From: Owenia fusiformis | Taxonomy: Eukaryota; Annelida; Polychaeta; Sabellida; Oweniidae | NCBI GenBank assembly: GCA_903813345.2 | Contig: CAIIXF020000009.1 | Coordinates: forward strand, 16,825,759 to 16,889,758 | Length of the DNA: 64,000 nucleotides | Reading direction: 5' to 3' | Part shown: positions 1-64,000 of the stretch, piece after piece | Numbering within the stretch: position 1 is the stretch's first letter | How the letters are laid out: each line of letters begins with the position of its first letter | Translations under genes and position numbers: made by a program | The notes under the pieces: generated by a model | Seen by the model: the letters and a program-made list of their open reading frames with translations, nothing else | Databases searched by the model: none | What the model was told of the DNA's origin: nothing

Positions 1-330
1 ATTTTTGCCGATTTTTTGTAACATATCAATGTTCATATGTTCATATCACATGGTCATATCGATGTTAACTAAAATGGCTGAAAATAAAAAAAATGATATA
101 ATTTTTTGCTGATTTTTTGTAACAAAATTATTTCATACAACTACTCTTTTCATTGACATGGATTTTTACAATGCAGGACGCCTGAAATTATTTGTGAAGC
201 TAGGAAATGGGTCAAAAGTGAATTTCGCGAGACAAAAATGGTGGCTATTTTGAAAATACCACTATTGTTGACGGACGGACAGACAGACAAGTGAGTGATT
301 GCAAAAGCTCACCACGTTAGCTAATAATAA
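1..330 (+). repeat. Dispersed repeat ending in a GACGGACAGACAGAC tract
   Basis: A partial element whose body (gcctgaaattatttgtgaag region) recurs at about 63690-63800 in the same orientation. It ends in a GACGGACGGACAGACAGAC run at about 274-292 and a GCTCACC motif. Such tails are common on dispersed repeats of marine invertebrates. No coding potential seen. Confidence 0.6.
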
Positions 331-2396
331 AAATTGCAGCAAGCAGTTATCTCGTAAAAGCACAAAACTAGTGATGACTACATCAATTTCATTTGATTTA
401 CCATGAAGCCACATCCCTTTGCAATGATACGCCATTCATTCACATGTAGTCACGGTTGGGTGAGAAATTGAAGATCAAAACATACAATATTGCAGAAATC
501 CCCAATGGTGCCCCATGAACTGAAAGACTTATTTTTTGCAATTATCTTTATTATTTCCACTAGAGACCATTATATATCTATCTAATGTTATGCATCAAGA
601 TAACTGTTCAATGATAGATCAATGTTTTTCATCTAAAAGTCGTCAGAATAAGGAGAAATGTTAATAAAAAGAAGCAAAAGTTCACAACCATGACATGACC
701 TTGAAAATCGCGAGTTGGTAAAATGTGAAAACAAAACTCTTAATTTGAGCATTTCCTTCATTCATTTTGGACTATTTGGTTAACATTACTTAAGAATTGT
801 GTGAAAAGGACCCAATGATAAATATTTATCGGGAGGATGCATCGAATAACAATATATGTCATTTTAATCCCGTTTTAGTGTAAGCACTCTATTATCGCCC
901 ACTTGGTGTTCACTTTCACAATATTTTTCTTGAAGTTTGTGAAGAAATATGAAGGACGCAAAAAATTAGACGGGACTCAAATTTTTCAAATGGTTTGTGT
1001 CCCTGGGACTCAGAAATTTAAATGGCCAGCGTGAACACCGACTGTTGTGACTTTCTTTTGGAGGTATCTCGGAAGCATGGAGAGATAAGCGCATCTTTAT
1101 GTGCAAATGTGCAATTTCGAGGGGTATAGGATGTAAGAGTATGAACACTTTACTGTCTATGTCATACCTGCTACACCTTCTTCCAATTGCCATTATGCCC
1201 CATGAACGGACTTCAGGAATGCCTAAAACTTGGCTACGAGCTGAATTTTACCGCACTTTGCGAATTTAATGATTATTCAGCCAGCCATAACTCCCTGTGA
1301 ATGAATGATATTCCATTGCAAAGAGTAATTTGGCTTTTTGGTTCATTGAATGAAATTGATTTAGTCATCATTGGTTTTAGGTTTTCTTCCAATATTGCAT
1401 TAGGCCACATATACAGACTTTCGCGATGTTTATAAATTGGTCCCAAGCTAATTTTGGGCCACTTTGCAAAAGGAATGATTACTCGCCCAACCAAAACTCA
1501 ACAGACAAGAATTGTATGCAGTATGTTCAAACTTTGAAACCATGGGTATTGAAAGCTCTCATTTATCACAAGAAGTGTGATAAAGGCCTGATAAGTTTAA
1601 ATATAGATCTAATAAAGTGTCATTTCAATATTCTCAGTCTATTCTTTCATATAATCTTGTCCTAGTCAAAGTCTATTGATAATGCAATGTTAAAGATAAA
1701 AAACGGTCATCATTAAATATCATGTGATATTATATCTGACAAGTACTTCACACATCCATATTGAAAACTTGCAGGACCCATGTTTATATAATTCAAAGAG
1801 ACTATAATGAATCAATACTGATCTAGATTTTACCTGCCTTTTATTAATAGTATCCTGTACTTTTATCAATTCATCTTTGACATTACATTTTGATTAGACA
1901 AGGATAAGATTACAAAAAACGTGTAGATTTGATGAACCCCAGTGAACCGCCGGGTTACTTAGACTATACCCAGGGCTTGTAAATAAGGCTCAACAGGTTG
2001 AATATTTACAAATAATCATGATTCTCTCGAATTTTTTCGACTTTGTTTATTTTTAGATTTGAAACCATGACACGCCACCGTTTTTGCTATTCAGAAACAA
2101 ATATTAGGTTATTCATGAAATAAAATGTATTCATTGTCGAATGAACGAACATGCATTTATTCAGTCCGTACTTCACGTTTACTTCCGTTTTAAACTCGGG
2201 GCAAGAAATCAAAAACTGCAAGGTGTTTTGGTAAAAAATGCTTTTAAAATAAAGTTATACCTCAAAACAGGCTAGAAATAGGAGACACACTTTTTTTTCA
2301 AAGGACACACTTTTTAAAAAAAATTGCGTCCTTGGGACTCACAAATTTTCTAACCTAATGCAAGCGCTGCTATACCACAACATGTAATATGCCATT
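331..2396. other. Non-coding, no gene recognised
   Basis: AT-rich sequence with no convincing exon. 741-850 is a dispersed repeat that recurs at 55503-55618 in the same orientation (fccttcattcat..., gggaggatgca). Two related fragments with gggactca-type text lie at about 960-1020 and 2285-2350. No MAT exon 2 was found here. Confidence 0.5.
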
Positions 2397-2404
2397 GATA
2401 GTTC

Positions 2405-3687
2405 GGTATCTGGTCAACTCGGACCCTAGTTAACTCGGACCCTAGTCAACTTGGACCCTAGTTAACTCGGACCTTAGTTAACTCGGACCCTAGTCAACTC
2501 GGACCCTAGTTAACTTGGACCCAGTTATATTTAATATAAATCAGAGGTATTTTGCTTTGTTAGAGGTGAAAGCAATTAACTTTCAAAATATTAAGAATAT
2601 TGGAATAGTTTAAGATATAATTCAATTATTTGCGTCATGTGGGATCAAATAACTCTTTATAATTAAATGAGAATGATTTTGAATGATTTTGATTCATTTT
2701 ATATTGACTTTATATAGAATTGGAACTATACTATGTCTTTAAAAAATGAATTCAATTTAGCCTGTTGTGTATAATGCTGTTATAATAACTTTGACTAAGA
2801 AACCTAATTAACAAATCTTGTATCCTCTGATAAGTATTTAATTAGGGTGTTGAAGTGAACAAAATATAGAGGTATAACATTAATTCCAATATACTGTATT
2901 GGGAAATGTGTTAGCGCATTTGTGTTTTAAACAATTTTATTTCCAATTTCATTTTCTAAACATGTGTGTAAAATTACTTTCTGTTTTTCGAAAATACATG
3001 ATTATTTCATTACACATTTTCAAATGTGGAAATACAATGATTAAATAATTTGGTGACCTTAGTAAAATATTCAATGAGTAGGGAATTTGAAATATATTTT
3101 GATTTAATAAATCAAAGAATTGCACATACAAGTTACAAAATTATCAAATATGATGTTATCATTTGATTTGAAACTTTAATCTTTTACTTTCATTATGAGA
3201 AATTCCTTAAAAATCATGGGCTTTCAATTGTTTACAAACATGTTTACCCCTTTTAACTTGGTTTGAAGAATTGAGGTCAACAACATTTAATTCACCCTTG
3301 AATTTCTAATTTATTGTTACATACTATTTGTTTGGAAGACAAATTAACTGGTTTCATGTAAAATCAAAATCTTGGTTATTTAATATTTATTCCTACCAGT
3401 ATATGATTTCACAATCAGGCTGAATGGTTTATGATTGACTCAAAAGTGTCAGAATTATTTTTCACCATTATCAACCATTGTTCTATCTAACAATTATATA
3501 TGATTAATGTTGTTTTTATATATACCTTATCATTTTAATGCTCAACTGAGAAAAATTTGAAAAATACATAGGTCCAAGTTGACTAGGGTCCGAGTTGACT
3601 AGGGTCCAAGTTAACTAGGGTCCAAGTTGACTAGGGTCCGAGTTAACTAGGGTCCGAGTTAACTAGGGTCCGAGTTGACTAGGAACC
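2405..3687. mobile_element. Foldback element with minisatellite inverted ends, 8 bp target duplication
   Basis: Perfect 8 bp duplication GATAGTTC flanks the element (2397-2404 and 3688-3695). The ends are inverted: GGTATCTGGTCAACTCGG on the left, and the complement of the right end reads GGTTCCTAGTCAACTCGG. Each arm (2405-2522, 3571-3687) is about seven copies of a 16 bp unit (GGACCCTAGTTAACTC type), pointing inward from opposite sides. The ~1.05 kb centre is AT-rich without coding potential. An 8 bp duplication suggests hAT-type mobilisation. Confidence 0.85.
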
Positions 3688-3892
3688 GATAGTTCTCTAG
3701 CTGATTATCTGATACATATGTTAAACAAGCTTGTTTCGTAAGATATTTGGAGCTAAAACATGTTTGATATATATCATTTTCTTCGTAAATTCGTTTATGT
3801 AAGAATAGAAACATTTATATTTATCCCAACTTTTGTATATTTCAGATAGTGATGTATAATATGCAGCAAAGCTGTGGCCTTTTGTAATTTAG

Positions 3893-4040
3893 GAAGTTTC
3901 AGCCATGTTAATTTTTCCAAAAATAACATGGCAGAGAAGTATCAAAATATAAGAGGACACAGATATGATAGCTAAACTACAAAACAAACTAAAATATACA
4001 AAAGTTAGGATGAATATAGCCTAAATGTTTCTACGCATTT
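3893..4040 (+). repeat. Dispersed repeat containing catggcagagaag
   Basis: Shared with 8336-8395 (interrupted there by another element) and 9505-9660. Common text includes ttcagccatg and aacatggcagagaag, followed by aactacaaaacaaac. No coding potential. Confidence 0.6.
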
Positions 4041-4157
4041 TTACATAAACTGTTTGTTTCAATATGGTCATTTGATAGATTATTTTTCAAATTCAAAGTA
4101 GTCACAAACATTTCTGTTTTGACTGTAAACCTATTGCCTTTTACAATGCTTAACAGA

Positions 4158-4600
4158 TTACTTCGGTCCAAAGCCTTCTCTATATTCCAGCTTTGAGTAG
4201 AAAGACTGAGCTGCCTTGGTATTGTAAATATTGTAAATCATTGTGTCGCACGCATAGTAAATACGGCATAATAATATGAAATATACCTCTATGTACATAG
4301 ATTTGAGAAACATCAGCATACATCTCCGTCTAATATATTGTTATATTTGATTTCTTTAAGCGAGAATAATTTCAAAGTTTCCTCCATTTATTCAAGTCCT
4401 GAACCAGAAGCCATTTTTAGCTACAGCGAGAAAAGAAATTTTGAAATATCTAAATCCAGACAAGCAACGCTTCATCCTAATAAATATAATTAATATTCTT
4501 AAAAATATTTATAAATATTTAAAATGATTTCTAGGTGTGTGTAGCAATTTTTACATACGAAATACGAGTACATACGAAATCAATGAAGTTACATCTAGCT
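4158..4600 (+). mobile_element. Third, degraded copy of the 470 bp hAT-like MITE
   Basis: Begins TTACTTCGGTCCAAAGCC like the intact copies at 6724 and 28406, and follows them to AGCTGTAAGC. It lacks the last ~15 bp and any clear target duplication. Confidence 0.7.
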
Positions 4601-4836
4601 GTAAGCTTTTTTTCAGTCACACTTTCAAAGGGCTAAAAAGGTTATTTCATCATGTTTAGGGTCATTCTGACCATGCACATTGTGATCCTGGTCATGTAAA
4701 TGATATGTGGAAATAGTTAAATTGACTGGAGGTCAAACCAGAACTCTGTTATCTTTATTCAAAAAATATCTAAAAATGCAAAAAAAATTGTCACTTCCTG
4801 TTTTGTCATTTCCTGTTAACTTCCATAGCACCTTAA

Positions 4837-6551
4837 GGTACAGCTGGAGAGTAACATTTTGGTAAAAAATTGCTATACCTGCACAGGTTATTTTCTAGTA
4901 CAAAATAAAGTATGAAGGCATGTGTCATTTCCTTGCTTTTTTTAGGAAAGTATAATTACATTGTTTTCTTTTAGAATATCTGGTAGGAGTTCAATGGGAA
5001 CTCCAAGAAATTCCGATATTTCACACTTTCTATTTTTCCAAATTTTCTTTCAAAGTTTTCAGGCAACACATGAACTACAATTGACCTGTTTCCAGGTTTA
5101 CTAAAAATAGACAGTGTAATGTTCATTTCCTGAAAAAAGCAAGGAAATACACACATGAATTCATACTTAATTTTGTACCAGAAAATAACATGTGCAGGTA
5201 CACCCTATGCAGACAGAGCCTGTGGGAAATATTGGGTGCGGCGCAAATGAGCGGAGGGTGCGGAGCTAACGGTCATTTTTGAATTTAAAATTGGGATATT
5301 TCTGAAACTAAGCCGTTTTGGGACTTCAAATATACCAAGATATGTGTATTTGACACCAAATATCAATACATTTGTGAAAATAGTAGCGCAATTCATTTTA
5401 TAGCAAATTATTTTTGCATCTTGGAAGCCAGGCAGTATCTGCATGGGTAGTGTATCTTGAACACCATTTTTATGAATGCTGGGGACTCGGTATTAAAAGG
5501 ATAATTTCAAAATATATAGGTCTGGGAAAGGTTTAAGGCACACTGCGTCGCTATGAAATGAATTGCGCCACTATTTTCACAATTTTATTGATATTTGGTG
5601 TCAAATACACATATCTTGGTATATTTGAAGTCCCAAAACGTTATCCCGTTCCAGGACTATAGTCCTGTACGGAGCCAATACATTTGCCTGTACGATTACA
5701 ACTTGGGAGAATTATCTACGCCCCTTCCACTTAAGAAACCTACCTCAATGCATTCTAGAACTCAAAATGTAACTTCTAATATATTGGAACCGCCGATTGT
5801 CTGGGTTAGTTGGCAGAACGAGGTCTTTTTGTTTCTTATGGCTCTTTTGGTCGAAGTTCGATTAAGATGGCGGTTATAACGGAATTTCCCGAACTCTTCC
5901 GTAATAGCACGAACTTGGTTTTTCGTTACTTCACTTCCATGTAAAATGGATTTGTTTCCGGTAAGAAACATTGTTTAACCATTCGGTATACAGTTAAGAG
6001 CATAGGATGTCGACATGGCAGTAAATATTGAAAATATTGTCCGAAATTTTCGAAATTCCCTCTTACCCGAAACAAATCCATTTTACACGGAAGTGACGTA
6101 ACGAAAAACCAAGTTCGTGCTATTACGGAAGAGTTCGGGAAATTCCGTTATAATCGCCATCTTAATCGAACTTCGACCAAAAGAGCCATAAGAAACAAAA
6201 AGACCTCGTTCTGCCAACTAACCCAGACAATCGGCGGTTCCAATATATTAGAAGTTACATTTTGAGTTGTAGAATGCATTGAGGTAGGTTTCTTAAGTGG
6301 AAGGGGTGTAGATAATTCTCCCAAGTTGTAATCGTACAGGCAAATGTATTGGCTCCGTACAGGACTATAGTCCGGGAACAGGATAACCAAAACGGCTTAG
6401 TTTCAGAAATATCCCAAATTTAAATTCAAAAATGACTGCTAGCTCCGCACCCTCCGCTCATTTGATCCGCACCAAATATTTCCCACAGGCTCTGTCTGCA
6501 TAGGGTGAGGTATAGCAATTTTTTACCAAAATGTTACTTTCCAGCTGAAGC
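4837..6551. mobile_element. TTAA-flanked foldback element, split by a later insertion
   Basis: TTAA occurs at 4833-4836 and 6552-6555. The ends are inverted: left CAGCTGGAGAGTAACATT, right its near complement ending CCAGCTGAAGC. The arms contain GGTAAAAAATTGCTATACC and its complement. The element is split at 5200/6508 by a 1.3 kb insertion. TTAA targets are typical of piggyBac or Kolobok elements; no transposase is present. Confidence 0.72.
5201..6507. mobile_element. 1.3 kb foldback element with 5 bp target duplication AGGTA
   Basis: AGGTA lies at 5196-5200 and 6508-6512. The ends CACCCTATGCAGACAGAGCC are exact inverted copies. Inside, 5643-5965 and 6061-6383 are long, highly similar inverted arms around a ~95 bp centre. 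A second inverted pair (5310-5403 with 5552-5640) sits only on the left side. The open frames here (for example 5595-5879 plus, 6148-6390 minus) are mirror images of each other and are not genes. Confidence 0.85.
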
Positions 6552-6723
6552 TTAACAGACAGTAGTACGAGAAAAATGCTCACACAAAATTCCTGAAAAT
6601 TCTACAAAATATTCTTCAAACAAATAGACCGACCAAAACTGAAGGAGTGTTATATTTATGAACTGACTCAACAAAAACCGTGGCCAAAGGAAGGAAAAAA
6701 TGTAATCCGAAATGGGCGATAAT

Positions 6724-7194
6724 TTACTTCGGTCCAAAGCCTTCTCTATATTCCGGCTTTGAGGAGGAAGATTGAGCTGCCTTAGTATTATAAATATTGT
6801 AAATCATTGTGTCACACGCACAGTAAATATGGCATAATAATATGAAATATACCTTTATGTATAGATTTGAAGAACATCAGCTCACATGCCCGTCTGAATC
6901 TATTGTTATATTTGATTTCTTTAAGCGAGAATAATTTCAAATGTTATTCACGTCCAGAACCGGAAGCCATTTTTAGCTACAGCGAGAAAATTTCACCATG
7001 TGTCAAACTCCGAAATGAAATTTTGAAATATCTAAATCCAGACAAGCAACGCTTCATCCTAAATATGATTAATATTCTTTAAAATATTTATAAAATTTAT
7101 TAAAAATGAGTTCTAGGTGCGTGTAGGTGCGTGTAGCACAGTACATACGAAATCAATGAAGTTTCGTCTAGCTGTAAGCTAGAGACTCGAGTAA
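6724..7194 (+). mobile_element. 471 bp hAT-like MITE, copy 1 (target duplication GCGATAAT)
   Basis: Perfect 8 bp duplication GCGATAAT at 6716-6723 and 7195-7202. Ends are TTACTTCGGTCC and GACTCGAGTAA, sharing an imperfect TTACT-CG inverted terminus. It ends 68 bp beyond the MAT exon 1 donor, in MAT intron 1. The 71-codon frame inside recurs in the other copies but shows no domain. Confidence 0.88.
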
Positions 7195-7262
7195 GCGATA
7201 ATAAGTCAAAATTCATTTGTAAAAAATATTAAGAACTTTTGTGTAGCCTACGATGTTCTTAC

Positions 7263-7407
7263 CAGGATGGCCTTCTCCAACTGATTCCGAAGTGAAAAGG
7301 AATGTATCTACGCCATTGTCACCACTTTCATCTGGGCTGTCATCGCTATCTACGTGGTCAAACATGTCTCCCTGCATCGAATGATGATGTACTTTGCTTC
7401 CGGACAT
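7263..7407 (-). CDS. MAT2A: S-adenosylmethionine synthase, first coding exon (partial gene)
   Basis: Methionine adenosyltransferase makes S-adenosylmethionine from ATP and methionine in the cytosol. The 48 codons encode a variable acidic N-terminus (about residues 1-34), then FLFTSESVGEGHP, the strictly conserved ATP/methionine-binding start of the family. The exon ends one base into the next codon at a good donor (G then GTAAGA, intron beginning at 7262). In the family the next residue is Asp, which fits a split GAT codon. The start ATG (7407-7405) has A at -3. No DKxCDQISDA-like continuation is visible between 1 and 7262, so the remaining exons probably lie left of the window. It is head-to-head with UBXN8. 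Family assignment is firm; the MAT1A/MAT2A distinction does not apply outside vertebrates. Confidence 0.86.
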
Positions 7408-8002
7408 TGTTTTACGGCGATCGTCTCGTTTCGATATCTAATGGAAAAGAGACCGATTTAATCCAATATTGGTCTATATATAGTAAAACATTATCACGTG
7501 GTACAATCTATGCTCTTTGATTGGATAATTTTTATAAAAGCTCCTATTTGATTGGTTGATGAGTTTTTAAGAAGCGTGGACAAGTGCTTCTTCGAAAATA
7601 TACATTTTCAGAACATTTTGTCATTCATTAGTCATATGAATCACACACAGAAATACAATGTATACAAGTATTGAAACTGGCGTCGTATTTTGATACCAGC
7701 ATGCTGTATGTTTCCAGAATTCAAGTGGTTTTTGTTTCACAAAAATGACCAATGATAATTGATGTAAGAAAATAAAGTGAGACTACTCGATGTAAACAAT
7801 AACACAACAGATTGACCGAAATGAAAATCCCCCTCCCCCCACTCTCTGTGACCAAGAAAAAATACTGTATATGGTACACTTACTCTATCGAGCTGACAGA
7901 AACTGTGTTCACAGTTATGGTATGCAGAGAGTGGGTGTTCATTTCAATCACTTCTACTATCTGTTCCCTGTGTTCCTGAACATTTTGTTGATCGACTACA
8001 AA
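7408..8002. promoter_or_regulatory. Candidate bidirectional promoter between MAT and UBXN8
   Basis: The 595 bp between two divergent start codons holds a CACGTG E-box (7495-7500), CCAAT-type motifs (around 7461-7471, 7516-7522 and 7549-7556) and a TATATATA stretch (about 7474-7482). That stretch is placed suitably for minus-strand transcription about 70 bp before the MAT start codon. CCAAT boxes and close divergent starts are common in bidirectional housekeeping promoters. Motifs are seen directly; promoter function is inferred. Confidence 0.5.
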
Positions 8003-11000
8003 ATGGCAGAAGTTGGAAAAGAATGGTTATTCTTTCTGTCCGTTACAGTCTTATTTCTGACGGTATTTTACTTTGATAAAGGTGGGCATTTGCATTACAA
8101 TATCTGGTGATGTAAACTGTTTTATAAGCAATTATAGCCAAGTTATTTGTTCACTTTTTCCCTTTTCGTCTTTTCTAGTCTACAGATGATGTGGCCATTT
8201 CACTGCTTCATTGCGTCAGTAGAACGGCAAAAATAAGAAATTAGGAGACCATTGTGCAATAATATATGGAAAAGAATATTCATAATGTACATGAATGACA
8301 TTTGTATATTTCAGATTTTTTAGTCTTGTAACTTGAAGAATTTCAGCCATGTTATCTTATTGAAAATAACATGGCAGAGAAGCATCCAAATATAGGGTAA
8401 AGATTAAAAGGTGGATTGGATCGAGTGGATTGGATTCATGTAAAAGGTGGATTGGATTGGCTATCTTCAAAATATGGATTTTCCTATAAAAAAATTCTAT
8501 TGATCTCCCTTTAGGAAGATTGGTGGTCTCTTCACTTGCACAATGTCAAATTATAGATGTAATATTATTTTGCTTGGGTGGGCTAGAAGGATGACCTGGT
8601 TCCCGCTTTCTCATACACGATCTTATTCATTCCAAGTGTAATTTGAGACATTTCATAAATCATAAGGCAGACTGGTTTGAAGATCCATAACATATGTTTT
8701 CAATCCAAACTGAACATACCAGAAATGTTTTGTGAACATTCACAAATTAATTTGAATGACAGGTTTTCTTTTTCTAAAGATCTATGTCTTACAAAAGTTG
8801 ATTTACAAGGGAAAGCGTTTAAATACTTAAGAGTGTCCATGAACTAATTGGAGTATGTATTTGTCATTGCTTTGTTCTGATTTCTCAAAAGGGACCTGTA
8901 ATACTGTAGAGGGAAATTGTTTAGAGGGAGATCAACAGGATTTTATTTATAAGAAATTCCACATTTTGAAGATTCCCGATCCAATCCACCTTTTACATGA
9001 ATCCAATCCACTCGATCCAATCCACGTTTTAATCTCTACCAAATATAGAGGCTTAGATCTATCCCGTTCCCGGACTATGGTCTATAGTCCGGGAACGGGA
9101 TAATAAGAGGCCACATACTTTATAAGCCAAACTTGAAGCAATCCAAGATATACAAATGTCATTCATGTAGGAATATATTTTTCCAAATATTATTGCAAAA
9201 TGATATTTTGATTTCTTATTTTTTAGCTTTTACTGACGCAGTTAAACAATGAAATGGAAGCGAAGCAAAGCCATAGGCCCCCCATAACTAATAAAGATAT
9301 AACCAGATAGAAGAAAGGAGCTTGAAAATGCTTTTTATTTGAAGCTTCTAGCTCAATTTTAATGAAGTTGCATCAATTTTTGTAAAATTCAAGATAAATC
9401 TTAATTTTTTGGCTTGTTTAAATGCCACAAATGCCACAATTTCCCTGACTCAAAATCCCCCCCCTGAAAGCTGGCTGCACAATGAAAGCTGTGGCCTTTT
9501 GTGATTGAGGGAGTTTCAGCCATGCTCATTTTCCAAAAGTAACATGGCAGAGAAGCATCAAAATGTAAGAGGCCACACATATGATAGCCAAACTACAAAA
9601 CAAACCAAAATATACCAAAGTTTGACCTTGTACAAATGTTTCTATCAAAATGGTCCTTTGATTGCTTATTTTTTAGATTAAAATTCCTCAATGAAATTAT
9701 GAATCAGACTTTGTATGATGAGAAAAATATCCCACAAATGAAAAGTGATATTGCTAGATTTATATGAAATGTATGGAGCATTTAATTGATTTTTGAGTTT
9801 GTTAAAAGCATGTGTGGTGTGATTATGCCATCGATTTACAGAGTCTGTCAAAAATATAAAGGGTTTCAGGCCCATAGCCAGGGGGGGTTCGGGGGGTTCA
9901 GGCGAACCCCCCCCCCTGGCCAAAATTTCTTTCAAAATCATGCAGTTTTTCACCATTCTGACTACTTTTTGAGTGATTTTTGGCCATATTTGCCAAAGTG
10001 AACCCCCCCTAGAATTTTTTAGAAAAACGAACCCCCCCTTGGAAAATTCTGGCTACGGGCCTGGGTTTTATGTACGTTTTTTTTTAAATCATGAATATTT
10101 CTCATTTTATAACTTTGTATACATCAGGTCATTTTACAATGGTACAATATTTATGAAAAATGATACTATTTCAATTTTTGAACATTATTACAAGAGTTTA
10201 CAAATAAAATGTACCATAATTTGTTTAACCATTCATTAAAATAAATATAGTTATTGTCTTATACCTTATAGCCAAAGACAAGAGTTTTATACTTTTTCAA
10301 GCTTAATTCAATTTTAAAATGATCTAAAATATAATTTTCAAATTGGTCTATTACATTAAGTACTCTATGACATTGAAAGAACAAATGTTTATAGTCTTCT
10401 ACTTGTACGCAAATATCACACTCATCATTAACACTTATTTTCCATCTTAGAAGTCATTGTTTGCATGGTAAAATGTAATGTAAAAGTTTTATGTAAGTGA
10501 AGTCTCAGGAAATAAATGTTCGTTTTGAAATTTTGTCAGGATTCTGCATCTCTGCAATTGAAATTGAAATCCGACTTCTATAGCGTTTTGAAATCTCAAA
10601 AAGAGATATGATGATATCTCAATGTTAAGTATGAATTGAAAAATTCCAGACACAGATTAGTTTCCAATGAAATTACTGATAGCCTACATAAGAAGAGAAC
10701 CTCTTCAACTAACTTAATTCAACATTTGGACACATAGTCAGTATGCATTTATGATTTGGGTTTGCTAGATATAAGATTGTAAGATTAATTTTACCCATAT
10801 TGCATAAAAGTTGCAGATTCAACAAGAATACTCTACAGGGCTGTAGAGTACAATAGTTGTAATTTGTTTAATATTTTGTATGTATCTTTTCAGATTTGAA
10901 ACATTTGCTAAGATATGGCATATCTAGTCTGATAGCGCTAGGTTTCCTTACGTTGGTTATTAACTTTGTTCGGGGCAGACTAAAGCCATGTTTGGAGCAT

Positions 11001-14000
11001 TCAACAAGTAAATCAAAGCCAGGTAAGGATTAAAAAAGTAGCATAAATAGCCTGTCTCAAAAAATTCAATACAAATATTGTAAAGCTGCTGCCTATCTGT
11101 CTAGTCTATCCAGACACATTGGTGGATCGAGGATGTGGGAGGAGGGGGGAGGGGCATGGGGTCCACCCCCCAGGATGGGCCAAGATGCCCTAAAATTTTG
11201 GAAGGCCCTGTTTAGTAGGCATTTTTGGGTATTGCTTGGCCTTTTTGGGCCCTTTTGATTATAATAGAGTTCGTTGGGATTTGCTACTCCGTGGAGTTGC
11301 CAATTTCTAGTTGAAACATATTTGCAGGAAAAATATTATATATACGTGTATGCTATATTACATTCTTTTCTATAATGTCTGGTACTTCAATTTGATTTGT
11401 CTCAAACATTTTTGCTTTTCATATTAAACAAAACTAATTTACATTTTTTTATAAATTGTGATAGCATGATTACACAGGTTGTTCAATAGTACTAAGTAAA
11501 GCTAATTTTAAAGCTTATTTGTAATATCCATAGGCCAAAGAATTGGTATCGATATGGTGAACTTTTTGAACACATGTTTCTCTTAAACCAGTCATCAAAG
11601 AATTCTGAAAATTTTACACATGGCCAATTTAATGTCCATCTTTTGAATGGTAACACTATAATTTGCTAATTTGAAATTTTTTTTCTCTATATTGTTTTAG
11701 AAAACACATCAGACATTTGTTTTGTTCTTGGTATCATATGTTCGGATGGAAATGAAACATATTTCCGAACAGGGCTCTCACCAGGAAATATTTAGGGTGT
11801 GGTGCTAACATCTTCAGAATAACCGTTCAATCGGGATAAATCATATTTATGTTATGTTTTATCCTTTTCACATGCTATAATATTCAGTCAAGTTTAGACT
11901 GTGGAAACAGTCATGATTTGCCAATAGGGTGTGGAGGGAGCTAAATAGAGTGTGGTGCTGCACCACAGTCTAAAAGCCTGTCGAGTGCCCTACCGAACCT
12001 CATTGGAACAAAATGGCATAAACACATCGTGTTTAGGTATCTTAATATTGTAATTGTAATTTTGATTGATTTAAAAAAAGTATCTTGTTAATGAAATAAG
12101 GGTTTATTTTAATTTTTATCAATTTTGGGGGTTTTTGTTTTAATTTTTTGAATACTTTTTGTTAAATCAACTAAAATTTCCTTTGTATAACTATAATATT
12201 GAGAGGTCTAAGAAAATGTTGTATATGCTATTTTGTTCCAACAAGGTTCGGAAAGACATTTTATTTCATTCTCAAGAATTGGTAGAAAGGAACAAAAAAC
12301 AATTGCACTAAAAAACAAAAAATGTTAACAAAAACAGTTATATAAAATATATACATATATAAATAATCTTCGCATTAAATTGTTGTCAATCAGTCAATAT
12401 TATACAAAGGACCGTCTTTTTTTACAGAATGTTTTCAATAATTGGTTTAAGAGAAAAACATTGTTGAATTCAGTTCACCATATCGATACCAATCCTTTAC
12501 ACAGGAGTAGCATGATACATTTTACTGACCGACCATCCTGAAAATTTGGTTATAACATGTTGATATTTCACACTGTAGCAGTTGTATAGTAACTCAAGTT
12601 GATATCATATAAAGAGTGACCATTTTTTTCTTTATAAATTGTGAGGTTATGATTTACTCCACTGAACCCAACTTCCAGCTACTATGAAAATCGCTACAGT
12701 GCGAAATATCAACATGTTTTAGTCACATCTTTAAGATGGTAAAGTGAAATATATTATGCTTCTCCAATGCAAAGGAGGGGGAGTTGTTTGTAGAATGAAT
12801 CTGGGGAGTTTTTGCTAATGTTTTTCATCCAAAAAACATCAATACACTTTAAAACATTTTATTGACTATGAGATTGCACCATTTCCCAATTCCCAAAAAA
12901 TGTTTCTTATTTTCAAGGATTATCTATAAGGATTAACTCTCAGGTATTTTCAATTTTATAGTCAGTAAAATGTCTTAAAGTGTATTGATGTTTTCTGGAT
13001 GAAACCCATAAGGAAAATGCTCGAAAAAACTCCCCGATTCATTCTACAAACAACTCTCCTTCTTTGGGCTATATTGAATGACCTGTCCTGATATGACATT
13101 GATTTTTTGTAGAATCAAACCAAGAGTTATTAAAGGAAAAACAGAGAAATGCGAGACAGAAAATACAAGATGATCATATTGTTAAGGTGACATTTTTAAT
13201 CAATCCTGAACTAAATAGATTGTTTATTTATACAATATTTATATCGGGCCATAAGAAGTAGATTCTTTGTTCTGTGTCCCCTTGCTTGCACAATTTTGAG
13301 TAAATCAGAAAAAACAAACTCATCCAAATAGCAATCACAAGGGTCTGAAAGTACCATCGCATTTTGTTCAATCAGAATCAGACAAAATGACGGATAGTTT
13401 GATGTGTGTCAAAATGGACAGTGTTATTGATTACTTTGGCATACATTGTGTATTTTCTTATTTTTACCCTTGAATAATAGCTATATGTTTAAATATATTG
13501 TATAAAATGTATAGCTGCATAGAAATTGGTATGTTATCCCCTTGAAATGTATACATTTCTCTGCAAACAAGTTTGTGTTTTTTCTTGAGTTTGTGTTTGT
13601 TTTCCTTGTACCCTCGCATGATTTGGATTTTGCCAGGACGCAAAACAAAGAATCTATTCCTTATGGCCTAAACATAGAATAATCCACTACAACATAAAAG
13701 GTATATATTGATAGGAATATACACACATTGATTTGCAGATATTATTGAAATTAGAGAATTTAACCAATGGCCTATTGGACTATTTTCAAAAAACAAACAC
13801 ACAATTATTCCATAGAAATACACTGGGAAATTCGGATATTGAGAAACAGTTGTTCATAGATGTACAGTAAAACCTGTCTAATCCGAACACCCATGGGACC
13901 AGCCAAAAGCGTTCAAATTGGCAGGTGTTCAAATTTCGAGGATATTGTTGGTCGGGGGGGGGGGATTTTCATTGTTCAGTCCACTATATTGAACACTTAA

Positions 14001-17000
14001 TACTACAATAGGCCTATAGCCTACATGTATATGCTATGTTTTATTTACATTTTGAACAATTTCATTATTTTTGGAAAAATAACTCTTTAATTTTGGCAAA
14101 AACTTTGTAATAGTCTGAATAAGTATATGATAGTCTTGTACGAAATCTTATGCTTATTAAATGACTTATTTCATATTATGGTTACATAGCACTGCTTTAC
14201 TTTAGCTTGAAAAAGTCGTTCATTGTTGTTTGTTTCTTGGCACTTTTAGCATTAGCAATATTTGAGTAGATACCCTCTTCAATTAAAAAGATTTTTTTTT
14301 CAAAATATCAAGGGCATTCAGTATGTCAGATGTGCCTTTTTAGAAGGCATTTTAGTGATAGGATATTAAGAAGTTGAATTTTTTCTCTTTCTCATGATAT
14401 AATCTTGTCTGCAAATGTGTCTGTGTTGTCTTTGTGATTATAAAACATTTACTGATTGAATCCTAGCTATCATAACAGACCCATGGGATATAAAACAGTT
14501 AAGACTTGTTCATAATCCAAATCAAAAACATCCAGTTAATTAAAAAAAGGATAAACCAATTATCTCCCAGATTCTCACCTTTCTCTTAATCTAAATCAAA
14601 AACATCCAGGTAATTTCTAATAATGATAAAACAATTATAATCTTGTCTGCAAATGTGTCTGTGTTGTCTCTGTGATTATAAAACATTTACTGATTGAATC
14701 CTAGCTATCATAACAGACACATGGGATATAAAACAGTTAAGACTTGTTCATAATCCAAATCAAAAACATCCAGTTAATTTAAAATAAGGATAAACCAATT
14801 ATCTTCTTGATTCACACCTTTCTCTTAATCCAAACATAAAACATTCAGTTCTTTTCTAATAAGATAAACCAATTAACTCCCGTATTCACACCTTTCCTGT
14901 TGTTTTCCACAAATTAGGGATGTCACTGAGACTAAATAAGTTAGTTAGGACAATATTGGTTCTTTGATTGCATTGCATATGTAAAGATATTAAGAACTAT
15001 AACATTGACTCAATATGTGGCTATTATTGAACTGTCCAGACATTTGATTTCTGATAAAATGTTCAGATTAGACAGGTCAGTTTTTCAAATCTGATTGTTC
15101 ACTGTTCAGATTAGGAGGTGTTCAGATTTCAAGGTTTTTTTAACATGGGAGTCAATGGGAGGAAAAAATGGGACCGAAAAAAAGTGTTCAAATTGGAAGG
15201 TGTTCGGATTACCCAGGTGTTCAGATATACAGGTTTTACTGTATTTAGAATTGAATTGAAAGGAGCACGTAGGTTATCGCAAACAATTTCAGAAGGTTAT
15301 ATCTTGGATTATGAGTATTTTCTGACAATGAAGACAGGTTTATCTTTTAGGTCAATTCATTAATTGAAAGAAAATTATATATATAGTAATAATAAAGTCA
15401 AACAAACTCGGAGATATTTAACTAGCAATCAACCCATCAATACACGTTTTCAAAGATGTTGACCCCATTTTCACCAAAAATGCAATCATTTTTTACAATG
15501 TTTAATGCATTACTATTCTTTATTTTGATGTATCAAATAGTTCTTGAAAGAAAAACTTAATTGCTTTAAGATAAGTGTTCCCCATGTTATTTCTCCATTG
15601 AAAAATATCATGCTATCCATTGGTATCAGAATCGTTTGAAATTGTTTGCGATAACTTACGTGCTCCTTTGTTCAAATCATTTATCGAGACATCCAAAGAT
15701 CATCTCATTAGGAAATGATAGGTTCGTTCTATCTAATGTTTTTGCTTCGATGGGCGTTTCATTCAAACAAGGTATAAATAAGGGCAATAGGTGTTTCATT
15801 TTCAAACTCATATTTTATGTTTGTTTGAATAATTGAAGAGCTATCAGAAATAAATCTTGATTTTTATCTATGAAGCAACAAATCACCAGTCATGATTTAA
15901 GACATTCATTAAGACATTGTAGTGGCTCAAATCTTATTCCAGTTGATGTTTTCTATTAAAGGTGGGTCTGGCGGTCCTCGGGTCAGTCTTCTTCGGGCCT
16001 TCCCAAATTGCTTCTGGCCACAGATCGGGTCAGGCTGTTCTGTTAGTTTTCTTGTTTGAGTACACAAGTATACAATTGAAGAAATAGATGATATTGAATC
16101 AAGAATTTTGTTTAAATAATCATGACTGATGATTTGATGCTCCATGGATTGCTAATAAATTATTCACACATAGCTAAGCAAGGTGTGTCTATTCCAGCCA
16201 ATCTGAACACAGTATTTCATATATAGAACAAGAGGAGGTCATCTCCATACAGGTTTACATTATAAGTGTGTGTCATCTTTGAACTCTGGGGTTAATCCCC
16301 CTCTTATATAGAACAGTGTGTGAAATAATCAATAACACATGCAATGTCGTATTTAACAACAATTGAAAAATGTCTTGTTGTCAAGTTGGCTGTTCTACTC
16401 ACTCCCACCTCTTGCATTAATAAAATTATATTCAGAGGGAGAATATACATGATCCGGAACAGCCGTCAACAGAGTGAATTGATACTTTGCCAAATTGCCC
16501 TTGCAAAAAGTTTCCCTAAAAATATGTTCTTTTTGTGATTTTTATATATTTTAAGTGACATTGTAAAAAATACTTTGCAATGTGTGAAAAGAATTTAAGC
16601 CCAAGACGCAATGCATTGTGGCTGCTTCATTTCTCTCAGATGTTGTTTCCTAAACTTTACATTCCCACAGCGCAAAGATTTGGAAACAACATCTTCATGG
16701 AATGGTTCAACATACAATGCACCGAGTCCTTAAATAATTCATTGAAGTAGTGTTCCCTGAAAATCATGCTGATCCATGTCATGTACCATGCCAATAATTG
16801 ACAATGACAGTAAGTTAATCAACCAATTGAAAACAGAGATCACAGCATTGTATTCTTCTATCACGCCTTACCATCGCGTAAGCAGACGTCACCGTACAGC
16901 GTCAAAAAATAGCGGAGTACAGTTTTCTGTACGGTAACGCAAATTAACTGCTTTGAAGCAAAAACTATGACAAGGGTTTAAAAAAATTAATTTGATGAAA

Positions 17001-20000
17001 ACTAATACGATTTCATGTGAAATAAAAACAGCATTCTCTTAGAAATGGTTTTAACTTTCTGATTATGATAAACGTTTTACGAGCACTGTTCGGATTTTTT
17101 CTGAGTGAATCGGCCCACATAATCGACTAGAGTGAAAAAAGGTTGTTTTTTCACATTTTGTTTGGTTATTATTTTCCCTACCGTCTGAGAGTATGGATTA
17201 TTTTTATGAGAATATGTATTTGTTACTTACACATAATCCATACTCTCAGACGACAGGGAAAATAATAACCAAACGAAAAGTGAAAAAAACACAATTTTTC
17301 TCTTGAGTCGATTATGTGGGCCGATCCAGTCAGAAAAAATCCGAGCACTGCTCGAAAAACTTTTATCATAATAAGAAAGTTAAAACCATTCCTAAGAGAA
17401 TGCTGTTTTTATTACACCCGAAATCGTATTTATTTTCATCTAATTAATCTTTTTAAAACCCTCATTATAGTTTTTGCTTCAACTCAGTTAATTTTCGTCA
17501 CCGTACAGAAAACTGTACTACTGTATTTTTTGACGCTGTACGGTGACGCCTGCTAACGCGATGGTTAGGCGTGTCTACATGTATGGAAAATGTTCACAGC
17601 CTATAAGATCAATTATATGATTATGAATTCACACATTTAAATACATACTTGCGTCAGGATTAGTCTAGAGCTTAACTTATCTGAAATTATAAAAAAATTT
17701 GACAATTTACTTAAAAGAGGTTAATTTGGTGATAATTTGGCATCAAAGCCATATAACCTCCACACAGGACTCCTGAGAGATGTGATGGCATCTTTGATTT
17801 CCTCTCTGTTTTGATTTTGAACTCATTCCACCATGAATAGTTACAAATAAATCAATATTTTTAAATTATTGTTACATTTGTAGATGATTTTATTGATTTA
17901 TAGCCCAAATCAGTGATTGAACATTCATTTTATACGTGTACACTGAACAAATCAAACATGATCACCAGGGATCTGAGTGGCCAGTTTTTGCCCTATCACG
18001 CATGCTGATGGGAAACAAAAGAATTTAAGTCCATTGGCCAAATAGATAATATAAATGAGGAGTTTAGAGAAAAATAATCATTTTCAGTGAAAATACTATT
18101 ACAGTTGATCGATAAAATATTATAGTCTGTATGTGTAAGAATTCTTTGTTGCGAAATGCAATATGGTGAATGTTTTTCTTCAAACAAAACTTGACTGCAT
18201 GAAATTCAAATATCATATATTTCAGAGCTTAGCATATGAGGAGAGAATTCTCAAACCGAGAGAGGAAGCCAGAAGAATAAAGAAGGATAAACAGTTCTTC
18301 GAGTTTATGGGACCAGCTTGGAAAGGGAAAGGAGATAAGTTGGGAGTAAGTTTTTCTAATTATTATATAATTGCTAGAAATCTTATGATTTGATTGGATT
18401 TACCATGTGAGCAAAAATACCACAACATATTTCCCAACTCCCACAATAAAAGACTTATCGCTGGTGTATTGCCCACCCAGGAATGCAGACATTACTGCAC
18501 TGGACGAAAATAAAAGTGTACTTTAAAATGATACTAAATATTCAAAGGCTAGAACAAACATTCTATATTTCTTTGAAATGCAAAGTGATCGTAGAGAATG
18601 TTTAGCAATGATATAATAAAACAAATATTACATTCTATGTTCGGGCAATACCTGTTGCACTTTCAATGATTTTGGAAAATTTCCCTCACCCTATATGCTG
18701 CGGGCAGTACATACTGCAAAAATCATTGAAAGATGAACAGGTATTGCCCTCCATAGAATGAAAAATATTTGCTTAATATGTATTTTTATCGCACTTTGAA
18801 AAAGTGCATATTGTTGGTATTAACCATCACCTTCAGGCCCGTAGCCAGGGGGCTCCGATGGGTTTGAGCGAATCCCCCCTCTGGCCAAAAATTCTTTCAA
18901 AATTATGCAGTTTTTGGCTCACACAGTGAGCTTATGGGATCGACCAGGCGTCCGTTCATCCGTTGGTCCATCCGCCAACATTGGCCGCACAAATTAAAAC
19001 TGCTATTTGGATTGAGTCATATCCACATTCATTTTATGCATATCCATAATGCCTATTTGACCTATCATCGCCATTTCCCAAGTTTCCAAGAAATTGATGA
19101 TTTTGAAGTCAAAAAGTTACATTTTCTGTAAATACTAGACACTTTGTTGAAGTAGAACTTTCAAATAACTGGTGGTAGTTGCTGTATATGCAACCTATGT
19201 CCTCTGAAGATTTCAAAACTCTTGGAATTTCAGTTTTTGGTGTTTACTCCATAAAATTTGACAAAAAGTAGAACTTTCTTTTCAGGAAACTTTCTCATGT
19301 ATGAAGTCAATGGTAGGTTTTGTGATTGACAAGTTTCTCAAACTTTGCCTTATACTTGATCATTTCTTGCAATGAATTACATCATTACTAGATTTAAGCA
19401 TTCCCTACATATTGCTCAATATATGTCAGCATCATATTTTTTACTGTTTTTGAGATATTTGACGTCGTAAACAGTAAAAATAAGTTATTTTTCAACTTGC
19501 TTCATTTTGACCAATTTTTTTTTGAAAATCATCTACAAGTTGCCAGGAGTTCAAATCTGAAGTTAGTTTTAGGATTTGACCTTTACTTGACCTCCAGTGA
19601 CCTTCGAAAGGTAAAAAAGTTGATTTTGGATGTAAATTTTGGTCAGCTTAATCACAAAAGACCTTACTGAGCTCTGAATAAGTAAAATTCGTTGTTAAAA
19701 ATTTAATCTTTGATAATCCAAATACAAGTTCACGGATTTGGTTCAAGTTCCATATGCTGATGCCTAGGGACAAGGGTGCTCTGCAAAGGAGAAATTTTCA
19801 AAATGGCCATCATTTTTCGTAAAATCGTAATCTTTGATAACTCAAATGCCAGTGGACCTGTTTGGCTCAAATTTTATATGCTGATACCAAAGGACTCGAC
19901 TCGAAAATTCACTTCCGGTCTATCGTAATACAGATGAGGTGAAAGTTATCGTAAACAACTTTCAATCTTCAGGCTTAATATGGCTTTTCAAGGTTTTTGG

Positions 20001-23000
20001 ACCTTCATGCATAGTTCGAAAATAGAATGATCAGAGAAGGTTTTAAATCATGGAATTGACTCTAAAGCCTGAAATAAAATGTAAAATGATCATATACACT
20101 GGTGATCCGCTCGATTACGCTGGTTACCGAAACAGTTCATTTTGATAACAAAATGTTGGAACATCGAAGGTAAGATTTTTCTTTTTTTACTTATTTCACG
20201 CGTTGTAGGCAGAATCCCAACGATGTTTTTTCTCCTGCATCATATTTTTAGAAAATGTACATGTTTGCGAAAAAATAGCTCAGAAGACAACAGAATCGTA
20301 GATTTTATTCCTCACTTAAGTTACATAAACGGTTTGGGTTAAAAGTGCAGATTTTAACTGTTTTTCAAAAAACCATCTATGTAACTTAAGTGAGGAATTA
20401 AATCGACAATTCTGTTGACTTCTGAACTATTTGTTCGCAAATATGTACATTTTCTTAAACATATGATACTGTTAAAAATGTCGTGGGAATTCTGCCTACA
20501 ACGTGTGAAATAAGGAAAAAAGAAAAATCGTACCTTCGATGTTCCAACATTTTGTTACCAAAACGAACCGTTTCGGTAACCAGCATAATTGAGTGGATCA
20601 CCAGTGATATAAACTTCTGAGTACATGTTCAATCCCAATCTTATGTTTTTCATTTAAACCAAATTGATGAATATTATTATTTGAAATTTTGGAAGTATAT
20701 TCACAACATCTATCTGTTTCACATATATTCTGTGTTTTTCACCCTGACCCTCAGGGGCTGTGAATTATCAGTGTTAAGATTTAGGGACAAAAATTTATGT
20801 CATTTTGAAGTAAAGCTTTTTTTCTTTACAATGACGAGTTGAGAAATTTAAAAACATCCCACTTACTGAACTTTTAAACTTTTAAGGCATTTATTTTCAA
20901 AAAGCTTTACATTGGCGAAATTCCATTACATTCTTGGACTTAGATCAGAGATTATTTTGCGATTGAAAGTTGTGAACATTGATGGCATGGATTTTCAAAA
21001 AGCTTTACATTGGTCATATTCCTTTACATTCTTGTACTTAGATTATTTTACGATCTATAGAAGTGAAATTTTACAGCATGCATTTTTAAAAAGCTTTACA
21101 TTGGCCATATTTCTTTACATTCTCGGACTTAGATTATTTTACGATCCATAGAAGTGAAATTTTATGGCATACATTTTCAAAAAGCTTTACATTGGCCATT
21201 TTCTTTTACATTCTTGGACTTAGAATATTTCACGAAGCAAAGTTGTGAACTTTTTTTGCAGGCATTTTCAAAAAGCTTTACATTGGCGAAATTCCATTAC
21301 ATTATTGGACTTAGATTATTTTGCGATTGAAAGTTGTGAACTTTTATAGCATGCATTTTCAAAAAGCTTTACATTGGCCATATTCCTTTACATTCTTGGA
21401 CTTAGATTATTTTACGATCTATAGAAGTGAAATTTTATGGCATGCATTTTCCATTGATTATGGAGATTGATAACATGTTCTTTTATGCCAATATCAACAT
21501 TTCATAGTATTTATAGACAATTTACTGCATACATGGATGGAGTAGACAACATTTTATAAAAAATTATGAAAAGCCTTGTATCCTCACCAAAATATACACT
21601 TATGCAGTTTTCAGAAATCATGAGCCTGTTTACATTTCTTAAACAAATATTTTTCAGAATAGTGCAATCAAACTCCATGATTTGGGGAATTTTGTAATCA
21701 AGTTCCATGAATTTTGGAAAAACGCAATCAAGTTTCATGATTTTGGAAATTGTAATCAGAATTCCATGGTTTTGTGTTTTAATGTTTTGTAGCAATTTTG
21801 TTTTTAAGAAAAAGAAAATCATATAAAGTGAACTTATCTCAAAAATTATTTTAATTTTACAAAATTGCCATACCTTAACTTAGTGTGTATAAGTATTTAA
21901 ACCATTGACTGGTAAATGAATTAAATATTCTTTCTTATTATAACTTCCTACAATTTTCAATTTTATATCTGTATAAGTTCTTAGACCATTGATTATGGAG
22001 ATTGATAATATGTTCTTTTATGCCAATATCAACATTTCATAGTATTTATAGACAATTTACTGCATACATCGATGGAGTAGACAATATTTTATAAAAAATT
22101 ATGAAAAGCCTTGTACCATCATCAAAATATACACTAATGCAGTTTTCTGAAATCATGAGCCTGTTTACATTGCTTAAACAAATATTTTTCAGAATAGTGC
22201 AATCAAACTCCATGATTTTTGGAATTTTGTAATCAAGTTCCATGATTTTGGGAAAAACGCAATCAAGTTCCATGATTTTGGAAATTGTAATCAGAATTCC
22301 ATGGTTTTGTGTTTTAATGTTTTGTAGCAATTTTGTTTTTAAGAAAAAAGAAATCATATAAAGTGAAGTTATATCAAAGATTATTTCAATTTTACACAAT
22401 TGCCATATCTTGAAAAACATTTTAAATTAAGCAAATAGGTTTTATCTAACAACTGGCCTTAAACTGACCATAGAGAAAACACAAGCAATGTGGCTTGGTC
22501 AGAAAAAACACAAGCAATGTGGCTTGGTCAGAAAAAACACTCAAATGAAAAACCCTGAAGTATAATTATCCCACCGAACGAAGTGTTTCCCGAACGCAAT
22601 GGGAAATACCATGAAGATTATTAAACTTCATTTACCTGAAAATGTTATGCTAAACTCTGCTATTAAAACTGCGGTCATTACAAAATTTGAAAGGTTTTAC
22701 TTGAAATAAAGTAAATGCATGCACTTCAGAAAATTGATTGTAAGCTGCAAAAGAATGAACCAAAGATTTATTGAAATTGAAACAATTTTTGTTTTGCCTG
22801 CTCCCTTTATCTGACTCTCTCTTTAAATAAAAATGCATATTCACCTTCATTTTTTTCGAGTCATTTATCATCTGTGTTATGTTCTTTATTTTATTGATCT
22901 TCAAATATTGAGAAAATATTGAAAACTTGTTATATGTTTGCAACTTTAAATACCAAGTTTTCACTTTCAAAATTTCTTCAAAATGATTGATACATCAATA

Positions 23001-26000
23001 TTACACATTACGTTTGGCACACTTGGTGGGAATAATTCATTTTCAAATATCAAGGAAAACCAGTATTTCATGGTAAATACCATAGAAAATTCCATGTTTT
23101 TTTATCATGAAATACCGGTAATTACCATGGAAAAGTTCATGATTTTTTACCATGAAAGGCCGGTATTTACCATGAAATACCGGTATTTACGATGGGAAAC
23201 TGGTAATTACCATGACAAATCATGGAGACCATGGTTTTTTTCTTAAGGGCGATGTAAAAACATTTTAACAACATATTCAAGATAACATTTTAATGTGTTT
23301 GATAATTTATGAGAGTTTATTATGTATATAAACATGGTTAATTAAGCTCATTTTCTCAACTATTTATATTTGCCCTGGGTGCCTTCATTTCCGGTTACTA
23401 TGGCAACCATTACTTATCTAATATTTCTTTATACCAAATATTTTTTAATAGATTAATAGAGTGTTCTATACTGCAGATTTCATGAAAATTTCATTGGAAT
23501 ATATTGAAAAATAAAAAAGAGAGATATTATGAGAACTTTATGATATACCCTCGTATATACCATTTTGTTTAGTGACTGAAAGCTCCATTGCACATGTGAA
23601 TCATGTGATGTCAGGAATATGTGTTAATTTCTTTACAGTGTCAGGAGGAAATTCAAGATAGTGAAAAGCCTCATAAAGGAAAAAAAGATGGCAGCAGCAG
23701 AGATGCAGCTTGTGTTCGAAGGTTGCCTGATCACATTGAGAACCCCCCTACACCTCCTCAACAACCCAAACCTAAAACTATAAGAGTAAGTGAAACAAAA
23801 AATGACCATGTGAGTTGTCAATAGAGACAATATTCTCTCGGAATGTACTAAAAACCCTTCGACCCTTCGACCCTGCGACCTACGACTTACAGCGTGTCAA
23901 GAATTTTTGAAATATATTTTTATAAAAACCCTTCGACCTTCTAGATATTTCTCAGTCCATATGAAGTTGCTGGAAATATTACTTTGTGTATAGAACTTAA
24001 GAATCTGTCCCAAGAGAGTTAAAGATATTTAAGCTGGACTTCGATCGGAGCCGGCGATATGATTTTGGAAAGGTTTCTAAATGAAGAACGTGACGTCACT
24101 TCCGAATCATAGCATTCAAAATGAGTAGCGTTTAATTACTCCCACCATTCATAAATCACGGTGGTCTAGCGGTAGAATGCTCGCTTAGCACGCGGGAGGC
24201 CCGGGTTCGAATCCCGCATTCGTCTTTTTATTTTTTTAACTAAATGATTGTTCTTTGACATTACGCAGATAATTTTTTTTTTATTTACATAAATTTTATA
24301 TTAGAGCTTGAAAATGTAAAAACAATATGCTGGGCTTTCAATAGCAGGGGGCGAGTGTCCGAAATCGCCGTTTGTTTTCGATAATTCGCCGTTTGTTAGA
24401 AGTCAAATATTGTCTAAGTTTTGGGGGAAAATATAAGTCTTCTATAGACTATCCTTTATTTTATTCAGCGATCTTGTTTTGCACTTCCTTGTCTATGATT
24501 TGTACCTCAGTTTCGAACTGCAATGGAACTCACTATAATCGTAAGGATCACTTGATCTCATTATAGTAGTAAACACCGTCCAATTTTGTACCTGTTTGGG
24601 CTATGGATTTTAGATCACTATCTGACCACTATCATGTGCATGATAATTCAAATTCCAACCTTTGGTATAATCAGAGTTGGTTATTTTTCACTGGACATGC
24701 AGTTACATGTATGATTGATACAACTCTGTCCAACCAGTCACAGTACAGTCTACCCTGCGTCAGTGCGTGCAGAGTCTAGTTAAACTACTGAAGACGAAGA
24801 AGCTCTCTTTTAAGAAGTGAAGTCAAACGAATGCAAAGGGTAAGTACAGTCCTTCCAATCGGTGTAAAATTGTATTAATCAGTTAAAGGCCCCATATAAA
24901 GTTTAAACCACTTTGGCTTATATTTTTGTCTTATCCAATGTTATCAAAGCGTGAAATGTGAAACTTTTTATTAATTTCAAAAATGTTTTTGAAGGACTTT
25001 TTGTTTAAAATATCGTGAATTTATTCAAAACTAACTTTAAGAGGTCACACTAATCCTTTAAAGCGATAATTCACACCGATGTATAGCAATCATCCTCACT
25101 TGTTCTTTTGCCGACAAAATCAAGAAAATTGGTTGATAGGTGAGCGAGCAATGAACTCATCCATGCATGAAAGTGGTTCAGGGAAAGATGCATTTCAAAA
25201 TTTTAATTCTCATAGAAACCAATGGTAAACTAATATTAAAAACATATTCATCCTTTTAACCTGGTTAGACAGTCAAAATTGGTTTATTGTTTAGCATATT
25301 TAGAAAAGATTGACATTGAAAAATGTTGCCACCTAAGTGATGTCACGATGTGGTCACTTAGGTTGAAAATATTTTCGATATGCTCAATCATTAAATTGGC
25401 ACATTAGATATAACATTTTATTTTTAACATGGTGTGTCCGTTATATATTGGTGTTAAAAAGATATAGAGGTTCTTATATGAGTACCTGTGCAAGATCGTC
25501 CATTCTTGATGAGATTTAATAATTCCTCTTTATCGAGTCGCAGACGAGATAAAGAAACATTATCAAAGCGACTGTCGGATAAATTATGAATGTAGTTTCG
25601 CACAGGTGTCTACGGAACCAAACAGTGAACCCCGCTTTCCCGAACCCGAGTTTCCAGAATTCGCCTCGCATGCCTTCGACTCTTTCTCAAGATTTGGGCC
25701 CTAATTTTCTCAAAATATATTGTACCCCGACATTATCATCCTGGTGTCTCGTTTATAACACCCTTGTAATTACAATGCGAAGTTACTTAAGCATGATAAA
25801 AAGTGTATGTGTGGATGGGGGGAGGAGGTTTGACCCCCACTTACCAAAAGCTGGGACATGTATACCTTTATATACTCAACCGGCCAAGTATTACTACGCC
25901 TTTGTACAAGCGACGCATTTTCACAGGTGCGTCTTTACAATGAAACACAATAACGAGAATTGCAACTTTAGGATCTTGAAAAAAGTTGCAATATTCTTCC

Positions 26001-29000
26001 TGGTTAGAATAGGTTTCCACGTACAACTAGAAACACTATATAAAATAACTATCTATACACCATCAATGCAAATATATGCTTTCTTCCATTCTGATACTCA
26101 TGGCATCTTTCTGTTTCACCTGAAACACAGGGCTGAGAAGAAATGAGATGTCATGGCTTATCATGATGGCTTTCTTCAAGAATACATAATGCGGGCCCGG
26201 GAATGCGGGGTGCCACATTCATTGCAACACACCTTGCAACAATGTCTTATATGAGGGTAATTTCTTATATTGAGAAGTTTATCATCTATTGAAATTAAAT
26301 ACTTGTAGCTACAAAAAGCGAATTTGTTTGAGCAGTCCTAGCTCGACATATTGAAAACAATATTTACAACATGGTATTCTTAGTAGACTGTTCAATTTGG
26401 AATTTCGAAGTAGCCAAACATCAGCTTTCTAACAAAAATCATCATTAAAGGAATTTATCAAAGTCTTCCATGCAAATGAAGGTGTGAATTCACATTAACA
26501 AATTAAGATTAGATCCACAATATGTTATCAAATGGTTAAATGCGCAAAATGTGTAGATATGTTTTCCTTAATAATGTGTGAGGAGGCCTTTCAGGCAATT
26601 TTCGAAAACGTAGTGAGAACAAGTTTGGTGTAGAGGGGAGGGGGATATCTCCCACCTCGGTCTCTCTCTAATGCCTTGGCCACATATGCGCCGGGCGCCG
26701 GCCGATGATTAGTCATCGGCCGATTTCTAAATCAATTTCGACAATAATTATCTAATTCGGCAATTTTAGTTACAAAACATGAAGGTACATTATGTAAAAT
26801 TTTGAAGACAATTGGTGCATATTTAACAAAATACGGCACCAGTCCTGTTACTTTTGGAACACCCTGTATGTCACCATTTCTGGCAATGTCTGGAGGCGGT
26901 AAAAACTAAAATGAATCTGATATACACATAATCACAAGTGAATCATCTATTAATACATCACTCTCATTTTAATAATGACAATTCTAGATTTTGATTTCTA
27001 TTAAAAGTGTTCAATTCAACGGGTGCATTTGGATTTGTGAAATGCAACCTGTGTAAGGGTAAGTTATCTTATAAAAGGTAAATGACATTCTATATAAGTT
27101 GCCCTAGTCATTCCACAGTTCCAGGTGTTATTTTGTGGAGCCCATGTCTTGTCACATCACACGTGGAAATGACTTTGACAAACCTTGGACATCTTTCTTT
27201 CAGTCCATGGACTCTAAAATAACAAGAATTTGCATTGTCGGGAGCGTAAAATTGGTTATTTTGAATGCCGCCTCTTGTATTTTTCATCTGCCCCTTGTAC
27301 ACAAAGTTACTGAAACCACTGATATATGTCAACATATTGCGTTTTGGAGCGATGTGCAGGTTTAATGTATTCAAGCACATTCGAATGTGAACGTTTCTTA
27401 CCTCCTCAGTAAATCGGTACTGAAGACTGTCCAGGGGTATTTGCTGGGGTACCGACAATTGTCGGCACTCTATCGTCACCTAGTAGTGCCAGATAGAGAA
27501 CCGACAATTGTCGGTACGCAAGTGGCTGCTACGTGTTTTTGCTAGAGAGCCGACAATTTCATAAATAAATCCACTACTTTTACTTTCGAAATAACCTCAT
27601 TACTGGTAGCCTAGTGGTTAGGGAGCACGACTCGAACGCATTCGGTCCCGAGTTCGAATCCCGGCAGGACCTACTTTTTTCTTTTGAGGGGGTGGGGAGG
27701 GCATAGTGCTTCTTTTGCAGTATGGAATCGTACAGGCATTAACTTGTAGTGAGCCATAATTTATTTCGACAAAAATTGAAGCTTACCCCCCATAGTGTTA
27801 TATATCAAAATGCACCTGTCCATATAGGGGTTCGATTGACCTACATCAAATTATAGGGAGTCAGGTTACTTTTTGAGATATCAGCGTCCGTTTATTGTAA
27901 CTTGCGTTTGCTACCACTTCCTCAATTCTGATATGACGGGCAAACGCGTAGTAAACATGCTCACGTTCGGAACTATTTTCACCTACATCGCTATTTTCGT
28001 AATTCAAATGTAAGTTGAACTCCTCTTTATTTTGATACCAATGAAATAGTGGCATACTAGGTACCCTAGAAGCCAACTATTGGTTATTTAGAATGATACC
28101 ACAGGTTTTTAAATGGACTATACCTTTTGGCGGATGGATATGGAACCTCATACCATAAGCTTCAAATAAAAAACATTCTAGCTATTTTCTTCTTTCTAAT
28201 GGGTAGCAAACGCCCCTTTCTACGCCTGATCGGCTCAGGAGAAATATCCTGTCTGTTTAGAATATATAGCTGTTTACTCTGCATTAATAGCTCTTTAACG
28301 TCTTACTTGTTCATGTTTTATTGGGTTTTCAACGTTTACTACCATTCCCCGTTCCCGGGCTACCAATTTTTGACTGTGTTTGGTAATCCCCGGGTAACCG
28401 GGGCTTTACTCGAGTCTCTAGCTTACAGCTAGACGGAACTTCATTGATTTCGTATGTACTCTAGCAAAGGTGCTACACGCACCTAGAACTCATTTTTAAT
28501 AAATTTTATAAATATTTTTAAGAATATTAATCATATTTAGGATGAAGCGTTGCTTGCCTGGATTTAGATATTTCAAAATTTCATTTCGGAGTTTGAAACA
28601 TGATGAAATTTTCTCGCTGTAGCTAAAAATGGCTTCCGGTTCTGGACGTGAATAAAATTTGAAATTATTCTCGCTTAAAGAAATCAAATATAACAATAGA
28701 TTCAGACGGGGATGTGAGCTGATGTTCTTCAAATCTATACATAAAGGTATATTTCATATTATTATGCCATATTTACCGTGCGTGTGACACAATGATTTAC
28801 AATATTTATAATACTAAGGCAGCTCAATCTTCCTCCTCAAAGCCGGAATATAGAGAAGGCTTTGGACCGAAGTAACCGGGGCTAATGCCCTCCCCGGGTT
28901 TTGCACTTGTTCCCAAAATATCCGTATGATATCTGAAATATCCCCCCGCGCATTGCGCATGCGCCAGAAAATTCGAAAATCAATATTTGTCGGTCCTCTA

Positions 29001-32000
29001 GCGTGTAAACACAGCATATCTCCCGTACCGACAATTTATTTGTCGGTCCTCTAGCGTGCCACCACATCAGAGTCTAGAGTACCGACAATTGTCGGTACTC
29101 TAGCCTTTACGATATTTATTAGACATAGACATGAAACATTTCAGAACTAGATAACAGCAACGCGAGGTGGAGCAAATCCCATCGAACTTTTGATCTCAAA
29201 ATTGTACAACTACTTTTCAAGTTTTAGTAAAAAGTAAAATAAGACGAAAAATTTCGAACGCAATGCGTGACATATACGTAATTCGCGTGAAAAGTCCGAA
29301 CGAAATGCGTACGTTTTTTTTTCGGCGTTCGTATTTTTGCTGTGTAGACGAACTTTTTTAGAAATTTTTCTACTGAAACATTTTTGCTTGACAATTACCA
29401 GGTAAAATGCGTATTTGCGTGCACAGGGAGCTCAAGTTGAAACTATACGTAATCATTTAGTAAACTGGACTGGGAAATCAGAGGTCGAAGGGTTTTTCAA
29501 TAAAATATATTCCAAAAAGTCTTGACACCCAGTAAGTCGTAGGGTCGAAGGGTCGTAGGTCGAAGGGTTTTTAGTACATTCCTATTCTCTCTAATGAGGG
29601 CAGTGAGGTTCTGAATTGAAAAGCCCACGTAGGTAATTGGAAACAATTTCAGACAGTTATATCTTGGATAGTGTTTTTCTAAAGGCAAAATACATCACAC
29701 CAACAGGTTCTACATTTTGACCAGTCTATACCAAACCTTATTGGACATTTGGACCTGTAACTCAGTTTAATCACCCCCCACATAGTGTGGGGCCATATTG
29801 TCGGCCTAGGCATGTCCATCCGTCTGTCCATTCATCCTTCCGTGTCGGTGTGCAGGTGTCGCTTAAATTGGCCAAACATGGGTCACAGTGGTTTGATATG
29901 GCACATAGGTGAGGTATACCACATGGCTAAGAATAAAATAAATACCAAATAAGAAGAACAAAGAGTTATAAGAATAAAGATATTCTCAAGTTATACAAGC
30001 AGCAACCTAAAGCAGCCATCCGTACGTCCTGCAGTTTTCTCCAAGACCGCTTCAGATATCACCTTCAAATTTTCAGGGACAACTTATGAGTGCATACAGA
30101 TGTGGATGAAAACATTTTAACTCGATACCTACTCCCTGTCGGCCATTTTGAAGTCAAATGGTAAAATCCTTGTCTGCAAACTTTAAAGAAAAACTGCTGC
30201 ACAGTTGCTTTTAAAACTTTAACATCTTGTTCAGCTCACTTCATTCTGCATGAAGTGAAATCTTCATTTTGAATGTCTTAAAAAAAGTTAGAAAGCAATA
30301 ATACTTTGTATCATATTAGAATGGTGTTTTTGAGTTTTCATAGTTTAACTATTTAGTAGCTTTATAAATGATTTCAGGTGTCTTTTGTTGTTAAAGCCTA
30401 TGTTACTGTTAACAGTAGTTGCATGCGATAATTTTGTAAAAGGTAATTGTCAAGTCAGCTATTTTAGATTTTCCTTCCTAAAATCTTAATTGTAAAGTCT
30501 TGTCTACGCATTTTCAGGATAACCATTTGACAGATCAATTTCAAATTTCAGGGATGATTCGTATTTCGTAGTATGAATATCAAGAACTGATCACTTTTTC
30601 AGCATTCTGGGTAAATTTTAAGGTCACCATTTTGGATTTTCCGTCCTTAAAATGTGTCTGTAAAGTCTTGTCTACTCATTTTCTGGATAACCATTTGACG
30701 AATGGATTTCAAATTTTCAGGAATGATATATGATATGAAAATCTAGATCTGATAAGCTTTTCAGCATTATGGTTAAATGTTGGTAAAAGGTATATATAAT
30801 ATAATAATAATATAATATAAGGTACATGTAGCAATTTTGGATTTTCCCTCATAAAATCTTGTTTGTAAAGTCTTGTCTATGGGTTTTCAGGTTAAACGTT
30901 TGAGGGATCAATTTTAAATTTTCAGGGATGATTCTTAGTATGAAATTCTTGAACTGATTAGTTTTTCCGCATTCTGGGTAAATTTTAGGGTTGCCAGTTT
31001 GGATTCTCCGTCCTTAAATCTTCCCTGTAAAATCTTGTCTACATTTTTCTTGGCGAACCAGTTGACAGATCAATTTCAAATTTTCAGGAATGATTCTTTG
31101 TATGAAAATCTCGAACTACTTAGTTTTTGGGCAGTCCAAGTAAATTTTGGGATTTTTGTCTTAAAATCATGTCTTTTCAACTGATTTAGTGCTCCGAATT
31201 CAGGATGAATAATTCGGGTGTCTCAAAAAAATGTACCCAAAAGTATATCAAGAGCAAAGATAAACAAATCAATATTTTCAGACATTTTTTGCATGGTCAT
31301 GTAGCCAAAACATGAAAGTTTTCTCCCCAATACACCATTTTTATTTCAGTCTTGTCTTTTTAATGCTTTAACTCTTTCCCGTTTACACCACATAATCGAT
31401 GTGACCTCATATTTCGATGACAGCCTGTATCCTTACTGCTACATTGTTCATCACATTTGATAATAATTCCGGTTGAATGTTTTGGATTTCGCTTTGGATG
31501 TTGCCCTTAAGTTGTTCTAGATCTTTTTGCTTGGAATGAGCATTAAACACTCCTTCAAATAGCCACAGAGAAAGATGTTTGAGGATGACAATGGCAGAAC
31601 AAACAAAGATAATCAGGTCAATTATCGGCAAATGATTCAGGAGTTACCTTCCAGAGTTAGGCAGGCTAGCTTTGAGTGGTCTCAAATTGATACACACAAC
31701 AAAAGATACACTAGAATCCCAACCAATGCAGTTTCTTGAACCTCTGACCTGAATGTATAAGGGGGCTATAAGACATTGTTGGCGCCTCCCTATTCACCAT
31801 ATTGGACGGCCCATACTTTTTTCTCTAAGGCTATTTGAAGGACCATTTTTATGCTAAACCCAAGTTAAGAGACCAAGAACAACTTACGACCAGCACCCGA
31901 ACAGAAATCAAAACATTCCACCAGAAATATCAAATGTGATTAACAATGTAGTAGTAAGGATGCAGACTGTCATCGAAATATGAGGTTACATTGAATATGT

Positions 32001-33766
32001 GGTGTAAAAGGTAACGGGTTAAAGTATCAAAAAGGCAAAACTGAATTAAAAACTGTGTATAGGGGAAAAAACTTTCATCTTTTATCTACAAGACCATGCA
32101 AAAAATTTCTGAAAATATTGATCGGTTTGTCTATGGTGTTGATATACTTTTGGGTACATTTTTTTGAGACACCCTATATAGTTGGTGGGGACATTGGTGG
32201 GGACATGTTGTACACATGCAAAATCATGGAAACTACCAATTCATATGAAATCAAAATGGAAACGGGGAGGCGGTCCTCTTTTAAACCATATATAAAAATT
32301 AATTTTATCTTATGTAAATATACATGATGTCCCATTGTAAGGCCTACAATATGATAGGAAAAGCCCAAATAGCTTGTACCACCTTCAACCACCTTTCAAA
32401 AAATAAAGGTTTGTTTCTACACAAAAGTTTTCATGTATGTCTTAGGGTGATGGGTGGATCTACACTTTTTGTTCTCCTGAAGAAAATTCTAATATGACTC
32501 TGCCTCCCACTTCATCCATTAAGCAAGGGAAATATATGGCACTTGCAAGCAATTCTACAGTAGATGAGGGTGATAATTAGACCCACACTTTATGTTTTTA
32601 TGTTTCAGAAAATTGTTTTACCAGATGAGCCAGAAGTAGGGGCCCCAGGAAGTGTCAACATAGCTTTTAGGACACCATTTGGACGGGTCTTTAAACGGCG
32701 CTTCTTGTACAGTGAAAAAATACAAGTGAGACTTAATTCTATTGATATAATTAATACAATCTGTTTCAGTCATTTTGAAACTAAGCTAATCTATGTAGTA
32801 CAGGAAATTATTTTACTGATTCGATGAGTTATATTTACTATAGGAGTGTAATAAAATCCCTGCACCTTGGACCAGTGACATACTGGGTGTCCAGGAAATT
32901 TTAGAGAAATGGACGAAAAAAGTACCTATGAAAATTAGATGATGGTTTGAAAAACAGGGAGAAATGAGAACGAGGAATTTATCTATGAAAACCAGTCCTG
33001 AAGAATATCACAAATACAAAATACCCTCTTGCAAAGGAAGCTGTCTATATTTACCATCACTAACTCTAATGCACCATAATAACTAGTCAAATTTAGTCAA
33101 AATTTATATAACTAGGACTATGCATTTCAAAAGTCCTTATTCTCGGGATAAAGAACTTTACAAGAATCGCATCCCATGGGAAATACTGTGTGTCCAGTTC
33201 CTGACTCTCCTTGGATGGGGGTCTCATGTAAACCTTTGAATGATGCTTTAAGCAACATGGTACCATGAAATTGCTTTCTATACATTCATATAAAATATTA
33301 AGGGGGCAGGTACAGTAATGATCTCTTTTATTTACTGATAGTGTGTAAATATATGCACAGCTCATTTACACTGTTAGAGTTTAAACAGGTAAAAAGGTGA
33401 AAAAGTAGGTACCTTAATTTCGAGTTCCATTGAATTTGGACATTTTGGTACCTTAAATCTTTTAATTCATCAGACACTCAATACATTCCAGGCCATAAGT
33501 TAAGGTGCATGTCACAGGTTGGAGGGTTTATCATAGCCTCCTTAACATAGCTGTCTTATTCTACTATATAGAGCTCTAACTAATGTACATGATTTCTGTT
33601 CCAGATATTATTGGATTTCATGGCAACCCTTGGTTTCCCTGAGAGGGTCTATATGTTAAGCAGCTCATACCCAAGACATTGCATATCAAGTGACCCAGAT
33701 AAAACTGTCTTAGAACTAGAGCTAACCAAGGACTTGGCTTTAAACATAGATGAAAGAGATGACTAG
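8003..33766 (+). CDS. UBXN8: UBX domain-containing protein 8 (ER-anchored p97/VCP adaptor), 7 coding exons
   Basis: Exons: 8003-8081, 10894-11022, 13113-13186, 18226-18345, 23639-23785, 32609-32725, 33605-33766. All introns are GT-AG and phases are consistent, giving 275 aa (human UBXN8 is about 270). Two hydrophobic segments (about residues 8-24 and 34-52) form the ER membrane hairpin. A charged stretch follows (about 70-135, with FMGPAWKGKGDKLG matching the vertebrate block), then a Pro-rich linker, then a UBX domain (about 190-270) in the last two exons. The p97-binding loop reads SYPRH (residues 243-247), a Tyr variant of the usual FPR. UBXN8 tethers p97/VCP to the ER membrane for ER-associated degradation. 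The frame is open back to ATG 7871, but 8003 was chosen for its AAAATGG context and family length. Intron 5 (8.8 kb) holds a 5.74 kb inverted-repeat element 54 bp past exon 5. Confidence 0.9.
8396..9040. mobile_element. 645 bp inverted-repeat element, target duplication AAATATAG
   Basis: Perfect 8 bp duplication AAATATAG at 8388-8395 and 9041-9048. Left end GGTAAAGATTAAAAGG and the complement of the right end GGTAGAGATTAAAACG are inverted. Arms of about 60 bp are rich in GGTGGATTGGATTC. It has inserted into a catggcagag dispersed repeat in UBXN8 intron 1. No coding potential. Confidence 0.85.
9061..9101. repeat. 18 bp perfect palindrome arms, 5 nt loop
   Basis: ATCCCGTTCCCGGACTAT, loop GGTCT, then the exact complement. 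The same motif occurs at 5643-5662 and 6362-6386 inside the 1.3 kb foldback element, so it is probably a transposon end remnant. Confidence 0.75.
9505..9660 (+). repeat. Dispersed repeat containing catggcagagaag
   Basis: Most complete copy of the family also seen at 3893-4040 and 8336-8395. Confidence 0.6.
9867..10063. mobile_element. Short inverted-repeat element ending CAGGCCCATAGCCAGG
   Basis: 197 bp with ends CAGGCCCATAGCCAGG and CTGGCTACGGGCCTG, C/G-rich inner blocks and GGGTTT on both sides (probable target duplication). A truncated copy lies at 18833-18912. Confidence 0.7.
10064..10893. other. UBXN8 intron 1 remainder, nothing recognised
   Basis: AT-rich, no repeat partner or exon noticed inside the window. 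Confidence 0.5.
11542..12493. mobile_element. 0.95 kb element with ~75 bp inverted ends in UBXN8 intron 2
   Basis: Left end ATTGGTATCGATATGGTGAA and its complement at 12474-12493. Similarity continues inward past TTTCTCTTAAACCA. No clear target duplication and no coding frame. Confidence 0.65.
12555..12720. repeat. Short inverted repeat
   Basis: AACATGTTGATATTTC with CTGTAGC on the left is matched by the complement at about 12686-12718. Confidence 0.55.
12769..13070. mobile_element. ~300 bp foldback MITE
   Basis: GAGTTGTTTGTAGAATGAAT on the left is answered by its complement at 13037-13056. Both arms also share CATCAATACACTTTAA-type text around a short centre. It ends about 40 bp before UBXN8 exon 3. 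Confidence 0.68.
13247..13668. mobile_element. ~420 bp inverted-repeat element
   Basis: Ends GGCCATAAG...AGATTCTTTGTT and the complement AACAAAGAATCT...CTTATGGCC. It lies just after UBXN8 exon 3. Confidence 0.62.
13865..15241. mobile_element. Non-autonomous pogo-like element, TA target duplication
   Basis: Flanked by TA. Ends CAGTAAAACCTGTCTAATCC and, complementing the right side, CAGTAAAACCTGTATATCTG. CAGT-AAACC ends with TA targets are typical of pogo/Tigger elements of the Tc1/mariner group. A ~145 bp block is tandemly duplicated inside (about 14398-14545 and 14637-14784). No transposase frame survives. Confidence 0.78.
15259..15669. mobile_element. 411 bp foldback MITE, AAAGGAGCACGTA family
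   Basis: Ends AAAGGAGCACGTAGGTTATC and TGCGATAACTTACGTGCTCCTTT are inverted. The same family recurs at 52645-53217, and a fragment lies near 29620-29680. Confidence 0.75.
15670..16862. other. UBXN8 intron 3, small inverted repeats only
   Basis: A weak ~130 bp inverted repeat at 16599-16730 (GATGTTGTTTCC on the left, GGAAACAACATC on the right). Otherwise no gene or repeat recognised. Confidence 0.45.
16863..17573. mobile_element. 711 bp near-perfect hairpin element
   Basis: Two ~335 bp arms are near-identical inverted copies around a ~30 bp centre near 17210. Ends CACGCCTTACCATCGCG and CGCGATGGTTAGGCGTG. Flanks TCTAT and TCTAC may be a decayed 5 bp duplication. The arms share long text such as ACAGCATTCTCTTAG and TCGGCCCACATAATCGACT. 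No coding role is likely. Confidence 0.82.
17574..18225. other. UBXN8 intron 3 distal part, nothing recognised
   Basis: AT-rich sequence running up to exon 4; no repeat partner noticed. Confidence 0.45.
18631..18760. mobile_element. 130 bp hairpin MITE
   Basis: CATTCTATG and CATAGAATG terminate an inverted repeat whose arms share GGGCAATACCTGTT and TTTCAATGATTTT. Situated in UBXN8 intron 4. Confidence 0.62.
18833..20030. repeat. Dispersed repeat block after a truncated CAGGCCCGTAGCC element
   Basis: 18833-18912 is the left half of the 9867-10063 element. It breaks into text starting GGCTCACACAGTGAGCTTAT followed by GTCCGTTCATCCGTTGGTCC. Such gctcac/gtccgtc starts mark dispersed repeats of invertebrate genomes. 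Parts resemble 36100-36300 (gacctt...ctcaaaagacc text). Confidence 0.5.
20097..20606. mobile_element. 510 bp hairpin element, ends CACTGGTGATCC
   Basis: CACTGGTGATCCGCTCGATT and the complement of AATTGAGTGGATCACCAGTG are inverted ends. Arms of about 235 bp pair around a ~40 bp centre near 20350. ATATA on both sides (20092-20096, 20607-20611) is a probable 5 bp target duplication. Confidence 0.8.
20893..21448 (+). repeat. Six tandem copies of a ~91 bp unit
   Basis: Units start near 20893, 20991, 21082, 21172, 21264 and 21354 with TTTTCAAAAAGCTTTACATT. Two sub-types alternate (GGCGAAATTCCATTAC and GGCCATATTCCTTTAC), suggesting a higher-order unit. Confidence 0.82.
21451..21880 (+). repeat. ~430 bp direct repeat, copy 1
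   Basis: Starts ccattgattatggagattga. Copy 2 at 21986-22415 matches over its whole length. Each copy keeps a minus-strand frame of over 100 codons with an internal MELDxxxPKI-like repetition. No domain; coding unlikely. Confidence 0.78.
21986..22415 (+). repeat. ~430 bp direct repeat, copy 2
   Basis: Second copy of 21451-21880, separated from it by about 105 bp. Minus-strand frame 22046-22420 corresponds to the frame 21511-21822 in copy 1. Confidence 0.78.
22437..22560 (+). mobile_element. Fragment of a LINE-type reverse transcriptase
   Basis: The plus-strand frame reads TTGLKLTIEKTQAMWLGQ, matching the conserved GLKxNxxKTxxMxxG block of non-LTR reverse transcriptases (after the YADD region). 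A 30 bp stretch is duplicated in tandem (about 22480-22540). The rest of the element is not evident. Recognition rests on one motif. Confidence 0.5.
23030..23240 (+). repeat. Imperfect repeats around TACCATGAAATACCGGTA
   Basis: Several copies of accatg...ataccggtaatt text in a simple-sequence-like block of UBXN8 intron 4. Confidence 0.5.
24153..24226 (+). pseudogene. tRNA-like sequence (Ala AGC anticodon arm), acceptor stem broken
   Basis: A box TGGTCTAGCGG and B box GGTTCGAATCC match pol III consensus. The anticodon stem is intact (CTCGC/GCGGG) with loop TTAGCAC, so anticodon AGC. The 7 bp acceptor arms (ATCACGG and ATTCGTC) do not pair, and T runs follow. Either a tRNA pseudogene or the head of a tRNA-derived SINE. 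Confidence 0.6.
24227..26640. other. Inner part of the 5.74 kb element, no gene recognised
   Basis: Contains an open frame 25586-26146 (186 codons, plus strand) with no signal peptide, domain or splice context I recognise. It is not preceded by a promoter-like motif and is treated as chance. Confidence 0.4.
26699..26722. repeat. Perfect 10 bp-arm palindrome
   Basis: CGGCCGATGA, TTAG, TCATCGGCCG. GC-rich hairpin within AT-rich sequence. Confidence 0.6.
26838..26873 (-). mobile_element. Mariner-type terminal repeat remnant
   Basis: The minus strand reads TACAGGGTGTTCCAAAAGTA, the characteristic terminal form of many mariner elements. No partner end was found. Confidence 0.4.
27451..27562. repeat. 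Palindromes ACCGACAATTGTCGGT
   Basis: 16 bp palindromes at 27451-27466 (one mismatch) and 27500-27515, with a half copy near 27550. Each is beside CTCT/AGAG text. Related copies lie at about 28986-29000, 29028-29045 and 29081-29096. Confidence 0.7.
27594..27673 (+). pseudogene. tRNA-like sequence, probable SINE head
   Basis: A box TAGCCTAGTGG and B box AGTTCGAATCC are good. No normal 5 bp anticodon stem forms and the acceptor arms do not pair. A T-rich tail follows. Typical of tRNA-derived SINE heads. Confidence 0.55.
27776..28165 (+). repeat. ~390 bp dispersed repeat, copy A
   Basis: Very similar to 61222-61610 in the same orientation (shared text includes GTTCGATTGA and GATATCAGCGTCC). 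This copy is bounded by TTGAAGCTTA and its exact complement TAAGCTTCAA. Confidence 0.78.
28406..28875 (-). mobile_element. 470 bp hAT-like MITE, copy 2 (target duplication CCGGGGCT)
   Basis: Perfect 8 bp duplication CCGGGGCT at 28398-28405 and 28876-28883. Inverse orientation to the copy at 6724-7194 and almost the same length. Inserted within the 5.74 kb element. Confidence 0.88.
28985..29104. repeat. Clustered TTGTCGGTCCTCTAGCGTG repeats and palindrome
   Basis: TTGTCGGTCCTCTAGCGTG occurs twice about 53 bp apart, followed by ACCGACAATTGTCGGT at 29081-29096. An inverted relative lies at 27542-27560 (gctagagagccgacaatt). They look like multiplied transposon ends. Confidence 0.65.
29583..30470. 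other. UBXN8 intron 5, repeat fragments
   Basis: A fragment of the AAAGGAGCACGTA family near 29620-29680, then a dispersed repeat starting near 29775 (cacatagtgtgg, gtccatccgtctgtcc). No exon seen. Confidence 0.45.
30480..31180 (+). repeat. About four tandem ~175 bp units
   Basis: Units recur at gtcttgtcta (about 30498, 30668, 30863 and 31035), each with TTTCAAATTTTCAGG and gcattctgggtaaatttt text. Related units lie inverted at 63295-63680. An (ATAAT)n tract lies near 30790-30820. Confidence 0.72.
31216..32174. mobile_element. Foldback built from two mariner 3' ends
   Basis: Ends GGGTGTCTCAAAAAAATGTA are inverted copies. Arms of ~240 bp each encode a decayed transposase C-terminus. Minus strand (31407-31520) reads PELLSNVMNNVAVRIQAVIEI up to the stop at 20-residue scale; the plus strand (about 31925-31982) encodes the related PEISNVINNVVVRMQTVIEI then stop. 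A C-terminal LxxVxxxxxxRxxxCI pattern is usual in mariner-like transposases. No catalytic domain remains. Confidence 0.68.
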
Positions 33767-34101
33767 TAATGGAAAGATTAAGTTGAAGGGCCAACTATTT
33801 AAACAGCTGTTACCAATAAGAATCACATACATGTACTTTGACTTTCTGCTTGAGAATGATGCAATTGGCTGAACCTTTGATATCTTTTGGGGACTGTCAC
33901 ATGGGAAAGTCCATGTGACATCATGAATCATGTGATTGACAACCTGGATAGACAGGTAAACTTAATAGAGAGGTTAAGTTACACGTTCAATTGCAAACCG
34001 TGAACGCTCAAGTACACGTTTAAGAAAATTTTCTGTTAAGCTACACGTCTGAAACCATGTCAGTGGACGTGAAGATTTATGTGGTGACAGTCACTAAGGG
34101 T
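33767..34101. other. UBXN8 3' flank, nothing recognised
   Basis: Probable 3' UTR and flank. No clear AATAAA lies near the stop; the nearest variants are ATTAAA near 34453 and AATAAA near 35082. Confidence 0.4.
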
Positions 34102-34176
34102 CATGGCTCTATGGTGTAATGGTTAGCACTTAGATCTCATATCCGTCAGGACTGGGCTTAAATCCAGTCAGTAGAA
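34102..34176 (+). pseudogene. tRNA-Gln-like pseudogene
   Basis: The D arm ATGGTGTAATGGTTAGCAC is typical of tRNA-Gln, and the T arm stem ACTGG/CCAGT is intact. The anticodon stem and acceptor arms do not pair, and position 33 is not T. Followed by T-rich sequence. Confidence 0.6.
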
Positions 34177-36399
34177 TACATTTTTGTCTTTTATTTTTAC
34201 TTTATTTCATATTGAACCAAAATTCAATTACTTTAGTATCACTTTTTGCTCATATCAAGGGCGGCAGTAATAAGAAAGAAAATGCCTCATTCGCAAATCA
34301 AATGTACTGATAATACAATAGTAGGCCCTGGTTGTCATTTCATTCTGTTTAGTATATATACTGTACTAAGCCCCAGGTATTAAACTAGCCCTGCATATTT
34401 ATATTGTACGGATTGAAACAAAACGATCACATTTGAAGTTGTCATTTATCCATTAAAATGTATTCTTATTTCCTATTAAGGATTGGGGTTTACCAATATA
34501 ACAAGCAAGATTATCTGTATCAAATATTGGCTCCTGGGCCATCCTAGAACATACTTAAAATCATTCATGTAATGAGCGACTTGTGATAGCTCATCTATAT
34601 GTAAAAACCTGTAACTTTCACACTTACCTGTAGAATCTAGACTAATCTGACATCATTTATCTGCGTGTACATTGAAGTTCACATTCAAGTTTTGTTAAAG
34701 CGGGTATATGGACTGTGGAGAGAAAAACTGAAAATTTTTACCTATTATGAGCTATCGGGGTGAAGTTTGGTCTAACAACTTCTTCCTTATTCCTATTTTA
34801 TAAAAATGTATGCATGTGGCAATATTCATCAACCAGTAGAACTGGCAAATCGTTTAGAATCTACAATTCTATACAAGGAGTCCCAGATTCATAGATTTTT
34901 CAAATTCTTTCCAAGTCAACGTCGAAACACCTATCGGGTGAAATTGAAACTAATTTTTCTTGCTGCTCGAATCGATAGAATCTCTGATAGTGTGAGTCTT
35001 TTTATGAAAATGTTTCTTACAGAAATCACTTAACGATTATAAGAAAGCATTAAAAGTTGAATCTAAAGCGTAATCTGAAATAAAAGTGAAAAAACATTGT
35101 GCGGACGTTAGAGAACAAACTTCCGGTTTAATAAAAAATGGCGGAGACGAAGGAGAAGCAGCAGACGAAGAATCAGAGGATTTTCTTTTGCCATTATCGA
35201 TCGATATAAGGTATGTGCACAAATTCTAGTTGCATACATGGAAAATAGATACATTTTTAAAGGCTATAACATATTCAAAGCTTTCATTTTACGATAGGCC
35301 CAGGATCACTGGATACGACTCGGCAGTCTTTATACCCACTTTAAATATGTGTAGCTAACCTCTCTAATGATGGGTCCAGGAAACTGGGCATGAAAGTCAT
35401 GGCTGTGATGCCATATATGCAATGTTGATGTGAGAGAGTCAGTTTGCTCTGTAGCTCCAGTTGTAGAGCACTCAACGTCTAATTTAATTGGGAAGTTATA
35501 GGTTTGATTCACACCAAGGCCTTTCAAAATGAAATATTTGTTTAATGTACAGACAATAATGAAATTCAGTGTAAGATTTTGTTCCTTGAGCATGTGAAAC
35601 ATTAAAGCATACTCCAATTTCAATGACCCAACTAAATTCTGTATTCATCTTTAATCTGGCAAGTGTTTTAATTAAGCAAATTTGCAAATCAAAAATCGAC
35701 AATTTAAATAGTCATAGAAATCCCCAGGTTTCCGCTGGAATTTGACCTCTTTTATAGCACTTTGGAAAATATATTGATGTCATCTTGTGCTGATGGGTGG
35801 GCAGGTGCAACATAAATCAAATCTTGTCATCAAATCTCCAGGTTAACTGTTTACCTGTTAAACTGGAAATTGTAACAGATGGAAGAGCAGAATTAGTGCC
35901 AAGATCCAATTAGGTTCTGGGCATCCTGGGTAAATTACTTGGTAGCAATTTTGAATTTTTCCATAAATCTTGTCATCTAATCTTATTAGTTCAACTTGAA
36001 ATAAACAGATGCAAGAGTAGACTAGTGCCAAGATCTGATTAGGTTTTTAGTATGCTCCAAATTGACCAAATCATCATCTACAATCATCTATAATCATCTA
36101 CAAGTTCTTAATAGTTCACATCTGACCTTAGATTTGAGATTAATGAACTTTGCTTGACCTTATGTGACTTTCGAAAGGTCAAAAAAGGTTAAAAACAATT
36201 TTAAATTGATTTTTTGGATTCATATTTAGACCAGCTTAATCTCAAAAGATCAACTGAGGTCTGAAAAGTGAAATTTTCAAGATCAAAGGTCAAGGACATC
36301 AAACTAGGGCACAAATGATGTAAAGTTTCTCAAAGTTGGAGACTACAAATCAATTTTTGTCATCAAAATTCCAAGAAAACCATTAACTTGTTCAACTTG
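34177..36399. other. Intergenic region between UBXN8 and EFCAB6, weak signals only
   Basis: A degenerate tRNA-like fragment at about 35442-35515 (GTAGCTCCAGTTGTAGAGC, GGTTTGATTC) may be an old SINE. A promoter-like block at 35100-35216 is listed separately. 35800-36300 is dispersed repeat text shared with 18.9-20 kb. Confidence 0.4.
35105..35216 (+). promoter_or_regulatory. Promoter-like block with ETS motif and possible first exon
   Basis: CTTCCGGTT (ETS-type, 35119-35127) precedes AAAATGGCGGAG and a GTATGTG donor-like site at about 35210. The ATG frame closes after about 23 codons, just before the donor, so this could be a non-coding first exon. Isolated, with no downstream exons found. 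Confidence 0.25.
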
Positions 36400-37103
36400 A
36401 AAAGGTCCATTTGCAGTATGGCAAGTGATTTTAGACAGTCATATCTTTCACCATGAGTATTTTCTGGGTATAAATACAGTGGTTTTTATGAAAACAATAT
36501 GTTTTATTTAAAGTGACATTCCCATAATAGTAAAATAGCAATCCCACTCTCTGAAAAATTAAGGATAAGAACCCAACCTTGTCACTTTTTTAAAAATATA
36601 AGGCTTATTTTCTAAAAAGAGGATCTTGTTTTTCTCAATTTAAATTTATCAACTGTTTCTTCTACACTATATTAATAACTTCTGAAAAGGGGATGGGATT
36701 GGATGCGATAAAGTTAACAAAAACCACATTTCCCATGTTATTTTCCCATAGGGAAAACTCATGCTATCCATTGTTTTCAGCATGATTTTGGTCATCGAAA
36801 ATTGATACCTTCAAAACTAGACTTTCAATACCATTCTACTTTTGAAGATGTTTTAGACCCCTTGTTGAATATTGTGTCCATGCAATAAAAATCTCAAAAA
36901 AGATCCTCTTTCGAGCAAATAAGTTCAACATTTTAAAAAAATTGTTGACGTGGGGTCCCTATTTATAATTTTTCGAATTGTTCGCTTGATATTTTTTATC
37001 ATCATGGGGACTTCACTTGAAAGAAAACATATTATTTTAATAAAAACCACTGTATTTATGCCCAGAAAGTACTCATGGTGAAAGATATGACCGTCTAAAT
37101 ATT
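36400..37103. mobile_element. ~700 bp foldback, AAAGGTCCATGTGCAGT family, right end truncated
   Basis: The left arm (GCAGTATGGCAAGTGATTTT, TCTTTCACCATGAGTA) is answered by its complement at 37020-37100. A fuller copy lies at 56382-57027. Confidence 0.72.
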
Positions 37104-39384
37104 TGATATGCAAATGAAAAATACTTTATTTGTGTTGGTATTGAATTGAATTGAAATATTATTAAAAAGGATCTTCTTAATTTCTTTTATAATTTTTTTT
37201 ATTTATGTCAAACCATTTCCAACAGAAGGAAATGGTGAACATGTATTGTGAAACACCTATGATCCATGGTTCCTTCTTATGCTTTGGACTCTCTCCAAAT
37301 GTTCAATATACAACTGTCTTTATTTGATTGTACGTCATGTCTTCATGAATTCAAACATAATTGTCTAGCAGAATAGATGCTTGACACCAGGGGGTGCATA
37401 AATAATGTAACAATGCATTCATTGCTCATATGCATCCATGTTCAAACAAGGAGATGTGTTGTTCATAGGTAGCCAATGCTTAAATTAAACGCTATGGTTG
37501 AATTTAATTTAACCCTAGAAGCCTTAATGTAAAAAAGTCACACAAAGCCCTAAGGGGGGGGGGGGGTCAAAGGGGAAAAACATGTGTGGTAGAATTAGGT
37601 CTAGCATTTTCTATTTTGTCTACTGGAGCTGATGTTTACTTCATAATCAATCAATTACCTCCTTTGTACAATTCTGCTGATTTTTCTAAATAGTGTTTCT
37701 ATCTGTAGCTCCAGCTACTGAGAATTTGAAGTTCCTACCTGATGCCTATAAAAAATTTCAGAGAAAAAAACTTCTCGGGTTAAGTTTTGTGCATATATTT
37801 TTCACTGGTGCTATCTGAAGTCACCACTACACTGTACTATACTGTTTAAAATGATTTTAGATAAATGCAGAAACTCTGTATCAAAGAAAGAATGCCTCAT
37901 TAATGTAAGTCACATGGGTACATAGCCATTGATATATATTGCAGTCAATGGTGGCAGCAAATGCTTCTGGAAACATTAGCCCAGTGGTGCTATTTGGCTA
38001 TTATATTAGTCATCAGTTATGCTCTTGGTTGTGGATGGTCATGTTATAAATTCAGGGAGTGTATGCTAGGGTGAAATGCTATGATGGAGTTGGTTTAAAT
38101 TTTATACACATTCTTCACTGGTGCTATCTGCAGTCACTTCTACACTGGACTATACTGTTTCACCCATTGATATACACTGGTAGGTAATGCCCAGGTGCAA
38201 TGATTTAAGTCTATAGAAAATAAAATGTATTTTTTATCGTACATAAATAAAGGCCCGATATTGTTGTCATCAGCTTGACGGGCCGGCGACGTCTCACTTT
38301 CTTGTCATCACGATTTCAGGAAAACCACTTGACGGATTTATTTCAAATTTTCACACATGTTACATAGTAAGAAGTTCTAGAGCTGATTAACTTTTCGATA
38401 GCCATCTTGCATTCTGTTGGCCATTTTGGAAGTTCTTAGATAAATCTTGTCATCACGATTTCAGGAAAGCCACTTCACAGATTTATTTCAAATTTTTAAA
38501 CATGTTACATGCTAAGAATTTCTAGAACCGATTAACTTTTCGGCGGCCATCTTGCTTTCTGGGTCATCAAGCCCACACTGCTATGTTTTGGGTACGATAT
38601 TGTTCACCCTGTGCCTTGTTTGTTATTGTTATAAATAAGTTTTAACATAACATATGATTTTGTTGATTTGTATCATGTGCAGACTTTTATTCCAAACATC
38701 TGTACTTAGACCTCTTTACAGTTTTTCATTCAATAAAAAATATGCTTATATTTTTAAATATACATTTCATGTTTGTTATGTGTTCATTACATGACCAGCT
38801 TGTAACCAGTAGGTCCACTGATGCAATAGTCTCTGAATGTCATAGGAGTATACAACATCCATTTGATTTAAATAGATGTAATCCAAAAATGTCACTTGCA
38901 AAATACATCACCATTATGCATAATTATTATAGTGCCATATAAATATATTTATTTGGTGCATAAAATCAATCGTCAGTTAGTCCTGGAACAAGTCCATATT
39001 CCTGCTCTATTCCTCCCAGACAGCCTGGTGAGAGTGGAGTTAAACAGCATTGGTCTTAATGCAAGACTACATTCTTTATTTACAAATACATTGCACAATT
39101 AATGTCATGATTATGTTGCTCCTTACAACTTAAATGACTTCACAATATAATACCGTTATGGGTTTGAATCATAAAAAATATGTAATTCTTTATTAAATGC
39201 AACTTTGATATATTTAAGTATAGACAGAGAATTCAGCTTTCCAGTTCTATGTATTTGAGACATACAAAGCACACAGAGCTGTCAAAAACTTAGGTATGAA
39301 TAAATTGTTCTCATACTGCAATGGTAATTCACCCTTCAATGCTTTCAAGACCGCCAATAATGATCCAAACTAATGGCCCTTTGC
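37104..39384. other. Intergenic, repeats and EFCAB6 3' flank
   Basis: A poly-G tract lies near 37553-37567. A ~65 bp text is duplicated at 37785-37852 and 38094-38160 (ttcactggtgctatct). At 38270-38560 two ~150 bp units carry tcatcacgatttcagg. No exon recognised. Confidence 0.45.
39189..39194 (-). promoter_or_regulatory. AATAAA polyadenylation signal, candidate for the EFCAB6-like gene
   Basis: TTTATT on the plus strand, about 190 bp beyond the stop codon (39387-39385). A second TTTATT near 39075 is an alternative. Confidence 0.45.
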
Positions 39385-42300
39385 CTATTTTTCCGCTATA
39401 CTCTGATCTAGTCTCCGTTTAGGAGGGATAGCAGCTTGGAAGGTCTCATTTAAGAATTTATGGTATGACACTTTTCCAGTCATTTCCTCATCAAAGCTTT
39501 GCATTACTTGATATACATCATCTTCATCAAGTATAATGTTACATAGTTTCAGTACAGATCTGAACTCAGGCACTGAGAGATAGCCACTGTTTATCTTGTC
39601 TAGTTTCTTGAAGGCTCGCCTTAGATTCTTCCAGTCTCCAGATAGCTGAAAACACAAAAATTAAGAAAAATATGATATAGTAATCAATAGAACTAGTCTT
39701 GCACCATGGAAATAGATAATAGGAGGGGTGCAGGAGTTGGCATGATCATGGAGATGACATGAACGTTTTAGTAATCAAGGCTAATTTAACATCTTCAAGA
39801 AATGTTTTGTAAAAAAAATTCATAAATATTTAAAAAGTTAGGAATGACTTACGAATTCGTAAAGTTACGAATCGGCCATTAACAGAACACTTTCGTTAGT
39901 CATTCATAAGTTTTATCGTTCATAAACGAATTTCAAATTGTGACGTCATCTTATATCATTATTTAGCACAAATAAAAATATGATGTCATTTGATATCATT
40001 GCGTGCTGTGATTAAACCTATCTCCGCGATTTCAAAGATTCCCAGCTCAGGAACATATTTGCTTATCATGTAAGAATAGGTGGATATTTTAGCTTGAAAC
40101 TTAGCATGCATATAAAGACCAATTTCTTTTTGCCAACCTGTATACCTTACATAAGAAATGGATGAGAAATATGCCATTCGCAAAGTTATGAAAGGGTCTG
40201 AGGTGCTATTAAAGTTACGAACGAAAGCATACGTGACATCATTTTTTCGTAACTTTGCGAATCGTTCGTAACTTTACGAAAGTTTTGTTAATGCACATTT
40301 ACAAAATTCGTAAAATTAACAATTGACTTGCGAATCAATAACTTTGCAAAAGTTCTGTTAATTACCCCATGGTTAATAAATTATCATAATGGATTTTCAA
40401 AATTAAATAATTATAAGAAGTTTGGTTTTGAATTCTTCTTGATTTTTAATATCAATAAACATCATACCTTTTGCCTGAGTTTTGAAGTGAGTCCAGTAAG
40501 ACCATTCTGTGGGGGCTCGGGAATGTCTGACATGGGCATTTCCGAGACTGGGTGCTGCAGCATGGAGAGCAGGTTGTTGCCATGGCGCCATGTCTGTCGT
40601 TTGGCAGCAAAAGGTTTCAAGAATTCCACATAATTAACTCTGAAATTCAGAAATTTTTGTATTTTTAAACAATTGTCGTGACATATTTCAAATTATATTA
40701 ATAAATAGTATTTCAAAAGAATTTCATCAATTGCAGGAATAAATAAAAAAACAATAAACAGAAATGAAGAAGATACAAAATATATGTACCTTCCATCCTT
40801 CTTGACATCAAACTTTTCTGTAAGCAATTTAAGTTCATGGTCACCAAGATAAACACAGAGCTCCTGAAGAACATCTGTGAACTCATCTTTGCTGATATAG
40901 CAGGTCTTGTAGGGGTCCATCTCAGTAAACTCCTTGTGTAGGTCCTCCCACATGTAGTCAATCTGAAACACAAATACAATAATGTTTGTATGTTTTTGTT
41001 GAAGCTTATACACATTATCTGTTTCACTTTCTTTACTACTAAAATACCCACTTACCAAAATAAAATTGAGATTTTCTATGATTCACAAAATGGTAAAGAA
41101 TTTTTATGATTCCTACCTTTGATTTGAGATTATCATGTAGCATATCTGCAGCACAGTTTAGTTTTCGTGATCTAATTTGGAAGTCAACGTCTCCCTTCTT
41201 TGGGGGTGAAAGTTTGGCATTGGGGTAGGCAGCAGATTTGAGAGAGAAGCCAAAGTGGCGTGTGAACTCCTGGAAGTTGAGAGACTTGTCTTTGTTTGTT
41301 ATGAGGGTCTTCCACAGACTTCGTACCTCACCTCTGCTGATCTCAGGGTCCAGGTTAAACCTAAATATAAAGGATTACACTGATTAATGGATGGTATAAA
41401 TGTGCAGTCAGTAAAGTGTCTTTGAATGACAGCTTGTTCATTAAAGGGGTTTATGGTATAAATGTGCAGTGAGTGAAGTGTCTTTAAATGGCAGTAAGTT
41501 TATTTCTTTAAGGATGGATACGCAGTTTTCTAGTGCTACATTTGTGAGTTCATTTGGTGCTAGAATGTCAAATGTATATGCTCAACTAAATGTGTAACTA
41601 ATTGCTAAATGTACCTTTGTAATAACTTGTAAGCTGTCTCTTGGTTCAACCTCTTGCTGTTCCACTCATCAATATCCTGGAACTCTCTCTCTACCTGCTC
41701 ATATTTGGTGGTGAGCAGCTGCTTGATGATCTTAAACAGTTCATGGGTGGGGCGCCTGGGGGCAGCATCAGCCTCTAGGGGTGGTGACTCCATCACAAGA
41801 CGGTCAACCTCATGATCACCAAAGGGCTCAGGAGACATAACCTCAGGTTGGATTATTACTGATTTACTGTCAAAAAGGCTTGGAGCTTGACCTCTGCAAA
41901 TATAAGATCACTGATTTATTAAATTTGTAAAAGCTAAGTGACAATTTATTATGCATTTGTGATAAAAACAATTGTGATAAATGCATGCTCTGTTCGCTAG
42001 TGATATATCTTATATTCTAATATGATATGTGATGTCACAATAACTAGAACGATTGATTTACTGGTCTTTAATCGAGTATGTATGACCGCTAAATTTCATT
42101 AAGGTAAATAGTTGTTTTTTTGTTTGTTTATCATATTAAAATCATAGCAAAGACCTTGATTCTTTGATTTTATGGCAAACTATATATGACCTCAGGTTTT
42201 ATTCTGGCCATTGCCAAAGACCTCAATCGCTACGTAATTTCAGTCTTTCAATGATGAAAAGAATAATATATTCTGTCATACACGATCAGTGTATTGTACC

Positions 42301-45300
42301 ATAGATCTCGGTCTTTATTCCTTAAATATAATGTTCAGTTCTCATAATATAATTTTACCTTGTATCAAACTGTGCCATGAAGTCAGCATATTTCACCATG
42401 CCCTCATGGTTTAAAGGCACATGCTCAATAAATGTCTGGAATTGTTCATCAGTCATACCAAGATTAAAGCGACTCTCGATGGCTGCCCTGAAGGCTTCCT
42501 GTGAGAGAAGATCAGTGTTTTGTTGGTCAACCTTGTGGAATGTGCCTAGGAGTTGAAGAAACTCTCTCTGGAAGAGGTTCATTAGGTTTGACTCTATAGC
42601 ACTCAGTGATGACCTCGCTCCTGGTGTCTGTGACCTGTTGTACCTGACAATATATATGTTCAAGATTAATCACCTAACATGTAATATACGTTAACTGCTT
42701 TCAAAAGGTGTGTTGTCAAGTTGATGGATGGAGGGAGAGGAGGCAAAAATGTTCATATCATAGTGTTGACATAAGAAATAATCAACTGTTAGTAATAAGT
42801 TGTTTTATGAGTGACTTACTTATGATTTGAGTTGCTAAGGATGTTATGTGTCATTCCAGCTTCACTTCTATCCTGGAATCGGGACAAGAAATCCTTGTAT
42901 GGAACTCCATCTTTTTTGGGCACAATATTACATCTGGAGCAGAACTCGGATAAGTGGGGACGATCAAGTTTCAAGCCATATTTATTCAATACATTCAGAA
43001 AGACATCAAAGCTGACGATTCCTTTATGATCTTTATCATGCTCTGCAAATGCACCCTTCATAGACTTAAAGCCTTCTCTGAATTTAGTTTTCAACCATGA
43101 CTCAACATGCAAGGATCTTTGGCGTTCTTGGACCTTGCGTGGAATTTTTCGCTGCGTTGGACTGCGAGCTGTAAACAGAAAATCATTTTCTATATATGTA
43201 TGTAGTTTAAATCTAAAAACCATTTTAAAGGAATTTTCAATCAACTTAAAAGCTAACCTCCAATAAATGTAGAAATATGAATTTAAAACTTGAACTTACG
43301 TGATAGTTTGTCATCATCTATGGGACTAAGTCTGTCACCAGCTGTGCTACCACGGTGTTGCACAGACACTCCCAGTTTTCTCATCAGGTTGGCTCCATTT
43401 ATGGTACCACTGTTAGTAGGGTCATAGCTGTAAGCAAGAATGAACAGTGTAACAAAATAGTTCATTTAGCTGGGCTTTTTATAATAAATAATTGAAATAC
43501 ATAGAATTCAACATAGATGTGTGGACAAGACTGTCAAGTACATGTTCCCATGTTTCTTTAGCTTAATTCTAATACATAAACTTCCAATTTTGGAAGCAGA
43601 CAGCAAGACACACTTACCGTTTCCATAATCGATCAAACTCGTCATCATCCAAGAAATAATTGTTTTTGTTCAACATAATGCGGAACTCCGGCTTCAGGAT
43701 ATGTGTGGCTCCATCTGGATTTGATTGCGGGAACATGTCAGCTGCATCAAGAATTCTGGAAATGCATAATCCAAGAACTGAACAATCTTTCAATCTTGGA
43801 AATCCAGGCAATGCAAATTAAATCTGTTGACATTTTACACTTGAGCTCAGTTTAAAGATGTCACTAATGTACTTGTCATTTACGATACTAATTTTGGTTT
43901 TAGTAAAAAAAATCAGATGCAATGTGTGTTATGCCTCTAGAATCCAGTAATCAATTACAAATTCTGGTACGGCATGTCAAGAAGTGAATAATACTTGAGT
44001 TTTTCAAAGTGCATATTCTAGTCAATAACCATTATGATGTACAAAACCACTAACCACTTTCAACAAATGGCTTATTCGATTGGTCTGTATAGAAGCAATA
44101 TAGCAAACTGAGCTGAATAAATGTTGATTTCCATTCCAACAAGAATAATAACTAGATTTTGGAAATTGAACAAGTTCAATTTCAGACTCCAGATCTAGAC
44201 TTTTTTTTAGCCGAGTCATCCAGAATAAGCTGAGTCATCCAGAAAAAGATGGATGGATGGATGGAGGAAAAAGGAAGGAAGGATAGAATAGAATAGGAAA
44301 GAATGATAGAATAGAATAGGAAGAAGGAATAGAATAGGAAGGATAGGAAGGAGAGGATACGAAGGAAAGGTAGATAAGAAGGATACGATAGGATCACAAA
44401 GGAAGGATGGATGCATTTTTCAATATTTTCTTCTCTACTCTTGACTTTCTATCAGGATACCATCAGATCGATTTTTCTCGAAATTTCAAAACGCCATAAC
44501 TTTCGAACCGGAAGTCGGATCGAAATTTGGTTTGCAGACTCAGATTCCTGAGAAAATTCTACCTTTAATTCATAACTCATATGTTAAATTTTGAGAACTT
44601 TTTATTTTGACCTACTTTTCGGACACCATATCTCAAAAGTGGGTCGAAATACTTTCTGACGGCAAAAGGCTAACACTATTAGCACCCTCTTTCCTACCTG
44701 TATACAAAATTTTAAAGCAAATCATTTAAATATAGTGTCAGAATCGCAAAAATAAGGAAAAACTATGAATTTGACCTAGATTTTGACCTAGGGATTTTGG
44801 TGTCCAAATTTTGAAGTTAGGTAGCCTTCGAGGTCCCCTTGTTACATAGGCTTTCATTATTTTAAGCTGTACTTAGTCTATATCTCGTATTTTACACTTC
44901 AAAAAAATCTTTTTTCCCATTGACATAACATGGGGCACCAAATTTAGCGATTTTTGAGCTTTCAAAATGTCATAACTTCCGAACCGGAAGTCGGATCAAA
45001 ATTTGATTTGCAGATTCGGATTCCTGAGAAAATTCTATACTTAATTGATAACTAAAACGTTAAATTTGGAGATTTTTTTATTTTGACCTACTTTTCGGAC
45101 ACCATATCTCAAAAGTGGGTCGAAATACTTTCTGACGGCAAAAGGCTAACACTATCAGCACCCTCTTTCCTACCTGTATACAAAATTTTAAAGCAAATCA
45201 TTTAAATATAGTGTCAGAATCGCAAAAATAAGGAAAAACTATGAATTTGACCTAGATTTTGACCTAGGCATTTTGGTGTCCAAATTTTTATGAAAATAAG

Positions 45301-48300
45301 GTTTTGAGGTCCCTTTCTTTTATGGGCTTCCATTATGTTTAGCTGTGCTAAGTCTATATCTCGTATTTTACACTTCAAAAAAATATTTTTTCCCATTGAA
45401 TTAACATGGGGCACCAAAATTAGCGATTTTTGAATTTTCAAAACGCCATAACTTCTGAACCGGAAGTCAGATCGAAATTTGGTTTTCATATTCGGAATCC
45501 CGAGAAAATTTCCTATAAGACTGATATCCCGGACATTGGATTCGGAAAACCGAATTTTTGGACCTCTTTTTCGGACACTGATATCTCGAAATCGGTTTGA
45601 GATACCAAAAAACTAAATCGACCCAAGAATTTCTACTTTTTTATGAGGAACACAATGAAAAAAAACCGGATCGAAAATATTGAAGGACGACTGAGAAAAT
45701 CGAAAAAAGTGACAAAGTACTGGATTTGACCTAGTTCTTGACCTTTGACCTAGATAAAAATTTGACCCAATTTCCCACCAACTAGATACTGAACCTAAAT
45801 AAACTGTATTATGGTTCTTACTGGATACCTCATAGTTACTGAAAAAACTCCCAAAGAATAATAATAACTAGACATGTAAATTGAACAAGTTCAATTTAAG
45901 ACTCCAGATTTAATTCTTTTTTTAAGCTGAGTCATCCAGAATACTTGTAAGCTGAGTCATCCAGAATAAGCTGATCGAGTCAGCTAGAATTTAGACATTT
46001 AGACAACTCTCCATTTTTTATCTTCGACTCCATTGGCTTAACATGGGGATATCATCATATCGTCTTTTCAAGACTTCAAACCGCTGTAACTATTTAACCT
46101 GAAGTTTATACAAAATTTGGTTTAAAGATTCGGACTCCTGAGAAAATTCTACCCTTAATTCATAACTCATACATTAAATTTGGAGATTTTTTTATTTTGA
46201 CCTACTTTTTGGACACCATATCTCAAAAGTGGGTCAAAATACTTTCTGACGGCAAAAGGCTATCACTATAAGCACACTCTTTGCTACCTGTATACAAAAT
46301 TTCGAAGCAAATCATTAAAGTGTAATGTCAAATTCGCAAAAATAAGGAAAATTATGAATTTGCCCTAGATTTTGACCTTGGCATTTTGGTGTCCAAATTT
46401 TAAAGCTAGATAGCCTTCGAGGTCCCCTTCTTTTAAAGGCTTTCAGAATGTTAAGCTGTACTCAGTTTATATCTGGTATTTTAGACTTCAAAAAAAATCT
46501 TTTTCCCTATTGACATAACATGGGGCACCAAATTTAGCAATTTTTGAGCTTTCAAACGCTATAACTTTCAAACAGAAAGTCGGATCGAAATTTGGTTTGC
46601 AGATTCAGATTCCTCAGAAAATTCTATCCTTATTTCATAACTCATATGCTAAATTCGGAGAACTTTTATTTTGACCTACTTTTCGGACACCATATCTCAA
46701 AAGTGGGTCAAAATACTCTCTGAAGCAAATCCTAAAAGTGTAGTGCCAGAATCGCAAAAATAAGGAAAAACTATGAATTTGACCTAGATTTTGACCTAGG
46801 CATTTTGGTGTCCAAATATTGAAACTAGGTAGCTTTTGAGGTCCCCTTCTTTTATAGGAATTCATTATCTTAAGCTGTACTCAATCTATATCTCGTATTT
46901 TACACTTCAAAAAAATCTTTTTTCCTTGACTTTCTATCAGGATAACATCAGATCGATTTTTCTCGAAATTTCAAAACGCCATAACTTTCAAACCGGAAGT
47001 CGGATCGAAATTTGATTTAAAGATTCGGATTCCTGACAAAATTCTACCCCTTATTCATAACTCAAACGTTAAATTTGGCGAATTTTTATTTTGACCTACT
47101 TTTAGGATACGCCATAACTTTGGAACTGGAAGTCGGATCGAAATTTGGTTTGCAGATTCGGATTCCTGAGAAAATTCTACTCTTAATTCATAACTCATAT
47201 GTAAAATTTGGAGAATTTTTTATTTTGACCTACTTTTCGGACACCATATCTCAAAAGTGGGTCAAAATACTCTCTGACGGCAAAGGCTAACACTATAAGC
47301 TCACTCTTTGCTACCTGTATACAAAATTTCGAAGCAAATCCTAAAAGTGTAGTGCCAGAATCGCAAAAATAAGGAAAAACTATGTATTTGACCTAGATTT
47401 TGACCTAGGGATTTTGGTGTCCAAATTTTAAAGCTAGATAGCCTTCGAGGTCCCCTTCTTTTATAGACTTTCAGAATCTTAAGCTGTACTCAGTCTGTAT
47501 CTGGTATTTTACACTTCAAAAAAATCTTTTTTCTCATTGACATAACATGGGGCACCAAAATTAGCGATTTTTGAGCTTTCAAAACGCCATAACTTCCCAA
47601 CGAAAAGTCGGATTGAAATTTGGTTTGCAGATTCGGATTCCTGAGAAAATTCTACCCTTAATTCATAACTCATAAGTTAAATTATGAGAAATTTTTATTT
47701 TGACCTACTTTACGGACACCATATCTCAAAAGTGGGTCAAAATACTTTCTGACGGCAAAAGGCTCTCACTATTAGCACACTCTTTGCTACCTGTATACAA
47801 AATTTTGAAGCAAATCCTAAAAGTGTAGTGCCAGAATCGCAAAAATAAGGAAAAACTATGAATTTGACCTAGATTTTGACCTAGGCATTCTGGTGTCCAA
47901 ATTTCGAAGCTATGTAGCTTTTGAGGTCCCCTTCTTTTATAGGCATTCAATATGTTAAGCTGAACTCAGTCTATATCTTGTATTTTACACTTCGAAAAAG
48001 CCTTTTTTCCCATTGACTTAACATGGGCACCAAATTTAGCGATTTTTGAGATTTCAAAACGCTATAACTTCCGAACCGGAAGTTGGATCAAAATTTTGTT
48101 TGCAGATTCGGATTCCTGAGATAATTCTACACTTATTTGATAATTCACACGTTGAATTTGGAGAATTTTTTATGTTCTGACCTACTTTTCGGACGCCATA
48201 TCTCAAAATCGGTAAGAGTAATCAAAAAACGGTTTGCCTTACGGAATTAGCTTTTTTTCTAAGGAACATGATGAAAAAAACCCGGAGCGAAAATACCAAA

Positions 48301-51300
48301 GGACGACTGAGAAAACTTGTGAAATAGCAAAAAGAGACGATTTGACCTAGTTCTTGACCTTTGACCTAGATAAACATTTGACCTAATTTCCCAGAAACTA
48401 GAACTCATTACCTAGTTGACTATGTTAGCAGATTTTAAAAAGTCCCTCTAGTTGCTGAGAAAACGCGGAAAGAAAGAAAAATAATAATAATAATAATAAT
48501 AATAAGAAAACTGGCAAAAGCAATAGACTCCAGATGAAATCTGGAGTCTAATAAGAATACTGGCAAAAACAATAGACTCCAGATTTTCAATCTGGAGTCT
48601 AATAAAATATCAAATATGGAAAATATGGGCCTTCTACTTGAACATGAGTTTGAATCTTACATGTTTGGGTGAACATTGATTTTCCCCTCTTGGCGATCTT
48701 TTGAAAACAAAGCCAATTCTTAGAGTTCAACATGACACAACAGACTGCAGACATTGCAATATATGTCACTTTGAGCTTATTCCCAAACCAGATGGATTTC
48801 ATTAATCAATATGTATCTTTGCTAGCTAGCTACTGGGATACTGTAATGTATTAGCCTGAAATATTCTTTACATGTGTATTAATGCCCATGGTTATACAAA
48901 GATTACTTAAGGCTGATAAATCATTACTGTCTCCCAATGGCTAGCTTGCAAAGAAACATATTGATAACGTTTCATCTACAGGAATGCTTTAGGCAACTAA
49001 TATAGAAGAGCACTCAACATTGTTCCCTTTTCCAATAAAAGTTCACAAGGCACAATCATCCTGACATTTGAAAGTATATTTGTTAACGGATATGAGAAGT
49101 GAGACCTATTTATCTTTACAAAGACATTATTGTCTAATGTCTTTTAATTGATTGCCTATTGGTATTAACAGGTATTAACAACATAATCATGGTCTTACTG
49201 AGGTTGGAACCCTCAGGATTGGAACCTATGAAACTATAAAAAATACTGGTGAGAGGAAGCCAATTATTGTGCAGATTCAAAATATGAAACATGATACAGT
49301 AATTTAATTCCTCGTAAGTTCATATTCTAACTAGAATGTATAAGTCTATAATATTCTGATAGCTGTTGAAAATGTTATATTATATTATTTGTTCAAGAGC
49401 TTTTAGTTTTATTATCCCATTGTAAACACAATTTAAAGGAATTATCAAAGAATTCAATTAATTTCAATATTATTTATTTTTGGTGGTAGACAGAAAATGT
49501 CAATATATTATTGATGAAATTTGTTTCTACAATGATCACGAGCAGCTTTCAGTTGTTTAAGTGTAAGGACAAATATTTACAATAGTCACTTGTATGAATG
49601 TGCCAGTTTCTGTTAGATCTCTGGTTTTACATGTATACAGTCCATGGTTGCTAGGTCCAAGTATTTCATTATATCATGTCAGAGGAAATATCAAACAAGA
49701 ACTTTAAAAAAGTTGAACTCCCCCATATTTTTAAAATTTAAATTTAGAATTACCAAAGATTAATTTGAAGATAAATACACACTTGTCAATTATTGAGTAG
49801 AAGTTTTGATTTGATAACATATTGCATTTCGCACAAATACAATATTTGTCAACATAGCGAGATAAGTGGGTCAATAAATAGGATTCCATTTTGAACACCT
49901 CCAATGACACAATTACCTTTAAAATGATAACATCACATCGCCCTTGTCTCTGAATGATCTTTATGTAAATGTATCTCTTGATTTGTTAATTACCTTTGTT
50001 TGGCCTTCTCTTTTAACTGTATGTGGACCTCATCAGCAGTTGTGTTAGCCTTGTCACTGAAGGTTCTCTGGATAGGGTCCATCCAGTTTGGATATTCACT
50101 GTCATGGCGCTCTCGGAAAACTTTGAAGAAGTCTGCGAAACTTATAACTGCTCTTTGTCCAAGTCCCAATCGATTCATAAGGCGACCAAACACAACTTGG
50201 TTCAGTGGGCGGCCAATTAGAGTTACTACGATTCTGGAGAGTGCCTCTCTGTAAAGGAAAACAAAATTGATTTTAAAGTATTTTTATTGTATTACTATTA
50301 TAATTTTCTTTATATTGGGTTTCTGGTCTGGTTTACTGGTCCTTATGTATGAATTTATAACCTTATTGTGCCTTATTATGCTTGAATTTATAACCTTATT
50401 GAAAATCATCACAATGGTAACTGTCTTACCGGCTGCAGTTGCCCTTGCCTTCAGGGTCATTGTCTTTAAAGCGCTTCCTCAGTTCAAAGTAGTGGTGGTT
50501 TGCTTTGTCCTTCAACACAGATTCCAGCTGCAAGAGAATGGGGAAATGTAACTACTCTCATCTGTATGGAGCATTCAAACATATATCAATAATATGACAC
50601 ATTGTATGCAAGCAAAAGCCAAATATCATAGATAATGTATGTCACTTTACCATTTTACTCATTTTTACAATAATGATTATAATTCACTTTTCATTTGTCC
50701 ATCATTTTGGCAGTATCAAATATGCTTGTAATTTCGGGTACAAGAAACCCCATAAAATCATATTGACTGATCAACTAACCTCATCAATCTCTAGTCTTGC
50801 TTGGGCTGAAGCTGTAGACATTCTGCTAGCAGCTCTAGAGGCAACATCACTCCTACTGGTGGCTGGCACACCTGCAATATTAATACACATTATCATACAG
50901 TTCTAGAGGCAACATCACTCCTACTGGTGGCTGGCACACCTGCAATATTAATACACATTATCATACAGTTCTAGAGGCAACATCACTCCTACTGGTGGCT
51001 GGCACACCTGCAATATTAATACACATTATCATACAGTTCTAGAGGCAACATCACTCCTACTGGTGGCTGGCACACCTGCAACATTAATACACATTATCAT
51101 ACAGTTCTAGAGGCAACATCACTCCTACTGGTGGCTGGCACACCTGCAATATTAATACACATTATCATACAGTTCTAGAGGCAACATCACTCCTACTGGT
51201 GGCTGGCACACCTGCAACATTAATACACATTATCATACAGTTCTAGAGGCAACATCACTCCTACTGGTGGCTGGCACACCTGCAACATTAATACACATTA

Positions 51301-54300
51301 TCGTACAGTTCTAGAGGCAACATCACTCCTACTGGTGGCTGGCACACCTGCAACATTAATACACATTATCATACAGTTCTAGAGGCAACATCACTCCTAC
51401 TGGTGGCTGGCACACCTGCAATATTAATACACATTATCATACAGTTCTAGAGGCAACATCACTCCTACTGGTGGCTGGCACACCTGCAACATTAATACAC
51501 ATTATCATACAGTTCTAGAGGCAACATCACTCCTACTGGTGGCTGGCACACCTGCAACATTAATACACATTATCATACAGTTCTAGAGGCAACATCACTC
51601 CTACTGGTGGCTGGCACACCTGCAACATTAATACACATTATCATACAGCTCTCCTTCAGGTGTTAACACCATGCTTCTCCTATTTATTATTCTATTTTAT
51701 TTTCCATTATATTCAAAGGTTTGTCTTTTTGCACTAATGGAGAGAAAAATAAATGGTAAGTGTGCATTTTAATTTTTTTTATTCCTTTTTTATTGAAGTA
51801 ACTTGGACGATCTAAATAAGAATTATTGAAATATACTTAGTAAAAATGTGTGACATTTTAAAAGAATGATTGTACTTCAAATTAGTCACTTGAGATGTTT
51901 TTCAATTATGTTTTCAATAGCAATTGCCTTTGTAACTTTATGATTATATTGACCATAAGGATTAATTTCCTGATGAAATGTTCAACAAATATTGAAAGAA
52001 AGCTTATGCTACTTCTAATACAGTACAATGTATGTGCATCCAGCTATCTATTTTGCTCTTAACAAAACCTTGAATCTCAACCGCATTGGTTCGTCTTGTT
52101 TTATGTTCGGGATTGAGGAATAGCATGAAATAATATTCATTTAAAAAGCCATTTGGATCCAACACTGGGCAATGGCTGTATCAAATGTGGTCACTAAAAT
52201 TCAATTAATCTCAAAGATTACTATTACTGAGACCTTATTTGAAATAATTAGATTATTGATTATATGGTAGTTTCAGTGAGAGTATTTGTTTTAGATATTT
52301 GCCAAGCTTCTAACATAATTGATGCACTAGTAACTGATAAATGTCAAAAGTCAGGACTGCTAAAGTTTTTGCCGTAATGAAAAGGTAATGAAAGTACAAT
52401 TTTTTATGAGATGAGAAATGATATTTTGTTTAATTAAGTATTTCTTATTATTTATAAATCACTTTTTTCTCTGGAATATAACTCATGACTGAGATAGGAA
52501 AGGAACTTTAAGTAGTATATATGATTCTACCATGAAATGGGTTCATATTAAATGGAAATCAATGTCACTGACAACTGTCTCTATCCAATGTGATGCAACA
52601 ATGGCAAATCAATGACTTCAGGTTAGACTGTTAGGGGTGATTTCAAAGATTTGCATAGGTTATCGCAAACAATTTCAGACAGTTATATCTTGGATTAAGA
52701 CTATTTTCTGACTATGAAGACAGGTATATCTTTTAGATCCATTCACTATCTCAAAGAAAATTATATACAGTGATAATAAAGTCAAACAGACTTGGAAATA
52801 TAACTAGCAATCAACCCATCAACACACTTTTCCAAAGATGTTGACCCATTTTCACCAAAAATCAACTAAAATTAGTGTTCCCCATGTCATTTCTCCATTG
52901 AAAAGTCTCATGCAATCCATTGGTTTCAACTTTTCCTTTTATGAAATAGAACATGTCTCAAAACACATTCTAATTATGCATTCAACAATATAATATAAAA
53001 GGTTGCATTTTTGGTGAAAATTAGGTCAACATTTTTGTATGTTGATTGGTCCATTGCCCCTTTAACTTAGGTCTGATTAACTAAATCATAATTATATCCA
53101 CTTTTCTTGAATATGACAGATGGGTCTAAAAGATACACCCATGTTCATGATCAGAAAATATTCAATATTCAAGTTAGAAACATGTGAAATTGTTTGAGAT
53201 AACCTATGTGCTCCTTTAACATTATTATCATGCATGGTCATAATAAGGGAACATTGAGAGAAATCTTACATTCTATTTAAATATTTTGCATCAATTCATG
53301 CAAATAGTTTTTCATGAAAGTACATATTTTTATTGTTATTTATTATCAAAAAGTTGGACATTCTGAGACATACCCTTAAATGATATAATGGTGTAGTGTT
53401 ATCAATCCAATGCTTGTTTAGTAAATGGCTTATAGCTTATTGTCTTAGTGATAGGACAAGGGGATATAAACTTTGAATAACACGTCTCCACAATTTTGGG
53501 TTCAAAGTGATTCTATATGTATATGTTAAAATGATCTTGGTTCAAAACAATTTAATAACAGTTTACAGTTCCAGGTTTATACATCTAAGTGAACGAAAAC
53601 CATTTAAAAGTCTTACATAAATCTGATTGATTACTTTGCTATCATTGTCATTTTTATGCTAAACAAATGTAAGACTTCAAAGTTTTAACATTGGATTGTT
53701 TTAAGTAACAGAACCAACATTTTACAAGTTATTTCACACTCCACCTTTTATTGTTATGACTTGTTCTCTTGTTTTCATGACCAATACCAAAGGAATTGAA
53801 ATTCAGAGTTTTTTATTCCTTAAAGTTTCAAGTTTAATAAAATACAATAAGATATTTTTATATTCAATAGTTTTTCAAATGGGCAAACATGGTTCACATT
53901 TTAATTTCTTCTTCTTTCAGATTAAAATCTTAAAATATTTTTCATGTTTACTTTCTTTATAAATAAAAAAACTCATTTAACCCTAAAATGCTGTTTAAGT
54001 GGTTAGCTACATTACTTGTAACAATTCAATTTTATTTATTCTTTTTTAATACATTTTGAATGAAAGAAAAAAGACTTTTTTCATAGACCAAACTTAACAA
54101 TAGAAAACGAATAATATATTTACCGAACACTGGTAGTCTAGTTTTACTTGGGTCCCCCTGTGTGACCTCTACCCCCTCAGGTATAGCATCGGCATATCCT
54201 GTTGTAGAAAAATGTGGAATACGATTTTGTGATGACATCCTCCCGGTGGAACTATGTGACTTTCTGGGTGATTGTAGAGATTTGGGGTATTCTACTTCAT

Positions 54301-54508
54301 TAGCCATAGAACGGCCAGAGGCAGACACCCCACGATTCTGTGAAACAAGTCCCATTTCGGATCCTGGCCTTGGAGTTGTGATAGCCATTGCTTGTATATC
54401 CAATCTCTCAGGGTTTCCCAATCTGCTAAGAGGGTGTTGTATTTCTATTCCTACCCGTTTCAGACTCATCTGAGTGCCGGGTCGGCTCTGTATACCGACT
54501 TGCGACAT
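39385..54508 (-). CDS. EFCAB6: EFCAB6-like multi-EF-hand protein, 13 coding exons
   Basis: Exons in transcript order: 54508-54124, 50871-50780, 50527-50430, 50248-49994, 43755-43618, 43427-43300, 43168-42820, 42643-42359, 41893-41615, 41360-41117, 40962-40790, 40639-40468, 39645-39385. Every junction keeps frame; total 952 aa. A Ser/Pro-rich N-terminus (about 1-160) is followed by about seven EF-hand-pair regions to the C-terminus. Recognisable blocks include DDEFDRLWKRYDPTNSG (exons 5-6) and the final LRRAFKKLDKINSGYLS. Most loops lack some calcium ligands; LDKINSGYLSVPEF and MDPYKTCYISKDEF keep the loop-end Glu. EFCAB6 (DJBP) is known as a DJ-1/androgen-receptor partner and as a doublet-microtubule inner protein of cilia and sperm. 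Human EFCAB6 is about 1500 aa; this copy aligns with its C-terminal part and lacks the first EF-hand repeats. Intron 1 (3.2 kb) and intron 4 (6.2 kb) hold tandem repeats. The start ATG has A at -3; an upstream non-coding exon cannot be excluded. Confidence 0.88.
39790..40375. mobile_element. Foldback in EFCAB6 last intron
   Basis: Multiple forward and inverted copies of cgtaactttacgaa-type text, with outer text around TTAACAGAAC on both sides. Boundaries are uncertain. Confidence 0.5.
44235..44400 (+). repeat. Low-complexity GGAAGGATAGAATA tract
   Basis: Purine-rich simple repeats. The Ser/Leu/Phe-rich minus-strand frames over it are artefacts. Confidence 0.8.
44455..48430. repeat. Satellite-like tandem array, unit ~477 bp
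   Basis: Units recur at the ccataactt...ccggaagtcggatc block near 44491, 44970, 45447, 46559, 46979, 47110 (short), 47586 and 48061. Each carries gacctagattttgacctag and cacttttaggatttg-like text. Some units are truncated or fused. The array fills most of EFCAB6 intron 4. Minus-strand frames with LGQNLGQIHSFSLF recur because the unit recurs. Confidence 0.85.
48484..48602. repeat. (AAT)n tract and two AGACTCCAGAT hairpins
   Basis: An AATAATAAT run is followed by two hairpins with stem AGACTCCAGAT/ATCTGGAGTCT and loops gaa and tttca. Related text agactccagat recurs at 44184 and 45898, the left edges of the satellite region. Confidence 0.7.
48603..49993. other. EFCAB6 intron 4 remainder, nothing recognised
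   Basis: AT-rich. No EF-hand-like exon seen; the flanking exons join in frame without one. Confidence 0.45.
50833..51648 (-). repeat. 12 tandem copies of a 68 bp unit containing a splice acceptor
   Basis: Exactly twelve 68 bp units. On the minus strand each contains an intron end (TATTAAT...TGCAG), the acceptor, and the first ~39 nt of EFCAB6 exon 2. Only the unit at 50833-50900 joins the rest of the exon. Units differ at a few sites (aatatt/aacatt, tcata/tcgta). Confidence 0.95.
51649..52644. other. EFCAB6 intron 1, nothing recognised
   Basis: AT-rich, no repeat partner noticed. Confidence 0.4.
52645..53217. mobile_element. ~570 bp foldback MITE, AAAGGAGCACGTA family
   Basis: Shares GGTTATCGCAAACAATTTCAG, split here as two shorter matches, with 15259-15669, and closes with GAGATAACCTATGTGCTCCTTT. 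The left terminal bases are lost. Lies in EFCAB6 intron 1. Confidence 0.7.
53218..54123. other. EFCAB6 intron 1 proximal part, nothing recognised
   Basis: AT-rich; one 68-codon plus-strand frame without domain. Confidence 0.4.
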
Positions 54509-56381
54509 TTTGATGGATAAAAAGAAAAAAAGTTGCTGTTTCTTGCTTTATTGATGTACCGTTTGTGTAAATTTCTTCTGTACATGTGCCTTGCTTACTC
54601 TGCAAACATATTGTGTTGTCTTTAGCAACGTGTCCTAGCAACCTCTGTCACCATGTTCCTAATATGGTTATCAATGGGCGGAGCTTAGAAAATTTTACTG
54701 TTTTCCTAAGCTGCTTACTGGAGTTATGACTGGCTGTCTCATTGGCTGAAAATATATTGAGAACACTAAGTAGATTAAAACTATTGTTGTCATACCTTCA
54801 GATCTATAAAATACCTATTATCAACAATTTTTATTTTCAATAGAATTCTGAAATATTTTACAACTAAAACTGGCATAAGTAGAAGCTTGTTGTATAATTA
54901 TAGAATAATCTTTAACTAGATGAGGTCAAAGTTTAATGTTTTCTGATGAAATGTAGGAATTATAAAACTCAAAAGACAATGAAGATGGTGCTAATTGTAT
55001 GTTATTATTTTGTGTTATTATAAGTTAAGTAAATAAACACAAAAATAAAATTCAAAGTACATGAGCTTATCCTCAGTGACCAGTACCATCAGTACAACAT
55101 GATGATATAAGTACGGAACAGAACAATTATAGAAAATAAATTCATTATTAAAGTACTCAATAATTATTCAAACAATTTCATTTTAAAAACAATCATGCTT
55201 AAAAAACTAGCAAACACCTTTCAAACAGTGTGATCATCGAGATATACACTGTATCTAGCAGAGGAAAGTGTCATAAACATTTACTTAAATACATCAATGC
55301 TGGAAGATTGAACCCAAATTAAAAATAACAAAAAATATTATAGACTTTCCGGTGACATCTATTTTACCATAAATTACAATTTACTAGTACCCTGGTCCAG
55401 TATGTAATTAGTAATAATATGATAGTGAATTATAATTTGAAATATTTACTATCTATTCTATCCTTCTATGCAGAAGCTTTCTTGGTAAAATATCAATATA
55501 AAGTACTGAAACTTGAACATTTCCTTCATTCATTATGGACTATTTTGAGATAATAGTTATTAGTATATGATGTGGGAAGCACACAAAGTTAAATATTTAT
55601 TGGGAGGATGCATTGAATTCGTTGCATTTACAACTATGTGAAGTGGGGTGTATGAATCCAGACGTCAGGTTTCAATGCACATTTAGCTACTAAAGCATTC
55701 TATAGGCACTTTTAAATGGCTTTGTTCAAATAAAATTCTTTTCACAATCAATGATACCTTTGAAGCAAAAATGTGAGCCCTCAGTAATGATGTACATGTA
55801 TAAGGAGGGTTTGAGCTAAGGTCATTGCCAGGTTAAGTTTGAAAAGGACCAATTTTTTCACTAGGTATATAGGAAAAGAACATGGCAAGTGGTCTGTTAT
55901 GCCATTTTGAGCAGCTGCTCCATGACTCAGAACCTTAGCTTAACCCCTGTGTATAATTAGTAAGCACCCATGTTACCTAGTCCTGAACTATATCTAAAAC
56001 TTAAGTTTTTGTTATTCAAGGCCAAGATTCCATTAGTATAATGCAAGGACAACTTCTAATTGATGTATTTAATTTGTTAATTAATTTTTATAATCATCTT
56101 AACTTGAGTGGTGTAGGGTACCCAGGGGCCTTTGATTTGTTCTGAAATCTGAAAACTGAAAACTAAAACTAAATCTTTAAAAAGGAATTTAATCTTGAAT
56201 TTTTATTTGAAATAAATTGAGTATCTACCACTCACTTGTTTTTATTAAACTTTTATTCTGGTATCCCCCATGCCCAACAAAATCCTGACACCAAAAATTA
56301 TAATATTTGCACTGTACTAAAAACAGAATGAAACAAACTCATTTTTATTACTAAGAACTACTAAGACAAAACTGTATTGAT
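54509..56381. other. EFCAB6 upstream and intergenic region
   Basis: Just upstream of the EFCAB6 start, TAGCAAC occurs twice (54623-54629 and 54636-54642), half sites of the RFX X-box type. 55503-55618 is the second copy of the dispersed repeat at 741-850. The rest is AT-rich without exons. Confidence 0.45.
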
Positions 56382-57027
56382 AAAGGTCCATGTGCAGTAT
56401 GGCAAGTGATTTTAGACAATCTTTCACCATGAGTACTTTCTGGGTATAAATACAGTGGTTTTTATTAAAACAATGTTTTCATTCAAGTGAAGTGCCCATG
56501 ATGATAAAAACGTCAATTATACAATTCGAAAAATTATGAATAGGAACCCCATGTCAACATTTTTTTCAAAATGTTGAACCCATTTACTCAAAAGAGGATC
56601 TCATTTTTCTGATTTTTATTGCATGAAAAGATTATTCATAAAGGGGTCTAAAACTTCTTCAAAATTAGAATGGTATTGGAAGTCTAGTTTTGGAGATATC
56701 AATTTTCTATGACCAAAATCATGCTGAAAACAATGGATAGCACGAGTTTTCCCTATGGGAAAATTACATGAGATACATGGTTTTTAACTTTAACTCATTT
56801 CAATACCCATATCCTTTTCAGAAGTTGTTAATATAGTTTAGAAGAAACTTTCGGTGTGGTTAAATTGAGAAAAACAAGATCCTCTTTTTAGAAAATAAGC
56901 CTAACATTTTTTAAAAAGTGCCAAGGTGGGGTCCTTTAATAAAAACCACTGTATTTATGGCCAGAAAGTACTCATGGTGAAAGATATGACTGTCTAAAAT
57001 CACTTGCCATACTGTACATGGGCCTTT
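56382..57027. mobile_element. 646 bp foldback MITE, AAAGGTCCATGTGCAGT family
   Basis: Ends AAAGGTCCATGTGCAGTATG and CATACTGTACATGGGCCTTT are inverted, with arms of ~95 bp and a second inner inverted pair. TA or TTAA-like bases flank it. It lies about 260 bp upstream of the UGT start. Confidence 0.78.
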
Positions 57028-57286
57028 AAGTAAATATTCACGTTATTTATTAGCCATATAAATATACAATGTGATTTGTTATGTGTGTGCTTAAGTACCA
57101 CTCTTAAATATCAGTTATAAACAAATGTTTATACTGAGTCACTGTTAGGCCACAATGAATCCTTACAAAGAATCTAGAATGAAAACGGATGAAAACAAAG
57201 AATGCTATTTTTACAAATCAGTGTTTTAAGGTTATTTGTGTTTGCACGATATTGGAATAAGAAGCTACATGTGTAGCACATTCAAC

Positions 57287-58876
57287 ATGGCTAAGCTAAC
57301 ACTGGCTGTGCAGCAAGTGCATATGTTGAAGATAATCATATTATGTTGCGCTATACATAACACAAATTCAGCTAAAATATTAACATATCCATATGCTCAA
57401 GGATTTAACTCAAGAATGATGAACATGGAGAAAATGGCAGTCATATTGTCAGAAAATAGTCATGATGTGTCCATCATTTCAAGTAGCAAGTACAAGGCAG
57501 TAGAAAGACCCATTAAGGATATAACAGTGTATCAATTCTCTGTACCTAATGACACCATGCTGCTTACAGATCAGGCAGTATTAAACACAATTCTTGATGA
57601 GGGTGTCAGTCCTCTGGAGGTTATGAATGTAATAGGGAAGTTGCACGTCACATTCTGTGAAGGGTTACTAATAGACAAAGCTTTACTGGATACATTGAAG
57701 AGATCAAACTTTGATATGCTTATAATGGATGTTGCAGAGCCAAATGCGTGGATACTTGCTCACTATTTAGATGTACCTATTGTTTTGTATGCAAATGAGG
57801 GAGCGTATACTGATGTACCTTTTGGAGGACTAGGTCAAGTAGTGCCATACTCTTTTGTCCCCCATACATTTTCCCCATTTTCTGATGAAATGAACATATG
57901 GGAACGGTTTCAGAATGTTTTGTTAAATGTTGGGATTCAACTGTACGTCTGGAAGACATTTTCCTCAATAAGTAAAATCAGGAACAAGTATAACATTAAT
58001 GTGACTGTCGATATTTCTGAGCAGAATATACAGAGTACTGCACTGATTTTAAGTAATGATCATTTTGCATTTGACTACCCTCGACCTCTTCTGCCAAACC
58101 ATATTTACATTGGAGGTTTGTACTATTCACCTCCTAAATCTTTACCAGACCACATGGAGGCCCTAATGCAAAACTCGGGAGAAAAAGGAGTGATCATTGT
58201 AGCATTTGGGTCAACTCAGCATCAAATGTTAAATATAAAGCTCATTGAAATAATGGCTGAAGTATTTGCTGCTTTACCTCAAACAGTCATCTGGAAATAC
58301 AGTGGTGCCTCTTTGAAAAGATTGGGAGAAAATACACATGTGTTTTCTTGGATTCCTCAAAATGATTTAGTCGGTCATCAAAAAACAAAATTGTTTGTGA
58401 CACACTGTGGTGTGAGTTCTACTTACGAGAGCCTGTTACATGGAGTACCTGTTGTTGCTATACCGATTGGAGTTGATCAATTCCATCATGCATTACAGCT
58501 GACTAACAGAGCCAAAACAGGAGTACAAATAAAAAAGGATTTCACGAATGAAGAACTTAAAAGCAGCATAACATCAGTGCTTGGAAATGACACATATTTG
58601 AAGAATGCTAAATATGTGTCTGAACTGATGCATGATAATCCCATACCACCCAAGGACACATTATTATACTGGATTGATTATGTTGCTAGACATAAAGGTG
58701 CAGACCATCTCAAATCTAAAGGAATGAACCAACTCAACATTTTACAGTATTTCTTATTGGACATTGTAGGCTTCATTATATTGGTCATGTTTAGTTTCTT
58801 AAGCTTGATATTCTTTTTCTGTAAGTTGTGCATATGTAAGTATTGCAACTTCAGGAAGAAGCAAAAGAGTGACTAA
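57287..58876 (+). CDS. Membrane UDP-glycosyltransferase (GT1/UGT family), single exon
   Basis: UGTs transfer sugar from a UDP-sugar to small lipophilic acceptors in the ER lumen. The frame is open from ATG 57236 (546 codons). The Met at 57287 (strong AACATGG context) gives 529 aa, the usual length, with a signal peptide ending about residue 29. Numbers below count from 57236. The 44-residue UGT signature lies at 372-415 (WIPQNDLVGHQKTK... to ...GVDQ). A C-terminal membrane helix (about 506-531) and a short basic tail end in KQKSD, a K-x-K-x-x ER retrieval signal. Asp165 matches the catalytic-dyad Asp. Two oddities: the usual catalytic His (SHW/SHF position) is Arg60 in NSRMM, and the signature has THCG instead of THGG. 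There are no introns, unlike the other genes here. A polyadenylation signal lies 20 bp after the stop. Sugar donor and acceptor cannot be deduced. Confidence 0.92.
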   Translation: MAKLTLAVQQVHMLKIIILCCAIHNTNSAKILTYPYAQGFNSRMMNMEKMAVILSENSHDVSIISSSKYKAVERPIKDITVYQFSVPNDTMLLTDQAVLNTILDEGVSPLEVMNVIGKLHVTFCEGLLIDKALLDTLKRSNFDMLIMDVAEPNAWILAHYLDVPIVLYANEGAYTDVPFGGLGQVVPYSFVPHTFSPFSDEMNIWERFQNVLLNVGIQLYVWKTFSSISKIRNKYNINVTVDISEQNIQSTALILSNDHFAFDYPRPLLPNHIYIGGLYYSPPKSLPDHMEALMQNSGEKGVIIVAFGSTQHQMLNIKLIEIMAEVFAALPQTVIWKYSGASLKRLGENTHVFSWIPQNDLVGHQKTKLFVTHCGVSSTYESLLHGVPVVAIPIGVDQFHHALQLTNRAKTGVQIKKDFTNEELKSSITSVLGNDTYLKNAKYVSELMHDNPIPPKDTLLYWIDYVARHKGADHLKSKGMNQLNILQYFLLDIVGFIILVMFSFLSLIFFFCKLCICKYCNFRKKQKSD

Positions 58877-58895
58877 TGGCTGGTTGCTAGTGGAT

Positions 58896-58901
58896 AATAA
58901 A
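58896..58901 (+). promoter_or_regulatory. AATAAA polyadenylation signal of the UGT gene
   Basis: Canonical hexamer 20 bp after the TAA stop at 58874-58876, giving a very short 3' UTR. Confidence 0.6.
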
Positions 58902-60234
58902 AACAGTCATATCCTATAAACAGAAAGACAATTTCTTGTATCAAATACTGTAGATACACTTAATTTGGCTACCATTTCAATTTTTCTACATTAATTCTGC
59001 ATTATTTTTAGAGAACTCCAGACAACAATCTTGGTAAATACACGTCGCAGTGAAACTAATATTGACAAAAAGGGATCCAGCCAAATTAAAATTCAGTCCT
59101 GAATCCGCCAAACTAAATAGCAGCCAATATTTGAAATTGAGCAAATCCACCAAATTAAGCAGCTTCAAATCAAGTGTATCTACAGTAGTTGAATCATGCA
59201 AATGTTTCCTAGATGGATACTAAGAAATATAAGACTGTTCAAGTTATAAGACTGTTCAAGTTTGTTCAAAATACAGATTTTGAGAAATTGGTAATGACAG
59301 AAATTGTTCAAAAAATAATATTAAATCATAACTATATAAATTTCATACTGTTTTTTGTTTTGTTATATTTTGATTATGAATGCTGAAACTCCCTGACCAA
59401 GTTCAAAAATATTACATTTTATATTGGAATGCAATGACGATAATTTTGAATAACCCAGATGCGAGTAGAAATAATCTTGATTTATGTCATTAAAAATTCA
59501 AAATTCAGTTAAAGTAATATCATATTTGAAATCTACATGTAAAATTACATCTAGAAATGTGGTTTTAAAAAGTGTTTATCAACTTTGAAAAATTAATTTT
59601 CTTCGAAAATGTGACTTCTAGCTCGGGTAGATTCCCCATAGACCCCATGCTATAAAATCACAAAAATGAAATATCTTTTCTTTTAGTAGACAGATAATAT
59701 TTTGCTTTACTGGACATATTTTCATTAGTATAAGAATCAGACACATAAGGGTTACATGAAAATTGAGCCACTTAAATTGATAATATTCAAGTTTAAGGGA
59801 ACTTTCTTATATACCTGCCATGTTAATTGACCCGAATCAGCCACCTGGTGGTGAAACTGGTAACTACCTGCTCGCATTTGGGTAATTGCCCTAATGATCA
59901 TTTAAAAGCAGCATTCAGATTAGCAAAGTAGAAAGGAACATTGGGATAGTTTAAGGTATACATATAGGCTATAGAGAATAACACCAACTGACCCCCCCCT
60001 ATAATCATGGAAACAAACAATCATAGGCCATTGAATTAGGTATCATTGGAAAGGTTATTCAGGTTAGAGTTACAATTTTCTTTGCTAAAACATGCCTAAT
60101 TCAATTTTAAGAAAAGCCTGAAAGTTTCAGATCAAAAGACAAACTATTATCATTATTATCAAAAGTAATCCCAAAAACTTCCCCCCCCTAACCGTTTAAG
60201 GTTTGATAACCAGAACAACGGCAACGCCAAAGCG
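58902..60234. other. Intergenic, nothing recognised
   Basis: AT-rich. A short inverted pair lies at 58950-59180 (ctgtagatacac and gtgtatctacag, with aatttggc/ccaaatt text). No exon seen. Confidence 0.45.
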
Positions 60235-60567
60235 TAGCGAATCCCATCGAACAGAAATGGCTGGCATTTTTACATTTGAAATATACAGCAAATAAAATAA
60301 CACCCATAAAAAAGCCCACCATTTTCAAAATGGTTGATCACTAGCCAAGTTGTCACATATAAAATTCTTAAAAAATCGCCAATGCTGGCCATTTTTTAAA
60401 ATGGCCGCTTACTACCCAAAATTTCATAAGACAGTATGCAATCCTTACGAGTATTCACATATCAAATATGAACAAAATCTCTTTATTACTTTTTGAGTTA
60501 TAATAAAAAATGTAAAATAACACACATAAAAATGGTGGCCATTTTTCAAAATGGCCGACTACTCCCC

Positions 60568-60957
60568 AAAGTTTTTTCGTACATCGATGCATCGGCAATT
60601 TTCAGTAGTAAACATCGATGCACATCGCGATGTACATCGAGAAAAATTCTGAGAAAAGTGCAATGAAATACCGAACGCTAATACACTAAAATACCGAACG
60701 GAACAAATTAATAAGAGTACGCTGGTACATCCGGGAACTTCTAGTAACGGTGAAATGAAAGCAGAAAACATTGGAAAATGAAATAACTCATGAGAAAGGT
60801 AAGCGATTTGCTTCAAAATAAGATAAGAAAGGGTGATTTTTAGCGAATTAAAATTTTTTCAAAAACATCGATGTTTTGTTTCAGACATCGATGCATCGCC
60901 AGAATCAGCTTTGGCGATGTATATCGCGATGTATCGATTAATCGCGACAACACTAGT
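60568..60957. mobile_element. Inverted-repeat element rich in ATCGATGCATCG
   Basis: The right end reads ATCGCGACAACACTAG, whose complement GTGTTGTCGCGATTAATC resembles hAT-type ends. ACATCGATGCATCG occurs on both sides in inverted order. It interrupts the ~140 bp array. Confidence 0.6.
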
Positions 60958-61221
60958 ATTCACATATCAAATATGAACAAAATCGCTCCAATACTTTTCA
61001 AGTTATCTTAAAAAATGTAAAAATGACAGCCATTTTTAAAATGGCCACCGACTATGCGACTATGAGACAGTGTGCAAGGCTCATGAGTATTCACATATCC
61101 AATATGAACAAAATTGCTCCACTACTTTTCAAGTTATGGTATGAGTACCGTAATCCAACACCAAATTCGAAAATTCATAACAATACTTTGCACATATGGC
61201 GTTCGTGACCAACTATAAAAC

Positions 61222-61610
61222 GCTTACCCCCCATAGTGTTATATATCAAAATGTACCTGTTCATATAGGGGTTCGATTGATCCACATCAAATTATAGGGA
61301 GTCAGGTTACTTTTTGAGATATCAGCGTCCATTTATTGTGACTCGCGTTTGCTACCACTTCCTCAATTCTGATATGATGGGCAAACGCGTAGTAAGCATG
61401 CTCACGTCGGAACTATTTTTGAACTACATCGCTATTTTCGTAATTCAAATGAAAGTTGAACTCCTCCTCTTTATTTTGATACCAAATAGTGGCATACTAG
61501 GTACCCTAGAAGCCAACTATGGCGTTATTTAGAACAATACCACGAGTTTTTAAATGGACTATATAGGGGTCATACCTTTTGGCGGATGGATATGGAACCT
61601 CATACCTTAT
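61222..61610 (+). repeat. ~390 bp dispersed repeat, copy B
   Basis: Same orientation and nearly same text as 27776-28165, inserted within the 60.2-62.3 kb array. It has an extra taggggtcat near its right end. Confidence 0.78.
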
Positions 61611-62164
61611 AGCAAAAAAACGTAAAAACGGTGGCCATTTTTCAAATTGGCCGCCTACTACCCAAAGTGTCATTAGACAGTGTGCCATGCTTATAGTATT
61701 CACATATAAAATATGAACAAAGTCGCTCTACTACATTTTGGGTTATAGTGAAAAATGTAAAATAACACATGTAAAAATGGTGGCCATTTTTCAAATGGCC
61801 GCCTACTACCCAAAATATCATTAGACATTGTGCCATGCTTAAAGTATTCACATACCAAATATGAACAAAATCGCTTCACTACTTTTCAAGTTACAGCAAA
61901 AATTGTACAATGACATGCAAAGGCAGCCAATTTTCAAGATGGCTGCCATGTATTTTTTCTATATTTACATTTCTAGCTTAATCAATGTTTTATATAACTT
62001 TTTTACATTTAAAACATATTGCTATCACAGTTTTATATGCAGTACCTAAATTACTGTAAAATCAGCACTAAAATGGCCGCCATTTTGAAAATCACCTCTA
62101 CCCCCATTGGGTTATGTGTACAAAATATGAACAAAATCGGGCCAGCGGTATTTGAGTTATTGCC

Positions 62165-62225
62165 CGGATGGACGGACAGACGGACAAACGTACGTACGGA
62201 CGGACGGACAGATGGATGGACGGAC
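62165..62225 (+). repeat. GACGGACA microsatellite
   Basis: Runs of GGACGGACAGACGGAC close the array, as at 274-292. Confidence 0.85.
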
Positions 62226-62453
62226 AGAGGCGTTCCCTTTATCCCTCCTAACTTCGTTCGATGGGATAATTATACTAAATTCTAAGAATTAAAAATGAAA
62301 GGTCACTTACATGAAGTGTGAAATCATTAAAATGCTCTAAAGCAGAACACTCATCAAATCACTACTCCTTTTCCAGCTATAGCATGGAGCCACCTTTTGC
62401 CTTAACTAAATAACTAACAATCTGAAGATTTTTGTTCTCAATATTTATTAACC

Positions 62454-62503
62454 ATATGTAACACTGTTATTCTGTACACTTCAATTTGTTGAAGCGATTT
62501 ATT
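62454..62503 (-). promoter_or_regulatory. Candidate polyadenylation signals of the unidentified minus-strand gene
   Basis: Two TTTATT hexamers on the plus strand (62498-62503 and 62454-62459), 43-92 bp past the stop of the last exon. Confidence 0.35.
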
Positions 62504-62545
62504 TCCATTTGTTAATGGTTATATAATTTGTATGTCCATGATATC

Positions 62546-63291
62546 TTATTTTAAGAGGAAATCAGGATCATTTGATGTGAATAGTTGATACACTCGACGG
62601 GAAAGCTCTTTTCCTATTCGTCTAGAGGATTCTAAAACACCAGCACCCCTCCTAACCTTAAGAAAAATGATAATAAAAAACTGATATTATAACAATGAAT
62701 GCCAAAGACTTTCCAATATATTGTGTGATCCAAAAGTAATATGTGACTGTATCTGCCATTTCAACATTTTTTAACCGAATCCTAAAAAGACTTTTCATTT
62801 ATACATTACGACCCAAAGTTTCAATATCTAATTCTGACTAATTGTAATTTTGTGGTTGCTATGGTAATGGGAACATGTCATATAATAAAAGGTATTACGA
62901 AACAAGTTGTGAACTGTGTTTTTCAAATTTCAACTGCCAGTTTTTTATTTTGGTGGTGACATAAAAATGTACTAACATGTATTGTAATTTATTTAACTTA
63001 CAGCAATATTCTCTAATAATCGTTCCTTTTCCCTATCAAGAGAACATCTCCTATAAGCCTACAAAATATAGATTTTGTTTGATTTTAGTTCAATATTTCT
63101 GACAGAATATTTTTTTTTCTAATAAATGCCAATTTGATACATTGATTAGCATAAGAATAAGCACAAGAGAGACATGTAAAAAACACAAATACACACAGAA
63201 AGTCCCATAAACAATGATGACAAGAACACAAATGTGTACAAAATGTCCCCACCTGAGTGATCACCATGAGTGATCCCATCAAATAGTTATC
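62546..63291 (-). CDS. Last three exons of an unidentified gene (partial)
   Basis: Three short open blocks join in frame with consensus splice sites: 63291-63253 (DNYLMGSLMVITQ), 63058-63002 (donor GTAAGT, AYRRCSLDREKERLLENIA) and 62656-62546 (acceptor CTTAAG, then VRRGAGVLESSRR and onward to FLLK and TAA). Each exon is a whole number of codons with phase 0 borders. The joined 68-residue tail is charged and probably helical, with a Leu-rich pattern. I do not recognise the family. Polyadenylation hexamers in the right orientation follow at 62498-62503 and 62454-62459. The 5' exons must lie beyond the right edge, since 63292-64000 is repeat. The two 3' exons are better supported than the 39 nt exon. 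Confidence 0.5.
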
Positions 63292-63294
63292 CTA

Positions 63295-64000
63295 AAAATG
63301 AGTAGACAAGACTTTACCGACACAATTTGAGGACGGAAAATCCAAAATGGCCACCTTATAATTTACCCGGAATGCCCACAAATTAGTCAGTTCTAGATTT
63401 TCATACTAAGAACCACCCCTGAAAATTTGAAATTGATCCGTCACACAGTTAACCAGAAAACATGTAAACAAGACTTTACAGACAAGATTTTAGGACGAAA
63501 AATCCAAAATGGCTGCCTTGACATTAACCCAGAATGCCCAAAAACTAATCAGATCTAGATTTTCATACTAAGAATCATCCCTGAAAATTTGAAATTGATC
63601 TACCAAACGGTTCACTTGAAAACGCGTAGACAAGACTTTGTAGACAAGATTTTAGGACGGAAAAATCCAAAATGGCCGACAATAAAAAAGTGATTATGAG
63701 TTTTTGCTGATTTCTTTTTACAAAATTATCACATATAACTACTGTTAACAATAACATAGGCTTTTACAACAAAGTACACCTGAAATTATTTATAAAGCTA
63801 CTAAATAGTTAAAGTATGAAAACTGAAAAACACCATTCAATATGATACAAAGTATTATCGCGCGCTAACTTTTCTTAAAACATTCAAAATGGCTGACATG
63901 ACTGAGCTAACAGGTCCAAAACCTAATCAGATGTAGAATGAAGTAAGCTGAACAAGATTTAAAGTTTTAAAAGCAACTGTGAAGCTGTTTTTCTTAAAGT
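63295..64000 (-). repeat. ~170 bp units in inverse orientation, then dispersed repeat
   Basis: 63295-63680 holds three units related to 30480-31180 on the opposite strand (tagacaagactt, aaaatccaaaatggc, gaaaatttgaaattgat). 63690-63800 resembles the window start (1-230). Confidence 0.65.

Follow-up and report, generated by a model that had tools for sequence, protein, structure and literature searches.

A predicted EFCAB6-like gene on the minus strand

In the window, by which we mean the whole stretch of 64,000 nucleotides that was analysed, the minus strand carries a predicted animal gene for an EFCAB6-like, calcium-binding EF-hand protein (39385-54508); it has 13 predicted exons, which together make 952 codons and a stop. 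The gene model consists of exons predicted from the sequence and joined via splice signals, the intron/exon boundary discussed below being predicted in the same way, and both protein and Pfam matches speak for it. The model protein matches EFCAB6 chains of solved structures, with a best E of 3.4e-53, and the portion encoded by exons 3-13 matches the Pfam EF-hand families EF-hand_11 and EF-hand_7; it is this match over the repeated EF-hand domains that places the gene with EFCAB6. Predicted exon 1 (54124-54508, minus strand) is coding from its ATG, ends in TCG|GTAAAT and is left in phase 1. Predicted exon 2 (50780-50871, minus strand), which was placed by frame, GC and codon score, is 92 nt long, is entered in phase 1 and left in phase 0, and has the donor GAG|GTTAGT. 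Skipping exon 2 would break the frame, with a stop after 142 residues. Exon 1 and the start of exon 2 are not proved by homology, since the first query residue aligned in the best EFCAB6 chain is 154, close to where exon 2 ends, which leaves exon 1 and the greater part of exon 2 unmatched in that chain. There may be extra, unmodelled exons between 54124 and 50871. At 952 residues the model falls short of the five chain sequences that bear the name EFCAB6, abbreviated or in full, which have 1,410-1,516; either the EFCAB6-like protein is a shorter form, or exons are missing from the model, the 6.2-kb intron 4 being one place where they could lie. That same intron holds two arrays of a satellite-like unit of 475-476 bp (44480-45510 and 46976-48208), which BLAST found to be 87-90% identical to one another.

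The rest of the window has features of its own. On the plus strand, a long open frame at 57305-58873, apparently a single exon, matches the UDP-glucuronosyl/glucosyl transferase family (Pfam PF00201, E 2e-95). On the minus strand, the open frame at 7216-7437 encodes a 74-aa piece that matched no Pfam family at E 0.001 and presumably resembles the start of S-adenosylmethionine synthase. A search for inverted repeats with arms of at least 120 nt and a spacing of up to 4 kb returned a large one at 5640-6387, with 327-nt arms that are 98% complementary and lie 94 nt apart. This repeat looks like a recent fold-back element, and it is flanked by a second pair of arms (5201-5321 and 6387-6507; 121 nt, 95%). 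At 2403-3689, 16862-17573 and 31216-32174 lie more inverted repeats, whose arms measure 124-247 nt and are 87-89% complementary.

A tandem array at the predicted start of exon 2

Across the predicted boundary of intron 1 and exon 2, TRF reports one tandem array (50830-51652, minus strand) with a period of 68, 12.1 copies, 98% matches, 0% indels and a score of 1590, and the unit alignment delimits the same feature. The 68-bp repeat itself is far beyond chance. The region 50833-51648 resolves into twelve 68-bp units, each with the final 30 nt of intron 1 as predicted and 38-39 nt of exon 2, and a script alignment of the units puts their acceptors at 50871 + 68k, with k running from 0 to 11. At all twelve of these the minus strand reads TTGCAG|GTGTGCCAGCC or, in fuller view, TTGCAG|GTGTGCCAGCCACCAGTAGGAGTGATGTTGCCTC. 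The exonic part that was copied into every unit is 50833-50871, of which 38 of the 39 nt are the same in the inner units. In BLAST the units were 97-100% identical to one reference unit, and a short-query BLAST found no further copies of the unit in the window.

What variation there is among the units can be read from their alignment. Ahead of the acceptor, seven units have ATGTTGCAG and five (k = 8, 4, 2, 1, 0) have ATATTGCAG, and a single T>C ahead of acceptor k=6 turns TATGATA into TACGATA. The junctions read AGAACTG at the 11 inner positions and AGAGCTG at both outer ends, such that the inner units are homogenised and the edges are distinct. This pattern bears on whether the count of twelve could be an artefact of assembly, the true number of units being different, down to one. 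Near-identical units are a known assembly risk, and the legend of a supplementary file reports that one globin mirage of amphioxus (a minisatellite of the kind considered below) appears aberrantly assembled in its draft version (PMC3087553). Here, however, the variants are scattered without block periodicity and both outer edges are distinct, and a miscount would leave the feature standing unless the true count were one. We regard an assembly artefact as highly improbable.

The copied 39 nt, which are the first of predicted exon 2, have a GC content of 56%, which was reached by none of 10,666 overlapping intron 39-mers and by 225 of 2,299 exon 39-mers of the gene. For the in-frame codon score of the 39 nt, 73 of 4,623 open intron stretches do as well or better, and 322 of 779 true coding stretches have the same score or a lower one; the codon table behind it was trained on the EFCAB6-like gene itself and one other gene rather than held out. 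An alternative frame of the same 39 nt scores higher (7.51 over 13 codons vs 4.23 over 12), which weakens the codon argument for an exonic origin and leaves the GC argument unaffected.

The initial annotation had described twelve 68-bp units, each carrying the intron end, the AG and about 39 nt of exon 2, and both TRF and the unit alignment confirm them at the positions it gave; its view of the array as a minisatellite containing a 3' splice site, with twelve near-identical acceptors, agrees with all 12 units of the alignment. Its assignment of an EFCAB6 gene with exon 2 at 50780-50871 is supported by the 13-exon frame, the match to EFCAB6 chains and GC. We rejected the position of the array on a junction as a sign of function, chance overlap being common. 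A random 823-bp array overlaps one or another of the gene's 24 junctions in 11.8% of placements within the window and in 45% of placements inside the gene span; when 20 hand-merged tandem arrays are considered together, one or more of them overlap a junction in 64% of trials.

Acceptor choice and reading frames

Acceptors were scored with an in-window matrix built from the other 11 introns of the gene (11 sites). The twelve array acceptors score either 3.7 or 4.4 bits, which among 3,343 minus-strand AGs puts them at percentiles 95.3 and 96.1, and the last of them (50871) falls in the lower class, at 3.7 bits. Since the twelve score alike and the last is in the lower class, site strength gives it no preference. 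The other 11 acceptors of the gene span 0.4 to 14.5 when each is left out of the matrix in turn, and by that standard the array acceptors appear to be weak yet credible sites. No other acceptor of the gene has a pyrimidine tract as poor as theirs (10 of 20 positions, longest run 2). In the intronic 30 nt of the last unit (50872-50901, minus strand), which end in TTGCAG, the branch-like ATGAT (-22) and ATAAT (-19) are matched only by a relaxed motif, and the strict motif YTNAY occurs only at -9, too close to the AG; the branch motif is weak evidence, because its strict form is absent from the final 50 nt of four of the gene's other 11 introns. RNA structure was also considered as a basis for acceptor choice and found to be unsupported: a 364-nt part of the array, the one with the last five acceptors, is less stable when folded than shuffled versions of it (z +3.27, with 100 of 100 shuffles at least equally stable), as are three 68-nt pieces (z +1.88, +1.51 and +2.11).

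With the same matrix, AGs inside exon 2 that would give starts at 50832 and 50805 score 3.8 and 3.7 bits, like the array acceptors. The first of these starts (CTCTAGAG|CTGCTA) lies just within the edge of the array, and were exon 2 to begin there, the units would be a plain intronic minisatellite in which no functional splice site has been captured. Its score of 3.8 bits compares with 3.7 for 50871, the resulting 53-nt exon would be in frame (1 + 53 = 54), and the unique part is open in the corresponding frame, with a score of 10.84. Moreover, the AG in question is missing from the inner units, which read AGAACTG, so the choice of acceptor would be unambiguous. Nevertheless, 50832 would be a GAG acceptor in a gene whose other 11 acceptors comprise 10 CAG and one TAG, and a TAG only 2 nt upstream would yield the wrong frame. 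The 39 nt that would be dropped are, in addition, the very ones whose GC and, to a lesser degree, codon score point to exon sequence. On balance a start at 50832 seems unlikely, and we continue with 50871 as the predicted start of exon 2.

Taking 50871 as that start, the transcript spliced to k=0 is full length, while entry at any upstream acceptor with full retention of the units below it leads to a premature stop in 11 of 11 cases. The stop falls after 143 residues in ten of these and after 144 for k=7, where a variant changes TGA into CGA and the following codon, TAA, ends the frame. The initial annotation had foreseen that the frame would meet a TGA inside the unit, which holds with the exception of k=7. 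It had gone on to argue that only the most downstream acceptor is productive, and that splicing must pick the last of the twelve or nonsense transcripts arise. The prediction of nonsense transcripts stands as long as the units are retained in full. Beyond that the two statements are too strong, because the AG|GT present at each acceptor would permit a second splice to the last AG, restoring the mRNA, and a 15-nt microexon would offer another route that keeps the frame.

These two routes follow from the letters of the unit. Every unit reads AG|GT, and whole 68-nt units are GT...AG segments; eleven such blocks, each running from GTGTGCC to TTGCAG, occupy 50872-51619 (minus strand). Computed splicing of exon 1 to an upstream unit, and then from the GT at that junction to the last AG, yields an mRNA identical to that of the model. 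The array thus has an AGGT in each duplicate, and whole copies could be spliced out with the mRNA unchanged, as in a Rogers-type arrangement. The second route uses the acceptor of a unit with its CCA|GTAGGA, which would define a 15-nt in-frame microexon adding VPATS per unit. We enumerated the paths that pass through a single pseudo-exon on the way from exon 1 to the last acceptor; they fall into 33 classes, two of which are productive, namely the AG|GT re-splice and the 15-nt microexon, each from 11 of 11 upstream units. A 41-nt pseudo-exon ending ACT|GTATGA was discarded, as one to five consecutive copies stop early in five of five cases.

One could imagine from this that the array is used at the RNA level, with AG|GT or CCA|GTAGGA giving zero-length or 15-nt exons by recursive splicing or as a variable (VPATS)n linker. 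That the only productive classes are these two routes is in keeping with such use, as is the fact that chains of 0 to 11 microexons always keep the frame. The strength of the donors is ambiguous, the two matrices available, an 11-site in-window matrix and human donor frequencies, being in disagreement. By the human frequencies CAG|GTGTGC has 8.3 bits (percentile 98.7), inside the 5.0-10.3 range of the gene's 12 predicted donors, but drops to 4.4 bits, below all 12, at the junction that remains after exon 1 has been joined, and the in-window matrix puts GTGTGC only at percentile 77.8. Conversely, the in-window matrix ranks CCA|GTAGGA higher than the exon 2 donor (percentile 95.2 vs 91.3), whereas the human frequencies give it 2.9 bits, again below all 12 donors of the gene. 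Furthermore, the introns removed would measure 53 or 68 nt, where every other intron of the model has at least 131 nt, although a jump across several units would take out more, and AG|GT is automatic for any exon that begins with GT. We treat the re-splice and microexon routes as possibilities suggested by the unit, not as findings, and think RNA-level use of the array quite unlikely. A stronger proposal would have the array on its way to becoming a device that acts on RNA, the AG|GT of each unit serving for recursive splicing and the unit also holding a potential in-frame microexon of 15 nt; we hold this to be very unlikely. If it were true, how much of the EFCAB6-like mRNA is productive, or how long the (VPATS)n linker is, would depend on the number of units, and that number could differ between individuals.

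Proposed origin of the array and comparison with mirages

The 7-bp AGAGCTG occurs at both edges of the array, at 51646-51652 and 50830-50836, and when the single-copy flanks are joined the two copies lie 68 bp apart. Outside the array, 58 of 62,559 breakpoints, in 7 distinct places, have homology of at least 7 bp at a spacing of 68 bp. The AGAGCTG pair suggests a microhomology-mediated duplication, and we infer that the first duplication probably went through this repeat in the single-copy ancestor, followed by slippage or unequal exchange, during which one junction G>A would have spread to all inner junctions. This appears to be the simplest account of the array.

Tandem minisatellites that span exon-intron boundaries have been described in amphioxus under the name of mirages (PMC3087553), in the globin genes BflGb6 and BflGb9, Adh3, troponin C and PGBD5, the last of which was added as a mirage in PMC3902484, where troponin C and Adh are also named. 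By these reports they are minisatellite-like tandem copies of an intron/exon boundary, as here, where a tandem-repeat unit spans a boundary predicted from sequence. We consider it likely that the array is a minisatellite of the mirage type, formed by tandem duplication over the intron 1/exon 2 boundary of an EFCAB6-like gene, and that its extra copies leave with intron 1. Exon 1 would be joined mainly to the acceptor nearest to the exon 2 donor, a choice by exon definition, that acceptor being the sole one to yield the 92-nt exon. Where an upstream AG is picked first, the AG|GT junction would permit a second, restoring splice. Removal with intron 1 is most likely what makes the extra copies tolerable, and the twelve-unit array is most likely silent. 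For the amphioxus mirages, RT-PCR and the Adh3 data suggest that regular splicing is not interfered with (PMC3087553), and the two reports together describe it as undisturbed and the number of units as varying between haplotypes (PMC3087553, PMC3902484).

The likeness extends to particulars. According to the same accounts, the BflGb6 unit comprises the 3' end of an intron and the 5' part of exon 2, like the present unit, its inner units are homogenised with distinct edges, and many units of the amphioxus mirages retain AG/GT signals. There are differences too: the unit is 68 bp long here, vs a reported 150-160 bp in BflGb6, 157 bp in BflGb9 and 10-72 bp in Adh3; there are 12 units, vs 6 and 3 in two BflGb6 haplotypes; and identity is 97-100% to one reference unit, vs 81-100% in BflGb6. 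The host gene, EFCAB6-like, differs from the amphioxus mirage genes. Amphioxus GC is about 41%; that of the window is lower, at 34%. If the host is not a lancelet, mirages would extend beyond the group described in PMC3087553 and PMC3902484.

Mirages were proposed as a source of new introns (PMC3087553), and related events are reported from other groups. In the potato RdRp gene an intron was gained from a duplicate crossing an intron-exon boundary, which comprised the 3' side of the intron and the 5' side of the exon, like the array unit, and in fission yeast there are introns spanning several 24-bp AGGT duplicates; in the Rogers model, as in fission yeast, the AGGT of each copy supplies the GT and AG for removal of whole copies, as it could here (PMC4974935). 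In contrast to intron gain by tandem duplication, the present locus shows only copies of a predicted boundary, which may simply lengthen intron 1. In humans, variable internal tandem repeats in segmental duplications include minisatellite variation at an exon-intron boundary that may create novel introns; these share with the present array a minisatellite at such a boundary and differ from it in concerning paralogues and in averaging about 4 units of 30 bp (PMC2812944). The array may be an early stage on the route by which tandem duplication has been proposed to lead to new introns, and twelve near-equal acceptors in one predicted intron would amount to a natural experiment on how the spliceosome chooses among equal 3' splice sites. 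The phenomenon is already known: the array shares the anatomy of the amphioxus mirages and is a new example of it, in a predicted EFCAB6-like gene.
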